A DNA stretch of 42,130 bases from positions 1-42,130 of the IMG/VR virus record IMGVR_UViG_3300021425_000067, one strand, 5' to 3'. Source of the stretch: a virus. Below, in pieces: positions 1-42,130 of this stretch. The translations under genes were made by a program, and so were the position numbers. The notes under the pieces were generated by a model, which searched no databases, had not been told where the DNA came from, and was given only the letters and a program-made list of their open reading frames with translations. Each line of letters starts with the position of its first letter. Positions within the stretch are counted from its first letter, which is position 1.

Positions 1-127
1 CAACTAGAAACATGGCTTACGTATCAACGACACTGGTGTGAACATAAACCTAGCATTACTGTGTCAGTTCGTGACCATGAATGGGTATCTGTAGGTGCAT
101 TTGTGTATGAGCATTTTGACGAGATGT
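1..127. repeat. Terminal overlap, left copy (circular genome closure)
   Basis: Bases 5-127 are identical to 42008-42130, and bases 1-4 align to 42004-42007 with two differences (positions 3 and 4). Both differences are silent: CAA/CAG (Gln) and CTA/TTA (Leu) inside nrdJ. Joining the ends makes one uninterrupted reading frame, so this is redundancy of a circular assembly or a circularly permuted genome, not a biological long terminal repeat. The length of 127 equals a common maximum assembler k-mer (inference). Confidence 0.9.
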
Positions 128-339
128 CAGGTGTGTCGTTTTTGCCACACTCAGATCATACCTATCAGCAAGCACCTTATCAGGATTGTGGAGCAACAGA
201 CTATCACGAGTTGCTAGAGCTTATGCCTACGGAGATTGATTGGTCTAAACTTTCTGACTACGAACAAGAGGACAATACAGCAGGTATGCAGACAATGGCA
301 TGTTCTGGTGACTCATGCGAAATCGTAGACTTGACGTAG
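1..339 (+). CDS. nrdJ: Adenosylcobalamin-dependent ribonucleotide reductase, C-terminal part (continues from 40444)
   Basis: This is the last 113 residues of the class II (B12-dependent) ribonucleoside triphosphate reductase whose start is at 40444. The frame is open from base 1 and joins the right end exactly, giving a protein of 632 residues. The tail ends with a CSGDSC cysteine pair (Cys621 and Cys626 of the joined protein), matching the mobile C-terminal dithiol that re-reduces the active site in monomeric class II enzymes. A glutaredoxin gene lies about 150 bp downstream and is a plausible electron donor for this pair. The gene overlaps the next one by 25 bp. Confidence 0.93.
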   Translation, partial: QLETWLTYQRHWCEHKPSITVSVRDHEWVSVGAFVYEHFDEMSGVSFLPHSDHTYQQAPYQDCGATDYHELLELMPTEIDWSKLSDYEQEDNTAGMQTMACSGDSCEIVDLT

Positions 340-515
340 GTCAAATACCTTCGCCCTGTGTAAAGGTTTGTCGTCTAGATGATGATGGCTTTTGCATAGG
401 GTGCAAGAGGTCTACCGACGAAATAAGAGACTGGATGATAATGTCAGAGTATGAACAGAAGAAACTGTTGCATGAATTAATGTGGAGAAAAGATGTACGT
501 GATAATCACTCGTGA
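315..515 (+). CDS. DUF1289 family small Cys-rich protein
   Basis: This 66-residue protein has the DUF1289 pattern SPCVKVC, then an acidic stretch, CIGCKR, DEI, and W-x3-MSEYEQ. The four cysteines (C-x3-C and C-x2-C) suggest a small metal-binding fold. The family is common as short proteins in Proteobacteria and turns up in phages; its function is unknown. It overlaps nrdJ by 25 bp and glutaredoxin by 23 bp, so it is probably translated by coupling within the nucleotide-metabolism run. A role next to reductase and glutaredoxin, such as redox or metal handling, is only a guess from position. Confidence 0.82.
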   Translation: MRNRRLDVGQIPSPCVKVCRLDDDGFCIGCKRSTDEIRDWMIMSEYEQKKLLHELMWRKDVRDNHS

Positions 516-738
516 TCAGTGTAACTTTTGTGATGATGCCAAAGCCTTGTTAAAAGGAAATGGATTACCATATACAGAATACAACATACAATCTAAAAGT
601 AGCAGTTGGTTGTTGTATCTACTTAAGAGGTCTAGCATAACAACTGTTCCTCAAATCTTTAACCCGAAAGGTACTCATGTAGGTGGGTACACAGAATTGA
701 AAGAGTGGCTAGATGACAAAGGTAAGAAAGAGTTTTAA
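493..738 (+). CDS. grx: Glutaredoxin
   Basis: This is an 81-residue thioredoxin-fold protein with the dithiol active site CNFC at residues 10-13, the cis-proline segment TTVPQIF and the GGYTEL glutathione-binding turn, all in glutaredoxin order and at normal family length. The start has GGAGA six bases upstream. It follows the reductase and DUF1289 genes with overlaps, so its likely job is to reduce the C-terminal cysteine pair of NrdJ during deoxyribonucleotide synthesis in the host cytoplasm. Phage-borne Grx next to RNR is well known. It overlaps the next gene by 26 bp. Confidence 0.93.
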   Translation: MYVIITRDQCNFCDDAKALLKGNGLPYTEYNIQSKSSSWLLYLLKRSSITTVPQIFNPKGTHVGGYTELKEWLDDKGKKEF

Positions 739-1165
739 TAGGGCTTTATATGAGGCTTATGATGAACCTGCTAAAGATGCATTGGTGTCGTTACTCAAAA
801 GTAAGGGACATACGATTGTAAACACTGAAGAGGATTACTACGTTGATGTCGTATCTCAAAAGGATGGCTACACTTATTTTAACGAGGCAGAGGTTAAGGT
901 AGCTTGGGATGGGGACTGGCCTACCCACTGGTCTGAAATACGCATCCCTGAACGCAAACAGAGGCTCCTAGACAAGTACGAGGGAAAGAATGGTGTTCTT
1001 AACTTTTATGTATTTCGTAAAGACCTACAACAGGCGTGGCGTATCAAGGATACACTACTAACCCAAGAAAGTTTAGGTACAGCAAAAGGTAGGTACATTC
1101 GTAAAGGTGAGCAGTTCTTTCATATCCCATTTACATCAGCGGAGCTAGTACAACTGAATGGATGA
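713..1165 (+). CDS. Putative PD-(D/E)XK-fold nuclease-like protein
   Basis: This 150-residue protein is of an unrecognised family. Residues 40-65 contain a pattern like the restriction-endonuclease fold: Asp45 in a hydrophobic strand (YYVDVV), then Glu60-Val61-Lys62 (EAEVK), followed by a basic helix (IPERKQRLLD) and another hydrophobic strand (LNFYVF). That D...ExK spacing is typical of nuclease cores but also occurs by chance. It overlaps both neighbours (Grx by 26 bp, PhoH by 8 bp), so it is part of the same transcript. I am sure it is a gene but unsure that it is a nuclease. Confidence 0.75.
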   Translation: MTKVRKSFNRALYEAYDEPAKDALVSLLKSKGHTIVNTEEDYYVDVVSQKDGYTYFNEAEVKVAWDGDWPTHWSEIRIPERKQRLLDKYEGKNGVLNFYVFRKDLQQAWRIKDTLLTQESLGTAKGRYIRKGEQFFHIPFTSAELVQLNG

Positions 1166-1862
1166 TTTTCCCGAAAAACCTAAACGTACCCGACGAAAAA
1201 CAACATACAAGGGTGCTGCAGCTAAGAAGGTTTCTGGTATAGTACCCAAAACAGAAAAACAAAAGGAGTTACTAGATGCACTTAAAGCATCATCTCAGGT
1301 CTTTATTCTTGGCCCTGCAGGTACTGGGAAAACATATGTTACTGCGACTTATGCTGCCGACCTCTACACGACGAAAGAGATTGATAAAATCGTCATCACA
1401 AGACCTCACGTTGCCGTAGGTAAAGAGTTAGGTTTTCTTAAGGGTGATCTACAGGAAAAGACAATGCCTTGGGCATTACCTGTATTAGACGTACTAGAGA
1501 AACACTTAGGTAAGGGGGCAGTGGAAACTGGCATAAAGAATGGAAACATTGAAATGGCACCTCTTGCACTTATGCGTGGGCGTAGCTTCGATAATGCCTT
1601 TATAATTGTCGATGAAACACAGAATATAACGACACATGAACTTAAGATGCTCTTGACAAGGGTAGGGGAAGACACCACTATAGTACTTAATGGTGATATA
1701 CAACAGTCAGACCTAAAGGAAGCTGATGGCCTGTCTAAAGTTATTCACCTAGCAAAGAAGCATATGTTGCCTGTACCAATCATTGAGTTTGGTGTAGACG
1801 ACATTATACGATCCGACATCTGCGCACAGTGGGTGAAAGTCTTTATGAAGGAGAACCTATGA
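1158..1862 (+). CDS. phoH: PhoH-like ATPase
   Basis: This 234-residue PhoH-family protein has a Walker A motif GPAGTGKT at residues 52-59, the RPHVAVGKELGFLKGDL segment after it, and Walker B IIVDETQN near residue 150, followed by LTRVGEDT and LNGDIQQSD. All are PhoH hallmarks. The first 30 residues are a basic, probably disordered extension. PhoH homologues are very common in marine phages; proposed roles in phosphate stress or RNA metabolism are not settled. The start overlaps the upstream gene by 8 bp, and the stop overlaps the next start as ATGA. Confidence 0.93.
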   Translation: MDDFPEKPKRTRRKTTYKGAAAKKVSGIVPKTEKQKELLDALKASSQVFILGPAGTGKTYVTATYAADLYTTKEIDKIVITRPHVAVGKELGFLKGDLQEKTMPWALPVLDVLEKHLGKGAVETGIKNGNIEMAPLALMRGRSFDNAFIIVDETQNITTHELKMLLTRVGEDTTIVLNGDIQQSDLKEADGLSKVIHLAKKHMLPVPIIEFGVDDIIRSDICAQWVKVFMKENL

Positions 1863-2143
1863 ATGAATGGAGCGAAGCACCAATGATAACGCCAATGTCC
1901 CTAGAGGAACGACAACGATCCAAAGAACGTGATAACGTAAATAACCCTGCACACTATGGTACTGGTGCTATTGAGTGTATTGAGTACATCAAGGACTTTC
2001 TGACAAATGAAGAACTGATAGGATACTATCGTGGGAATGTAGCAAAGTATTTACACCGATGGCGATACAAGAATGGTGTAGAAGACCTTAAGAAAGCCCG
2101 ATGGTATCTAGAAGCATTAATACAACAACAGGAGCGTAAATGA
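1859..2143 (+). CDS. DUF3310 family protein (SaV-like)
   Basis: This 94-residue protein carries the DUF3310 core NPAHYGTGAIECIEYI, then LIGYYRGNVAKYLHRW and GVEDLKKARWYLE. The family is widespread in phages and sometimes annotated as a nucleotide kinase; its true activity is uncertain. An upstream in-frame start at 1829 exists, but ATG 1859 has AAGGAG six bases ahead and overlaps the PhoH stop as ATGA, so I chose 1859. The next gene again starts with an ATGA overlap. Confidence 0.88.
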   Translation: MNEWSEAPMITPMSLEERQRSKERDNVNNPAHYGTGAIECIEYIKDFLTNEELIGYYRGNVAKYLHRWRYKNGVEDLKKARWYLEALIQQQERK

Positions 2144-2286
2144 GTGTAGTAGAGGGCGTGTTGGTAATTAGCCTATTAGCCAATGCATATTGCCTACGTA
2201 AGATTACAAAGGCAGAGGCTGACATAGAAATGCTGTATGAAGGTACAGCCATGTGTATGACCAAACTAGGTCTATCCGAAGAGTAG
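2140..2286 (+). CDS. Small single-membrane-segment protein
   Basis: This 48-residue ORF starts on the ATGA overlap with the DUF3310 stop. Its N-terminus (MSVVEGVLVISLLANAY) is hydrophobic enough for one membrane segment; the remainder is charged. I do not recognise the family. Coupling to the upstream gene, and the terminator that follows within 10 bp, support it as the last gene of the rightward array. Confidence 0.65.
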   Translation: MSVVEGVLVISLLANAYCLRKITKAEADIEMLYEGTAMCMTKLGLSEE

Positions 2287-2290
2287 ATAC

Positions 2291-2331
2291 AAAAAGACCC
2301 CTGAGTCCAACTAAGGATTCAGGGGTTTAGT
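2291..2331. terminator. Bidirectional rho-independent terminator between convergent arrays
   Basis: A 12-bp stem (ACCCCTGAGTCC at 2297-2308 with GGATTCAGGGGT at 2315-2326, one G-T pair) encloses a 6-base loop. It is flanked by A5 on the left and T-rich sequence (TTTAGTTTTTT) on the right. It therefore works in both directions, ending the rightward array at 2286 and the leftward late array at 2352. Confidence 0.88.
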
Positions 2332-2351
2332 TTTTTGCAATGTTTATTTAT

Positions 2352-2684
2352 TTATTCTTTACGTCTGAATAACTTTATCAAACCTCTACCTATCTCTGAG
2401 GGGCTAGGAGCAAGCCACCCAAGGATCAAAAGCAATAATAGCAGTGGGTCTATCTCAGATATGTTTGTCGTACTGGTGGACTGGTCTATGGTGTCTACAG
2501 GCCCATCTGGTTTAGCTACAGGTCTAATACTACGATCAATGCTTGTGTTTACACCTTGATTGTTCTCTGCACCCACTTGAGTGTTAGCAGCTACATTAGT
2601 CCCACCAGTAGGAATTAGTGATGTTAGACCACAACTACTTAACGTTGACGTTAGTAGAGCTACGATTATCAGCCGACTTACCAT
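2352..2684 (-). CDS. Candidate unimolecular spanin (lipoprotein with C-terminal membrane segment)
   Basis: This 110-residue protein has a lipoprotein signal (basic start, hydrophobic core, lipobox LSSC with Cys18). A polar, proline- and threonine-rich middle follows, then a hydrophobic segment at about 79-93 (DPLLLLLLILGWLA) and a short basic tail ending RRKE. An outer-membrane lipid anchor plus an inner-membrane C-terminal helix is the architecture of u-spanins such as T1 gp11, which fuse the two membranes at the end of lysis. It is the last gene of the late array and overlaps the holin candidate by 50 bp, as lysis genes often do. Without homology evidence this stays an architecture-based call. 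Confidence 0.62.
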   Translation of the reverse strand: MVSRLIIVALLTSTLSSCGLTSLIPTGGTNVAANTQVGAENNQGVNTSIDRSIRPVAKPDGPVDTIDQSTSTTNISEIDPLLLLLLILGWLAPSPSEIGRGLIKLFRRKE

Positions 2685-2871
2685 TTACATATATCCCAAA
2701 GAAACCTGCTCCCGCACCTACGATAACCGACACAAACCCTGCTTGAGCATTTGTAGGGTCAGGTAAGTCCATAAACCATGTTGTCGTTTTATAGAAAGCA
2801 AAACCATAGAGTGTAATTATCATTCTAGGCCATATACGCCACTTATCTAGCCACTCTGGTGTTATAGACAT
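2635..2871 (-). CDS. Small membrane protein, holin candidate
   Basis: This 78-residue protein has two probable membrane segments: about residues 14-32 (PRMIITLYGFAFYKTTTWFM) and about 46-62 (GFVSVIVGAGAGFFGIYV). A LPDPTNAQ turn lies between them and the tail is polar. Similar short proteins are common in marine phage lysis regions. I start it at ATG 2871, with AAGGA nine bases upstream; the TTG at 2880 would leave no space for ribosome binding. It lies between the endolysin and the spanin candidate, which favours a holin role; membrane topology alone cannot prove this. Confidence 0.65.
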   Translation of the reverse strand: MSITPEWLDKWRIWPRMIITLYGFAFYKTTTWFMDLPDPTNAQAGFVSVIVGAGAGFFGIYVNGKSADNRSSTNVNVK

Positions 2872-2956
2872 TCTCAGCAATCCTTTTACTTCTGGTAATA
2901 ATTAGTATCTTACCATCCTTATCGTAGACATGATACTTATCACCAATTCTTATCAT
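2843..2956 (-). CDS. 37-residue hypothetical protein, translationally coupled
   Basis: This short ORF begins on an ATGA overlap with the stop of the gene at 2953-3411 and runs 29 bp into the holin candidate. It encodes MIRIGDKYHVYDKDGK, then a basic second half. No family is recognised. The exact start-stop overlap and the tight packing support translation. It might simply serve to carry ribosomes to the holin start. Confidence 0.5.
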   Translation of the reverse strand: MIRIGDKYHVYDKDGKILIITRSKRIAENVYNTRVAR

Positions 2957-3411
2957 CTATTTGCATAAACTATAGCAGCTAACCCAGCAAAGAATATTAA
3001 CAACAACAAACCAGTAAGTGACCAAGTGATAATAGCTTCTTGTATCTCAGCTTTACGATACTCTTGATCTTTCTTTTGCTTTCTGATCTTTGCTTCTGTA
3101 CGCACTAATTCATCCCATGCTGATGGCCCATAGACGAAAGATATATGCTGGCGTAGCTCTTCACGCATGGCATCTGCCTTACGCTTTGCATTCCAAACTT
3201 CTAGAGCTTCAGCTTCTACAGAACCACCTAATGATTTCCACCAAGGTGGGTTATTAGCTTGTTTTTCTGCCTGACCTAAGTCTGACATAGCACCTGCCCA
3301 TTGGGATAACTGACCGTGCATATCTTGCAAGTCTTTCCCTACGGCAATGCCCTTCTTGATAGCATTAAAGGCGACTGTTGCGCCGCCAATAATAGTAACT
3401 GGGTCTAACAT
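2953..3411 (-). CDS. Membrane-anchored coiled protein of the lysis/virion-end region
   Basis: This 152-residue protein starts with a glycine/alanine-rich stretch (LDPVTIIGGATVAFNAIKKG), continues through a charged, probably coiled-coil middle with many Lys, Glu and Gln, and ends in one strong membrane segment at about 128-149 (WSLTGLLLLIFFAGLAAIVY). Proteins with this shape occur in marine phages beside lysis genes, but I know no proven function. It could be an accessory lysis protein or a minor virion protein. It sits between small membrane genes and the holin candidate. Confidence 0.7.
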   Translation of the reverse strand: MLDPVTIIGGATVAFNAIKKGIAVGKDLQDMHGQLSQWAGAMSDLGQAEKQANNPPWWKSLGGSVEAEALEVWNAKRKADAMREELRQHISFVYGPSAWDELVRTEAKIRKQKKDQEYRKAEIQEAIITWSLTGLLLLIFFAGLAAIVYANR

Positions 3412-3422
3412 TTACCATCCCT

Positions 3423-3563
3423 CTATTTTGCAAAAGCATCATTAAGAAGGATAATCTCTAGTTTTTGTACCTGTAAAGTTAGCTCATGGGTCGTACTTAT
3501 ATTCCAGCCCAATAAGCCTACGAGTGCTGCAAACAACACTCCAACCAAGGCTTTACTATCCAT
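3423..3563 (-). CDS. 46-residue membrane protein
   Basis: The ATG at 3563 directly follows the TAA of the upstream gene. The product has an N-terminal membrane helix (ALVGVLFAALVGLLGW) and a short amphipathic tail (ELTLQVQKLEIILL). No family is recognised. Given its neighbours it may take part in lysis, for example as an antiholin or spanin partner; this is inference from position. Confidence 0.62.
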   Translation of the reverse strand: MDSKALVGVLFAALVGLLGWNISTTHELTLQVQKLEIILLNDAFAK

Positions 3564-3794
3564 TTATCTTTCTCGCAGTGATTGTTCTATACTGTCGAGT
3601 TTTAGGAATATTGCTTTGATTGTTTCTTTCATCTCTTTCATCTCACGATCATATGAGACTTTAGATGATTCTAGTTGAGATTTAAGTACGGCTATTTCTG
3701 TCTCGTGTTTATTACATCGGGAAAACAGATGCCATACGACGACTATAACAGGTGCAACAAGCCATTGCATAATTAAGTCTACCATCTCGTACAT
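3564..3794 (-). CDS. Membrane helix plus coiled coil protein (i-spanin-like or holin accessory)
   Basis: This 76-residue protein has one membrane segment at about residues 5-24 (VDLIMQWLVAPVIVVVWHLF) followed by a continuous heptad-rich helix (EIAVLKSQLESSKVSYDREM and on). An N-terminal inner-membrane helix with a periplasmic coiled coil is the i-spanin layout, but the same shape is found in other short phage membrane proteins. It lies 2 bp downstream of the endolysin gene and abuts the next gene, so it is clearly in the lysis cassette. Confidence 0.68.
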   Translation of the reverse strand: MYEMVDLIMQWLVAPVIVVVWHLFSRCNKHETEIAVLKSQLESSKVSYDREMKEMKETIKAIFLKLDSIEQSLRER

Positions 3795-3796
3795 GA

Positions 3797-4243
3797 CTAT
3801 AGAACCTCGAAATGCGGGGCATCAATGAAGGGTCTACGACCAGCAGAGCGACGAACGTCAATGTATTCATTCATCAGGTCTTCTGCAGTTCCATCCCAGT
3901 CGTTTAATGCCTTGTGCCATGCAGCACCCCAGCGTAGTGTCACTCCTAGTTCTTTAGCAGCTTTGAGCATTGCATCTGCAATCTCGTCATACAAGTTTAG
4001 TTCCCAACGGATGCCATCACAGTAGGCTGCAAGGTCTACAGCTTTACCTTCTAGATGCTTAGATTTCATCGTCTGTGATGCACCTTTAGCAACTAGGGCT
4101 TCTTGCTCCTGAACAGTTCGTAGACCACAGATCACAGAGAAGTCCTGCTCAGAGATTTCAATAGCTCTTTCAACAACTGCGACTAGCCGTGGGTCAACGC
4201 CCTGTAGTTTTTCTTTACTTCGATTACCTAAGACATATCCCAT
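3797..4243 (-). CDS. Endolysin, M15-family L-alanyl-D-glutamate/D-Ala-type endopeptidase
   Basis: This 148-residue protein belongs to the VanY/T5-endolysin-like M15 metallopeptidases. Zinc ligands are visible in SKHLEGKAVD (H-x6-D) and in the C-terminal DAPHFEV (H). The catalytic acid is expected just before that final histidine. It cleaves peptide crosslinks of peptidoglycan. It has no signal peptide, so it would need the holin to reach the wall. Single-domain length is normal for this family. It heads the lysis cassette, directly after the lipoprotein gene. Confidence 0.9.
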   Translation of the reverse strand: MGYVLGNRSKEKLQGVDPRLVAVVERAIEISEQDFSVICGLRTVQEQEALVAKGASQTMKSKHLEGKAVDLAAYCDGIRWELNLYDEIADAMLKAAKELGVTLRWGAAWHKALNDWDGTAEDLMNEYIDVRRSAGRRPFIDAPHFEVL

Positions 4244-4258
4244 TGTTTTTCTCCAGCT

Positions 4259-4774
4259 TTACTCACAGGTATAAGTCGCATCAGATACACAGATAGTGGT
4301 GTTATTGACTACTTCTGGGTTGACGATAGTAGCTTCAGCAATACCAGCCATAGTGTCATTAGTGTGTGTAGCTACAGTAGTGTCATTGTTAGAGTTATTG
4401 ATAGCTACATCTTTATTGTTGTTACTGTTATTAATAGCTATATCTTTTTGTACTTCAGCAGCATAAACTGTAGCACCAATTTGACCGACACCAACAAGGG
4501 TATTACCTAGTGCTGGCATGATAGTCTTAGCTAAGTCTACAGCACGGTCACCACCTGTACGTGGGGGTGCGGCATTGTATTGACCATTCTGTTGCATAAG
4601 TAAGGCAGCAGCTACTACACCACCTTCACCTTGTTTAGCAATTTCAGCTATAGCCTCTAGTCGTTTTTGTTCAGCATGAGACTTACTCCACTGATAGTCT
4701 GTGTTCATAGCTACATCGTTCTTAGATGAGCAAGCCGCCAATGCTAGGGCTGGGATTAGGATTAGGTGTTTCAT
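4259..4774 (-). CDS. Phage lipoprotein of unknown role
   Basis: I start this gene at ATG 4774, where AAGGAG lies upstream; a longer frame to 4804 is open but lacks support. The 171-residue product opens with a lipoprotein signal (MKHLILIPALALAAC, lipobox LAAC, then SSKND). Its middle is helical and alanine-rich. Residues about 120-150 hold the repeats DIAINNSNNNK and DVAINNSNND, followed by a Thr/Val-rich end with two cysteines. Possible roles are superinfection exclusion, a lysis aid, or an envelope protein made late. No family is recognised with confidence. Confidence 0.7.
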   Translation of the reverse strand: MKHLILIPALALAACSSKNDVAMNTDYQWSKSHAEQKRLEAIAEIAKQGEGGVVAAALLMQQNGQYNAAPPRTGGDRAVDLAKTIMPALGNTLVGVGQIGATVYAAEVQKDIAINNSNNNKDVAINNSNNDTTVATHTNDTMAGIAEATIVNPEVVNNTTICVSDATYTCE

Positions 4775-4785
4775 TCGGGTTCTCC

Positions 4786-5196
4786 TTAAGGTTTGGTGGG
4801 CCAATCACTATCTGACAAATTAGGCCAGTTTGCGTGTGTAGTAATATCACGAAGAGCTTGACGGTAGGTAGTCATCTCTGCCGACATTGTAACATCTGAC
4901 AAAGCAAAGTAATCTGTTTCAGCTAACAACTCATTACGTTTTGTACGCATGGATATTACCGATGAATGTTCATTGTTTAAAGAAAAAGAACTTCCATCAT
5001 AGCAATACAAGTTTGGTTTAACACTTGAAGGAATATCATTTACGCCCTCATAAATGTTAGAGTTTGATGTTGTTACTTCTGGAAAGTAACAGTCCACAGG
5101 TTCTCCAATATAAGTTTGCGTATCGTTCTGTGTAATAACCGTTTCGTCATCAGTGATGTAAACAATTACGTTATTTTCTCTAGTAATTATTTTCAT
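4786..5196 (-). CDS. Tail fibre assembly chaperone-like protein (Phage_tail_APC type), copy 1
   Basis: This 136-residue protein has a C-terminal domain of about 55 residues matching phage tail assembly chaperone-like proteins: RTKRNELLAETDYFALSDV, TTYRQALRDI, and the terminal WPTKP. The N-terminal half is beta-rich and variable. Such proteins usually follow a fibre gene and help fold or attach its product. Here it lies 5 bp downstream of the 708-residue fibre gene. A second, shorter member with the same ITWPTKP ending lies at 21153-21392 beside another fibre-like gene. Confidence 0.8.
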   Translation of the reverse strand: MKIITRENNVIVYITDDETVITQNDTQTYIGEPVDCYFPEVTTSNSNIYEGVNDIPSSVKPNLYCYDGSSFSLNNEHSSVISMRTKRNELLAETDYFALSDVTMSAEMTTYRQALRDITTHANWPNLSDSDWPTKP

Positions 5197-5201
5197 TATG
5201 C

Positions 5202-7328
5202 TTACCCCCCTGTCATAGCTATTTCTGTAGTTGAAATTGAGTATCCAAGTTGTTTACCCCCACTAGTCTGCGAAACTGTTGCACCATTTGCATAGTAAGG
5301 ATAACCAGCAGTCAGGCTAGAATGAACATTAGAAACACCACCAGTGATAGCTACATCTACAGATGCATCAGCCGATACAGTCGCTTGAGCAACACCTATA
5401 CAACTTATGTCTGTAGGTATATTCCAAGTATGCACATTTGCATTAGCACCATCCCAAGAGATAATCAGGTTGTCCTCATTGTTCCCCTCTGGATTAACAG
5501 CAACACAGGTATCGTCAGCAAAGCCTGTAGATGGAGCAAAACTATATACTTTTGATTTAACTGGGTTATGGGGAATAGTCATGTCAAATACGGTATACAT
5601 ATCAACACCCCTATTAGTAGCATTTCTTGACTGAGGAACTACTAACTGTTTCATATTTGACGAGTAGAAAAGTTGCTTATCACGGATGGCACCAATACTA
5701 CCAATCTCATTAGTAACTCCCATACTTATACGAGTAACTATTCTTGGAATATAACCATCGCTACTATCATCCGAACCATTCGCAAAACCAACTAGATCAG
5801 TATTCATATAGCTTCCATTAACACCATAGTTGTATTTTAACGCATAGTTGACGCCATCTAGCTCAACAAATTCTGAGTAATATTGGTCACGATAAACTGT
5901 AGATGCACCTGTTCCAAAGTCAAAATCTTCAATTATGTTAAAGCCTTCTAAACTTAAAGTTGTTCCGCTGTAACTAAAGAAAAGGCCTCTTGATTGCATA
6001 CTAGTTGAAGTGCTTTCATTCGTAGCTAACGCAACAAATCTGTCAGACGTACTATCATAAAACGCACCAAAGGTATAAGTATAGCCTATATTAGAACCAG
6101 ACCCAACAGTTAGGGTTGTGCCACTTATCGATACCAAATAACCAAAGTTACCAGCTGTACCAGAGTCCTGAGTTACAACAAATAAAGTATCTTTATCTGA
6201 GTTTAAGGCGAATGCAGTATTATAGGTGTCAGCAGTACTAGTCTCAACTACGCTAGTTGTACCTACGCTAACAGTTGTGCCAGTACCAGTTAGTCGGGCT
6301 ACGACAACTTCTTCCCTATTTCTAAATATTGCAACAAGCCCATCGCCTGTATCAACAATACCGTCTACATAGTTACCGACTGAAGCACCAGTTGTAAAAA
6401 CAAAAGTTTTGGTGCCAGCAGTTACTGTACCACCAGATACTGTAAATGCTTGTGCATAGATGTTGTTAGACGAACCAGTGTCAGACCCTACAAGTACAAA
6501 CCTAGAACCGTTTGTGTCCCATACCACTCTATAATTAGCTGATGTACTAAAACTTATCCCTGCGTTTACTGTACTGTCTGTCGTACTGTGAGCAAAAGTC
6601 TTACCCACTTTACCATCATTACGCATATATACTGGATCACCAGCGGTGAGTGCTTCGTAAGCTGTGGCCCCAAAGGAACCACCACCAGCAGCAGCATCCA
6701 CAAAGCTAACCGTTCCAGAGCCGTTAGTTTGCATAACTTGACCACTTGTGCCGTCAGAAGTTGGCAAAGTAAATGTGTTAGTGAAACCTTGTAGGTTAGC
6801 ATCATAGGCTAATACGTCTGTACCAATCGCAACACCAAGATTAGTACGAGCGGTGGCTGCATTAGCAACATCGGACAGATTATCAGCAGCAATCAACGCA
6901 CCACTTGCATCCAGAGCAGCAGTAATCCAAGCACTGTTGCTATAAATCTTTAATTGATCTGTTGTGGTGTTATAATAGATAGCACCTTCCTGTAAGGGGT
7001 TTCCATCATTATCCAGTGTAGGGTCAGATGCCTTAGACCCAAGCATAATAGCACCAATCTGAGAAACATAGGTTTCTGATGCAGCAGCATTAGTCTCAGA
7101 AGTTGCAGCATTAGTCTCAGAGGTAGCAGCAGCGGCAGCACTAGCAGCAGCGTTAGTCTCAGAAGTGGCTGTAGCAGTTTCTGCCAGTTCTACAGCATCA
7201 CCTAGTGCATCTAGTTCTGTTCCGAATGTATCTAATGCCCCTAGAAAGGCATCAGCTTCTGTGGCAAAGTCGTCTGGTCTGGATCGACTAGGAGGTGTTG
7301 GTAGTGGTGTTACTGGAGGAATAGCCAT
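5202..7328 (-). CDS. Tail fibre / receptor-binding protein
   Basis: This 708-residue protein has a proline-rich start (IPPVTPLPTPPSRSRPDDF), a helical segment, then a low-complexity Ser-Glu-Thr-Asn-Ala repeat (three to four SETNAA units, residues about 58-85) typical of trimeric fibre shafts. A short domain with IYYNTTTDQLKIYSNSAWI (residues about 115-135) is common in phage fibres. The rest is a long Ser/Thr/Gly-rich beta region that may form propeller-like repeats and ends in GYSISTTEIAMTGG. It probably makes the receptor contact. Its chaperone-like partner follows immediately. Confidence 0.82.
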   Translation of the reverse strand: MAIPPVTPLPTPPSRSRPDDFATEADAFLGALDTFGTELDALGDAVELAETATATSETNAAASAAAAATSETNAATSETNAAASETYVSQIGAIMLGSKASDPTLDNDGNPLQEGAIYYNTTTDQLKIYSNSAWITAALDASGALIAADNLSDVANAATARTNLGVAIGTDVLAYDANLQGFTNTFTLPTSDGTSGQVMQTNGSGTVSFVDAAAGGGSFGATAYEALTAGDPVYMRNDGKVGKTFAHSTTDSTVNAGISFSTSANYRVVWDTNGSRFVLVGSDTGSSNNIYAQAFTVSGGTVTAGTKTFVFTTGASVGNYVDGIVDTGDGLVAIFRNREEVVVARLTGTGTTVSVGTTSVVETSTADTYNTAFALNSDKDTLFVVTQDSGTAGNFGYLVSISGTTLTVGSGSNIGYTYTFGAFYDSTSDRFVALATNESTSTSMQSRGLFFSYSGTTLSLEGFNIIEDFDFGTGASTVYRDQYYSEFVELDGVNYALKYNYGVNGSYMNTDLVGFANGSDDSSDGYIPRIVTRISMGVTNEIGSIGAIRDKQLFYSSNMKQLVVPQSRNATNRGVDMYTVFDMTIPHNPVKSKVYSFAPSTGFADDTCVAVNPEGNNEDNLIISWDGANANVHTWNIPTDISCIGVAQATVSADASVDVAITGGVSNVHSSLTAGYPYYANGATVSQTSGGKQLGYSISTTEIAMTGG

Positions 7329-7331
7329 GTC

Positions 7332-8237
7332 TTATACAAGTCCTTCTACATCTATAGTTGCGTAAGAGAGAGATGGGGTTGATAGGTTAATGTCGAAATC
7401 TCTGTAGTATCCATATATGGTTGTACCATACTTATCAGTATTTGGCCCTGCATACCAAACAACAGGGGTTGTACGTATTTCTGATAGGATACTTTGAACA
7501 CGACGAACAGCATTGGTTTCTACTGTAATGTCGTATTCAGCACGTTGAGCAAATGCTCTTTCAACAATAATCGGGTTGCCGAAGGTATCTCTTTCCTTAC
7601 GGCTAAAGTCTTCGATAGATACCGAAGTATTATATTGTGTCGCACCAAGATCAAGGTAACGACCAATAATAATTTGTCCTACTTCTGCAGTAGAGCCAGT
7701 TTCACTAATTGTAATAGTGACAGTTGGTGAGGTGTAAGGTGGTAGGTCTTCAATTAGAAGCTCTTCTAGCTTACGTTGAGGTTCAAAGAAGTATGTATAC
7801 CAATCAATTACATAAGAGTTATCAATAAGATCAAATGTCTGATTGTAGTATTCACCCTCACTTGTGGTTTCCAACTGTAGTTGTAATTCTGAAGCATCTA
7901 GGTTAAAGAAAGCAACAGCAGTTACAAGTTCGTCTGTAGGGTCTAGCACATAACCGATACTGTTAGACTCACTAACTTGGTCTGTAATCTTTTGGTCAAA
8001 AGCCTTCCACCTGTTAGTAGCAGAGACTTCCAACCACCAAGTACCATCATCTGTTGTAGGGTCATTGCCTGTGTTAGACGCTTGTACACTCTCATACACC
8101 TTGTGTGTGCTAGTACTAATAACCCTATCTTCTAGGGCATAAGTGGTTCCAGAGACCCATACAGAGTAATCATCTTCTGGGACTGTGCTTGAAGTAAGAA
8201 TACTATCTGTAATAGTTACAGGTTTAATTATCCGCAT
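7332..8237 (-). CDS. Tail tip protein with N-terminal carbohydrate-binding-like module
   Basis: This 301-residue protein directly follows the tape measure gene (3 bp apart) and precedes the fibre. Residues about 27-70 (VWVSGTTYALEDRVI, VYESVQASNTGNDP, GTWWLEV) have the aromatic pattern of chitin-binding-type (CBM5/12-like) modules: W at 27, Y, V, then WW. The remainder is beta-rich without recognised motifs. From its place it should be the distal-tail or tip protein that joins the tube to the fibre; the sugar-binding module may contact surface glycans first. Confidence 0.72.
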   Translation of the reverse strand: MRIIKPVTITDSILTSSTVPEDDYSVWVSGTTYALEDRVISTSTHKVYESVQASNTGNDPTTDDGTWWLEVSATNRWKAFDQKITDQVSESNSIGYVLDPTDELVTAVAFFNLDASELQLQLETTSEGEYYNQTFDLIDNSYVIDWYTYFFEPQRKLEELLIEDLPPYTSPTVTITISETGSTAEVGQIIIGRYLDLGATQYNTSVSIEDFSRKERDTFGNPIIVERAFAQRAEYDITVETNAVRRVQSILSEIRTTPVVWYAGPNTDKYGTTIYGYYRDFDINLSTPSLSYATIDVEGLV

Positions 8238-8240
8238 CTA

Positions 8241-11200
8241 TTAAGTCCTTTCAGGCGGTAGTCCATCGACATCAAACTTACGTAATGTGTCACTTGTACG
8301 TTTACTATACTTAATAATCTCAACAAGAGACTGACGAACAAATGCATCAGACTGTACTGTTGAACCTTCATTTGTATCAGAAGGTGTATTTGTAGTTGTA
8401 CCGTTGACCACACTCTGAGTAGGCATAGCAATAGGAGCAGGAATGTTAGCAGGTTGACCAATACGAGCCATAGCTACAGCCTTTTGGTAGTCAAACAAAG
8501 TTTTAAAGTCAACTTCGTTAATACCCTCCATAGCCTCTTTAGCGTCTTCTAACTTCCAGATCATCTCTTGTAATGCACGGTTAGCTGGATTAATAGCCTC
8601 TAGTTCAAGACGACGAAGTTCTGCAGTATTGCCTTGTAGTTCTAGTAGTTGTTTCTCTAGTCCAAGACGTTCATCTAGGATCGCTTTTGCAGCCGCAGCA
8701 GCTTCCTCTTCAGCTTTCTGTCGTGCAGCATCTACAGCAGCAGCAGCCCTAGCAGCTTCTTCTTCTTTTCGTCTTTGCTCTTCTGCAAGCTGATTCTGAA
8801 TACTGAAGATGCTTTGTAATGTACTGATAGCCTCACCACCGTAGAGGTTCTCAAGTTCTTCCAGAGTACCCTTTTGAAAGATACGTTTAACTTCTTCTTG
8901 AGAAGGTACACCTTCAAAACCACTAACTTGCTGCAGTTGTTTTGTATAGTAAGCCAGTTGCTCTCTGGGGTCTAGAAAGGCTCCAACAAGAGTTTGTGTC
9001 TTAGAGATAAAAGCAGCTTGTCCACCTGCAGCAGAAATCAAACGACTTGCAGCTGAAGCTGCATCCATAGAAGCCTCAAGAGCAGTACGACCAAGCCTGT
9101 CAAATGCACCATTAACTGTGGCTAAATCAGAAGTCAACCTTGTCAGGGTTTGCGTCGTTGTCTCTCCTTCATGAGCAAACTCCGACAGTTGAGGAACAAG
9201 AGCAGCCATTTCATCAGAGATATTAGTAAACTCTTCTTGTATCTTAACGAGTGCTTGTTCTTCTGATAACCCCTTAAGGGACACTTGGAACTGGTAAGAG
9301 AAGTCAGAGAAAGCATCAGACCCAACACCCAAAGTGTTAGCCATATCTAGGACACTTTGTTGTACTTGAGATACACCTTCGGTGATAGGATCAGCAGTTT
9401 CTGCACCTGCAACTTCGTATTCAGTACTTCTGCTTTTCATTAGACCAAACAAACGAGAGGTCTCTAGTTTACGGAAAGATTCTACAAGTGTTCCTGTACT
9501 ATCTACAGTAACTCTTAGGCCACTATCCAACTCTTTAACTTTCTTGTTGAATAGGCTAAAGACTGCAGCGACAGCGATCAGTGGAGGAATAGCAGCACCT
9601 ATAGTAGCCATTGTAGCACTTGCACCTGCGCCTGTAGCAGCAGTAGCTACAGCAGCATTAGTACCTACGGCTGTCAAGCCAGCACTTGTAAATCCACCTA
9701 CACCTAGAGAAGCCTTTATACCTGCGGTAAGTGAAGCAGCCCCACCAGCTAGTGCAGCACCCATACCACCCCCAGCAACTAGGTTAGCTGTCGTAGCTCC
9801 AGCAGCAGCACTACCAAAACCACCAGCAAAACCAGCAGCAATAGGAATTAGTATCCTACGCTTAAGAGCCATAGCAGCCATATCTGCTAGTAGCCTGATG
9901 AACATGTCCTTGATAGAGCCTACGAATGACTTAAAGTCTCTCATACCGTTCTGTAGGAAATTAGAGAATGCGTCTGCTACACCATCTACTGCACCAATAA
10001 CTTGCTGGTCTAGGGCATCAGCAAATTCAGTTGCAGTCATCATAGCCTTTTCATAGGCTGTACGAAGGTCTTTTGTGACCTTTGTTGTTTTCTTAGTCTC
10101 TTCTTTTATTTTACCTATAGCAATAAGATATTCTTTAGTGTAACCCATACGCATTAGGGTTTCTACATCATATCTATCAGTAACTTTACCTGTAACTACT
10201 GGCTGAGACATAACAATCTCTTCATCAGACTGAGCTTTTTTCAAGGCTATCGCAGCCTCTAGTGCAATACCCATTTCATCAGCTAGTTTAGCGGCTTCTT
10301 TTTTAGCATCAGAGATAGGGGAAGCCATGTCCAGGCCAGCTAGACGTAGAGCTTCATAAGCACCTTCTCCAAGCTCTTTCTTCAAATCGTTTGCAGTATT
10401 GAAACCATCAATCAACTCTTGGTTAAGTTTATTAGCTTCAACCTGCGCTTGCGTTAAAGGTTCATAGATAGGCGTTCTTGCTTGAGCTTTGAGAATACTT
10501 AAGTTTAGTTCAGCTTCTTTTCTGGAGGCTTGGAGTTGGTCATATAACTCCATTTCCCTCTTTAATAGGTTACCTTTAACTCCTAGTGCTTCACGAGATT
10601 CCTTATATGCATCTCTAGCTTGTTTAGCAGATTCCTGCCTATACTCAGAGCTATTTTTGCCAAACTGAGATTCTATTTCAAGAAGTTTAATTTGATCTCG
10701 TAGTATTCCCATTTGATCTTCATGGGCATCTTTTATTCTTTTAACAGCAGCTTCTCTTTTTTCAACTTCAGAGGTCATCTGTTGTAAGATAGCTAGGCCA
10801 GATTTGTAACTGTTTTGTATAGCTTCTTGTCTAGCTAAAGCTAGTCTGTCTAACTCATCTTGGTCAGCTTTAGCATCAATAATATCATATTCTTCGTTAA
10901 GACGATCTCTAAGCCTTTTAGCGACAAGCTCAGTGACACCAGCCTGTTGTATTTCTAAATTTAAGGCATTCATTGCCTGTCTGCGAACTTCATTTCTATA
11001 CTTAAGGTGGTCTTGACCAAACTTATTTTCTATAGATGCAAGTTTGTTAGCGTCTTCCATAGAACGGATACGCTTTAGGTATTCAGTATTTATCTTAATT
11101 TGTAGCTCTCGCTGTTCATCAAGAGCCTTATCCATTAAGTCATTAAGAGTGTTTATGACACTTTCAGCATCAGCTTGTTTACTTGGGTCAAAAGCAGCAC

Positions 11201-11978
11201 CTATAAGTGCCGACAAACGTTCAGCAACGCTTAAATCAACATTCATAATGTTAGAAGCATTACTGTTGGTTTGTAAGTCTTTTATAAGCTGTAACTGTTC
11301 TTCCCTAAGTTCTTTAATGGCATTTACCCTGTCAACTAAAGCTAGTTGATCAGTAGTTATACCTTGCTCTAAAGCTCGTTGTTCTTGTCTGAAATCCCTA
11401 AGTGTTTTAGTTAATCCAGTTACCTTATCTTTGGCCTCTTCTGCTGACTTAGCAGTTCTCATAAATGCACCAGCTATGGCTGTAGCAATAGGGACTATAA
11501 TACCAAGCCCAGAGAATACAGCAATCGCTGCAGTACTTTTAGCAAGCATAGCAAAAGTACCAATAAGCTGGGTAGCCTGTTGACCAAATGCAACCATAAC
11601 ATTTGTACCAGATTGTACCTGAACAGCAAAGTCACCCACCTGATAACCTGTCTGTTGGAACAGAACCCCAAGTTGGTTTGTTTTTCTGGCAGTTTGTTGT
11701 GCAGCTACACCCCCTGCATTTACAGCAGTACTTAAATCCCTTTGTGCAGCAGCAAAACGTCTAACTTCCGCTGTAGCTTTTTGACTAGAGACACCAAGAG
11801 CTTCGTACTGTCTTTTAGCAGAAAGTAGTATCTTATTATAACGGTCTTGAGAGATACGGTTTTGATCAAGAGCTTTAGATGCCTTGATTATCTGACGTTC
11901 TAGACGTTCAGTAGTGGAAATAGACTCTTTGATTCCTTTATTTCTAACTACTACATCTAATTCGATTAAGTCAGCCAT
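8241..11978 (-). CDS. Tail tape measure protein
   Basis: This 1245-residue protein, the longest in the genome, lies just after the two tail chaperone genes, the standard place. It is rich in Ala, Gln, Glu and Lys with long heptad helices and has hydrophobic stretches: about 146-180 (AAIAVFSGLGIIVPIATAIAGAF) and a Gly/Ala-rich region near 690-810. It sets tail length by stretching inside the tube and is ejected with the DNA. By the usual 0.15 nm per residue it would fit a tail of about 185 nm (estimate from the general rule). It overlaps the upstream chaperone by 8 bp. Confidence 0.93.
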   Translation of the reverse strand: MADLIELDVVVRNKGIKESISTTERLERQIIKASKALDQNRISQDRYNKILLSAKRQYEALGVSSQKATAEVRRFAAAQRDLSTAVNAGGVAAQQTARKTNQLGVLFQQTGYQVGDFAVQVQSGTNVMVAFGQQATQLIGTFAMLAKSTAAIAVFSGLGIIVPIATAIAGAFMRTAKSAEEAKDKVTGLTKTLRDFRQEQRALEQGITTDQLALVDRVNAIKELREEQLQLIKDLQTNSNASNIMNVDLSVAERLSALIGAAFDPSKQADAESVINTLNDLMDKALDEQRELQIKINTEYLKRIRSMEDANKLASIENKFGQDHLKYRNEVRRQAMNALNLEIQQAGVTELVAKRLRDRLNEEYDIIDAKADQDELDRLALARQEAIQNSYKSGLAILQQMTSEVEKREAAVKRIKDAHEDQMGILRDQIKLLEIESQFGKNSSEYRQESAKQARDAYKESREALGVKGNLLKREMELYDQLQASRKEAELNLSILKAQARTPIYEPLTQAQVEANKLNQELIDGFNTANDLKKELGEGAYEALRLAGLDMASPISDAKKEAAKLADEMGIALEAAIALKKAQSDEEIVMSQPVVTGKVTDRYDVETLMRMGYTKEYLIAIGKIKEETKKTTKVTKDLRTAYEKAMMTATEFADALDQQVIGAVDGVADAFSNFLQNGMRDFKSFVGSIKDMFIRLLADMAAMALKRRILIPIAAGFAGGFGSAAAGATTANLVAGGGMGAALAGGAASLTAGIKASLGVGGFTSAGLTAVGTNAAVATAATGAGASATMATIGAAIPPLIAVAAVFSLFNKKVKELDSGLRVTVDSTGTLVESFRKLETSRLFGLMKSRSTEYEVAGAETADPITEGVSQVQQSVLDMANTLGVGSDAFSDFSYQFQVSLKGLSEEQALVKIQEEFTNISDEMAALVPQLSEFAHEGETTTQTLTRLTSDLATVNGAFDRLGRTALEASMDAASAASRLISAAGGQAAFISKTQTLVGAFLDPREQLAYYTKQLQQVSGFEGVPSQEEVKRIFQKGTLEELENLYGGEAISTLQSIFSIQNQLAEEQRRKEEEAARAAAAVDAARQKAEEEAAAAAKAILDERLGLEKQLLELQGNTAELRRLELEAINPANRALQEMIWKLEDAKEAMEGINEVDFKTLFDYQKAVAMARIGQPANIPAPIAMPTQSVVNGTTTNTPSDTNEGSTVQSDAFVRQSLVEIIKYSKRTSDTLRKFDVDGLPPERT

Positions 11979-12291
11979 TCTCTTCGCCTATAGTTTTGAT
12001 CCACAAGTTATCAAGGGACTTTATAGTTTCTATTTCCCACGGTGAAAGTGTGATACTCGTAAGGTCACACCAAGCCTTAATTATGTCGTAGGATATAGGA
12101 TTTGGCCCTGACATCCCATACGTTCTACCTTCGTGTAGTTGTAGGAATGATGACCAGATATGAGCAGCAATATCAGGGAAGAGAGCATCAGAGTTAAACT
12201 GTTCTACCTCGTCTAAACTCTTCCCTAATTGTTTTGCTACTTGGGCTAGGTGTTCAGCTTCGGTTGATTTACCTTTAACCTTCCGACCCAT
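11971..12291 (-). CDS. Tail assembly chaperone, distal (T) part reached by -1 frameshift
   Basis: This 106-residue reading frame follows the G-like gene and is open upstream of its ATG for 16 more codons, back to the slippery site at 12339-12345. The ATG itself has no good ribosome-binding site. This fits the lambda G/GT arrangement, where most ribosomes make G and a few shift -1 to make a G-T fusion, here about 253 residues. The T part is thought to recruit tail tube subunits onto the tape measure. Residues contain W and H aromatics and an acidic C-terminus (KTIGEENG). The gene overlaps the tape measure gene by 8 bp. Confidence 0.82.
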   Translation of the reverse strand: MGRKVKGKSTEAEHLAQVAKQLGKSLDEVEQFNSDALFPDIAAHIWSSFLQLHEGRTYGMSGPNPISYDIIKAWCDLTSITLSPWEIETIKSLDNLWIKTIGEENG

Positions 12292-12307
12292 CCTAAAGGA
12301 ATGTTCT

Positions 12308-12345
12308 GCGAACTCCTCTAGTTCTGCCCTTACTTGTCCAAAAAA
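12308..12345 (-). other. Programmed -1 ribosomal frameshift signal (slippery site plus hairpin)
   Basis: Reading the minus strand, the G frame ends GCT-TTT-TTG-GAC-AAG-TAA. T-TTT-TTG (12345 to 12339) is a valid X-XXY-YYZ slippery heptamer. Eleven bases later a hairpin GAACT-AGAGG-AGTTC (12308-12327, extended by GC pairs with one bulged A) could pause ribosomes. A -1 shift continues GGA-CAA-GTA and enters the T frame without a stop. Confidence 0.82.
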
Positions 12346-12731
12346 GCCTGTGCATCACCTAAAGCAGCGTCTACTTGTTCACGTACCCAAGGGAGCGTAT
12401 CAAATACTTCACGTACTTTAGCTTCTGTGCAATCAGGCTGTTCACCACCAAGGGTGATATTCCAAGACTCAACACACTTAACAAGAAGGTCTAATGCTGA
12501 TGCCTCAATCTCTTCAGCAGTAAGGTTTAGCTTACCACCTGTGCGCTGGGCTTTCATCAACCGACGGTTCTGTTGTGCATGAGAAATAGTTTTATATTTC
12601 TTTGAGTATGGGCCATGCACTGTAATGCTCATCTCTGATCCATCTTCGTTTGTTAGGATTTCAGAGTTTACTGGATTATACAGTGTTACATCTGTGGTTT
12701 CTTTGGTTGTACCAATGTTCATCAAGTCCAT
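12330..12731 (-). CDS. Tail assembly chaperone (G-like)
   Basis: This 133-residue protein sits between the major tail protein and the tape measure with AAGGAG before its start. Its helical second half (LTAEEIEASALDLLVKCVES and on) ends AQAFLDK at the stop. Position, size and the frameshift signal near its 3' end identify it as the G-type chaperone that coats the tape measure before tube assembly. A terminator-like hairpin lies just upstream, which would reduce its expression relative to the tail tube gene. Confidence 0.83.
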   Translation of the reverse strand: MDLMNIGTTKETTDVTLYNPVNSEILTNEDGSEMSITVHGPYSKKYKTISHAQQNRRLMKAQRTGGKLNLTAEEIEASALDLLVKCVESWNITLGGEQPDCTEAKVREVFDTLPWVREQVDAALGDAQAFLDK

Positions 12732-12784
12732 ATCGGGTTCTCCTTTATTTGATGATTTCGGGTTAGTCGGGCTGATTTATTAGA

Positions 12785-12818
12785 GGGGGAGCATCAGACC
12801 CGACACCGACACTCCCCC
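12785..12818 (-). terminator. Hairpin downstream of the tail tube gene (partial terminator/attenuator)
   Basis: The minus-strand transcript can form an 11-bp stem, GGGGGAGUGUC with GAUGCUCCCCC, around a 12-base loop. Two pairs are G-U and exist only in minus-strand RNA, so the element is strand-specific. Only a weak U-containing tail follows (CTAATAAAT), so read-through is expected. It would keep tube protein high and chaperone and tape measure lower. Confidence 0.6.
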
Positions 12819-12833
12819 AACCCTAGCTAGGGA

Positions 12834-13748
12834 TTATGATGTACGTGTCAGTTTGATGTTTGTCTCTTCTGTCTCATCGTATAGAGCAACAAAAGGCATT
12901 GTAATCAAGCGAGACTGTGGGTTCTGTACTGGAACAGAAGCACCATTGTACTTAACTCGTGGGAACAAGAATGTGTAGCTGTTAGAGCCTGTAGGATCAT
13001 CTACAGAAACTTCGATTGAGCTTTCAGTCTCGTTCAAGAATTTGTTGATCAATGTTTCGTCTTCATAGTAGACAGTCATTGTACCTTCAACAACAGCACG
13101 ACCATATTCTAGTGACTGAGCAGCATCTGAACCAACAACGAATGTAGGTGCTAGAGAGTTAGCCAAAGAGAAGTCGATAGATGTCACGATGGAAATTGCA
13201 GAACCACCATCAGAGATAGTACCTGAGTAGCTATCAAAAGGTTGGTTGCTAGAAGCTGCTGTTGGTGTACCACCTGTCGAACCAGTTGAACCTGATTGTG
13301 TCATGGTCTTACCAACCATATCGAATGTACCTGTAACCATTTGGTTAGGTGCAATCGAAACAGCCATGTTAGAAACAGCCATACCAGTAAACAAACGGTA
13401 CTGTGAAATATCTGCTGCTTCGTCTTCCATTGTAAAGTACTTAGGTGTAGTACCAACTTTCAAAACGTTTGTTGAGAATGTGTTAAAGAATGCACTCTCA
13501 AATAGTTCGTCAAAGTCAGCTTTACGAAGGTCGGTTTCAATAGAACCACCTGCTTGCTTGTTACCGTGACGATCAACCCTTGTCATACGGTCTGCTTGGA
13601 TTTCATTACCTTCTACACGATCTTTTGTTAGATCAATAGAGTGCGTGTTGAATGGTAGGTAAGCGAATGTTGGGGTTGCTGGTGTTGTACCAAAGCTAGT
13701 CTCTGCAATATACGACAGACTAGAACGGCTACCTTGTGCAAATGCCAT
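12834..13748 (-). CDS. Major tail (tube) protein
   Basis: This 304-residue protein begins MAFAQGSRSSLSYIAETSFG and has the tail-tube type pattern: ETSFGTTPATP, then a beta-rich domain and an insertion rich in Gly/Ser/Thr near 155-175. Near residue 255 it has SSIEVSVDDPTGS, and the C-terminus is LTRTS. It forms the stacked rings of the non-contractile tail tube. It shares one base with the small upstream gene (TAATG). The hairpin after its stop suits a gene needed in many copies. Confidence 0.87.
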   Translation of the reverse strand: MAFAQGSRSSLSYIAETSFGTTPATPTFAYLPFNTHSIDLTKDRVEGNEIQADRMTRVDRHGNKQAGGSIETDLRKADFDELFESAFFNTFSTNVLKVGTTPKYFTMEDEAADISQYRLFTGMAVSNMAVSIAPNQMVTGTFDMVGKTMTQSGSTGSTGGTPTAASSNQPFDSYSGTISDGGSAISIVTSIDFSLANSLAPTFVVGSDAAQSLEYGRAVVEGTMTVYYEDETLINKFLNETESSIEVSVDDPTGSNSYTFLFPRVKYNGASVPVQNPQSRLITMPFVALYDETEETNIKLTRTS

Positions 13749-13906
13749 TAGTTATCTCCTTCAAGAGTATCTTGTGTGATTGTTGTTTTCGCCTTGGGAG
13801 CTTCAACCAAATGTTCAGGTAGCCCTTTGGCAATTTTAGCAGGGATTTTATCTCCCTCTTTATATGATTTACCTTGACAGGCAAAGTTTTGTTTTGCTGT
13901 ATACAT
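13748..13906 (-). CDS. 52-residue head-tail region protein
   Basis: This small ORF encodes MYTAKQNFACQGKSYKEGDK, a Pro/Lys middle and an acidic end. Its stop overlaps the tail tube start as TAATG, which implies coupled translation. It lies between the tail terminator and the tube gene. No function is recognised; similar mini-proteins occur at this place in related phage clusters. Confidence 0.68.
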   Translation of the reverse strand: MYTAKQNFACQGKSYKEGDKIPAKIAKGLPEHLVEAPKAKTTITQDTLEGDN

Positions 13907-13918
13907 AAGCAATTCCTC

Positions 13919-14341
13919 TTATTGGGAGTAGACATACCAACCGATATTTACTGTTGCATAATACCAAGGGCTATCTACAAACCCACTGTCTCTTTCTGCA
14001 TAGTCTACAGAAACAATTATTTCATCTCCACCTGCTGGTGTAAAAGAGATGTCTGTCGTAGCATCAAAGGCATCCATTACCTTATTAGCTAGTTCATCAG
14101 CAGCAGCAGGGCCAGAACCCTCTGGTGTATAACAGAATACACGGAAGACACCATCGTATCTCTGCTGTGGATTTAAGCCTCGTACAGAAGGTCTACGTGC
14201 AACTGGTACAAAGGCCACCTTAAGAAAGCTAGACCCTGTTGTAGGCTCAAAAGAAACATTCTCATAGGCAATGTCAGGTAAGTCGGCTGTATTAGCTAAA
14301 TGGCTCTCAAGAGCAGCACGTATATTATTATAAATGCTCAT
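13919..14341 (-). CDS. Tail terminator / completion protein
   Basis: This 140-residue protein has the fold pattern of DUF4128-type tail terminators: an N-terminal helix (SIYNNIRAALESHLAN), then strands and RGLNPQQRYDGVFRVFCYTP, and a strand-rich end (YYATVNIGWYVYS). It lies after the gp10-like gene and before the tube gene, as expected for the protein that caps the finished tail and joins it to the head. It overlaps the upstream gene by 4 bp. Confidence 0.77.
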   Translation of the reverse strand: MSIYNNIRAALESHLANTADLPDIAYENVSFEPTTGSSFLKVAFVPVARRPSVRGLNPQQRYDGVFRVFCYTPEGSGPAAADELANKVMDAFDATTDISFTPAGGDEIIVSVDYAERDSGFVDSPWYYATVNIGWYVYSQ

Positions 14342-14751
14342 CCGAATTTATTCCTAATTCTCTGAAAGACATGGTAACCACTAGAACGCCAGTTAGCACC
14401 ATCTTCTACATCTCTTGCATGTGGTGAACGGTTTCTCAAAGTAATCTTTACGTTATCTTGCTCTAACATATCTGAAACATTTAGTGCTTGTATGTCACCT
14501 AATAGTTGACCGTAAGCCTCTTGTCTCTTCTGTTCAGGGTTTTGATTTCTTGGTTTGTTTTCAGAAGTACGAGAACGACCGCCACCCTGACCTGCACGTT
14601 TGATAGAGAATGAGGTAACATACGCACCAGTATCTACAGGAGATATACGAGTGGCATAATCAGCTATATCCTCAAGCCTATTTTCGATCTGCTCTTCAGC
14701 CATATCATTTAGGCGACCTTTAAGTCTGTCGAAGGTAGCTTGTACAGACAT
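14338..14751 (-). CDS. HK97 gp10-like head-tail joining protein
   Basis: This 137-residue protein starts with a long amphipathic helix (QATFDRLKGRLNDMAEEQ), then SPVDTGAYVTSFSIKR, the most telling motif of the gp10-like family, a basic Gly/Arg/Asn loop, and SPHARDVEDGANWR near the end. Position between the stopper-like gene and the tail terminator fits. It overlaps both neighbours by a few bases. Confidence 0.82.
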   Translation of the reverse strand: MSVQATFDRLKGRLNDMAEEQIENRLEDIADYATRISPVDTGAYVTSFSIKRAGQGGGRSRTSENKPRNQNPEQKRQEAYGQLLGDIQALNVSDMLEQDNVKITLRNRSPHARDVEDGANWRSSGYHVFQRIRNKFG

Positions 14752-15110
14752 TATTCTACAACCTCACAGATGTAACAAATCTTAACACCAGCGGAAAATA
14801 TTGTATTTACTCTTACGATATTGACTGTATCACCTTGGCCTAAGATTTGGTCTTCATCGTCAGGTTCTACTGCAAGTCCTAATGCAGGTACGACACAACG
14901 ACGAGAACCTCGTCTGACTTCATCACCAATGGGTAGTCCAGTGGAAAAATTGAAGAAGTAACCATCAAAAGTATAATCTGTCGTAGCACCACCTGAAACT
15001 GAACCTGTAGCAGGATCGTATGTACCAGCAGTTGTCTTCTTGCGTAGTGTTAGTTCTTCGCCGTGATCCTGAACCAACTTAAGGAGATCATAAGCTCTAA
15101 AAGTAGCCAT
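14751..15110 (-). CDS. Head-tail connector (stopper-like) protein
   Basis: This 119-residue, beta-rich protein has the LTLRKKTTAGTYDPATGSV segment seen in head-closure proteins, followed by a barrel-like set of strands. It comes after the adaptor and before the gp10-like gene, the usual place for the stopper that plugs the portal after packaging. The call is mostly from order and size. It shares one base with the next gene. Confidence 0.72.
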   Translation of the reverse strand: MATFRAYDLLKLVQDHGEELTLRKKTTAGTYDPATGSVSGGATTDYTFDGYFFNFSTGLPIGDEVRRGSRRCVVPALGLAVEPDDEDQILGQGDTVNIVRVNTIFSAGVKICYICEVVE

Positions 15111-15121
15111 CTGAGTTCTCC

Positions 15122-15589
15122 TTAATCGTATTCTGAGCCGTAGTCATCACCATTGTAATTAGGTGGGTTACGGAAACGGTCTCGACGGAATGATGGTTGA
15201 ACACGGTCTGTGTTTGCACGTACCGTATCAATTACAGTCTTACTTATACCACCAGCTTTAATACCCACGACAGCACCAGCTTTCTTACCTTGGTATTCTA
15301 GGTTTTCGGCTAGTGTGGTATATTGTTTGGCTAGGTCTGTATAGTCTGCACTTAAAGCACCATCAAGTTGCGTGTTTACTTGCCGTGAATACTTAGCAGC
15401 AACAGTTCTTGCACACCAAGCAGCAGCAAAGTAAATGTTATCATTAGTTTGGGCTAGACCGAAAGTGATCTCTTCGTTCTGCACTTGTTGATCATTAGTG
15501 TCTGTGTCTCCAAGAAGCAGACGTACAGAATTTAAACGACCAGATGCAGTCGTAGTTCCAAGATCAGTTTCGTCGTAGCTCCAAGCCAT
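15122..15589 (-). CDS. Head-tail adaptor protein
   Basis: This 155-residue protein has a helical core: RLNSVRLLLGDTDTND, then EITFGLAQTNDNIYFAAAWC and the AKYSRQVNTQL and YTTLAENLEYQGKK helices. This resembles gp6-type adaptors that dock on the portal. The tail (RDRFRNPPNYNGDDYGSEYD) is probably disordered. Order in the array agrees. The start has AGTTCTCC-type spacing, not a strong site. Confidence 0.72.
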   Translation of the reverse strand: MAWSYDETDLGTTTASGRLNSVRLLLGDTDTNDQQVQNEEITFGLAQTNDNIYFAAAWCARTVAAKYSRQVNTQLDGALSADYTDLAKQYTTLAENLEYQGKKAGAVVGIKAGGISKTVIDTVRANTDRVQPSFRRDRFRNPPNYNGDDYGSEYD

Positions 15590-15591
15590 GA

Positions 15592-15981
15592 TTAGTTCTC
15601 CAAGTGTCCGTAAGTTCTACGCCAACTACGAATAAGTCCACGTTGCTTATCTGCGATTTTGGACTTCTTACATTTTTTCTTATCAAAGTCTGCTTGTGAT
15701 TGGGACTTATCTTTAACCTTGGCGTTAATTGCATCTACAACATCATGTAGTCCAGCAACATCAAGTTCTTCTAGTCCATCACCAACCTTTGTTTTAACTT
15801 CCATTTCGGAATTATGGTGCAACCAACCTTTGTTATAGAGTATCTCTACACGAATTTCGTCTACACCTAGCTCTTTCCACTTGAACTCATCACCAGCTTT
15901 GAAGTTACGCTTATGCCCATTAAAGGGAATACGTACAAATACAGGACGGTCAAACTGAAAGGGTATTGGTCTTCGGGCCAT
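15592..15981 (-). CDS. Hypothetical head protein following the capsid gene
   Basis: This protein has 129 residues from ATG 15981 (MARRPIPFQF), with GAGGAA ahead of it. A TTG start at 16071 would extend it over the capsid stop but has no ribosome-binding site. The first half is beta-rich (FVRIPFNGHKRNFKAGDEF); the second is very basic (KKKCKKSKIADK). Some phages carry similar short proteins between capsid and adaptor. No function is recognised. Confidence 0.68.
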   Translation of the reverse strand: MARRPIPFQFDRPVFVRIPFNGHKRNFKAGDEFKWKELGVDEIRVEILYNKGWLHHNSEMEVKTKVGDGLEELDVAGLHDVVDAINAKVKDKSQSQADFDKKKCKKSKIADKQRGLIRSWRRTYGHLEN

Positions 15982-16017
15982 ATCGTCTTCTTCCTCAGTA
16001 TCTATTGTCGGGGAGGA

Positions 16018-16041
16018 TGATGGGGACTTACGCCCCCACCA
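16018..16041 (-). other. Hairpin just after the capsid gene
   Basis: On the minus strand TGGTGGGG and CCCCATCA form an 8-bp stem (one G-U) around GCGTAAGT, starting 10 bases after the capsid stop. No U-tract follows, so it is more likely to stabilise the capsid mRNA or slow ribosomes or polymerase than to terminate. Confidence 0.4.
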
Positions 16042-16051
16042 AAGTTTTATC

Positions 16052-17032
16052 TTAAGCAACAACTGCTTCAAAGAAGTAACCCAAGTCTGCGCCTGTGACT
16101 TTCATGTCATAGGACATCTTAACTTGAATATGTTCTGCAACTTGTTGACGCTTAAGTGCATCGTCAGAGAATGACTCTACAGTTACGCCCAAGTTGTTTA
16201 CACCGTCTAGGTTGTTCCATGCGAAGGTTACACCTGCCGCTGGTGTCATTAGACCTGCTGATGCTGGTGAGTGTACCAACAATGCGTTTTTACCACCGAT
16301 GAACGAGTTGCTTTCTGCAACACCTTCTGCACTGTCGTTTTTCACAGCTTCCATGACGTAGAAGTTTTCTACTTCAAAGATTTCAGCCAACTTAGCATTA
16401 GTGATAAGTGCTGTGTTGTCCACAGTCGCACCACCGTTCAAACGTGCTAGGATGTCTGGGTGGTTGATCAAGATGTCACGCACCTCTTTACCGACAACCA
16501 TTGTGTTTGGCTTGAAGCCACCAGAAGCTAGTTGCATAGTACGACGAGCAGTTGTTACGTCTGCGATTGGTGTACCATTTGTGTAGTCTGACCACAAGTT
16601 TGATGGCGTGTTGTCTGTACCCCAAATACCTGCTGCGAAGAAGTTTGCAGCGAACTGCTCTTCACGATGGATCAACAGACGGTTAGTTAGTGTCTGTGCG
16701 CCAGCAGCACGAATGTCTAGAGCAGCATCTTCGTTAGCAAGAGTTTGCTGATCGAAGTCCATGCCTAGACCGTATACGTCTGCATAGAAGCTGTCTGTTG
16801 ACAATGACATACCGATACGGTTGACTTCTGTGCGTGGTGCAAGAGCCTTAACATCACCTGAACGGTTCATGTTGTCACGGTCATAGATGTAGTATCTGTC
16901 AGACTGTTTCTGAACGCCTACTGTTGGGAAAACCTTATCAGCGATAAAGTTAGCTTGGTCTTGTACATAAGCAATCGTTAAGTTAGTTAACGGCTGGTCG
17001 ATATGTACCGAATTTGGTGTTAGCAATGGCAT
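16052..17032 (-). CDS. Major capsid protein
   Basis: This 326-residue protein is of the type beginning LLTPNSVHIDQPLTNLTIAY followed by ADKVFPTVGVQKQSDRYYIY, typical of a large group of HK97-fold capsid proteins in marine and alphaproteobacterial phages. The middle has TLTNRLLIHREEQFAANFF, then the A-domain segment (FKPNTMVVGKEVRDILINHP) and the C-terminal strand QVAEHIQVKMSYDMKV. Protease, scaffold and decoration genes lie directly upstream and connectors downstream. A stable hairpin follows the stop. Confidence 0.92.
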   Translation of the reverse strand: MPLLTPNSVHIDQPLTNLTIAYVQDQANFIADKVFPTVGVQKQSDRYYIYDRDNMNRSGDVKALAPRTEVNRIGMSLSTDSFYADVYGLGMDFDQQTLANEDAALDIRAAGAQTLTNRLLIHREEQFAANFFAAGIWGTDNTPSNLWSDYTNGTPIADVTTARRTMQLASGGFKPNTMVVGKEVRDILINHPDILARLNGGATVDNTALITNAKLAEIFEVENFYVMEAVKNDSAEGVAESNSFIGGKNALLVHSPASAGLMTPAAGVTFAWNNLDGVNNLGVTVESFSDDALKRQQVAEHIQVKMSYDMKVTGADLGYFFEAVVA

Positions 17033-17056
17033 TGTTTAATTCCTTTCTAATGCTGG

Positions 17057-17428
17057 TTACGCCGCAGCGTTACCGCCTTGGATCAATTCGATTGCGATTA
17101 CTTGACCATCTACACCTGCTTCTGTAGCATAGCCCATGATAATGTTGGTAGAAGCAGCAGTTACAGCATCACCTGATGCATCTGTTGCAACAGCAGCACC
17201 TGCAGCGATTGTACCGCCAGCAGTTACCATTACTTTACCAGAGATAGCTACAGTTGCGGCTTCGGCTGCAGCAGGATCGTTCAATAGAACGCCAATGCAG
17301 TTTTCACCAGCAGAATCTGCCAAATCGACTTGACCGTCTGATTCTAATGTTACAAATTTGAATTGTGCCGACGATAGGTCTTCGCCAGCAATGAATGTCC
17401 GTGTGTCACGGGTTGTCATTACAGCCAT
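17057..17428 (-). CDS. Capsid decoration protein (DUF2190-like)
   Basis: This 123-residue protein is rich in Ala, Gly, Thr and Val. Its segments LSSAQFKFVTLESDGQV, IGVLLNDPAAAEAATV and MVTAGGTIAAGAAVATD are characteristic of small head decoration or stabilising proteins that bind the outside of the shell. A good AAAGGGG site precedes ATG 17428. It stands between scaffold and capsid genes, the standard place. Confidence 0.87.
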   Translation of the reverse strand: MAVMTTRDTRTFIAGEDLSSAQFKFVTLESDGQVDLADSAGENCIGVLLNDPAAAEAATVAISGKVMVTAGGTIAAGAAVATDASGDAVTAASTNIIMGYATEAGVDGQVIAIELIQGGNAAA

Positions 17429-17430
17429 AA

Positions 17431-18225
17431 TTATTCCCCTTTATAGCTTTTGTTAATAAGAGCTTTACCTTCGTCGGTTTTAGCTACTGCAGCGTATGCT
17501 TTAGCATAATCACTCTTCTTCATTTTGTTGTCGTCCATATAGGATTTAACAAGGGCTTCTAGTTTATCAGTAGCAGTTGCGAACTCGCCATCTGCGTCTG
17601 ACTTACCAACTTCTTCCATAGTCTCAGCAAAAGTTGCATCTGCAGCTTTCAATGCTTCCATGATAGATTCTACTTCACCGAACTCACCAACTAGAGACTT
17701 AGCGACATCAGTTGCAAAGTGTGGTAGTGCTTCTGTAGCACGTTTTGTTAGTTCAGTGTCTGCTTTAGCAAATTCTGCTTCTTCTAGTGCTTTTAGAATT
17801 ACAGCAGGTACATCTGCTTTGTTGATTTGCTCACCTTCATACTCAATGTACTCTGGTTCAACTTTCTTTTCGATTGTATCAGCTTTGATAACAAAACCGT
17901 TTTCGATAAGGGCTTTACGCAAATCTTCATTGTGAATTTTGAGAGCATCGTTCTCAGCTTTAAGAAGGTCAAGCTCATCTACAACTTCTTCGGACTTCTT
18001 CATGTCCATGTTGTACATTTTCATTGCTTCATCTTCTGTCATGCCTTTGTCCATGTAAGGCTTTAGTTTTGCCTTTAGGTCGTCTGACATTTTTTCTACG
18101 TTATCTGTCATTTGTTCCTCTTCGGAGTTGTCACGCTTGAACAGGGAAACCATAGCCTGTGCATTGGCAGGACGATCAACCAACGACAGTTCGTCCAGTT
18201 CAAGCTGTTTCAAAAGGTTAGCCAT
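17431..18225 (-). CDS. Scaffolding protein
   Basis: This 264-residue, highly charged protein begins LLKQLELDELSLVDRPANAQ, a sequence usually found at the end of prohead proteases or the start of scaffolds, including SLVDRPAN. A long coiled coil follows (VDELDLLKAENDALKIHNED and on) and then a Lys/Glu/Ala-rich C-terminus. It overlaps the protease gene by 8 bp and precedes the decoration gene. It should guide capsid assembly and then be cleaved by the protease. Confidence 0.82.
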   Translation of the reverse strand: MANLLKQLELDELSLVDRPANAQAMVSLFKRDNSEEEQMTDNVEKMSDDLKAKLKPYMDKGMTEDEAMKMYNMDMKKSEEVVDELDLLKAENDALKIHNEDLRKALIENGFVIKADTIEKKVEPEYIEYEGEQINKADVPAVILKALEEAEFAKADTELTKRATEALPHFATDVAKSLVGEFGEVESIMEALKAADATFAETMEEVGKSDADGEFATATDKLEALVKSYMDDNKMKKSDYAKAYAAVAKTDEGKALINKSYKGE

Positions 18226-19600
18226 TAAACTCTTCCTTTATTGCTTTACCGCCAATGCTGAAGGCGGCTAGTTCACCAGATTTGACCTTTGCCCAAACGT
18301 CATCGTTATAGACTTTGAACGCTACGATCCAGCCTTCACGGTCACTCTGTATGCCAAGGGATTCACCAATCTCTTTAGTGATAGGCATGGAGTGAATAAC
18401 TGCTCCAATCTGATCCCCTTTGTGCATTTCTTTACCGACACGGACATGCTCCATAAATTTATTTACGGCACGAACCAAAGTTTCTGGCTCAATAACATCA
18501 CCCTGACGGTCTACTACAGGTTCACCCTTCTCTGTAACCACCGAAGCCCAGCCGTATACCATACGTTGTTCTTCATCAGCTTTGAGAATAGTCCCCTCTA
18601 TTGATTTAGTTAATTCTGACACGGTAGTATCACTTTCCCACATGCGGCAAGACCAGTAACGAGCAGAGGTCTTGTCTGTTGCAGTATCACACGAATGGCG
18701 AGAACGGAAATTAGAACGAGCTTTTGGATCATCACGACGAATTTCCATATTAGGATCACCGAATGTCACTCGTTTAACTTTGTCGCCATCCATAACGAAA
18801 ACTTCAAACTTCTTGTTACCTTCTGTCAGGCGACGAGGCTTGTTTAAAGTTACTTTTTCGCCTTGGTACTCAGCCTTGGCAAATTCTTCTTTCATAATCT
18901 CTTGTACAATGACCCTGAGAGCCTCTAAGCGATCCACTGAGTGGTCTTCTTCACCTTCTGGGTAGTCTACCCCCATAAGCTCCTCATTCTGCTCTGCTAG
19001 GTCTTCATAATAGTCCAAGTATTCATTGTGGTTAATAGCTGGCATATAGACAGCTTGACCATTGTACTCATGCACATGGATCGCACCGCCTAGTCCCATG
19101 TCCATAGAACGGCTACGAGCTTCCATCTCTGTGGTGAATACATCGTTTGCGTATTGTGCTTTTAACATCTTATCTTTTTTCGGTAGAAGGTCTTTATCGT
19201 GGGTGGCAGACTTAGCACCACGCATAATACGTAAGAAACTATTTACTCTTGCGTGTGCCCACTGTTCCTTAGAGGATACATTAGGTCGTACTGATGTAGG
19301 GTTCGTCTTGTATGCACCAACACCACGATCATAAACTGTCTTAAGTTTAGCTGCAGTCACACGACCATGTTTCTTGCCATACTTCTCGTTAAACTCTGTG
19401 GCTTTCTGTCGTAGGCTGTCCATAAGACCTTTCTCTACGTCCAGTTTACCCACAGCAGACCATGCAGCTTGAAATGCACGTTGTTCGTTTTTTGTGTCGT
19501 CATAGACAGAATTAAAGACACGACGAAATTGTGTATGCTTTTCCTCTGGTACGGTTTGACGTACAGCTTTAGGTAGGTCTGAATTACGTGAATAGGGCAT
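18218..19600 (-). CDS. Multidomain prohead protease (ChaB-like, DUF5824-like, S78-type protease)
   Basis: This 460-residue protein appears to join several parts. Residues 1-55 resemble ChaB (MPYSRNSDLPKAV, then FNSVYDD, ERAFQAAWSAV). Residues about 60-140 have helices with KAKLKTVYDRG-like and WAHARVNSFLRIMRG motifs, as in DUF5824-type phage proteins. A central part has HVHEYNGQAVYMPA, and near 305-335 a Cys/Arg-rich patch (RSNFRSRHSCDT, ARYWSCRMW). Residues about 350-460 are a XkdF-like (Peptidase S78_2) protease: MVYGWASVVTEKGEPVVDRQ, GAVIHSM, GWIVAFKVYNDDVWAKV, FSIGGKA. It would process scaffold and capsid. Overlaps exist at both ends (1 bp and 8 bp). Confidence 0.8.
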   Translation of the reverse strand: MPYSRNSDLPKAVRQTVPEEKHTQFRRVFNSVYDDTKNEQRAFQAAWSAVGKLDVEKGLMDSLRQKATEFNEKYGKKHGRVTAAKLKTVYDRGVGAYKTNPTSVRPNVSSKEQWAHARVNSFLRIMRGAKSATHDKDLLPKKDKMLKAQYANDVFTTEMEARSRSMDMGLGGAIHVHEYNGQAVYMPAINHNEYLDYYEDLAEQNEELMGVDYPEGEEDHSVDRLEALRVIVQEIMKEEFAKAEYQGEKVTLNKPRRLTEGNKKFEVFVMDGDKVKRVTFGDPNMEIRRDDPKARSNFRSRHSCDTATDKTSARYWSCRMWESDTTVSELTKSIEGTILKADEEQRMVYGWASVVTEKGEPVVDRQGDVIEPETLVRAVNKFMEHVRVGKEMHKGDQIGAVIHSMPITKEIGESLGIQSDREGWIVAFKVYNDDVWAKVKSGELAAFSIGGKAIKEEFNG

Positions 19601-21141
19601 TAGTTAAGAACCTTTGCGAGATAACCTTTGAATATACCGAAGACTACGGCATTGTTTGTACCAGAGTCTGCTCTTATTCTGACATCTGCATTCTTGGGTA
19701 CGATAACAGCAGGGTCTAAATCAATATCCCAAGGGCCACCTGTAGAAGCACTAACAGCAGCACGTTGAATGAATACGCCACCAACTTCTCTGACCTCTAG
19801 ATAAAAGTCTACGTTAGCGTCTTGTTTCTTACTTACAGAACCAAAACCACCAGTAAGAACGTAGTAATCACTATCACTGAAGGTTGTTGCACCTTTGAAT
19901 GATCCTTGAAGACCTTGTGGGATGTCAATGTGTATCTTAGTTGCGTCTGATGGTACACCACCAACCACTGTTGTGTTCTCGTATACTGTCACACGACCAA
20001 CAATCTCAGTCCCATTAGCATTATAAGCATGTGATACACGAGCTACAGGAGTGTCTAAAGCTACTGGGTTCTGACCGTTCAGTGTTACTTCTTGTACAAG
20101 GAAAGTGAACTTTGCATCTGTACCTGTACCTGAAACCGTATGACACTCTAGTTTGATCGTCTGTGTGTCGGCTGCAGAAGAACTTGAGATATATTCAATG
20201 GTGTTATCGGTAACGTATGTTTCATTACCACCTACAGTCCATACAGTTTCAAGAGTGTCAGCAGTTAGATCAGCAGACTTACCAAACTTGATTAGAGATT
20301 TAGCTTTACGGTCTATAGATACTCTGTCGCCTGTTAGGGCTTCGATTTCACGTTCAGCTTGAACCAGTCGTCCATCAGGGACTTCATAGGCTCTTCTGGG
20401 CCAGCCACCAAACATTTGTTCTATTTCCTTAATTTCTTGGACGACGATTGCGTTAGGATCAACAGGTTCTCCCAAGTCTGGGAAAGGTGTTAAAATATCT
20501 TCAGGGTTTAAGGTAGAAGTCTCGACAAGACTTGTTGTATTAACCTCTGGTGTACCTGTTAGTATCTCTGAAGCTGTAAGCTCTATAGTACTAACTATAG
20601 TTGCAGTTACTGAGGGAACTTCGGGTGATGCAGTAACGACAGAGCTTGGAGAAAGCTGGTGATCTTGACTTAAAGTTGTCTCAGTCGCCTCTGGCTGATC
20701 TGTAACTATACTTGTAGCTATTAGATCGTGTAACTGAGTGAGGCTTGTTGTATTAACCTCTGGTGTACCTACGAGTAAATTAGGTGCAGAGAAAGTTTCA
20801 TCTTCTGCCATTGTTACATCAGATACGACAGGAGAACCTGTAACGATTACTGATGCGGTAAGACCATGATCTTGGGTTAGATTAGTCTGATTAACCTCTG
20901 GTGTACCTGCAGCCAAATTAGAGGCTGTAAGACTGTATTCTTGGGTGAGGGCTATAGTAGAAACTGAGGGTGCTTGGGTTTCTACTGTATTACCAACAAG
21001 AGAGTGATCTTGAGTTAAACTGGTGTTGTTGGCTTCTGATGTTCCAGAGGTAACACTGTTGGCAGTTAATTCGTAGTTTTCTACGCTTTCTGCACCATCA
21101 TCACCTAGAGGAGAAGAACCTAGTGGGCTGAAGCCTACCAT
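19600..21141 (-). CDS. Virion fibre-like protein with about eight 23-residue repeats
   Basis: This is a 513-residue protein. Residues about 22-215 are repeats of about 23 residues with the consensus LTAS-x-(I/L)-x-TGTPEVNTTSLTQDH; individual copies vary. A linker follows with an apparent coiled segment (VVQEIKEIEQMFGGWPRRAY, GRLVQAEREIEALTGDR), then two beta-rich domains to the end. No family is recognised. It lies between protease and portal, next to a chaperone-like gene that normally serves fibres. I infer a head- or tail-attached appendage. AAGGAG precedes the start. Confidence 0.72.
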   Translation of the reverse strand: MVGFSPLGSSPLGDDGAESVENYELTANSVTSGTSEANNTSLTQDHSLVGNTVETQAPSVSTIALTQEYSLTASNLAAGTPEVNQTNLTQDHGLTASVIVTGSPVVSDVTMAEDETFSAPNLLVGTPEVNTTSLTQLHDLIATSIVTDQPEATETTLSQDHQLSPSSVVTASPEVPSVTATIVSTIELTASEILTGTPEVNTTSLVETSTLNPEDILTPFPDLGEPVDPNAIVVQEIKEIEQMFGGWPRRAYEVPDGRLVQAEREIEALTGDRVSIDRKAKSLIKFGKSADLTADTLETVWTVGGNETYVTDNTIEYISSSSAADTQTIKLECHTVSGTGTDAKFTFLVQEVTLNGQNPVALDTPVARVSHAYNANGTEIVGRVTVYENTTVVGGVPSDATKIHIDIPQGLQGSFKGATTFSDSDYYVLTGGFGSVSKKQDANVDFYLEVREVGGVFIQRAAVSASTGGPWDIDLDPAVIVPKNADVRIRADSGTNNAVVFGIFKGYLAKVLN

Positions 21142-21152
21142 GACTTTACTCC

Positions 21153-21392
21153 TTAAGGTTTAGTAGGCCAAGTTATCTCAAACGGAAAGCCTTCTTGCTG
21201 CGGTACATTTCTAAGAGCCACTCTATAGTCAGATTGCTCTTGTGACATTGTGTGATCTGATCCAGCCCACCAATCAGTTTCTGTAAGCAGACGATCTCTT
21301 TTCCAACGAACAAGTTCAGCCTCTGATGTTTCTAATTCAGTAGGATCAATGTATAGGCTGTCAGCTTCTGTTTGTTCTACTTCTTCTGCCAT
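21153..21392 (-). CDS. Tail fibre assembly chaperone-like protein, copy 2
   Basis: This 79-residue protein has the same C-terminal domain as the product at 4786-5196: RWKRDRLLTETDWWAGSDHT, SDYRVALRNVP and the final ITWPTKP. It lacks the extra N-terminal domain and has an acidic start instead. It lies between two fibre-like genes (19600-21141 and 21394-22293), so it probably assists one of them. The two copies are diverged, so the duplication is old or each came with its fibre. Confidence 0.78.
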   Translation of the reverse strand: MAEEVEQTEADSLYIDPTELETSEAELVRWKRDRLLTETDWWAGSDHTMSQEQSDYRVALRNVPQQEGFPFEITWPTKP

Positions 21393-21393
21393 G

Positions 21394-22293
21394 CTAATCC
21401 CTTACACCGTAAATACTTACTTTTCCGCTAATGCTCCCTGAAATGGGAAAAATAACTATACCGTTTATATCGAAGGAACTATTTAGAAAATGCCCAAACG
21501 ATTGATGGGTAATTGTATTATTGCCGCTATCAATATACCCACCAAAAACATGCCATGATTGGTACTGATTAGTTTGATATTCATCTATGTCTGTGTTTAG
21601 GGTTATTGTGCCTGACCAGCCGCCATCAGCGGAGGAAACTCCTCCAACATAATTGTATCTACTTAGGTAGTGGTAACTATAGGTTTGCCTAGCTGCATAA
21701 TCTGTTGAGGAAGAACACTCCAAATACTGAACTTCATAATTACTGGTTGTCCGTGTTGCATTGGTGTAATTACCATTAGGGTATCTTATTCTGAAAACTA
21801 GCTGGCTATCTTGTGAAGGTCTAATTCTGTCTAATACAATTTCATACTTAGTATAACCCTTAGTCTTTAAATCACCAAGTTGATAAGAACCTGTAGCCCA
21901 ATCAAACAGTATACTGCTTACCGCAGTATCGTTTTCAGTTATCTTACTTGAGTATATTAAGTGCCTACTAGCAACTTCTTGGTGAGAAGTCGTAGCATAA
22001 ACTACAGCATCACCACTCAAATTAATTTTAGTACTGGTATTTGAAGATGCGTTAGTAGCATGAGCATAACGACCCATTGTGGTAGTGCCACCACTTATGG
22101 TAACATAACCAGAGCCTACTTCCCAGTTTCCATTAGCATCCTCTATAGTATACTTTATATAGTCTCCAGTTACCAACCCTGCATCAGAAAAGCTACTAAA
22201 ACCACTGACAGCACTCCCAAGCGTAATCGTGACTGTTGTGCCAGTTGCGGCAGTTGTCATCTTTGCTCGTAAAGGGTAAACAAACTCAGTCAT
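21394..22293 (-). CDS. Putative fibre or head-appendage protein
   Basis: This 299-residue protein is rich in Ser, Thr, Gly, Tyr and Asn. The N-terminal 90 residues (VYPLRAKMTTAATGTTVTIT, GDYIKYTIEDANGNWEVGSG, YAHATNASSNTSTKI) look like an adaptor seen at the base of phage fibres; the rest is a single beta-rich domain ending GSISGKVSIYGVRD. Base use resembles its neighbours. It lies 1 bp from the chaperone-like gene. Receptor binding or head decoration are both possible. Confidence 0.65.
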   Translation of the reverse strand: MTEFVYPLRAKMTTAATGTTVTITLGSAVSGFSSFSDAGLVTGDYIKYTIEDANGNWEVGSGYVTISGGTTTMGRYAHATNASSNTSTKINLSGDAVVYATTSHQEVASRHLIYSSKITENDTAVSSILFDWATGSYQLGDLKTKGYTKYEIVLDRIRPSQDSQLVFRIRYPNGNYTNATRTTSNYEVQYLECSSSTDYAARQTYSYHYLSRYNYVGGVSSADGGWSGTITLNTDIDEYQTNQYQSWHVFGGYIDSGNNTITHQSFGHFLNSSFDINGIVIFPISGSISGKVSIYGVRD

Positions 22294-22300
22294 TTTTTAC

Positions 22301-22669
22301 CTATGCAGGATCAGGAATACCGATAGTAAACGAACCTAGAGAGAAGGTGTTACCAGAAGTTACTGATTGTGATGCACTAAGAGAGCCTGTGACATACAAA
22401 TTGCTTGAACCGTCTGTGATAGCGTAAAATGCAGCAGTTCCTGTTCCTGTTACACTTGCGTCTGACACAGAAGCTACAGTGACTTCACGACCACCACCTG
22501 TACGATCTGCAGGTGATCCAATAGATAAAGCTGTTTCATTACCTAGAGTGTAAGTAGAGGTTGCTTCTGCGTAGCTTGTAGGTTCTGTTGTGCAGATGTC
22601 AATACGAGTGCCGTTTGTTGTCAGTGTTGACAATCCATTGTCGAATACGGCATTTGCTAGGGTTGCCAT
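22301..22669 (-). CDS. Small beta-rich structural protein
   Basis: This 122-residue protein begins MATLANAVFDNGLSTLTTNG. It contains CTTEPTSYAEAT and a Gly/Ser/Thr-rich C-terminal half (TGTGTAAFYAITDGSSNLYV, SGNTFSLGSFTIGIP). Its composition is that of virion surface proteins. Similar short proteins stand before fibre genes in related marine phages. No specific function can be given. It is separated from the portal gene by 2 bp. Confidence 0.65.
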   Translation of the reverse strand: MATLANAVFDNGLSTLTTNGTRIDICTTEPTSYAEATSTYTLGNETALSIGSPADRTGGGREVTVASVSDASVTGTGTAAFYAITDGSSNLYVTGSLSASQSVTSGNTFSLGSFTIGIPDPA

Positions 22670-22671
22670 GA

Positions 22672-24105
22672 TTAACTCTCTTCTGTTGTAGTTGTTTCTT
22701 GTTGAGGTGAACCAATGATGTTATTGTCTGGGCCATCATAATAATCAGCCAAGGCACGTTCACGCTGTTGTGCTAATCCACGGCTCTCAGCGTATATCTC
22801 TGGGTCAAGTGCTGGTAGTTCAGCGTTCTGCAACAGTGAATTAACAATATCAGGTTGGTCAGCAAGGTTAATATCTGCACCATTAAGATTGCGTAGGTAA
22901 CTGCCAAGTTCACGTAGATCGTGTGGTGCAACATCACCTGCAATAATGCGAGGCATGTTATCGTAGTTCAGACCGTTCAACTCCCAGAGGCGTTCAACAA
23001 GCTGTTTATTTAAGACATCGACGATAGCTTGGATGTAGCTCTCTAAGGCACGGAGGAACAGGTCTGTCTTAGACTTGGATAGGGCATACGAACCAGTGCT
23101 GCCACCACCAAGCATAAGAAACTCTGAAAGGACTGAACGAGCAATGTCATGTTGGTAACGACGAACAATAGGATCAATGTCTATGTTACGTTTACCATTT
23201 GACGACATCAATTCGACATCGACGAGCCTATTGGAGGTAGGACTTCCGTCTTTATCTGGGAAGGTGTCTGAGGGCAGGATAATGTACCCTTGCTCGTTGA
23301 ATTTAACATCCCTAAGAATTTGCTGAAGGTTGGCGACGAATCCAGACTGACCAGCAGTAGCATCAGGACTGAGGTACTCAGAAGGAATACGAGCCACAGG
23401 GATACCAGCAAGCTCACGCTCCACAGCAATAGCTTCAATATTCTGGAGATTGTTAAGGTACTCGTAAGATGTGTAAGCATTACGTAGGATAGACCGCCCT
23501 GAAGGATCATTGTTAATTGCAGTGGTACGGTAGTAAAGGCTCTTACGAGTAGGAATATAACTTGTGTTGTTGAACCCAGAACCTTCTTGGTTAATACCTA
23601 AGACATCACCTGACTTCTGGTCAACATCAAACTTAGAAATAGTCCAAGGCGCACGAGAAGCAATCTTACGAACACCAATACGACCATCATCATATTTGGA
23701 CTTACCTTTGGCTGAACGGCTGGTTGGGCCATTACGTCTTTTATAGACGACCTCAAACCAAGCGAAGCCATACGACAAAAATGAAAGTGCCTCTGCGATA
23801 TGATCATCTAAGGTATGATCCATGTCTTCTAAGACTGTCTCAACGAAATTAGCTTCGTTAACAGCTTCGTCGGATTCGTTTGCAGGTTGCACTTTCAAAT
23901 CTACATCACGCAGGATTTGCTCAACTGCGTACATAACAGCACCAATAGTACTGTCGTTATCTCTCATCTCACGATACTTACGGATGGCACGTTTGCCACG
24001 TAGTTCAGGTAAGAAATCATCAGCACGGATATTACCGTTTTGTGTGTTATCACCTGCAATCCCTAAAATCTGGGTTGCCTCTGTTTCTGATAGCTTCTTT
24101 ACCAT
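22672..24105 (-). CDS. Portal protein
   Basis: This 477-residue protein is of the DUF935/Mu gp29-like portal type. Motifs are LRGKRAIRKYREMRDNDSTI, then DVDLKVQP, LSFLSYGFAWFEVVYKRR, the clip/wing region with SGRSILRNAYTSYEYLNN, and the long C-terminal helix region. It forms the dodecameric ring through which DNA enters and leaves. It lies 24 bp downstream of the large terminase, the canonical order. The C-terminus is acidic and Thr-rich. Confidence 0.9.
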   Translation of the reverse strand: MVKKLSETEATQILGIAGDNTQNGNIRADDFLPELRGKRAIRKYREMRDNDSTIGAVMYAVEQILRDVDLKVQPANESDEAVNEANFVETVLEDMDHTLDDHIAEALSFLSYGFAWFEVVYKRRNGPTSRSAKGKSKYDDGRIGVRKIASRAPWTISKFDVDQKSGDVLGINQEGSGFNNTSYIPTRKSLYYRTTAINNDPSGRSILRNAYTSYEYLNNLQNIEAIAVERELAGIPVARIPSEYLSPDATAGQSGFVANLQQILRDVKFNEQGYIILPSDTFPDKDGSPTSNRLVDVELMSSNGKRNIDIDPIVRRYQHDIARSVLSEFLMLGGGSTGSYALSKSKTDLFLRALESYIQAIVDVLNKQLVERLWELNGLNYDNMPRIIAGDVAPHDLRELGSYLRNLNGADINLADQPDIVNSLLQNAELPALDPEIYAESRGLAQQRERALADYYDGPDNNIIGSPQQETTTTEES

Positions 24106-24129
24106 TGTTATAATCTTTTTGCTGTTGAA

Positions 24130-25488
24130 CTACATTAAGCCCTTTGCGGAGCTATATGCCAACTTTAATTGCGGCTTGGCGTATCCGTTAAGTGAGAGGT
24201 CGGTTAAAGCCCAAACTAATGCATCAAGACGGTCTGGTGAGCCTATCGACCCTAAAGGTTCCCACTGTACCATCTGATCTTCTAAATCGTTTAATCCTCG
24301 TACATGCCTAACTTTACTTTGTTCGTATAGTGCAGATACAGGTTCAGCCCGAGCCATCTTCCCTCTAGAAGCGTGGACGAGCTTTACAGGAACTGTTTCA
24401 TCCTCTGTGTGTAGCGTATGGCGTACCATATCACCACCTTGGTTACGTTCAGCTACAATACGATCAGCCATGTGATCTCTGTATAGCTGTATAGCTTTGG
24501 ATGCCCATTGTTGTGGTGTATAACGACCAGTGTGGTCTTCTAGCACATAGGCTGTTCCATTTACGTCAATTCCTGCTACGACAATGCCTGTCATGTCTGA
24601 TTCTGCATTTGCAGTGACAGCAGGGTCGATGGAAATAACGATACGACTAAGTTGTGGTACTTCGTCCTTCTCAATCTCGCATTTAGCTAAGAGAGTTCTG
24701 TTCCATAAAGCACCCGATGCTTCGTCAAGTATTTCGGCATATAGTTCTTGGCGACCAAGACGTGTACCTTCATAGGTTTTGCGGACTGCATCAAGGAAAG
24801 TGTCAGCAAGGTTAGCAGCATTATCATACGTACTACCTGTACTGATCGTCGTCTTTTCATCGTCTAGGATTGTTCTTATTAGTTTTGTAGTCTTGGGGGT
24901 AGTAGTCACAAACACTTTAGGGTGTTTACCTAGACGTAGACCAAACATCATCATGTCCCAAGTATCTTGGGCATTACGCCAAGCACAAAGCTCATCACAC
25001 CATGCACTGTAAGCCTGTGGGCCACGAAGACGTTCTGGGTCTTCTGCTGAGAAGAATACCGCCTTAGCACCATTCTCCCATGTTAAGCTATTGTTCGTGG
25101 GAGACCAAACAGGATAACCAATGTGTTTACCACGATATGTTTCATCACCACTCCAACATACACTTAGAAGACCAGAGTCACCTTCAACCATAACTCTTCG
25201 GACATCACCTTTGGTAGGTGCGACACAGTGTACAATCTTGTCACCGCTTCTAATCCGATGGCGAACCCACTCTGCACCTGCTCTAGTCTTACCCCAACCA
25301 CGTCCTGCCAAGGCGACCCATATATTCCATGAACCTTCAGGCTCCAGTTGCTCAGGTCTAGCCCAAAATCCCCAGTCATGTCTTAGCTCTTCCGCTTTCT
25401 TTGGGCCTAGCTCTTTCAGAATAGCAGCTACTTCCTCATCAGGAAGGTCTCTTAAGATGTTAGCTGTTATCTTCGCTTGGGGTTGCAT
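24130..25488 (-). CDS. terL: Terminase large subunit
   Basis: This 452-residue packaging motor has an ATPase site GRGWGKTRAGAEW (Walker A, residues about 60-72), SAWCDELCAW (Walker B region) and VFVTTTPKTTK (coupling motif). The nuclease domain begins with ISIDPAVTANAESDMTGIVV (Asp of the RNase H fold) and includes IVAERNQGGDMV and a C-terminal SIGSPDRLDALVWAL with conserved Asp. It overlaps the upstream small-subunit-like gene by 29 bp. The family would suggest headful packaging, in line with a circularly permuted assembly, but this is inference. Confidence 0.95.
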   Translation of the reverse strand: MQPQAKITANILRDLPDEEVAAILKELGPKKAEELRHDWGFWARPEQLEPEGSWNIWVALAGRGWGKTRAGAEWVRHRIRSGDKIVHCVAPTKGDVRRVMVEGDSGLLSVCWSGDETYRGKHIGYPVWSPTNNSLTWENGAKAVFFSAEDPERLRGPQAYSAWCDELCAWRNAQDTWDMMMFGLRLGKHPKVFVTTTPKTTKLIRTILDDEKTTISTGSTYDNAANLADTFLDAVRKTYEGTRLGRQELYAEILDEASGALWNRTLLAKCEIEKDEVPQLSRIVISIDPAVTANAESDMTGIVVAGIDVNGTAYVLEDHTGRYTPQQWASKAIQLYRDHMADRIVAERNQGGDMVRHTLHTEDETVPVKLVHASRGKMARAEPVSALYEQSKVRHVRGLNDLEDQMVQWEPLGSIGSPDRLDALVWALTDLSLNGYAKPQLKLAYSSAKGLM

Positions 25489-25918
25489 CGGGCTTATTCT
25501 TTCCTAGAAGGGTAATTAGGGAGTCAATAGCTGATTCGTCTTCGTCGGGGTTCTCTGACTGTTCAACTTCATTAACAGTAGACGTAGGTGACCAACCACC
25601 TTTAGAACGTAGGAATAGTTCTGCTGCCTTAAAGTCACCGTCAAGGGCTTGTTGTATAACGACAGAACCAACTTGACCTACAATATCAGCTTTAGTGTCA
25701 GCTATGTCTTGTCCATAAAGCTTATAGAAGGTAGCTGTAGAGCTAGGAGCATTCTGGTACTTTTGTATCGACGCAAGTATGTCTTTAACAGACACACCAT
25801 TACGTATGCCCTCTTTAACCTTCTTGGCTATAACTTCACTATATGGGATTGCTTGGATGCTCATATTCTTAACGACAGATAAAATTGCTTTGTAGCTCTC
25901 ATCCATCGGCAAAACCAT
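25460..25918 (-). CDS. Putative terminase small subunit
   Basis: This 152-residue protein is the first gene of the late array. A predicted helical N-terminal half (ESYKAILSVVKNMSIQAIPY, SEVIAKKVKEGIRNGVSVKD) is followed by ADIVGQVGSVVIQQALDGDF and LFLRSKGGWSPTSTVNEVEQ. GGWSPT is a phrase common in small terminases of the type that carry a helix-turn-helix. The C-terminus is acidic. Position directly before terL supports the role; DNA recognition itself is not visible in the sequence. Confidence 0.72.
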   Translation of the reverse strand: MVLPMDESYKAILSVVKNMSIQAIPYSEVIAKKVKEGIRNGVSVKDILASIQKYQNAPSSTATFYKLYGQDIADTKADIVGQVGSVVIQQALDGDFKAAELFLRSKGGWSPTSTVNEVEQSENPDEDESAIDSLITLLGKNKPDATPSEDNS

Positions 25919-25993
25919 ACTCTGATTCTACAGTTGGAAAGTTACGTCTTGGTTGAATGAGAACGACAAAACAATTTAGGAGATTATCTCTAT

Positions 25994-26014
25994 ACATAAG
26001 TATTAAACTTATGT
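25994..26014. promoter_or_regulatory. Inverted repeat ACATAAGT-N5-ACTTATGT
   Basis: Two perfect 8-bp arms are separated by 5 bp, about 90 bp downstream of the late phage-sigma promoter. The same half-site ACATAAGT recurs three times between the second phage-sigma promoter and its gene (33134-33199). A site for a regulator or a leader RNA structure is likely. Confidence 0.6.
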
Positions 26015-26072
26015 CTGTTTTTTCTTTACTAGATAAAGAAGAAAAAACTATATATGCTGAAAACTATAGTTA

Positions 26073-26086
26073 TATACTTAAGTATA
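26073..26086. promoter_or_regulatory. 14-bp palindrome TATACTTAAGTATA
   Basis: This perfect palindrome lies just downstream of the late phage-sigma promoter (26102-26130), at about +10 to +25 of its expected transcript. It shares the ACTTA/TAAGT core with the ACATAAGT sites, so the same protein might bind it. Confidence 0.45.
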
Positions 26087-26101
26087 GCTTTCTTACTATT
26101 A

Positions 26102-26130
26102 TATAAGTGCTTTTTTTGTGTTTTGTAACA
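26102..26130 (-). promoter_or_regulatory. Phage-sigma promoter, late (terminase) operon
   Basis: On the minus strand TGTTAC (26130-26125), a 17-bp spacer that is A-rich and ends in GCA, and CTTATA (26107-26102). The same two hexamers at the same spacing occur at 33089-33117 and 37082-37110. It lies 184 bp before the first late gene. TATAAT also overlaps the downstream element here, so host polymerase could use it weakly. Confidence 0.78.
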
Positions 26131-26322
26131 CACAATTTTAAACTATTTTATAAGCCTTTGTTTTCTAACGAATCTTTTTTGTTGTTTTATAGGTGATTCT
26201 TGGGTGGGTAGCCGATGTTATGAACTTTTGTTACAACTTTGTTGCACTTTGTTATATGCGGCAGTTTGACACACCTGAACTAATTTCTTTAGTTTGTAGA
26301 TGTAGGGGTAAACCTCCACCGC

Positions 26323-26334
26323 CGAATCGATTCG
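26323..26334. promoter_or_regulatory. Palindromic operator candidate CGAATCGATTCG at the sigma-70 start point
   Basis: This perfect 12-bp palindrome begins 4 bp downstream of the -10 element of the promoter at 26338-26366, so it covers the expected start of transcription. It contains two abutting GANTC sites (26324, 26329). A repressor or methylation-sensitive factor bound here would block that promoter. Confidence 0.6.
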
Positions 26335-26337
26335 TGT

Positions 26338-26366
26338 ATTATACGGAGGGTCTCACGTTTTGTCAA
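26338..26366 (-). promoter_or_regulatory. Perfect sigma-70 consensus promoter, leftward
   Basis: On the minus strand TTGACA (26366-26361), exactly 17 bp, TATAAT (26343-26338). It points toward the terminase operon with a leader of about 410 bases and no gene between. Such a strong promoter is expected to be active at once after infection unless blocked; a palindrome lies at its start point. Confidence 0.85.
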
Positions 26367-26504
26367 TAGTTAATTTCATTCTGTAACAATTCGTGATCAA
26401 TCTGTCGTTATGTGACAAAAATACAACACTTTGGTATAAAATTAGGGCTTGACAAACATTTTTGCTTGACACTCAAAGCGAATCGGCAGCACCCACACGA
26501 ATCG

Positions 26505-26548
26505 TTTGTGATCACAAAAGAATAAACAAGAGTCAAAATGTGATCACA
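26505..26548. promoter_or_regulatory. Pair of TGTGATCACA palindromes
   Basis: TTTGTGATCACAAA (26505-26518, perfect 14 bp) and TGTGATCACA (26539-26548), centres 32 bp apart, about three helical turns. They lie between the cassette terminator and the leftward sigma-70 promoter, about 145 bp upstream of its -35. A degenerate third copy (CGTGATCAA) is at 26392. They look like operator sites; the binding protein is unknown. Confidence 0.6.
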
Positions 26549-26578
26549 AAACAATTGGTAAACATTTATTACCACAAC

Positions 26579-26606
26579 AAAAAAAAGACGACCCCGAAGA
26601 GTCGCC
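26579..26606 (-). terminator. Rho-independent terminator with UUCG tetraloop
   Basis: The minus-strand RNA forms an 8-bp stem, GGCGACUC with GGGUCGUC, closed by C-UUCG-G, and is followed by eight Us. It lies 29 bp after the stop of the gene at 26635 and ends the leftward five-gene cassette before the late control region. Confidence 0.9.
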
Positions 26607-26634
26607 AGTTGGGAGTCAACAGTATTAAAACTAA

Positions 26635-27369
26635 TTAGCCAACAAGGGCTTTTGCTTTGCGTTTTGACGTACCATGCGCCACGATAGCGACCGACTTGCC
26701 CTTGACGGATGCACCACCACACAACTTGCATTGTGCGCATTGGACTCTTGCCCCTGCCTCTTCACTAGCAGGACACAACACTTCTTTGCCTTTAACGATT
26801 GAGTCCAGTGATGCAATGACTCTAAATGTCCGTTCGCCTCTATCCCACGCCGACTCCGCTTGTGCTAGGTTATCCGCACTAGTCATTATGGACTCTGGCA
26901 TTGTGTTGGTCTGGTGGGTGTATGCAGTGACATATTCTGCGCCACTGGTTAGGGATTCCCAAATGAATTGCGGTACTGCAAGCGGGTCTCCGTAGCTACC
27001 TAGTCTTACGCCACGCAATAGGCCAATAGCACGAATTGACTCATGCCCTTGTGCAAGCTCATATGCGCCTCGCTTGTATGCTTTGTAAACGCCGTTAGGG
27101 GCAAACAGTAGGTTAACGTAGCACGTGCGGTCTATCGCTTGCCCTGTTGCCTTGTTAGAGGGCTTGCCCTTGTGTGGACAATCACCACAAATTGACGAGT
27201 CTGCCCCTGTTCTACTGGCGGTAATTGGATCAATGTCCGAACGTAGAATCCACGTTTGCACCATGTCGCCAGTTTTACGATTGCCAGACTTTACTTGTGC
27301 GATTGCCACGATAGGTTGACCGTCGATTAGACTTGGCCCTTGGTATATGATATATGATTTATTGGTCAT
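26635..27369 (-). CDS. Phage/plasmid conserved protein with two cysteine clusters
   Basis: This is a 244-residue protein of a family I have seen widely in phages and plasmids but whose function I do not know. It opens SYIIYQGPSLIDGQPIVAIA, has KTGDMVQTWILRSDIDPITA, then the first cluster CGDCPHKG (residues about 61-68) with a further Cys in DRTCYVNL. The second cluster near the end is CPASEEAGARVQCAQCKLC. The pattern suggests two metal sites, perhaps nucleic-acid binding. It is the last gene of the leftward cassette and is followed by a strong terminator. GGAG precedes its start. Confidence 0.78.
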   Translation of the reverse strand: MTNKSYIIYQGPSLIDGQPIVAIAQVKSGNRKTGDMVQTWILRSDIDPITASRTGADSSICGDCPHKGKPSNKATGQAIDRTCYVNLLFAPNGVYKAYKRGAYELAQGHESIRAIGLLRGVRLGSYGDPLAVPQFIWESLTSGAEYVTAYTHQTNTMPESIMTSADNLAQAESAWDRGERTFRVIASLDSIVKGKEVLCPASEEAGARVQCAQCKLCGGASVKGKSVAIVAHGTSKRKAKALVG

Positions 27370-27371
27370 TA

Positions 27372-27533
27372 TTAGGACTCCTTTTTCACTTCAAAAACAA
27401 TGCAATCGGATTCATGCAAACCCCAAGTGCCACGCCATTTTTTGATAGCTATTGATGCTGATTTATTGCCAGTAAATGACTGTTCGAAATAATCACCATC
27501 ATTTTCCAAACGCCAAATAATTGTAAATTTCAT
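27372..27533 (-). CDS. 53-residue hypothetical protein
   Basis: Start ATG 27533 shares a base with the stop of the mini-gene upstream (TAATG), and the stop lies just before the next gene. The product begins MKFTIIWRLENDGDYFEQSF and ends in a Lys/Glu tail, with a strand-helix-strand pattern and SIAIKKWRGTWGLHE in the middle. No family is recognised. Its place in the chain of coupled starts makes it very likely real. Confidence 0.68.
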   Translation of the reverse strand: MKFTIIWRLENDGDYFEQSFTGNKSASIAIKKWRGTWGLHESDCIVFEVKKES

Positions 27534-27616
27534 TAGTCTGACTCCGTATTGATTAGGACAATTATGACGATAAAGAAAACCGCCACGATAAAAGGGATAT
27601 AAAGCATAAAGGGCAT
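27533..27616 (-). CDS. 27-residue single-helix membrane mini-protein
   Basis: The ORF encodes MPFMLYIPFIVAVFFIVIIV followed by LINTESD, nearly all one membrane helix. It starts one base after the upstream stop and its own stop overlaps the next ATG as TAATG. This is a clear candidate for a translated membrane peptide, perhaps modifying host membrane functions, but such short ORFs can also be incidental. Confidence 0.5.
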   Translation of the reverse strand: MPFMLYIPFIVAVFFIVIIVLINTESD

Positions 27617-27617
27617 A

Positions 27618-27797
27618 TTAGTTATAAAACCCCGTATCTTCACCATTGATTAGCGAAACATGATAGCCGCCCACGTTAGGCACAAAGATTCCAAATCCGT
27701 CGCTATCTGGTGCAATGCCATACGACCACTTGCCCAATAGGAACACGATTGCCAATAGTTGAATTTTAAGTGTTAGTTTTAAGATTAGGTTTCCCAT
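27618..27797 (-). CDS. 59-residue membrane or secreted protein
   Basis: Start at ATG 27797 overlaps the upstream stop as TAATG; a longer frame to 27884 lies wholly inside the upstream gene. The N-terminus (LILKLTLKIQLLAIVFLLGKW) is a membrane helix or signal; the remainder (SYGIAPDSDGFGIFVPNVGG and on) is polar and glycine-rich. No family is recognised. It could act in the host envelope early in infection. Confidence 0.65.
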   Translation of the reverse strand: MGNLILKLTLKIQLLAIVFLLGKWSYGIAPDSDGFGIFVPNVGGYHVSLINGEDTGFYN

Positions 27798-28486
27798 TAT
27801 ACTGACTCCAAATTTGTTGTTAGTCCGTCCACAACTTGAAAGCTGTATTTTCCATAAATTGCCCAAACGTGGCGTTTGATCCATGCATATTCTTTGGTTG
27901 ATCCGTCATAGATACCTAGTGCATTGGCAATGCTGTTTGCGCTATACCAATCGTTTCCTTCTTGCATGGCTAATTTTGCCATATATTCAGCGTCCATACG
28001 CAAAGATTCAAAACGCTCATTTTCCAATTCATCAACATAATGGTGCAATGCACGATATTCGATTGTTTCATTGCGGCAACACTTGCGAATATCTTTGGCG
28101 ATCAGAGCAAATAATTGGTCATGATCAACATCAGCATCCGCTCCAAAATATCCGCTATGCATAATCATTGAATAATCGTCCGTTAGTATCTCAAACCAAC
28201 GTGCAAAGCGTTCATCTTTGGTGTTCTCCCAAACTTGAGAAAAATCGTTGGTGTCGATTGCCTCCATCATTGATTGCGCCAATGCATAACAAAGACACGC
28301 TGCGAGAGGGTTTTCTTTAAATAGAGTCTTAAAGAACTGTTTCTTTTCAGCTTGCCAGATATCGTATTGCATTGTGCCAATTTCGATAAAGCTAGGAGTC
28401 TTTGCGAATTGCATAGCTTGCGCAACTGCGTCAAAGCCCGCTACTTCTTGAATTTTTGCGATTGTTTCTGCGAATTGGTTTGTCAT
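27797..28486 (-). CDS. 229-residue hypothetical protein heading the leftward cassette
   Basis: This acidic, helical protein (FAETIAKIQEVAGFDAVAQA at the start; WFEILTDDYSMIMHSGYFGA in the middle; NDWYSANSIANALGIYDGST near the end) has many Asp/Glu and aromatic residues. The C-terminal part NSIANALGI...STKEYAWIKRHVWAIYGKY reads like a winged or helix-turn-helix module, but I would not call it a DNA-binding protein without structure prediction. GAAGGG lies seven bases before ATG 28486. It is the first gene of the cassette and so may be expressed earliest. Confidence 0.75.
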   Translation of the reverse strand: MTNQFAETIAKIQEVAGFDAVAQAMQFAKTPSFIEIGTMQYDIWQAEKKQFFKTLFKENPLAACLCYALAQSMMEAIDTNDFSQVWENTKDERFARWFEILTDDYSMIMHSGYFGADADVDHDQLFALIAKDIRKCCRNETIEYRALHHYVDELENERFESLRMDAEYMAKLAMQEGNDWYSANSIANALGIYDGSTKEYAWIKRHVWAIYGKYSFQVVDGLTTNLESV

Positions 28487-28524
28487 GTCGTTTCCCTTCG
28501 GGGTTGGTTGTTGCCGTTGACGTA

Positions 28525-28554
28525 GCTAGGGCAGATTTTCGGACAGCTTGTCAA
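28525..28554 (-). promoter_or_regulatory. Weak promoter candidate for the leftward cassette
   Basis: TTGACA (minus strand, 28554-28549) lies about 62 bp before the first cassette gene. The sequence 17-18 bp downstream (CCTAGC) is only a poor -10. The TTGACAAGC string also occurs on the plus strand at 28763. Included because it is the only good -35 in the right place. Confidence 0.35.
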
Positions 28555-28603
28555 GAGTACAAAAGGAGAACATTGGGAAAAAACATTTTGTTACGTTACG
28601 TCA

Positions 28604-28652
28604 TTACAACCTATAGGTTAGCCAGGTTAGTTTATTTTACAACTTATAGGTT
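28604..28652. repeat. Direct repeat TTACAAC(C/T)TATAGGTT
   Basis: Copies at 28604-28619 and 28637-28652 start 33 bp apart, three helical turns, and each contains a TATAGG that could act as a -10. TGTTAC lies at 28589, and CTTATAGG in the second copy is also the downstream element of the promoter at 33112. They may be early promoters or binding sites of a regulator. Confidence 0.55.
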
Positions 28653-28656
28653 TAAT

Positions 28657-28673
28657 AGTTTAACGATTAAACT
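28657..28673. promoter_or_regulatory. Inverted repeat AGTTTAA-CGA-TTAAACT
   Basis: Perfect 7-bp arms with a 3-bp centre, lying 5 bp after the second TTACAACTTATAGGTT copy. Its size and symmetry fit an operator for a dimeric repressor controlling transcription that starts near 28650. Confidence 0.5.
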
Positions 28674-28802
28674 AGTTTTAAAATGCGGAACAGAGGGGGA
28701 ACGAATCGTGAATCAAACGTGAAGATTTAAAGCTATGCAAAAAATGCATGGCAGCTATGACTTGACAAGCACAGATTCTTGTGTGGCACGATTCGAATCA
28801 TG

Positions 28803-28882
28803 TTATGCGATTCTTACATATCAGACTTGCAAAAAATGCATACCTATAACCTATGCGATTCATGCATGGGTGCTATGCGATT
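28803..28882. repeat. TATGCGATT(C/T) repeat cluster
   Basis: TATGCGATTC at 28804-28813 and 28852-28861 and TATGCGATTT at 28874-28883, the last two followed by ATGCAT. Two TGCAAAAAATGCAT boxes (28737, 28828) lie among them. Most copies include a GANTC site. Probably part of the origin or early operators. Confidence 0.55.
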
Positions 28883-29098
28883 TATGCATAACCGACTCTT
28901 TTTGTCGGGAATGACTGATTCGGTCATGCGGTTACCTGATTCGCTGTCGTTTGTCAATCGGATTCACGAGTCAAGCAAAAAATACTTGCGAATCGTAGTA
29001 AATTTACCACACTATCCGAAATATCCTGTCAATTATCCTTTTGTGCCATTGACAGCAAATTTGGATATGCGAATCACTACCCGAATCGGTAGTTTGGA

Positions 29099-29198
29099 AC
29101 GAATCAAGAACGAATCACGAAAATCAAACGAATCGGGAACGAATCGTGAAATGAGAACGAATCAGGAACGAATCAGGAAAACGGAACGAATCATGAAC
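29099..29198. repeat. 29-bp tandem repeat (iteron array), 3.4 copies
   Basis: Units begin at 29099, 29128, 29157 and 29186 (partial). Each full unit holds ACGAATC twice, 11 bp apart, then an A-rich 18-bp step to the next unit. The seven ACGAATC starts thus alternate 11, 18, 11, 18, 11, 18 bp. All contain GAATC. The array resembles iterons bound by a replication initiator or a cooperative regulator. Confidence 0.85.
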
Positions 29199-29220
29199 TG
29201 TGATATTTTTGCCACAGACC

Positions 29221-29327
29221 CCCCACAGTGGAAATTAAGGGTCTACCCCCTCCAGTGGAAATTAAGAGTTGACCCCCACAGTGGAAATTAGTAATCTACT
29301 TACGAATCACCCCCACAGTGGAAATAT
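29221..29327 (+). promoter_or_regulatory. Four CCCC-x-CAGTGGAAAT repeats before the early array
   Basis: CAGTGGAAAT starts at 29226, 29253, 29279 and 29316. Three copies have CCCCACAGTGG, whose core CCAC-A-GTGG is a perfect odd palindrome, followed by AAATTA in three of the four. The last copy ends 16 bp before the first early ATG, so a protein bound there would control that gene. Spacing is 27, 26 and 37 bp. Confidence 0.75.
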
Positions 29328-29342
29328 AGAAAGGAAAATAAA

Positions 29343-29522
29343 ATGGCAGAGATTGGCAAAAGAATTACCTACAAAGGTCACTCAATTATTCCAGTATACT
29401 TTGCAGAAAGTAAGAAAACAGTGTTTGACTTGTACATGGGAATCACGTATACACGTTTTATAGACACTTGGAACAGCGTAGAAGAGTGTAAAGAATATGT
29501 CGATAGACCTACAAAGATATAA
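29343..29522 (+). CDS. 59-residue early protein
   Basis: This is the first gene of the rightward array; ATG 29343 has GAAAGGA upstream. The product starts MAEIGKRITYKGHSIIPVYF and has a strand-rich N-terminal half and an acidic-aromatic C-terminal half (NSVEECKEYVDRPTKI). No family is recognised. As the first early gene it is a candidate host-takeover protein. Confidence 0.68.
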   Translation: MAEIGKRITYKGHSIIPVYFAESKKTVFDLYMGITYTRFIDTWNSVEECKEYVDRPTKI

Positions 29523-29535
29523 GGAGACCCCTACG

Positions 29536-29736
29536 ATGGAAAAAGAAGTAGAAGTACTAAGCATCATAGCAAAGATACTGAAGGATGCAGATAAAGAGAT
29601 CGTCGCAGTGTTCAAGAACAATTTCACTGAGGATGAACTGGATAACAGTGCATGGGCTATATCTGCTTACAGTCTAGCGTGGGATGCTATGCGTGAAGCA
29701 GAAGAGTTAAAAGCTAAAGCAGAATTGGAGTCGTAA
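29536..29736 (+). CDS. 66-residue acidic helical early protein
   Basis: I start at ATG 29536, nine bases after AAGGAG; the frame is open back to 29497. The product is almost all helix, with many Glu, Lys and Ala, and holds NFTEDELDNSAWAISAYSLA. No family is recognised. It follows the first early gene by 13 bp and precedes the next by 1 bp. Confidence 0.68.
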   Translation: MEKEVEVLSIIAKILKDADKEIVAVFKNNFTEDELDNSAWAISAYSLAWDAMREAEELKAKAELES

Positions 29737-29737
29737 A

Positions 29738-30031
29738 ATGGAAACTATCATCAAGCAAATCAAAGAGATCGACAGTGACCTACACAATGTTATTTGTCGT
29801 GCAGAGAAATGTCGTCAGGATGCTGAACGTGGGATCAACGTAAACCACAGTTCAGATTTCTCGTGGACTAAAGAAGACAAACTTAAGAGCCTGTTTGAAT
29901 ATCTGGAAGATGCCAAAAATGATATTGACCAGTTGAAGGATGACGTGAAGGTCATAAAAGATTACTTGACTAATCTTCTGGATGATGTAGAGTACGAATC
30001 AATCAGACAGAAAGCTATAGGAGAATCATAA
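29738..30031 (+). CDS. 97-residue coiled-coil early protein
   Basis: Start follows the previous stop by one base. The sequence is a long amphipathic helix in two parts (TIIKQIKEIDSDLHNVICRA; FEYLEDAKNDIDQLKDDVKV) with strong heptad character. Dimer formation is likely. No family is recognised. Its stop overlaps the next ATG (TAATG). Confidence 0.7.
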   Translation: METIIKQIKEIDSDLHNVICRAEKCRQDAERGINVNHSSDFSWTKEDKLKSLFEYLEDAKNDIDQLKDDVKVIKDYLTNLLDDVEYESIRQKAIGES

Positions 30032-30177
30032 TGAAATATAATCTTATCATCAGCTACCCAGACGGAAGTTATCACCTCTGGAATAAGACAAAGGATAATG
30101 AATGGGAAATTACCTTTGAATATGAAGAACAAATGCTAAAGTTTATGCAGAGACTATTGGAGAATATCTATGACTAA
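30031..30177 (+). CDS. 48-residue early protein
   Basis: ATG 30031 overlaps the previous stop and the end overlaps the next gene by 8 bp, so it is coupled on both sides. The product is MKYNLIISYPDGSYHLWNK followed by an acidic helix. Its beta-hairpin start resembles several other small proteins of this array. No family is recognised. Confidence 0.62.
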   Translation: MKYNLIISYPDGSYHLWNKTKDNEWEITFEYEEQMLKFMQRLLENIYD

Positions 30178-30427
30178 AGTTGGAGAAGCATACGTTGGTG
30201 AAGACGGACAATGGTATTACTATACAGAAGAGGACATAGAAAAGATGGGTAAAGTAAACGCAATGTACCAAGACAAGGTAGAAGCAGAATATGAACGTGG
30301 GGCGATCAATGCTTATTATGGTCGTCGTCCTAACCCAAACCACTCAGACGTATATCTATTAGAAGCATACATGGAAGGCTACAATGAAAAACCGTATGGA
30401 GAAAAAGATTATGGATACGATGACTAA
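30170..30427 (+). CDS. 85-residue Tyr-rich acidic early protein
   Basis: GGAGAA lies ahead of ATG 30170. The product has GQWYYYTEEDIEKMGKVNAM and ends YGEKDYGYDD, with an unusual share of Tyr and acidic residues. No family is recognised. It overlaps its neighbours at both ends. Confidence 0.66.
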   Translation: MTKVGEAYVGEDGQWYYYTEEDIEKMGKVNAMYQDKVEAEYERGAINAYYGRRPNPNHSDVYLLEAYMEGYNEKPYGEKDYGYDD

Positions 30428-30608
30428 TCACTATATCATCGCAATACTACACAAAGACCATTCCATTACACCTTTATGGGTTGGTCGTCTTTATGGTCGT
30501 CTAGCTGCACTCTTACGTGTAGACCACCTGCAAGAAACTTGCGAATTTGAACTAAAGGCACTTGACGGAGAAAGATTTATTCCGTACAGTCTTAAACAGG
30601 AACAGTAG
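30411..30608 (+). CDS. 65-residue early protein
   Basis: Start is uncertain. ATG 30411 has GGAG nine bases upstream; ATG 30420 overlaps the end of the previous gene; the frame is open to 30384. The conserved-looking part is NHYIIAILHKDHSITPLWVG, then a helix RLAALLRVDHLQETC and a final strand. No family is recognised. Confidence 0.62.
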   Translation: MDTMTNHYIIAILHKDHSITPLWVGRLYGRLAALLRVDHLQETCEFELKALDGERFIPYSLKQEQ

Positions 30609-30622
30609 AAAAGGAGAATCAC

Positions 30623-30862
30623 ATGACTAACTATGTTGCAAAAGATGTTGTACTTCAAACACTTACAAAAATTGGATACAATAGAACATTCCATGTTGTC
30701 TTTGATAAGGCTGATGGTGAAGAACGTGAGATGGACGCAATGATGATCCAACCAGATCGTCCAGTGTTCAAAGAAGTAGAGAATATGCCAGTGATTGACA
30801 TATGGAAAGAAGCATGGCGTTCGTTCAATGTTAATCGTGTAAAACAGATTGTAACAGAATGA
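30623..30862 (+). CDS. SH3-barrel-like small phage protein (DUF2693-like)
   Basis: This 79-residue protein has AAGGAG before ATG 30623. A helix DVVLQTLTKIG is followed by strands RTFHVVFDKADGEEREMDAM and an end with IDIWKEAWRSFNVNRVKQI. This matches a common family of small phage proteins predicted to adopt an SH3-like barrel and described under DUF2693. Function is unknown; similar proteins are often early and may bind nucleic acids or host proteins. The stop overlaps the next ATG. Confidence 0.72.
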   Translation: MTNYVAKDVVLQTLTKIGYNRTFHVVFDKADGEEREMDAMMIQPDRPVFKEVENMPVIDIWKEAWRSFNVNRVKQIVTE

Positions 30863-31254
30863 TAGGTGTCGAGTGTTTGGCGGTTGCGATCTTCTTTGAG
30901 GCTCGTGACCAACCCCTCTCAGGGCAATTCGCCGTGGCAGAGGTGGTAATGAACCGTGTGGTCGATGATCGTTGGCCTAATACTATTTGTGGTGTCGTAT
31001 TCGATGACAAACAATTCTCGTTTACCCACGATGGAAAGTCTGACCGCATTGATGCATACATAGATAACATAGATGACTGGAGAGCCGCTGTAACAGCTCG
31101 TGAGATAGCTTATCAGGTTTTTAGCGATGGGTATACCGAAATGACCTCTACCCACTACCATGCACTCTCTGTGTCGCCCTCATGGGCAGAACATTATTTT
31201 TACGACGGAAGGATTGGCGATCATGTATTCTACACTGCACCAGTTGGCAAGTAA
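30859..31254 (+). CDS. SleB-like cell wall hydrolase
   Basis: This 131-residue protein is close to the SleB/CwlJ hydrolase family: AVAIFFEARDQPLSGQFAVA, EVVMNRVVDDRWPNTICGVV, FDDKQFSFTHDGK, and the final HVFYTAPVGK. The conserved Glu is in FFEARDQ. The family cuts peptidoglycan, mostly as lytic transglycosylases. It has no signal peptide. Its place in the early array, far from the late lysis cassette, is unusual; wall remodelling during infection, or a second lysis enzyme, are possible. It overlaps the upstream stop (ATGA). Confidence 0.88.
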   Translation: MIGVECLAVAIFFEARDQPLSGQFAVAEVVMNRVVDDRWPNTICGVVFDDKQFSFTHDGKSDRIDAYIDNIDDWRAAVTAREIAYQVFSDGYTEMTSTHYHALSVSPSWAEHYFYDGRIGDHVFYTAPVGK

Positions 31255-31399
31255 GCCAAAAGTAAACTTTACAATTAACGGTACTGTGATATGTACACAT
31301 AGGATGACCCGCAAAGAAGTAGATAAGGTCGTCAAAGCAATGGAACGCAAAGGCTATACACTAGAGGTAACATACGATGGAAAAACTAGAGAACTATAA
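31223..31399 (+). CDS. 58-residue early protein
   Basis: ATG 31223 has GGAAGGA upstream; a frame open to 31160 lies inside the hydrolase gene and is less likely. The product MYSTLHQLASKPKVNFTING, followed by a basic helix TRKEVDKVVKAMERKGYTLE and a final strand, suggests a small alpha/beta fold, perhaps RNA-binding. No family is recognised. It overlaps both neighbours. Confidence 0.62.
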   Translation: MYSTLHQLASKPKVNFTINGTVICTHRMTRKEVDKVVKAMERKGYTLEVTYDGKTREL

Positions 31400-31559
31400 C
31401 TTGGATTTCTTTTTGCAGGAGATTGGGATATTACCTGTTAAAAGTGAACTGGATGAGCTGGCAGACCTGACCACAAGTCTACTGGATGACCGTAGTAAAT
31501 GCATGGCTAAAGGATACTATCGTGACCCCTACGATGAAAATAACGAAATATTGTTTTAG
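31377..31559 (+). CDS. 60-residue acidic early protein
   Basis: ATG 31377 overlaps the previous gene by 23 bp, preceded by AGAGG. The product is an acidic helix (LDFFLQEIGILPVKSELDEL, then TTSLLDDRSKC) with an aspartate-rich end (YYRDPYDENNEILF). No family is recognised. It overlaps the next gene by 26 bp. Confidence 0.6.
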   Translation: MEKLENYNLDFFLQEIGILPVKSELDELADLTTSLLDDRSKCMAKGYYRDPYDENNEILF

Positions 31560-31752
31560 ACTGGTCACTGCCCTATCTGTGTTGCTTAACGTAATACTAG
31601 GTGGCAGTAACAACCAAACATTCTCTGCACGTAACTGGCAGTGGAAAAAGGATAAGAGACCTAACCTAGTGTGGTTAATCGACCTGCTCATAGGTAAAGA
31701 CCATTGCTCAGAGTGTTGGGTTTACTGGAAAGTGAGAAAGGAATGGAAATAA
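31534..31752 (+). CDS. 72-residue conserved phage membrane protein
   Basis: From ATG 31534 the product has a membrane or signal helix (CFRLVTALSVLLNVILGG), then NNQTFSARNWQWKKDKRPN, VWLIDLLIGKDHCSECWVYW and a basic end. This layout, with NQTFSARN and a CxxC near the end, recurs in many unrelated phages, but its function is unknown to me. It overlaps both neighbours. Confidence 0.7.
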   Translation: MKITKYCFRLVTALSVLLNVILGGSNNQTFSARNWQWKKDKRPNLVWLIDLLIGKDHCSECWVYWKVRKEWK

Positions 31753-31883
31753 AAAGGCCAAACCCTATTGCAAAAGCACTTAGGCACCCTAAGTACAAAC
31801 CAAGGGTGGTACCCGACAAAAAGAAACCTGTCCCTGACAGAAAACGTAAACACAAAGGAGAACAGCCTAATGAAAAAAGGTGA
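31743..31883 (+). CDS. 46-residue very basic protein
   Basis: This ORF overlaps the previous stop by 10 bp and ThyX by 14 bp. The product MEIKRPNPIAKALRHPKYKP and its Lys/Arg/Pro-rich remainder are strongly basic, as in small nucleic-acid-binding or ribosomal-like proteins. The ribosome-binding site is too close to the ATG (AAGG with 2 bp), so translation is uncertain. Confidence 0.42.
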   Translation: MEIKRPNPIAKALRHPKYKPRVVPDKKKPVPDRKRKHKGEQPNEKR

Positions 31884-32550
31884 AATCAACGTAGACCTGA
31901 TTGAGCATATGGGTGATGACCTTACGGTTGTACGTGCTGCACGAGTGTCCTACGCTAACACTTCTGACTGGCGTGGTCAGATACATTCAGGGGAATTTCG
32001 TGTCCTCAGTGACAAGGACATACGCTTAATCAGTTTTTTAGCAAAGCATAAGCATACATCACCATTCGGACATGGGTTTGCTACCTTCCGTGTGGATGCA
32101 CCAATCTTTGTTGCCCGACAGTTGGTTAAGCATAAGTTCCTACGGTGGAATGAGATTAGTCGTCGTTACGTGAAGTATGAACCAGAGTTCTATGAACCAT
32201 ACTGGCGTGAGAAACCTGAGAACTCTAAGCAGGGTTCAGGGGGGCCGATGGAAATTAGTCAAGAAGCTGAAATGATGTTTCATGCTACCTTACGTAATGC
32301 ACTTACGACATATGACATGATGATCAAAGAGGGTGTTTCACCTGAACAGGCACGATCCATATTACCCCAGAATATGATGACATCATGGTATTGGTCTGGC
32401 AGTCTGGATGCATGGGCTGACATGTGTAAGCTACGTTGTGCCAAGGATACACAAGCAGAAACACGCATCGTAGCCTCTGTGATTTATGGGGAAATGCTGA
32501 AGCTATACCCTGTCTCTTGGGCTGCATTAATGGAGAGTGATGATGGATAA
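31870..32550 (+). CDS. thyX: Flavin-dependent thymidylate synthase
   Basis: I chose ATG 31870 with AAGGAG ten bases upstream; a longer frame to 31768 has no support. The 226-residue protein has the ThyX core: SPFGHGFATFRVDAPIFVAR, the signature region QLVKHKFLRWNEISRRY at residues 84-100, and ARSILPQNMMTSWYWSGSLD. It methylates dUMP using folate and FAD. The signature RHR-x7-S reads KHK-x7-S here (Lys87-His88-Lys89, Ser97). It leads the nucleotide and replication part of the array and overlaps the sigma factor start. Confidence 0.93.
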   Translation: MKKGEINVDLIEHMGDDLTVVRAARVSYANTSDWRGQIHSGEFRVLSDKDIRLISFLAKHKHTSPFGHGFATFRVDAPIFVARQLVKHKFLRWNEISRRYVKYEPEFYEPYWREKPENSKQGSGGPMEISQEAEMMFHATLRNALTTYDMMIKEGVSPEQARSILPQNMMTSWYWSGSLDAWADMCKLRCAKDTQAETRIVASVIYGEMLKLYPVSWAALMESDDG

Positions 32551-33088
32551 CGATGATATTATGAAAATATGTCGATCCCTAGCGAGGAAATATAACGATC
32601 CACAAGAGTATGACGACCTAGTGTCTGAAGGTGTCGTAAAAGTGCTAGAAATGGTCGCTGAAGGTAAAACCGACAAGAACCTACTGTATTCTCATGCGCA
32701 AGCAGTGATGAATGAGTATTACAATCTGTCTAGATCACCTGTTAAAGTGCCTAAGTCGCATCAAGCAAAGGCAATGAGTGCTGATGATGATGTTGATGGT
32801 TGGACTGCTACTGCCTTACATCAGGCATTGTATGCTGATTCTGTTGAGTATGAAGAGTATATGTCGCAAGCACCATCGACAGAAGACCTGTACGAACAGA
32901 AAGAATGGTTTGCTAGGGTTCAAACTGTGGCTGTCAGTCACCTAACACAAGAAGAGTGGGCAATCATTCGCATGAGATATTGGGATGACCTTACACAAGA
33001 TGATGTAGGTATTCATATGGGTCGTAACAAAATGTGGGTATCACGACACGAAAAAGCAGCACTAGAAAAAATCCGTAACAATTTGTGA
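32543..33088 (+). CDS. RNA polymerase sigma-70 family factor
   Basis: This 181-residue protein starts at ATG 32543, seven bases after GGAG (GTG 32537 and ATG 32540 are alternatives). Residues about 18-60 match sigma region 2: YDDLVSEGVVKVLEMVAEGK, then a helix and LSRSPVKVPKSHQAK, like the region 2.4/3.0 junction. Residues about 130-178 match region 4: LTQEEWAIIRMRYWDDLTQD, DVGIHMGRNKMWVSRHEKAA, with the helix-turn-helix at the end. A promoter motif shared by three operons begins at the base after its stop codon. It probably redirects host RNA polymerase to phage genes. It is not an ECF type in strict length; T4 gp55-like factors are an alternative relative. Confidence 0.8.
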   Translation: MDNDDIMKICRSLARKYNDPQEYDDLVSEGVVKVLEMVAEGKTDKNLLYSHAQAVMNEYYNLSRSPVKVPKSHQAKAMSADDDVDGWTATALHQALYADSVEYEEYMSQAPSTEDLYEQKEWFARVQTVAVSHLTQEEWAIIRMRYWDDLTQDDVGIHMGRNKMWVSRHEKAALEKIRNNL

Positions 33089-33117
33089 TGTTACTAAAAC
33101 AACAAAAAGCACTTATA
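33089..33117 (+). promoter_or_regulatory. Phage-sigma promoter before primase-helicase
   Basis: TGTTAC (33089-33094), 17 bp, CTTATA (33112-33117); the spacer is A-rich and ends in GCA, as in the two other copies. The downstream part CACTTA-TAGG-TAAGTG is also a perfect inverted repeat. The start of the next gene is 83 bp away. Confidence 0.78.
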
Positions 33118-33133
33118 GGTAAGTGTCCCTTAA

Positions 33134-33199
33134 ACATAAGTTTATTACTCAAGTTTAATATCTTGTTTTAGTAAATAAACATAAGTAGGAAACATAAGT
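33134..33199 (+). promoter_or_regulatory. Three ACATAAGT boxes between promoter and primase-helicase
   Basis: Copies at 33134-33141, 33179-33186 and 33192-33199; the last ends directly at the ATG and the AGGA ribosome site lies between the second and third. They could be operator half-sites or an RNA element acting on translation. The same box forms an inverted repeat at 25994-26014. Confidence 0.6.
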
Positions 33200-34783
33200 A
33201 TGAGTAGAACTGCACATTTGCCATGTCCTTATCATGGTTGTGGATCGTCTGATGCCTTTAGGTGGTGGCCTGAAGATGGGAATGGGTTTTGTCACTCTTG
33301 TCGTGGAAACTACCCGAAGGATAAGAAAGAGTTGTTCAGTTGGGCAAAAGAGAAATACCCCCCGAATGGAAATAAGGAATGGTCAGATATGAACGTAACA
33401 AGTTTTACACCTAAGAAGGTAGAAAGTAAGGATGATGGTCGTTATCAATCCATGCGTGGTATCAATGCTACGACAATGGAAGATTATGGCGTAAAGACAT
33501 TCCCTGACCGTCAAGAGTATGTATACCCCAGCGGTGGAATTAAGGTTCGTCGTTTAGACGAGAAAGCATTCTACACTAAAGAGGGTTTCAAGGGTGATGA
33601 ACTGTTCGGTATGAACCTGTTTACATCTGGGTCGTCTAAAATGGTAACGGTAACAGAGGGCGAACTAGATGCCCTGTCAGTGGCACAAATGCTTAAGAGC
33701 AGCTACACTAACCCTGTTGTGTCTTTACCCTCTGCTACGCCCTCTAAGAAGCTCTGGGAGAACTGTAAGGAATGGTTAGATGGGTTTGAGAAGATCATCC
33801 TATCTGTCGATACAGATGACGCAGGTAATTCTCTTGCTGATCGTATGGCTAAGTTATTCCCTAACAAGGTCTACCGTGTACCACACGACAAATACAAGGA
33901 TGCTAACGAGTTCCTACAGAATGGTGCGCAAGCAGAGTTTAAGAGTGCATGGTGGAATGCTAAGAAGTATACACCAGAAAATATACTAAACACTGCAGAC
34001 CAGTTTCTGTCGTTGTATCACGATACACCAGAGCATATCTATGTAGAGACAGGCATTCAGGCACTGGATGACAAGATACTTGGTTTGATGCAGGGACATT
34101 TCACAGTGTTCAAAGCACCTACAGGGATCGGTAAGACAGAACTAATGCGGTATCTAGAATACAACATGCTACAGAAGGGCATACCGATTGCTGCATGGCA
34201 TCTAGAAGAAACCAAACTAAGGTCACTACTTGGTCTTGTGTCGTATCACCTGAACGATAATCTGACACGCAGGGATTTGATTGATGAAAAGGAACGTAAC
34301 GAGGATGTAATAGAAGCAATCAAAGACATCACTAAGGATGAAAACTTCTATCAGTTTTTTCTAGGTGATGGTGCAAGTGCTGAAGACTTGATTGACCAGA
34401 TTAGGTTCTTTAGTCAGGCATGTGGTTGTAAGTTTATCTTCTTTGAGCCTATCCAAGATGTAATCTCTGGATCATCTGAGGAAAGCAAAGAACAACAGTT
34501 GGCTGACCTGTCAGTACGTCTGTCTAAACTTGCAGCAGAATTAAACGTAGGTATCGTAAGCATTGGTCACACTAACGAGAACGGTGATTTCAAATATTGT
34601 AAGATGATTGGTCAACGTGCATCAGTTATCATCGACTTGTACCGTGACAAAGAAGCTGAAGACCTACAGGAACGCAACACAACGTATCTCAAGATTGAGA
34701 AGAACCGTCCATCCTCTGAGGAAGGTGCAGCAGGTAAGATGCGGTTCAACTACGATACGTTTACACTACGAGAGGTGATCTAA
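33200..34783 (+). CDS. T7 gp4-like DNA primase-helicase
   Basis: This 527-residue protein has an N-terminal zinc finger (CPYHGCGSS, then CHSCRG, residues about 9-36) and a TOPRIM primase core with VTEGELDALSV and LSVDTDDAGN (residues about 150-205). The DnaB-like helicase has Walker A APTGIGKTE (about 310), a Walker B region at KFIFFEPIQD (about 415), GIVSIGHTNE and QRASVIIDLYRD. Length and order match T7-type bifunctional proteins. It would unwind DNA and make primers for the polymerase two genes downstream. It has its own phage-sigma promoter. The next gene overlaps its stop by one base. Confidence 0.94.
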   Translation: MSRTAHLPCPYHGCGSSDAFRWWPEDGNGFCHSCRGNYPKDKKELFSWAKEKYPPNGNKEWSDMNVTSFTPKKVESKDDGRYQSMRGINATTMEDYGVKTFPDRQEYVYPSGGIKVRRLDEKAFYTKEGFKGDELFGMNLFTSGSSKMVTVTEGELDALSVAQMLKSSYTNPVVSLPSATPSKKLWENCKEWLDGFEKIILSVDTDDAGNSLADRMAKLFPNKVYRVPHDKYKDANEFLQNGAQAEFKSAWWNAKKYTPENILNTADQFLSLYHDTPEHIYVETGIQALDDKILGLMQGHFTVFKAPTGIGKTELMRYLEYNMLQKGIPIAAWHLEETKLRSLLGLVSYHLNDNLTRRDLIDEKERNEDVIEAIKDITKDENFYQFFLGDGASAEDLIDQIRFFSQACGCKFIFFEPIQDVISGSSEESKEQQLADLSVRLSKLAAELNVGIVSIGHTNENGDFKYCKMIGQRASVIIDLYRDKEAEDLQERNTTYLKIEKNRPSSEEGAAGKMRFNYDTFTLREVI

Positions 34784-35211
34784 TGTCTGATATTTTCTGG
34801 ACTAAACTTAAAACTGATGAGGCTACTGTGTGGCTTAATAAAGAAAAATGCAAGGAGTATACTAAAGAAACTTATCCGATAGTCTTAGAAAGTGGCGACC
34901 TCATGGTAGTAAATGAGGATAAACAATACGCATACATAGATAATTTTATACAAGATTCTATACAATTCTTAGTGGATCATGGTGAAATCAACCCTGTTCT
35001 TAGGACTTTGTCGGAATCCTTAATAAACGATTTCGCAGCTACCGTTGAAGAATACGGATTTTATGCAGAAGAAGCACCAGATGAATGGACTGGAAAAGAG
35101 TTAGCAGATGAGATACTAGACAGCTTAGAAGGTTTATCTAGAAAACTAGGTACAACATTAGAAGAAATTAGAGAAAAACGAGAATATGATTTCTATTGGG
35201 ATAAGTGTTAG
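34783..35211 (+). CDS. 142-residue acidic hypothetical protein between helicase and polymerase
   Basis: The product (IFWTKLKTDEATVWLNKEKC, VNEDKQYAYIDNFIQDSIQF) is acidic and mostly helical in its second half (LADEILDSLEGLSRKLGTTL). No family is recognised. It shares one base with the primase-helicase stop and its last bases supply the ribosome site for the polymerase. It might be a replisome accessory; this is only from position. Confidence 0.7.
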   Translation: MSDIFWTKLKTDEATVWLNKEKCKEYTKETYPIVLESGDLMVVNEDKQYAYIDNFIQDSIQFLVDHGEINPVLRTLSESLINDFAATVEEYGFYAEEAPDEWTGKELADEILDSLEGLSRKLGTTLEEIREKREYDFYWDKC

Positions 35212-35219
35212 GAGAACAA

Positions 35220-37061
35220 ATGCCAGTATTCGATATTGAAACAGACGGTCTACTAGACGAACTAACAAAGATTCATGTGTTATCTTGGATGGGGGACGAT
35301 GGAAATGTGCATTATACACATGACTATGATGCTATGCGTATATTTTTTACAGAAGCACCTACACTGATTGGTCACAACATCATTCGCTTTGACATCCCTG
35401 CAGTGGAAAAAGTGTTAGGCATTGAAGTAAAGTCTCGTCTGATCGACACTCTACCTTTGTCGTGGTATCTAAACCATGATCGTATGAGACATGGGCTTGA
35501 GGGCTACGGAGAGGACTATGGTGTACCTAAACCAGTGATCAAGGACTGGAACACGCTAACACCAGAGGAATATGCTCACCGCTGTAATGAGGATGTTAAG
35601 ATCAACACAAGGTTACACCGTGACTTGGACTTGAAGCTGAACAAACTGTATCAGGACAGTGGAGAGAAAGATCGCTTTATTGACTATCTCATGTTCAAGA
35701 TGGACTGTGCAAGAGAGCAGGAGACCCTACGATGGAAATTAGATGTGGAGAAAGCAAAAGCCCATCTACAGGAATGGGAAGACCTAAAGCATGAAAAGAC
35801 AGAAGCCTTGGCTGATGCTATGCCAAAACGTAATCTATTTACTACCAAGACAAAACCGAAAGTCATGTACAAAAAAGACGGTACACTTTCTAGTCACGGC
35901 GAAAAATGGGTTCAGTTATGTAAGCAAGAACACCAACCGATTTCTACACTGTCTATGGTGGTCAAAACAGGAGAAGAACGAGCAAATCCTAATAGTGTGG
36001 AGCAGGTCAAAGATTGGCTTTTCTCTTTGGGGTGGAAACCTCGTACCTTCAAATACCTAAAGGATAAGGTAACTGGTGATGAACGGAAATTGGAACAAGT
36101 ACGGAAAGACGGAGAACTCTGTCCCTCAGTACGTGAACTGGTTGAACAGGAACCTGCTATTAGTTTGCTTGATGGCTTGTCTGTTCTTTCACATCGTATT
36201 GGTGTCCTTAGATCAATGGTTGAAACAGAGAACGATGGATACGTGCAAGCAACTGTTGCAGGGTTCACTAACACCCTACGCTTTCGTCATGCCCGACCAC
36301 TGGTCAACTTGCCATCGGTTGATAAACCCTACGGAAAAGAAATCAGAGGGTGTCTAACTGCACCTGAAGGTTACACTTTGTGTGGTGCTGATATGACATC
36401 GTTAGAGGATACGACAAAGAGACACTACATGAAACCACTTGATCCTGATTATGTCGCTGAAATGTCTAAGGATGGGTTTGACCCGCACCTTGACCTTGCT
36501 AAACACGCAGGTGTCGTCACACAAGATGACATCGACAAGCATAATTCAGGGGAACGTAGCCTTAAGGCACTACGTAAGAACTACAAGGTGGTGAACTACA
36601 GTGCTACGTATGGTGTAGGAGCCGCTAAACTGGCTCGTGAGACAGGTATGAGTAAGTCTGAGGCACAGACACTGCTAGATGCTTTTTGGTCACGTAACTG
36701 GTCAGTACAGAAGGTGGCAGAAGGTCTACGTGTTCGTGAACTCTTTGGCTCCGCTTGGGTACAGAACCCTGTATCTAAATTCTGGTATAGTCTGCGGTCT
36801 GACAAGGATCGTTTCAGTACACTAAATCAGGGTACAGGTGTATTCTGTTTCGACAGTTGGGTTAAGGGGTGTCGTGGTATGGGACTAAAGACTATCGGTC
36901 AGTTCCACGACGAAATTATAACTTTAGTGGAAGAGGGGGATGAGGACAAAGAAGAAAATATTATGACTATGGCAATCGACCAAGTAAACCAAGAAATTCA
37001 ACTAAATGTACCACTTGGGATAGATGCACAGTTCGGACGGACATATGCAGACATCCATTAG
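35220..37061 (+). CDS. polA: Family A DNA polymerase (T7-like)
   Basis: I chose ATG 35220, with AGGAG upstream; a frame to 35205 exists. The 613-residue protein has a 3'-5' exonuclease domain (FDIETDGL; IGHNIIRFDIPAVEK; CNEDV) and polymerase motifs A (CGADMTSLEDTTKRH), B (RKNYKVVNYSATYG) and C (GQFHDEIITL). The residue matching E. coli Phe762 is Tyr, a state reported for many virulent phages. Residues about 195-300 are a T7-like insertion region, diverged. It would work with the helicase upstream and SSB downstream; no obvious dedicated thioredoxin partner is seen apart from host thioredoxin. Confidence 0.95.
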   Translation: MPVFDIETDGLLDELTKIHVLSWMGDDGNVHYTHDYDAMRIFFTEAPTLIGHNIIRFDIPAVEKVLGIEVKSRLIDTLPLSWYLNHDRMRHGLEGYGEDYGVPKPVIKDWNTLTPEEYAHRCNEDVKINTRLHRDLDLKLNKLYQDSGEKDRFIDYLMFKMDCAREQETLRWKLDVEKAKAHLQEWEDLKHEKTEALADAMPKRNLFTTKTKPKVMYKKDGTLSSHGEKWVQLCKQEHQPISTLSMVVKTGEERANPNSVEQVKDWLFSLGWKPRTFKYLKDKVTGDERKLEQVRKDGELCPSVRELVEQEPAISLLDGLSVLSHRIGVLRSMVETENDGYVQATVAGFTNTLRFRHARPLVNLPSVDKPYGKEIRGCLTAPEGYTLCGADMTSLEDTTKRHYMKPLDPDYVAEMSKDGFDPHLDLAKHAGVVTQDDIDKHNSGERSLKALRKNYKVVNYSATYGVGAAKLARETGMSKSEAQTLLDAFWSRNWSVQKVAEGLRVRELFGSAWVQNPVSKFWYSLRSDKDRFSTLNQGTGVFCFDSWVKGCRGMGLKTIGQFHDEIITLVEEGDEDKEENIMTMAIDQVNQEIQLNVPLGIDAQFGRTYADIH

Positions 37062-37081
37062 AAAATAAATTTCTACTTTAG

Positions 37082-37110
37082 TGTTACAAACTGCGAAAAA
37101 AGCACTTATA
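37082..37110 (+). promoter_or_regulatory. Phage-sigma promoter before the SSB gene
   Basis: TGTTAC (37082-37087), 17 bp ending in GCA, CTTATA (37105-37110), the same arrangement as at 33089-33117 and on the minus strand at 26130-26102. TATAAT overlaps the downstream side (37111-37116). The gene starts 35 bp later with AAAGGA before its ATG. Confidence 0.78.
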
Positions 37111-37144
37111 TATAATTACCAGACTCGACGAAAGGAAATGTCAT

Positions 37145-37696
37145 ATGGCACGATATGAAATGGAAATGGTCTTACAATATGCTAAAGTATTCCCAGAGAA
37201 TGCAGACATGGGCGACCCGAATGGGAATACGATTGCAAAGCAGATTGCAGACAAAGGTGGTCAGTATGTGATGAACGCATACTTCACTAATGAGGCAGAC
37301 ATCGACAAGTTGTTGTCAGATGGTTTGAACCCAAGTCCAATGGGAAGCCAACGTATTGCAGATGGTGAAGCTGAATTTGGCATCGGTAAATACATGAAGA
37401 TGAAACGGTCAGTTGCTGACAACATCAAGACCTTCACTGACAACAAAGGTAAGCCTGTTGAGGTAAATTATGGTGGGCCTATTGCTGTCGTTGACCTTAC
37501 ACAAGGTGAAGATAACAAACGGTGGTGGAGTTTTGAGGATGATGGGCCGTTAGGTAATGGCACAAAAGCTAAAGTCATCTTTGATGTTTACTCTAATGGT
37601 TCAGGTGTTCGCATGAACGCTATCGGTGTTACAGATCATGTAGCCTATGAACCTGCAGAAACTAGCAGCATCGGTGCTTGGACAGAGGTAGCTTAA
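37145..37696 (+). CDS. ssb: Single-stranded DNA-binding protein (T7 gp2.5-like)
   Basis: This 183-residue protein begins MARYEMEMVLQYAKVFPENA and has IAVVDLTQGEDNKRWWSFED followed by an OB-like strand set to the end. Size, aromatic residues and its place between polymerase and exonuclease match gp2.5-type SSBs of T7-like modules. It lacks the long acidic tail of T7 gp2.5. It has its own promoter, so higher expression than the polymerase is expected. Its stop overlaps the next ATG as TAATG. Confidence 0.8.
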   Translation: MARYEMEMVLQYAKVFPENADMGDPNGNTIAKQIADKGGQYVMNAYFTNEADIDKLLSDGLNPSPMGSQRIADGEAEFGIGKYMKMKRSVADNIKTFTDNKGKPVEVNYGGPIAVVDLTQGEDNKRWWSFEDDGPLGNGTKAKVIFDVYSNGSGVRMNAIGVTDHVAYEPAETSSIGAWTEVA

Positions 37697-37896
37697 TGAA
37701 TGTAAACTTAGAAGCAGTAGCTGATGTAGAAGAGGATGGTTACAGCGGTAACATCACAATCTATCGTGAAGACGTTGAAGACGTATATCAGTTAGCTAAC
37801 CTGTTCACAGACTTTGCTGTCGCTATGGGTTTTACCTATGTCAAATCAGTAGGGTTTGAGAAAGACGATGGTACTGTAGTATGGGGTGACTTCTAA
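37696..37896 (+). CDS. 66-residue hypothetical protein
   Basis: Start ATG 37696 overlaps the SSB stop (TAATG); a longer frame to 37678 is not needed. The product MNVNLEAVADVEEDGYSGNI, then a helix DVEDVYQLANLFTDFAVAMG and strands, is acidic. No family is recognised. It shares one base with the exonuclease gene and so is coupled to the replication set. Confidence 0.7.
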   Translation: MNVNLEAVADVEEDGYSGNITIYREDVEDVYQLANLFTDFAVAMGFTYVKSVGFEKDDGTVVWGDF

Positions 37897-38612
37897 TGAC
37901 CTTTGGCAAAGTGCTGATCGACGGTGACATCATAGCCTACAGAGCAGCCTTTGCTACTCAAGATAAGCTACCTAAAGATGCAGAGGAAAAGGCAGAAGAG
38001 CTTATCCAATACATCTTACAGGAGACTCTGGTGTTCCCTTCACCTAATGATTACAAAGTGTATCTCACAGGTAAGGGGAACTTCAGACATGATGTAGCTA
38101 AGTCACATGTGTACAAGGGCAACCGTAAGGATGCATCTAAACCTTTACACTTGCCGACTGTAAGGCAGTATCTGATAGACAAGCATAATGCAATCGTAAG
38201 CGAAGGAGAAGAAGCTGATGACCTTATAGCGATAGAAGCAACCCGACTTGGTAAGAACACGACTGTAGCATCAATCGACAAAGACATGTTGCAGATACCT
38301 TGTAAGCACTTTAACTTTGGTCGTGGAGAATGGTCAGATGTTGACGAGTGGTCAGGTCTTACGTTTTTCTACAAGCAAATCTTAACTGGTGACGCAGCAG
38401 ATAACATCATAGGTCTTTATAAGGTTGGCCCTGTAAAAGCTGAGAAGATGTTAGATGGTGCAGAGACTGAACAGGACTTGTGGCAGAGGTGCGTAAATGC
38501 CTACAATGGTGACGTAGATCGTGTTATAGAAAATGCCAGACTTCTTTGGCTTAGACGTAGAGAGGACGAGCTATGGCAACCGCCCGAAGCAGTAAAGCAA
38601 AAGGACGACTAG
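37896..38612 (+). CDS. 5'-3' exonuclease (FEN/T7 gp6-like)
   Basis: This 238-residue protein is of the flap endonuclease family. Acidic metal-binding residues are visible in LIDGDIIAYR, EGEEADDLIAI, ASIDKDMLQIPC and LTGDAADNIIG, followed by a helix-hairpin-helix-like GPVKAEKML. Length is short but complete for phage types. It would remove RNA primers and process recombination ends. It overlaps the next gene by 40 bp. Confidence 0.92.
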   Translation: MTFGKVLIDGDIIAYRAAFATQDKLPKDAEEKAEELIQYILQETLVFPSPNDYKVYLTGKGNFRHDVAKSHVYKGNRKDASKPLHLPTVRQYLIDKHNAIVSEGEEADDLIAIEATRLGKNTTVASIDKDMLQIPCKHFNFGRGEWSDVDEWSGLTFFYKQILTGDAADNIIGLYKVGPVKAEKMLDGAETEQDLWQRCVNAYNGDVDRVIENARLLWLRRREDELWQPPEAVKQKDD

Positions 38613-38920
38613 GACAACAAGAGATCAGGGATACTATCCTTAAGACGTTCCCTGAACTTGAACCTGACGATGTTCGTTCTACTGCTATGGGCCAGTCAGG
38701 GGAAGATATACAACTGTCTCCAAAGGCACGAGACATTCTTCCCCTGTCTATAGAAGTAAAGCGACGAAAGAGCCTAGCAACCGTATACGACTGGATTGAA
38801 CAAGCAAAGCAAGACGGTCAATATGAACCTGTTGTTTTCTTCCGTGGGGATAGAAAAGATTGGGTTGTTATGGTTGGTCTGGAACACTATATGGAACTTG
38901 TAAGTAAGTGGAGAAAGTAA
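38573..38920 (+). CDS. PD-(D/E)XK-type nuclease, resolvase-like
   Basis: This 115-residue protein has a basic start (TARSSKAKGRLGQQEIRDTI), GQSGEDIQLSP with Asp45, and SIEVKRRKS with Glu61-Val62-Lys63. This is the D...ExK pattern of small Holliday junction resolvases and related endonucleases. It follows the exonuclease gene (40 bp overlap), where T7-like modules often carry a junction-cutting enzyme. I prefer that role, but repair nuclease is possible. Confidence 0.78.
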   Translation: MATARSSKAKGRLGQQEIRDTILKTFPELEPDDVRSTAMGQSGEDIQLSPKARDILPLSIEVKRRKSLATVYDWIEQAKQDGQYEPVVFFRGDRKDWVVMVGLEHYMELVSKWRK

Positions 38921-39462
38921 TGGGCAAACGGTCTAACTTTGAACGTGTTGAAAGAGATTATTACCCGACACCAATAGAGGCCGTTGCACCTTTGATCGAC
39001 CATCTTCCGCAGGAGACTTTTGACTTTGTTGAACCTTGTGCAGGAGATGGTCGGTTAATCCAACATATACACGATCTTACAGATGGACATGGGACTTGTA
39101 TATATGCTTGCGACATTGAACCTAGACATCCCGACATTGTTCAGCATGATGCTCTTGATATTGACTTTGGTGGCTATGAGGTAATGGACTTCTGTATTAC
39201 TAACCCACCGTGGGAACGTAACTTCTTACATCAGTTTATAGAACACTGGATAGACATTTGTCCTACTTGGTTGTTGTTTGATGCAGACTGGATGCATACT
39301 AAACAGTCAGCTAAACTTATGACATACTGTTCTAGAGTTGTCAGTGTTGGCAGAGTTAAGTGGATAGAAGGTTCAAAGCATACAGGTAAGGACAACTGTT
39401 GTTGGTATCTATTCGATCAGAACGATAAAGGCCCGACTGAATTTTACGGAAGGCTAATGTGA
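38920..39462 (+). CDS. Adenine-type SAM-dependent DNA methyltransferase-like protein
   Basis: I start at ATG 38920 (GGAGAAAG upstream, overlap with the previous stop). This 180-residue protein has DYYPTPIEAV, the SAM-binding VEPCAGDGRL (motif I), DIEPRHPDIVQHDALDID and the catalytic motif NPPW (residues about 99-102), as in N6-adenine methyltransferases. No target-recognition domain is visible, so specificity cannot be read. It may shield phage DNA from host restriction, or modify the GANTC-rich control region. Confidence 0.82.
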   Translation: MGKRSNFERVERDYYPTPIEAVAPLIDHLPQETFDFVEPCAGDGRLIQHIHDLTDGHGTCIYACDIEPRHPDIVQHDALDIDFGGYEVMDFCITNPPWERNFLHQFIEHWIDICPTWLLFDADWMHTKQSAKLMTYCSRVVSVGRVKWIEGSKHTGKDNCCWYLFDQNDKGPTEFYGRLM

Positions 39463-39656
39463 TGCCACTAATGGACTATATGGAACTCTTCGAGATGATA
39501 AAGCAAGAAGAAGATGTAGAAGGGCTACGACGAAAAGCTACATACTTGCTTATGTCAAAATGTCAAGAAGATGAAACAGTAAGTGAAGAAGAGTTTCTAG
39601 CCTTTGCAGAATATGCAGCTATAAACTTAGGAACAACGGAAGGAATGATACATTGA
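39462..39656 (+). CDS. 64-residue acidic hypothetical protein
   Basis: ATG 39462 overlaps the methyltransferase stop (TGATG), with GGAAGG upstream; a GTG start at 39459 is less likely. The product is an acidic helix set (MPLMDYMELFEMIKQEEDVE, SEEEFLAFAEYAAINLG). No family is recognised. It overlaps the MazG start by four bases. Confidence 0.66.
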   Translation: MPLMDYMELFEMIKQEEDVEGLRRKATYLLMSKCQEDETVSEEEFLAFAEYAAINLGTTEGMIH

Positions 39657-40015
39657 TTAGTCGTGAAGATATAGAAGCATTTGAATACTTCAGTCAGACA
39701 GAGATGGAGATGAATGTATATCAGAACGCAGCAGCCCAGACAGCTATCTATAAGCATGAGCATCAGGTTATCTATCCTGCGTTAGGACTAGCAGCAGAAG
39801 CAGGTGAGGTAGCTAATAAGGTCAAGAAGATACTACGTGATGGTAAGTTTGATCGTGAGGCTATTGCTGATGAAGTAGGAGACTGCCTGTGGTACATTGC
39901 TGCATTGTGTCGTGACCTAAACGTAAGCATGTCAGACCTTGCTGCAGCTAACCTGAAGAAACTTCAAGACCGCAAAGAACGTGGGGTCATTAGTGGAAAT
40001 GGAGACAAAAGGTAA
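39653..40015 (+). CDS. mazG: MazG-like nucleotide pyrophosphohydrolase
   Basis: This 120-residue protein begins with TTG 39653 overlapping the previous stop; an alternative is an internal ATG at residue 18. The fold markers are EAGEVANKVKKIL, then DEVGDCLWYIAALC with the acidic E-x2-D residues that hold magnesium. It splits nucleoside triphosphates to monophosphates. Phage MazG proteins are thought to lower (p)ppGpp or clean the dNTP pool. It lies in the nucleotide-metabolism part of the array. Confidence 0.9.
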   Translation: MISREDIEAFEYFSQTEMEMNVYQNAAAQTAIYKHEHQVIYPALGLAAEAGEVANKVKKILRDGKFDREAIADEVGDCLWYIAALCRDLNVSMSDLAAANLKKLQDRKERGVISGNGDKR

Positions 40016-40245
40016 TGACTGGTATGATTGGTGTAGAGACTGTAGAGGAACACGAAGATGGCAGTGCAACCTATCAGTTTCACCTTGATAATAATTGTGC
40101 CAAGTTGTTGCAAGAAGAGGGTTTAAAGTTGGTACTCTACTGTGCAGCAGCTAAGTTAGACCTGCAAGTAGTGTATGATTTTATAGAGGATCATATCAAG
40201 AGAGATGAACTAACAGAATATAAATTTGGAGATGTAAGTGAGTAA
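40015..40245 (+). CDS. 76-residue hypothetical protein
   Basis: Start shares one base with the MazG stop. The product TGMIGVETVEEHEDGSATYQ, then FHLDNNCAKLLQEEGLKLVL and an acidic helical end, is seen in my memory in other marine phages without function. It overlaps the DUF1127 gene by 8 bp. Confidence 0.68.
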   Translation: MTGMIGVETVEEHEDGSATYQFHLDNNCAKLLQEEGLKLVLYCAAAKLDLQVVYDFIEDHIKRDELTEYKFGDVSE

Positions 40246-40447
40246 GAAAAAGACAGGTATGACTTGGTTCTGGCGGTTTCTAAACTATATAGCAACATGG
40301 CGAGAACACAGAAATACAATTAAACAGCTTAATGCTTTAAGCGACAAGGAACTAGCAGACATAGGAATTAGTCGTGCAGACATTGACCGTCTAGTATGGC
40401 TAGGTGAAGACAAAACAATGCGTGGACGAGGAAAAGAACAAGAATGA
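40238..40447 (+). CDS. DUF1127 (YjiS-like) small basic protein
   Basis: This 69-residue protein starts at GTG 40238 with GGAG six bases upstream. The second half is the DUF1127 motif: WREHRNTIKQLNALSDKELA, then DIGISRADIDRLVW. The family is abundant in Alphaproteobacteria; members there (for example CcaF1 of Rhodobacter) bind RNA and affect stress and small RNA levels. In a phage it may be a captured host regulator that acts on host mRNA. The next gene, nrdJ, starts inside its stop (ATGA). Confidence 0.88.
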   Translation: MSKKKTGMTWFWRFLNYIATWREHRNTIKQLNALSDKELADIGISRADIDRLVWLGEDKTMRGRGKEQE

Positions 40448-42130
40448 ACAATATGCTCCCTACCCCCTATCAAAACTTTATTGCACTATCACGTTATGCA
40501 CGTTGGACAGGTGAAAAGCGTGAAACTTGGTCAGAGACAGTTGACCGATACATTGACAATATCGTTAAACCCCTAACAGGTGAAGACAGTTACATCAAAG
40601 ATATTCGTGATGCTATCTTAGACCTACAGGTTATGCCCTCTATGCGATCTATGATGACTGCAGGGCCAGCAGCAGCACGAGACAATACGTGTATGTACAA
40701 CTGCTCTTACGTAGCTGTAGACAAGCCTAAACGCTTTGATGAAGCTATGTTTATCCTGTTGTGTGGTACAGGGGTGGGGTTCTCTGTTGAACGACAATAC
40801 ATTCAGAAGCTACCAGAAGTACCAGAGAAGATATTCAAGTCTGAGACAACAATCGTAGTTAAGGATAGTAAAGAAGGTTGGGCTAAAGCGTACCGACAAT
40901 TACTAGCTCTACTGTGGTCAGGTGAGATTCCTAAGTGGGATGTATCTAAGGTACGACCTGCAGGTGCAAGACTAAAGACCTTCGGTGGTCGTGCATCAGG
41001 GCCAGCACCTTTGGTAGACTTGTTCAACTTCACTGTCGATAAGTTCTTAAATGCTACAGGACGTAAGCTGACATCTATTGAGTGTCACGACATAATGTGT
41101 AAGATCGGTGAGATTGTGGTTGTAGGTGGTGTACGCCGTAGTGCTATGATCAGTTTGTCTAACCTGTCAGACGACAAAATGCGTCATGCTAAGTCAGGTC
41201 AATGGTGGGAAAATTATGGACACCGTGCATTAGCTAACAACTCTGTCGCTTACACTGATAAGCCAGATGCAGAGACATTCATGCGTGAATGGACGGCATT
41301 GATCGAAAGTAAGTCAGGTGAACGAGGTATCTTTAATCGTCAGGCATCACAGAAGCAAGCAGCAAAGAATGGTCGTCGTAATCCAGACAGTGACTTCGGG
41401 ACGAATCCGTGTTCGGAAATCATCCTCAAAAATGCGCAGTTCTGCAACCTTACTGAGTGCGTAGTACGTGCTACTGACAGTATTGAAGACATAGAACGCA
41501 AGGTAAAATATGCGACTATCTTAGGTACGATCCAATCTACCTATACAAAGTTTCCGTACCTATCCAAGGATTGGGCAGATAATACGGAAGAAGAGCGTCT
41601 GCTAGGTGTAAGTCTAACAGGCATCATGGACAATCCGCTAATGACCAGTGCGAATGCTGGGTTAGCTAAAACACTGGAGCATCTAAAAAATGTCGCTATT
41701 AATACTAATGCTGAATGGTCTGAGCGCCTTGGTATCCCTACTTCTGCTGCTATCACTTGTGTCAAACCTAGTGGCACTGTCTCCCAACTTGTTGATTCTG
41801 CTAGTGGGATACACGCTCGTCACAGCCCTTATTACATCCGTACGGTGCGTGGAGACAATAAAGACCCACTTACCCAATTCTTGATTGATCAGGGTGTACC
41901 TAACGAACCTTGTGTGATGAAAGGTGACACGACAACAGTGTTCAGTTTCCCACAGAAAGCCCCAGCAGGTGCAGTAACACGTAACGATATGACAGCCATC
42001 GAACAGTTAGAAACATGGCTTACGTATCAACGACACTGGTGTGAACATAAACCTAGCATTACTGTGTCAGTTCGTGACCATGAATGGGTATCTGTAGGTG
42101 CATTTGTGTATGAGCATTTTGACGAGATGT
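40444..42130 (+). CDS. nrdJ: Adenosylcobalamin-dependent ribonucleotide reductase, N-terminal and central part (continues at 1)
   Basis: The gene runs past the right end and closes at 339, total 632 residues. N-terminal Cys83 and Cys87 lie in NTCMYNCSYV. The active site is NPCSEI with Cys323, the presumed thiyl radical, and Cys334 eleven residues on in FCNL, the same spacing as Cys408/Cys419 in the Lactobacillus enzyme. The C-terminal pair is Cys621/Cys626. It makes deoxyribonucleotides using coenzyme B12 and needs no oxygen, so host cobalamin supply matters. Allosteric region is compact compared with cellular forms. ATG overlaps the DUF1127 stop. Confidence 0.95.
   Translation, partial: MNNMLPTPYQNFIALSRYARWTGEKRETWSETVDRYIDNIVKPLTGEDSYIKDIRDAILDLQVMPSMRSMMTAGPAAARDNTCMYNCSYVAVDKPKRFDEAMFILLCGTGVGFSVERQYIQKLPEVPEKIFKSETTIVVKDSKEGWAKAYRQLLALLWSGEIPKWDVSKVRPAGARLKTFGGRASGPAPLVDLFNFTVDKFLNATGRKLTSIECHDIMCKIGEIVVVGGVRRSAMISLSNLSDDKMRHAKSGQWWENYGHRALANNSVAYTDKPDAETFMREWTALIESKSGERGIFNRQASQKQAAKNGRRNPDSDFGTNPCSEIILKNAQFCNLTECVVRATDSIEDIERKVKYATILGTIQSTYTKFPYLSKDWADNTEEERLLGVSLTGIMDNPLMTSANAGLAKTLEHLKNVAINTNAEWSERLGIPTSAAITCVKPSGTVSQLVDSASGIHARHSPYYIRTVRGDNKDPLTQFLIDQGVPNEPCVMKGDTTTVFSFPQKAPAGAVTRNDMTAIEQLETWLTYQRHWCEHKPSITVSVRDHEWVSVGAFVYEHFDEM
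42004..42130. repeat. Terminal overlap, right copy
   Basis: Matches 1-127 with two silent differences at 42006 and 42007. Counting it once gives a genome of about 42,003 bp. Both copies lie inside nrdJ. Confidence 0.9.

Follow-up and report, generated by a model that had tools for sequence, protein, structure and literature searches.

Introduction

Clusters of GATC that are read by Dam and SeqA are found at the origin oriC of Escherichia coli and in phage P1. In Caulobacter, promoters regulated by the methyltransferase CcrM and by GcrA carry a GANTC site near a sigma-70 start and the motif YGAKTCG (PMC3667746, PMC7987155, PMC3973325). Caulobacter GcrA is reported to need this motif for activation, and Brevundimonas GcrA is described, in the accessible part of that work, without such a motif (PMC7987155). 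Depletion of GANTC is a published pattern of alphaproteobacterial genomes (PMC3973325), and some pelagiphages show it genome-wide, with no island mentioned in the accessible text of that report (PMC9516812). Clusters of CtrA sites have been described in LPEG phages of Alphaproteobacteria (vB_BsubS-Delta, PhiCbK), and GcrA sites showed no positional asymmetry in the phage set of the same survey, as far as its accessible text goes (PMC9437464). Within open-access full text, no earlier description of a GANTC cluster in a phage was found.

We analysed a virus record of 42,130 bases, hereafter the window. Among the named members of the phage collection, Roseobacter phage CRP-6 comes closest to it, with identities of 83% in the large terminase (TerL) and 76% in the primase. 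The host from which CRP-6 (MK613348) was isolated is a roseobacter of the RCA lineage, and a GANTC island goes unmentioned in the accessible text of the isolation report (PMC6918029). CRP-6 shares with the window the phage type, the island described below and its position, and differs in that its leftward genes come from another family.

Results

A GANTC Island Upstream of the Putative Small Terminase Gene

A reading of the sequence alone (the sequence-only reading) had counted 23 GANTC sites in 28703-29308, nine in 26170-26617, three in 33200-37061 and none in the primase-helicase gene (33200-34783), and our recount returned the same numbers. The count of 23 was the highest of any 606 bp in the window. 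In 200 order-1 simulations no such stretch exceeded 11 sites, and when 90 sites were placed at random 2000 times the maximum never exceeded 9. The whole window contained 90 GANTC, against 148 expected from dinucleotide or 124 from trinucleotide composition; 54 of them fell within 25901-30050, where 13.4 were expected, and the remaining 37,980 bases held 36 against 109 (trinucleotide; ratio 0.33). The clustering was thus borne out, but its proposed confinement to two control regions was not: an island of about 4 kb (25919-30050) comprises two intergenic regions and runs through the leftward genes between them. In its densest part (28703-29308) the 23 sites are mostly CGAATC followed by A or G; the second control region (26170-26617) holds the other nine. 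GAATC/GATTC made up 21 of the 23 sites in 28690-29310, and CGAATC occurred there 16 times, both strands summed, the next base always being A or G. The island lies upstream of a leftward gene (25460-25918, minus strand) that adjoins the TerL gene (24130-25488, minus strand) and is named by its position as a putative small terminase gene (terS), with no PHROG match. This position relative to the putative terS is kept in CRP-6 and in relatives.

In CRP-6, the final 2.9 kb of the record, past the gene matching the putative small terminase, held 38 of the 69 GANTC sites. Four more distant roseophages, CRP-4, CRP-5, ICBM2 and CRP-118, contained 63, 66, 60 and 48 sites against 115-123 expected and showed no cluster, only overall depletion. 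We found the same tendency in two genomes of the presumed host order, in which the observed/expected ratio of GANTC was 0.21 in coding DNA and 0.35 and 0.45 in intergenic DNA. Counting along the window and its relatives therefore confirmed the depletion outside the island, yet as an ordinary alphaproteobacterial background: since the presumed-host-order genomes are depleted as well, matching the published pattern, it is the island, and not the scarcity of sites around it, that stands out in the phage. The claim that the phage avoids the site in its genes loses its force accordingly, because the depletion matches that of the comparison phages and presumed-host-order genomes, and island genes can themselves be rich in sites.

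Restriction-type words are extremely avoided in the window (CCGG 0, CGCG 0, CCSGG 0, CCWGG 2), and CCNGG occurred once outside the island against 69 expected. The last 123 bases (42008-42130) repeat bases 5-127 exactly, which suggests a terminal repeat or a circular assembly.

GANTC Sites within the Island Genes

The leftward island gene at 26635-27369 (minus strand; DUF7227/phrog_2554) contained nine GANTC sites, or 12.2 per kb, and has GGAGTC directly upstream of its start; a second leftward gene (27797-28486, minus strand), with neither a Pfam nor a PHROG match, contained four. When 35 genes of the window and CRP-6 were each subjected to 400 synonymous shuffles, with p values uncorrected for the number of tests, gp68 of CRP-6 showed 15 sites as compared with 6.2 in the shuffled sequences, none of which reached 15, and the DUF7227 gene showed 9 as compared with 5.4 (p 0.015, uncorrected). 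The excess was weak or absent in five smaller island genes. Elsewhere, the primase (0 sites versus 3.6), the gene at 16052 (putative capsid), the portal and the polymerase fell below their own synonymous shuffles. Retention of GANTC in the DUF7227 gene was 0.59 versus an average of 0.42, the 27th of 255 patterns and hence above average but unexceptional.

DUF7227 can be ruled out as a necessary factor, as several GANTC-rich loci, including CRP-6, are without it. Its loci below about 57% identity showed no GANTC enrichment. In a DUF7227 genome search for prophages carrying the module in named hosts, 17 distant loci were obtained, none of them from Rhodobacterales by title.

GANTC Sites at Two Conserved Promoter-Like Elements

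A near-consensus sigma-70 promoter is predicted at 26320-26366 (minus strand), pointing toward the putative terS and the structural genes, with TTGACA at 26361-26366 as the -35 and TATAAT at 26338-26343 as the -10. The 17-bp spacer holds the element GAGACCCT, and GAATCGATTC begins five bases past the -10, so that GANTC sites at 26324 and 26329 flank the predicted, unmapped start. The exact pattern was found in 33 viral contig stretches. Of 86 loci anchored on terS, 56 had this scaffold (53 GANTC-rich and 3 GANTC-poor) and 30 had no recognisable one (8 rich and 22 poor). A GANTC followed the -10 in 51 of the 53 rich scaffold loci (29 of 30 after deduplication at 90%) and in none of the three poor ones, as compared with 20% of random windows of equal width in DNA of rich loci. 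In the same 51 of 53, a GANTC thus lies within 40 bp of a predicted sigma-70 start, as in CcrM/GcrA-regulated promoters. The extended motif YGAKTCG is also present at the terS promoter, as CGATTCG in the window and as TGATTCG in many relatives.

A GGGACCCT-like element with an operator-like look lies between the -35 and -10 of this promoter (26338-26366 and in relatives), with or without a GANTC island. It is kept without GATTC in the GANTC-poor loci L105, L118 and L143 and in three loci rich in CCWGG; in those three, which were inspected individually, CCTGG occurs near the terS promoter.

On the plus strand, a rightward promoter-like element (29049-29090) has TTGACA at 29049-29054, a GAATC at 29071 in the would-be -10 position and another at 29083. 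With a loosened pattern, this arrangement (TTGACA, then GAATCACTACCCGAATCGG) was present in 16 of 41 GANTC-rich loci and in none of 16 poor loci. It is followed by a tandem array of seven GAATC (29101-29192, plus strand) spaced at 11, 18, 11, 18, 11 and 18 bp, that is, in a 29-bp unit. The assignment of the sites to early promoters was therefore supported as to promoters, since they lie at two conserved promoter-like elements, but not as to early ones alone: the best-conserved GANTC promoter faces the structural genes by way of the putative terS and terL, which implicates late transcription as much as early. A phage sigma-70-like protein (32537-33088; region 4 and a weak region 2) could read -35/-10 promoters.

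One Slot with Different Words in Related Phages

Metagenomic relatives were sampled as the best 80 of 546 primase, 568 TerL and 136 DUF7227 matches. The primase and TerL samples together with CRP-6 gave 47 locus rows with at least 1.5 kb upstream of the putative terS, chosen independently of GANTC, although some rows are two loci on one contig. GANTC density in these rows was bimodal, with 27 at 9.1-22.5 per kb, 20 at 0.3-3.1 and none in between; adding the DUF7227 sample brought in intermediate rows at 5-9 per kb. The TerL side of the sampled loci had 0-5.4 per kb, mostly below 3. In a tree built from the TerL of 57 distinct rows (42 GANTC, 7 CCWGG, 8 neither), the GANTC state switched at least five times across well-supported branches, and L118, without an island, differed from the island-bearing L122 in only 3 of 451 TerL residues. 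These changes of state and the near-identical TerL of L118 and L122 mean that the island is swapped as a unit.

The leading palindrome was GANTC, or its GASTC or GAWTC half, in all GANTC-rich rows except L201 and L192. Relative to expectation, GASTC was enriched about 2.5-13 fold in GANTC-rich loci and GAWTC, where listed, about 2-6 fold, and this enrichment of both halves indicates selection for a GANTC-type target with a free centre and not for one fixed word. Such a centre would fit a methyltransferase-type target, as a fixed transcription-factor word would not be expected to leave it free. In 29 pooled GANTC-rich loci, the module had a GANTC ratio of 4.45 and the TerL side one of 0.38, with the next five-letter palindrome at 1.49; as these pools were selected by GANTC, their ratios are descriptive and are no test. 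The same holds for the matches to YGAKTCG, which numbered 307 among 1106 distinct island contexts versus 6 of 163 on the TerL side, in related loci that are not independent.

In ten relatives (L140, L142, L144, L146, L148, L150, L152, L154, L155 and L156), the slot was rich in CCWGG and CCSGG was not enriched. Pooled, they gave a CCNGG ratio of 2.17 in the module versus 0.14 outside; nine of the ten had CCWGG as their leading palindrome, and the seven placed on the TerL tree formed one well-supported clade. In L105, the slot upstream of the putative terS contained 26 CGCG against 8.7 expected, with zero on the TerL side. The most surprising result is this occupation of one slot by different methyltransferase-type words among relatives. 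A search of the partial records of the CCWGG clade gave no C5 methyltransferase that might account for its word, and two C5 methyltransferase matches belong to relatives with neither island. L087, L089 and L101 are, upstream of the putative terS, both GANTC-rich and rich in AAGCTT (10-12 sites versus about 1.7).

Features of a Possible Origin

The sequence-only reading had placed a putative origin in the dense region. The GC-skew minimum of the window lies in the island at 28298, that of CRP-6 at the equivalent position, but it coincides with the point where transcription diverges. Beside the island are four 27-bp repeats with GTGGAAA (29220-29336, plus strand), which are independent of GANTC: an array of at least three TGGAAA was present in 29 of 32 GANTC-rich loci and also in 5 of 14 GANTC-poor ones. 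No DnaA box cluster was detected. Given the shared position of skew minimum and divergence point and the iteron array of the poor relatives, the timing of replication stays no more than a proposal. CtrA boxes (TTAA-N7-TTAA) formed no cluster, with one site in the window and zero in CRP-6.

Candidate Writers and Readers of the Sites

Searches for a phage-encoded CcrM, as a beta-class N6 methyltransferase (PF01555), were negative in 16 records (the window and CRP-6 whole, several others partial), as were those for a phage GcrA gene (PF07750) in six phage records. A phage-encoded CcrM or GcrA was rejected on these records, and GcrA, if involved, would have to come from the host. Genomes of the presumed host order were found by taking the SAM/SAH riboswitch RF01727, which we take as typical of Rhodobacterales, as the centre (4 of 385 class members). 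In this order, taken as Rhodobacterales, the GcrA model matched in 195 of 195 sampled genomes, although in controls it matched the archaeal Sulfolobus acidocaldarius as well as Caulobacter vibrioides, and the RAMA domain, presumably the C-terminus of CcrM, matched in 41 of 41. D. shibae carries both ccrM and gcrA (PMC4046655). In two of the presumed-host-order genomes (400 kb each, crude gene calls from long ORFs), no preference of YGAKTCG for the DNA between genes was found; it made up 4 of 48 and 6 of 71 intergenic GANTC sites and 20 of 279 and 30 of 275 coding ones.

The window itself encodes a methyltransferase-like protein (phrog_799; 38908-39462, plus strand) with EPCAGDG and NPPW motifs, which is common to island-bearing relatives. 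The three island-bearing genomes compared, namely the window, CRP-6 and G003, have the phage METHYLTRANSFERASE (phrog_799 gene), and six phages without an island lack it; one other window gene, a cell-wall hydrolase (30859-31254), had the identical pattern and was also present in the GANTC-poor L105 and L110. All 18 loci whose primase is at least 75% identical and that extend 5.5 kb downstream, the window and CRP-6 included, had the phrog_799 gene. Among the 46 phage records with a homolog, 38 or more belong to phages that infect Alphaproteobacteria by name. Five further homolog-bearing phages (41-53% identity; three read whole, two minus their first 2.0 and 12.5 kb) had no island in the parts read, which rules out this methyltransferase as a sufficient factor, two of the five having been read partly. 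The protein has 184 aa and no PF01555 match; its structure model is of low confidence (pLDDT 57), with weak structural matches that include M.TaqI, and a PDB sequence search returned bromodomain proteins only, which we took as chance.

Discussion

The island, the free central base of its word, the position of sites at promoters, their conservation and their replacement in relatives are direct observations. To explain them, we propose, at slightly less than even confidence, that this is a swappable control island of about 4 kb in a CRP-6-type marine roseophage, whose GANTC promoters would depend on CcrM, and perhaps GcrA, of the host. In this reading, selection has gathered GANTC, the target of the host cell-cycle methyltransferase CcrM, in the island, both between and within genes, past the -10 of the near-consensus terS promoter and in the rightward promoter-like element. 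Because methylation lags behind DNA copying, phage transcription, including that of the structural genes, would follow replication or the cell cycle of the host. A bolder reading, which we regard as possible but doubtful, is that the methylation state could differ between copied and infecting DNA and so switch phage programmes, with a GANTC version at the promoter of terS and the structural genes. Beyond this, we infer that CcrM methylates the sites and that GcrA reads them, as well as which way the effect runs. The CcrM link put forward by the sequence-only reading has gained plausibility from the GANTC-specific signal with its free centre, from recurrence in CRP-6 and relatives and from the CcrM-type and GcrA genes of the presumed order; the timing that went with it is partly supported, its origin part not. 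The CCWGG clade, the CGCG of L105 and the pair L118 and L122 indicate that the use of CcrM/GcrA is dispensable in close relatives, and that GcrA is not a general principle. Also against the proposal count the missing preference of YGAKTCG for intergenic DNA in the two presumed-host-order genomes, the many island sites within genes together with the weak or absent excess in five smaller island genes, the eight GANTC-rich loci with no recognisable terS scaffold, the absent asymmetry of GcrA sites in the published phage set (PMC9437464) and the archaeal match of the GcrA model.

The main rivals to CcrM-dependent promoter reading are a reader or a writer encoded by the phage. The reader would be a DNA-binding regulator particular to each module, which recognises a short degenerate palindrome (GANTC, CCWGG, or CGCG in L105) and coats the island, methylation being incidental. 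Such a protein would suit a word that is exchanged together with the module although TerL hardly varies, the covering of coding DNA and the regular 11/18-bp spacing of the tandem sites. A free central N, however, and W instead of S in CCWGG, would typify methyltransferase or restriction targets and not repressors, and within 8.5 kb upstream of terS the most widely shared gene cluster, an open frame over the repeats, reached 19 of 30 GANTC-rich loci, which vary in length. We consider a regulator of this kind unlikely, and the same holds for the phage's own phrog_799 methyltransferase writing the island independently of CcrM timing. The latter would agree with its presence in the window, CRP-6 and G003 and not in six island-free phages, with the 18 of 18 loci of high primase identity and with the predominance of alphaproteobacterial phages (at least 38 of 46) among its bearers. 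Against it stand the five of five other homolog-bearing phages that are island-free in the parts read, the small size of the protein (184 aa), the missing PF01555 match and the low-confidence model; moreover, the gene travels with the replication module, so its link to the island may be one of lineage only.

We judge it quite improbable that the island is a replication origin sequestered by hemimethylation, by analogy with SeqA and GATC in E. coli. The AT-rich intergenic stretches, the skew minimum with its counterpart in CRP-6 and the repeats adjoining the island would be expected of an origin, but the minimum doubles as the transcription divergence point, the repeats exist without GANTC in 5 of 14 poor loci, a DnaA box cluster is lacking, and we know of no SeqA analogue in Alphaproteobacteria. 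A density far beyond the need of a promoter, coding sites included, might instead point to a decoy that titrates CcrM, GcrA or a restriction enzyme; as the sites are fixed at conserved promoters, and gathered restriction targets would expose the DNA to cutting, this appears very unlikely to us. Least credible is an artefact, either a foreign segment with another word bias or a local relaxation of avoidance: the module is indeed swapped between relatives, but the pooled modules in which GANTC stands about 4-fold over expectation still avoid CCNGG and CGCG, and the two presumed-host-order genomes fall below the GANTC expectation.

The window belongs to an abundant marine phage type, and the GANTC bias is strong enough for testing on cultured CRP-6. 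If CcrM-dependent promoter reading is true, it would link phage gene timing to host cell-cycle methylation, and the close relatives that carry CCWGG instead would offer a natural experiment in how a phage comes to read another mark.

As compared with known systems, the window resembles the GATC clusters of Dam/SeqA in that a control region is densely set with targets of an orphan adenine methylase, and differs in the methylase. It is like the Caulobacter CcrM/GcrA promoters in the GANTC near a predicted sigma-70 start and in the motif YGAKTCG, and unlike them in being a phage genome with a site density many times higher. A phage-encoded GcrA is present in PhiCbK, in contrast to the six phage records searched here. 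With the depleted pelagiphages the window shares the character of a marine alphaproteobacterial phage with few GANTC across most of its genome. Like the LPEG phages, it is an alphaproteobacterial phage in which sites of a host cell-cycle regulator are gathered in a promoter-bearing region; unlike in these, the word is GANTC and not TTAA-N7-TTAA, and coding DNA is filled as well.

Follow-up and report, generated by a model that had tools for sequence, protein, structure and literature searches.

A GANTC-rich early control region with an exchangeable repeat array in a roseophage-like virus: possible sensing of host CcrM methylation

What reads a tandem array of short, regularly spaced boxes lying where the two gene blocks of a phage genome diverge? 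This question is raised by the window analysed here, that is, by the whole stretch of DNA under study, which is an entire virus record of 42,130 bases. Its main genes to the left of position 28486 point leftwards and those to the right of 29343 point rightwards; the leftward block contains the terminase and structural genes, and the rightward block the replication genes. The boxes lie within the gap between them, the main features of which are as follows.

28487..29342, no strand: the gap between the divergent gene blocks (856 bp).
27797..28486, minus strand: first leftward ORF (229 aa), without a family match.
29343..29522, plus strand: first rightward ORF past the control region, without a family match.
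About 28733-28890: ATGC...GCAT palindromes, a third repeat family (e.g., ATGCAAAAAATGCAT and ATGCGATTCATGCAT).
28967..29091, plus strand: block common to loci L006, L011, L037 and L040 (82-87% identity), forming the left border of the exchanged array segment.
29097..29198, plus strand: array 1 (type I), a 29-bp unit in which (G/A)AACGAATC boxes, seven in all, are paired at a spacing of 11 bp.
29220..29336, plus strand: array 2, four repeats of about 27 bp of the CCCCCACAGTGGAAATTA type, adjoining array 1 or, in relatives, its substitutes.

An Rfam scan returned nothing at gathering thresholds, and comparison of the gap with named phages found no DNA similarity. The ORFs scanned with Pfam, PHROGs and NCBIfam, which are a subset of those in the window, include a sigma70-like protein, a primase-helicase and a PolA polymerase, among others; the sigma70-like protein (32537-33088; Pfam Sigma70_r4, E 6.4e-13) is a candidate reader of phage promoters.

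The first-pass annotation located ACGAATC at 29099, 29110, 29128, 29139, 29157, 29168 and 29186, and all seven positions are reproduced as exact matches. The steps between them (11, 18, 11, 18, 11 and 18) make up the 29-bp unit that it had described, in agreement with TRF (tandem array at 29098-29198, period 29, score 123), and, as it had also claimed, the boxes are constant from unit to unit while the linkers vary. After the last box there is a GAAC at +11, and a second GAATC is absent there (29184-29198). More than one ACGAATC per 100 bp on the given strand was seen in none of 200 dinucleotide shuffles; the whole window, with both strands counted, contains 17 ACGAATC versus 3.1 expected, a number that none of 100 shuffles reached. 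A coding interpretation was considered and rejected: an ORF of 170 aa (28779-29291) spans the array and is matched in 39 loci, with 46 covering that stretch, but these matches are taken to reflect conservation of the DNA, since a unit of 29 bp is not divisible by three and both step and copy number vary.

The closest named relative of the virus is Roseobacter phage CRP-6, to which a 3-kb terminase/portal stretch is 73% identical at the DNA level and to whose primase the window's primase is 76% identical in protein sequence; a ribonucleotide-reductase stretch shows 74% DNA identity to CRP-4. We infer that the window belongs to the CRP-6 group, which is reported to be ubiquitous in the ocean (PMC6918029; the papers cited here by PMC number are drawn on in excerpt). 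The comparison with relatives that had been proposed earlier finds the spacing of array 1 in dozens of IMG/VR contigs: the pattern ACGAATC-N4-ACGAATC-N11-ACGAATC occurs in 54 IMG/VR stretches, and among the loci collected there are 51 clusters of at least four boxes (including the window and two repeated contigs, L121 of L007 and L091 of L054), in which the steps are 11 (110 times), 18 (104), 19 (36) and others (8), one 11 and one 18 step being fixed by the fetch pattern itself. A search with array 2 alone yielded at least 119 stretches; by the criteria applied, array 2 is present in 164 of the collected loci, or 131 without duplicates. For all locus sets, near-duplicates were dropped on the basis of the sequence just upstream of array 2, as were loci that were short on either side.

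Array 1 nevertheless occupies a slot whose contents are exchanged between close relatives. L011 (97%), L037 (94%, partial) and L040 (93%) are close to the window in primase identity, yet these loci carry an unrelated repeat in place of array 1; they align with the window up to the array (28967-29091) and beyond it (about 29217 to 29346), while the array itself is unmatched. By eye, the substitutes include CTATCCTTTYGTA at 21-bp steps, CATCGCATACC at 10-bp steps and GTTGCAARAATGTCAC, and further ACTATCGTTAGTATAGGT, ATCGAAAGATAC, TAACCTTTCGCATATGG, TATAGTCGAGTCTTTTAGTA, GGCTCAGGCTTT and more; upstream of array 2, some of them have 10- or 21-bp steps and some contain GANTC. (Unrelated slot repeats were seen in L011, L037, L040, L077, L081, L085, L152, L157, L176, L177, L189, L192, L234 and others.) CRP-6 itself has array 2, with the other repeat GTTGCAARAATGTCAC standing for array 1, while in ICBM2, CRP-4 and CRP-5 neither array motif is clustered. 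Among loci fetched by their primase and having at least 3 kb upstream, 4 of 31 have a group of at least four boxes inside 150 bp; some other contigs end before or inside the slot. As regards array 2, its units in CRP-6 and others read CCGATGGAAAATG, and those of the window (29220-29336) look like the sequence around the start of a neighbouring gene, which reads CCCCTACGATGGAAA (29528-29542).

Does any gene change together with the contents of the slot? Across 120 distinct loci (43 of type I and 77 others), the array types are not told apart by any protein family encoded within about 6 kb to the left or right. Two families without a member in the window are tilted by array type (15/38 versus 2/65 and 10/30 versus 0/52), as is one with a member in the window (31/32 versus 38/57); and in L006 the left 229-aa gene is kept (74%) beside a type II array. 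The array might alternatively be a packaging (pac/cos) recognition site: Veravirus ICBM2 has its terminal repeats in the corresponding gap, and the pac site of phage P1, with its Dam sites, offers a parallel. Against this, the window's terminase is flanked by a 152-aa ORF to which both L007, which is type I, and L011, which is type II, have a counterpart of 99% identity (140 of 152 residues aligned), so that a packaging site would have to change without that protein changing; its role as a small terminase is a positional assignment, as it has no family match. A packaging function is thus considered highly improbable.

More can be learned from the boxes themselves. In 42 type I loci there are 220 exact copies of GAACGAATC, and the base that follows is always A (166) or G (54). 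The 53 boxes in these loci having a single mismatch deviate at position 1 (48), 2 (1), 3 (3) or 9 (1), so that no variant occurs at positions 4-8 (CGAAT). All seven boxes of array 1 read CGAATC[AG], i.e., YGATTCG on the minus strand. The protein GcrA binds both sigma70 and methylated GANTC, and in Caulobacter the extended motif YGAKTCK/YGAKTCG marks the promoters that it activates, although that motif was not recovered in a Brevundimonas study (PMC7987155). Judged by its letters, then, the part of the box that never varies has the form of a CcrM-type site in a GcrA-type context. Within the 42 type I loci, however, the base at the N of GANTC is always A and the AAC preceding the site is also kept; hence, box conservation exceeds what a CcrM or GcrA motif needs.

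The outer letters of the box allow another interpretation, namely that the repeats are tandem operators (GAAC-N7-GAAC) of the host SOS repressor LexA, by which the early promoter is held off. Such repeats occur at 28688, 29097, 29155 and 29184 in the window's control region; there are 151 of them on the plus strand of 117 control regions, seven being the commonest spacing (the next, 14, has 91); and, of 17 parsed alphaproteobacterial ORFs that were assigned to lexA, 14 have GAAC-N7-GAAC or its complement in their upstream sequence. Use of LexA by phages is, furthermore, known (PMC9437464). Against this, GAATC lies inside the N7 of 139 of the 151 control-region repeats, whereas at lexA the N7 ends in TA in 12 of 15 cases; the box varies most at the G of GAAC (48 of 53 one-mismatch boxes); and GAACGAATCNNGAAC shows no enrichment across 248 host-like genomes (4 places versus 4 for the reversed control). 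Control by LexA is therefore regarded as improbable.

If a GANTC site is the core of the box, are such sites also concentrated outside of array 1? The pertinent feature is:

28703..29308, no strand: 23 GANTC (CcrM-type) sites, 17 of them in YGAKTCK, including the seven array boxes.

These 23 sites compare with a mean of 3.2 and a maximum of 8 over 500 shuffles of positions 28691-29320. The enrichment extends to relatives: 77 distinct control regions contain 978 GANTC sites (16.9 per kb), an observed/expected ratio of 4.60, which ranks first among the 16 patterns of the form XYNY'X' (the next reaching 2.14), while outside of the control regions of the same loci GANTC is under-represented (0.62). 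Among the 49 loci that contain at most two GAACGAATC, GANTC still ranks first, with a ratio of 2.96. The extended context is likewise enriched: YGAKTCK accounts for 383 of 578 GANTC sites in type I control regions and for 233 of 400 in the others, versus 201 of 717 and 257 of 915 in the rest of these loci, that is, for a fraction of 0.58-0.66 versus 0.28. To allow for kinship, the 142 loci were grouped at 80% identity over 250 bases into 35 clusters (replacing a looser version with 9 clusters); with one representative per cluster, YGAKTCK makes up 187 of 323 sites, and, in clusters without type I, 104 of 192. By cluster median, 22 of the 35 are GANTC-rich (more than 6 per kb) and 13 are poor, having few or no sites, a split that possibly reflects a difference in hosts. 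Of the named phages, CRP-6 has 16.8 GANTC per kb in the gap stretch taken and the outgroup records ICBM2, CRP-4, CRP-5 and T5S1 have 1.2-1.7.

In the window outside of its control region the degree of GANTC depletion depends upon the model (a ratio of 0.68 under a Markov model; 67 versus 154.5 expected from base composition). Other words are also scarce: outside of 28691-29320, GGACC/GGTCC occurs 0 times against a Markov expectation of 31.9 and CCAGG/CCTGG twice against 44.3, which suggests avoidance of GGWCC- and CCWGG-type restriction. The window encodes, in addition, a methyltransferase-like ORF (38908-39462) with an NPPW motif and a match to the DNA methyltransferase family phrog_799 (E 5.8e-36), without a match in Pfam; GANTC may conceivably be its target.

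The first-pass annotation had likened the boxes to initiator or repressor iterons. That they form a conserved array within a control region, which is probably recognised by a protein, stands; the initiator role finds no support among the ORFs scanned. An origin of replication, at which a phage or host initiator would bind the boxes, helped by array 2 or by the AT-rich left part, nevertheless has points in its favour: the gap lies at the switch in gene orientation and near the minimum of cumulative GC skew (the 27-28 kb bin), although GC skew is confounded with gene orientation; the direct repeats are helically spaced; the stretch at 28600-28659 is 70% AT; and the rightward genes include a primase-helicase and a DNA polymerase. 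The ori and ter regions of D. shibae, like its conjugative plasmids, are enriched in GANTC (PMC6473078), so that such an origin might also be methylation-sensitive. Set against these points, the scan, which took in part of the window's ORFs, turned up no initiator family (in accord with the earlier remark that no known phage initiator gene is evident); the type of array changes without a co-varying gene within about 6 kb; and the exact DnaA-box consensus occurs once in the whole window, at 35312. On balance an origin is doubtful, though it retains a real share of the probability.

If the sites are regulatory, then their position relative to a promoter matters. The features concerned are:

29269..29297, plus strand: early promoter of the sigma70 type, TTGACC-N17-TAATCT, as predicted from sequence.
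29304..29308, no strand: GAATC six bases past the -10 hexamer TAATCT, reading TGATTCG on the minus strand.

Most of the spacer of this putative promoter is formed by the third unit of array 2. Among 118 loci, a TTGAC stands in promoter phase to 89 TGGAAW/GGGAAW words, spread over 83 loci; GANTC occurs at positions 9-12 or 16 after 66 of these 89 promoter-type units and is missing after the other 23, whereas it follows 23 of the 464 remaining TGGAAW/GGGAAW words of these stretches. A stricter search found a promoter in 45 of the 118 loci, with GANTC in 45 of 45, either 0 bases (37 loci) or 6 bases (8 loci, including the window) after the -10. These locus counts are inflated by relatedness: 66 promoter-bearing loci, all with GANTC, fall into a single cluster. 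Counted by cluster, 12 of the 35 have the promoter GANTC, 10 do not and 13 lack a promoter call; all 12 of the former are GANTC-rich, as are four of the 10 without it (L187, L102, L138 and L207), the other six being poor. Against use of this promoter layout by the host, TTGAC-N18/19-TANNNTGANTC shows no enrichment in 120 host-like genomes, with 9 places versus 13 for the reversed control, a count that covers GANTC after the -10 rather than between the -10 and -35.

One could still suppose that array 1 is an operator array of some other phage or host repressor or activator, that it contains GAATC by chance, and that the GANTC signal elsewhere has a separate cause. This would account for the fixed base at N and the kept AAC within the box, and is in keeping both with array 2, which suggests further operators here, and with the many unrelated repeat types that fill the slot in relatives. 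It leaves unexplained, however, the GANTC enrichment and YGAKTCK context in loci without array 1, as well as the GANTC at the promoter, and is judged unlikely.

The crowding of GANTC sites beside a predicted early promoter suggests instead that the first genes of the phage may be under the influence of the host's methylation state. Specifically, we propose, at roughly even confidence, that the gap is a methylation-sensing early control region that uses the host's CcrM and GcrA. The host CcrM would set the methylation both at the GANTC sites of the array and at the one just past the -10 of the early promoter; GcrA bound to sigma70 RNA polymerase would read that methylation; and the upstream array would add further methylation-dependent binding sites. 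Early transcription would then vary with the methylation state of the phage DNA (full, half or none) and, through this dependence, would be tied to the cell cycle of the previous host and to fresh copying of the DNA. In Caulobacter CcrM acts late in the cell cycle (PMC3667746); phage DNA that has just been copied would therefore no longer be fully methylated, a change that could act as a switch or a timer for early transcription.

Several published findings are pertinent to this proposal. GcrA covers -35 to +7 of the fully methylated ctrA P1 promoter, GcrA binding depends on GANTC, and changes to GANTC cut the activity of several promoters by 60-80%, though not of all those tested (PMC3667746). 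Caulobacter promoters having GANTC outside of the -35/-10 region peak at other times than those having it inside (PMC4287350), so that the proposed effect might have either sign. Access of CcrM to GANTC can, in addition, be blocked by MucR and other DNA-binding proteins (PMC5172544), so that the reader of the sites may not be GcrA.

Is the required machinery present in a plausible host? In the family of genome G254, which is taken as host-like, 41 of 41 genomes have GcrA and 38 of 41 have the RAMA domain of the CcrM type (a match to PF07750 also occurs in one archaeal control genome). The LexA of this family is 68.6% identical to one encoded on a plasmid of Cereibacter azotoformans, from which we infer that it belongs to the Rhodobacteraceae. 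Relatives of the terminase in bacterial genomes (17 loci) are at most 49% identical; thus, a close prophage was not found with those search patterns. Nor did 14 phage records, several of which are fragments, yield a match to the GcrA or N6_N4_Mtase families.

How does this compare with known systems? Most similar are the LPEG phages with CtrA sites, such as Brevundimonas phage Delta, whose hosts are alphaproteobacterial, as that of the window probably is, and in which sites for a host cell-cycle regulator crowd the divergent gap or the terminal repeats, for which a coupling of phage development to the host has been proposed; their motif is TTAA-N7-TTAA, whereas that of the window is GANTC in a YGAKTCK context (PMC9437464). 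A CtrA-type TTAA-N7-TTAA occurs once in the whole window, at 28667-28681, which is inside the gap but is not a concentration. GcrA motifs were scanned in that study as well and, in the excerpted text, showed no asymmetric distribution for any phage subset (PMC9437464). The GcrA/CcrM promoters of Caulobacter (ctrA P1, mipZ, podJ and ftsN; PMC3667746, PMC3885167) resemble the window in being of the sigma70 type with GANTC; the window differs in that the promoter is a predicted phage promoter, in that GANTC lies past the -10, and in having an upstream array of seven sites. Phages controlled by LexA (GIL01, the CTX prophage and others; PMC9437464) likewise place host operators within the phage control region, with a similar GAAC-N7-GAAC geometry, but in the control regions compared here the inner GAATC is nearly invariant and the G of GAAC variable, without enrichment in host-like genomes. 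CRP-6 (MK613348) is like the window in having array 2 and the promoter followed by GATTC. The literature searched, which was largely open-access and included PMC12570018 in excerpt, yielded no description of GANTC arrays in the early control region of a phage. The system is placed with phage use of a host cell-cycle regulator, as a possible rather than a proven member of the GcrA regulon.

Extended to the group, the proposal describes roseophage-like viruses in which GANTC is scarce over the genome, concentrated in the early control region and present at a fixed place by the early promoter; in which CcrM methylation, read by GcrA-sigma70, gates early transcription; and in which the array slot is a hypervariable cassette refilled with unrelated repeats, several containing GANTC. 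This broader formulation is offered tentatively, at somewhat less than even confidence. If true, it would mean that the early programme of these phages is tied to the cell-cycle DNA methylation of the host despite there being no GcrA- or CcrM-type match in the phage records searched, and that they are the GcrA/CcrM counterpart of the CtrA-site phages. The methylation history of a virion's DNA should then alter early expression, and the exchangeable slot would provide a natural series of control regions within otherwise similar phages.

Follow-up and report, generated by a model that had tools for sequence, protein, structure and literature searches.

A compact sigma factor of 181 residues, encoded by the phage studied here, which belongs to a marine family closely related to a Roseobacter-group phage, very likely steers the host core RNA polymerase to three phage promoters, which it would read segment by segment, and its counterparts in related phages appear to have been re-coded for other promoter sequences. 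These statements are drawn from sequence comparison: the window, by which we mean the whole stretch of DNA analyzed (one virus record of 42,130 bases), was set against ~70 related loci and the cultured Roseobacter phage CRP-6. The reading code is visible in these sequences because the reading segments of the sigma factor and the sites change together between close relatives.

The sigma factor and the three sites of the window

Among 50,697 deposited phage records, CRP-6 (MK613348) was the sole relative of the window at the DNA level, with related terminase and portal genes and a similar general gene order. The packaging and structural genes of the window form a leftward block (25918 down to 2352) and the replication genes a rightward block (from 33200 on), on either side of a stretch of mostly small open reading frames (ORFs), at whose end lie a thymidylate synthase gene and the sigma gene. 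The leftward block contains the large terminase subunit (24130..25488, minus strand; phrog_979, E = 2.3e-37), preceded by the first gene behind the leftward site (25460..25918, minus strand), which had no match in the family search and is called a probable small terminase from its position beside the large subunit only. The operon behind the second site starts with a DNA primase-helicase (33200..34783, plus strand; phrog_239, E = 1.5e-103) and includes the DNA polymerase (35205..37061, plus strand; phrog_17, E = 5.2e-110). The gene that comes first after the third site (37145..37696, plus strand) was named "SSB" in a first-pass annotation of this DNA; this name is unconfirmed, since the gene had no Pfam or PHROG match and its predicted structure was unusable (pLDDT 41). 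Neither Rfam families nor tRNAs were found within the window.

The sigma gene (32543..33088, plus strand, stop codon at 33086-33088) encodes a protein of the sigma-70 family. TIGR02937 (sigma70-ECF; 63.3 bits, cut-off 42.9) matched it over its whole length (residues 8-181), and it was also matched by Pfam Sigma70_r4, the region 4 model (48.5 bits, cut-off 24.1), and by the sigma factors of PHROG. Sigma70_r2 (18.6 bits, cut-off 24) and the ECF-type region 4, Sigma70_r4_2 (14.8 bits, cut-off 25.7), remained under their cut-offs; the size of the protein suits ECF group 4. The AlphaFold model was of moderate quality (pLDDT 72.6, with residues 67-88 below 50), and its best Foldseek matches were sigma factors (best E = 1.2e-3). 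Two segments are predicted to read the promoter. Codons 45-78 (32675..32776, plus strand), corresponding to regions 2.3/2.4 and an equivalent of region 3.0, would read the -10 element, as judged from alignments and partial Mantel tests, and are hypervariable among near-identical phages. The region 4.2 recognition helix RNKMWVSR (codons 161-168, 33023..33046, plus strand) would read the -35 element, given that it accompanies TGTTAC in each of three families. When the profile alignments are extended without gaps, residues 163-167 presumably correspond to R584-R588 of Escherichia coli sigma-70, known for -35 contacts, and residues 57 and 72-75 to T440 and H455-E458, known for -10 and extended -10 contacts. 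A scan with the sigma alignment over 84,980 genomes of bacteria and archaea found no relative; at this sensitivity, the family thus looks virus-borne.

Three sites of the form TGTTAC-N17-CTTATA, already located correctly in the first pass, were recovered with 0 mismatches and a spacing of 17 bp at each. All are predicted sigma-dependent promoters: one for the leftward terminase/structural (late) operon (26102..26130, minus strand), with class-switching homologs in relatives; one for the primase-helicase/DNA polymerase operon (33089..33117, plus strand), with class-switching homologs in ~70 loci; and one upstream of the gene at 37145 and those that follow (37082..37110, plus strand). The second begins immediately after the stop codon of the sigma gene, which ends at 33088. 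The GCA and A-rich spacer described as common to the sites were also found, giving the fuller shared form TGTTAC-N14-GCACTTATA with an A-run before the GCA. The hexamer CTTATA is present but too short a description, since the element that tracks the protein is TAT with the five bases before it, here GCACT-TAT. From base composition, one expects 0.011 exact matches to the 12-base form per window and ~0.0005 to the 14-base form TGTTAC-N14-GCACTTAT, and 60 shuffles gave no match to either form. A fourth exact 12-base match, not listed in the first pass, lies at 7308-7336 (plus strand), mostly within the opposite-strand gene 5202-7328 and including its start, and lacks the A-run; being coding and without the GCA, it was set aside and is probably a chance match. 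Elsewhere in the window nothing came closer than two mismatches to the 14-base form (spacing of 16-18), and the three matches at that level all lay in coding sequence. A scan of viral contigs for the motif of the window, in which satellites were sought, returned only the three known contexts.

Covariation of promoter classes with the reading segments

Scans of viral contigs revealed sigma relatives with 57-99% identity (family A), and more distant ones (families B to H) were recovered via the terminase and other queries. Nearly all carry a promoter-like site after the sigma gene, whose sequence differs while its spacing is kept, and the ~70 related loci and CRP-6 repeat the layout of the window, with sites behind the sigma gene, ahead of the following replication operon, and ahead of the terminase. 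We found at least 12 types of extended -10 element: GCACT-TAT (the window), GTACT, GTACA, GTATT, GTCGT, and GCTGT-TAT in family A; ATCCC or GTCCC in family B; GTCAC or GTTCC in family F; GTTGC in families D and H; and GTGCC in family G. The -35 elements comprised at least 6 recurrent types, namely TGTTAC, TGTATA, TGTCTA, TGCATA, GTTGAC, and GTTGC(A/G/T), with a few others. Absence of the motif from close relatives in which the sigma gene is retained had been proposed as evidence against a phage regulon. The exact motif is indeed absent from several such relatives, but the same positions hold a motif matched to their own sigma factor, and taken alone this test would have misled. Different classes coexist, since contigs of a single metagenome (3300005512) carried three -10 classes (L015, L020, and L024/L025). 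In the contigs L019-L025, the sigma ORF extends ~16 codons through its own downstream promoter, which is thus also coding sequence.

The sites follow the sequence of the two reading segments. In six pairs of near-identical family A sigma factors that differ in class, pN was 0.21-0.37 in codons 45-82 and 0.00-0.11 elsewhere, whereas the window and L010, both of class GCACT, showed a pN of 0.11 in these codons. On the -10 side, residues 70-73 were PKS(H/N) where the element was GCACT and PV(Q/G)G where it was one of the GT.. types, and the replacement of YSHAQ by HKSAAV accompanied that of ACT-TAT by ACA-TAT. On the -35 side, families A, B, and F all paired TGTTAC with the helix NKMWVSR; TGTATA was accompanied by NQVWV(L/Y)R in families A and F, and GTTGC by (S/T)RQ(A/G)(V/I)(T/E)K in families A and D. 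The helices STQRQVSR, ENQRLISR, and KHQKWVSR went with TGTCTA in families B and F, NQSTVSR with TGCATA, and TKQAID with GTTGAC. Helices compared between families were 0.82 identical when they shared the -35 element and 0.26 when they did not (within-family permutation, P = 5e-5). Mutual information with the -35 element was highest for residues 167, 164, 161, 165, and 163, with 172 also among the top residues, and that with the -10 element for residues 73 and 74. When the other segments were controlled for, partial Mantel tests associated the -10 core with residues 45-78 (r = 0.61) and the -35 element with residues 158-172 (r = 0.71), while other segments reached at most r = 0.21, with little cross-signal; the Mantel and permutation P values are approximate, as related sequences are taken as exchangeable within limits. 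The nearest helix of another family predicted the -35 element correctly in 17 of 21 cases, and the prediction was not decisive for CRP-6. Subfamily B contains every one of the eight possible pairings of its four -35 types with its two -10 types, and in each of them the helix (four kinds) and the region-3.0 segment (two kinds) match the site. Since the sites track both the region 4.2 helix and regions 2.3-3.0, and the eight combinations are matched, the sigma factor is very probably the reader of the sites. The earlier proposal that it reads the TGTTAC-N17-CTTATA class is thus supported by covariation at the level of bases and residues in related phages.

The sites of one genome also usually change together. 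Both the site before the homolog of the gene at 37145 and the terminase site belong to the class of the post-sigma site, in flanks that are nearly unchanged. Of the 14 distinct sigma proteins in family A, 13 had post-sigma and distal sites of one class (P = 1e-5), or 6 of 7 cases when each pair of classes was counted once (P = 7e-4). All three sites read TGTATA...GTACATATA in contig L017/L058 and GTTGAC...GACGTCATA in CRP-6 (at 4113, 8052, and 42191). Several predicted promoters with one consensus, placed before replication and late operons as sought for a phage sigma regulon, were found in the window, in L017, and in CRP-6. Over 74 loci (656 kb), we counted 36 further sites of the locus's own class, where a foreign class averaged 0.34. 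The exceptions were four contigs with one distal site of another class: L007, with GTCGT after the sigma gene and GTACA distally, and L166, L234, and L169, with mismatched -35 classes, which in L169 concern one of its two distal sites. These come from metagenome assemblies of coexisting relatives and may be either chimeras or true intermediates. Two additional "weaker relatives" of the motif had been listed in the window. The one at 26229-26257 is unchanged in L058 and L064, whose real sites switched class, and hence is not part of the regulon; the one at 28589 was not supported.

Other elements accompany these sites. A 12/12 consensus sigma-70 promoter, TTGACA-N17-TATAAT, lies at 26366-26338 (minus strand) and begins 236 bp upstream of the late site on the same strand. 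Eighteen related loci, some of them from the same contig, have it at an equal distance, often with GGGACCC or GGGGCCCC in its spacer, and CRP-6 nearly has it as well. It could possibly produce an early noncoding RNA or a leader open to repression. Downstream of the terminase and primase sites, the leaders contain the repeats ACATAAGT, ACTTATGT, and ACTTAAGT (at 25994, 26007, 26076, 33134, 33179, and 33192 in the window), one of which abuts the start codon of the primase; they are possibly a second regulatory or RNA element. In family A and much of family B, the leader run AAGTGTCCC (33120-33128), just 3' of the post-sigma site, persists while the neighboring promoter changes.

Proposed mechanism, alternatives, and reasons for the variation

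We propose that the 181-residue sigma factor associates with the core RNA polymerase of the host and guides it to the promoters after its own gene, before the gene at 37145, and, on the other strand, before the terminase/structural operon. The helix NKMWVSR of region 4.2 would read the -35 element TGTTAC, and regions 2.3/2.4 with the equivalent of region 3.0 would read the extended -10 element, here GCACT-TAT; in relatives, each segment has switched sequence together with the element matched to it, and the two segments have done so independently of each other. The presumed order is that the host sigma factor transcribes the early genes, including that of the phage sigma factor, which would then open the replication operon that directly follows its gene, the operon after that, and, on the opposite strand, the late operon. 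The gene layout is consistent with the earlier suggestion that replication and late genes are switched on together.

The sites might instead be host sigma-70 promoters resembling each other through a shared housekeeping consensus. The bipartite layout and the 17-bp spacing are identical to those of such promoters, and a true 12/12 sigma-70 promoter lies nearby (26366-26338), but at the same positions relatives have -10 elements such as CCCTAT, TGCTAT, and GTCATA and -35 elements such as TGTATA and TGCATA, which are poor sigma-70 matches. As a shared consensus also leaves unexplained why the letters track the reading helices of the phage protein, we consider this explanation very improbable. 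Operators of a coevolving phage repressor or activator, with the sigma gene as a bystander, would equally be expected to change coherently at several sites as immunity groups diverge. Yet the covariation splits into two segments of the sigma factor, each matching the element it reads in known sigma factors, and all eight segment combinations occur with matching sites; such a split is not expected from a separate repressor, which makes this alternative highly unlikely. Finally, under mere linkage, the post-sigma site would be carried along by the sigma gene, and the agreement of the other sites would stem from ancestry shared by the whole genome. Exchange of blocks does seem to occur, as synonymous divergence is raised across codons 45-130 in some pairs, pointing to a block exchanged by recombination. 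However, the other two sites, ~4 kb and ~7 kb away, switch 2-4 bases within constant flanks (for example, AAACTGCGAAAAAAG-CACT or -CTGT-TATATATA), the pairing of helix and -35 element recurs in families ~28-37% identical to the sigma factor of the window, and the partial Mantel tests control for the rest of the protein, leaving linkage with hardly any likelihood. Recognition by the phage sigma factor is by far the most probable reading.

Why the specificity varies is a matter of more tentative proposals. Recombination might swap the -10 and -35 modules, with the sites following, if selection favors promoter specificities unlike those of co-occurring relatives, so that phages in a common host neither transcribe from each other's promoters nor can be parasitized through them. 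We regard such selection as possible but rather doubtful, and avoidance of cross-talk as an attractive yet speculative cause of the variation; a scan for other elements borrowing the promoter class of the window found none. If true, a sigma factor would here form the basis of a system for exclusion or incompatibility, with a counterpart in the immunity groups of temperate phages. The relatives form a natural series, from near-identical to distant, in which a sigma factor and its promoters were repeatedly re-specified, and because the two halves vary independently, the recognition code between sigma factor and promoter can be read from sequence. This series lets one ask how a regulon of several sites changes specificity without a dead intermediate, and the four mixed contigs may be such intermediates. 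It also allows promoters to be predicted in unannotated marine phages and provides a collection of small sigma factors paired with promoters, the pairs being apparently distinct.

Comparison with known systems

The best sequence and fold matches of the sigma factor of the window are the group 3 factors SigB/SigF, FliA, and ECF sigma factors, to which its identity is low; it is shorter than SigB/SigF and FliA (181 residues) and has no recognized region 3. In CRP-6, the genome layout is the same, the three sites lie at the same places, and the homologous sigma factor is CRP6_gp14, whereas the sites read GTTGAC...GACGTCATA in place of TGTTAC-N14-GCACTTATA. The protein gp14 is annotated as hypothetical, and the CRP-6 paper mentioned neither a sigma factor nor a promoter (PMC6918029). 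We identify gp14 (3586-4101 in the CRP-6 locus L028) as a sigma factor by similarity, its TIGR02937 score (40.3 bits) being just under the cut-off of 42.9; its three promoter-like sites (4113, 8052, and 42191) carry no annotation.

Phage sigma regulons are already known. The sigma factors of phages 7-11 (SaPh711_gp47) and phiEco32 (gp36) were shown experimentally to join the host core and read a few middle and late promoters, which are bipartite in 7-11 (GTAAtg-16-aCTA); the two proteins are only ~15% alike and differ in specificity at similar genome positions, and the authors concluded that they were acquired separately (PMC8948821, PMC4331800). The phage studied here resembles them in having a sigma factor that would act on a few promoters, in its case a regulon deduced from sequence. 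It differs in that specificity changes between sigma factors that are 57-99% identical, in that the -35 and -10 parts vary independently, and in that the code is readable by residue. We found no earlier description of such sigma-promoter covariation in phages in the open-access literature, and a naturally modular, decodable sigma-promoter code that shifts between close relatives appears new with respect to those papers. There is an engineered parallel: Rhodius et al. (2013) swapped the -10 and -35 domains of ECF sigma factors and obtained chimeras with new, mutually distinct promoter pairs (PMC3817407). Those chimeras were built in the laboratory from bacterial sigma factors, whereas here natural phages hold the full set of combinations.
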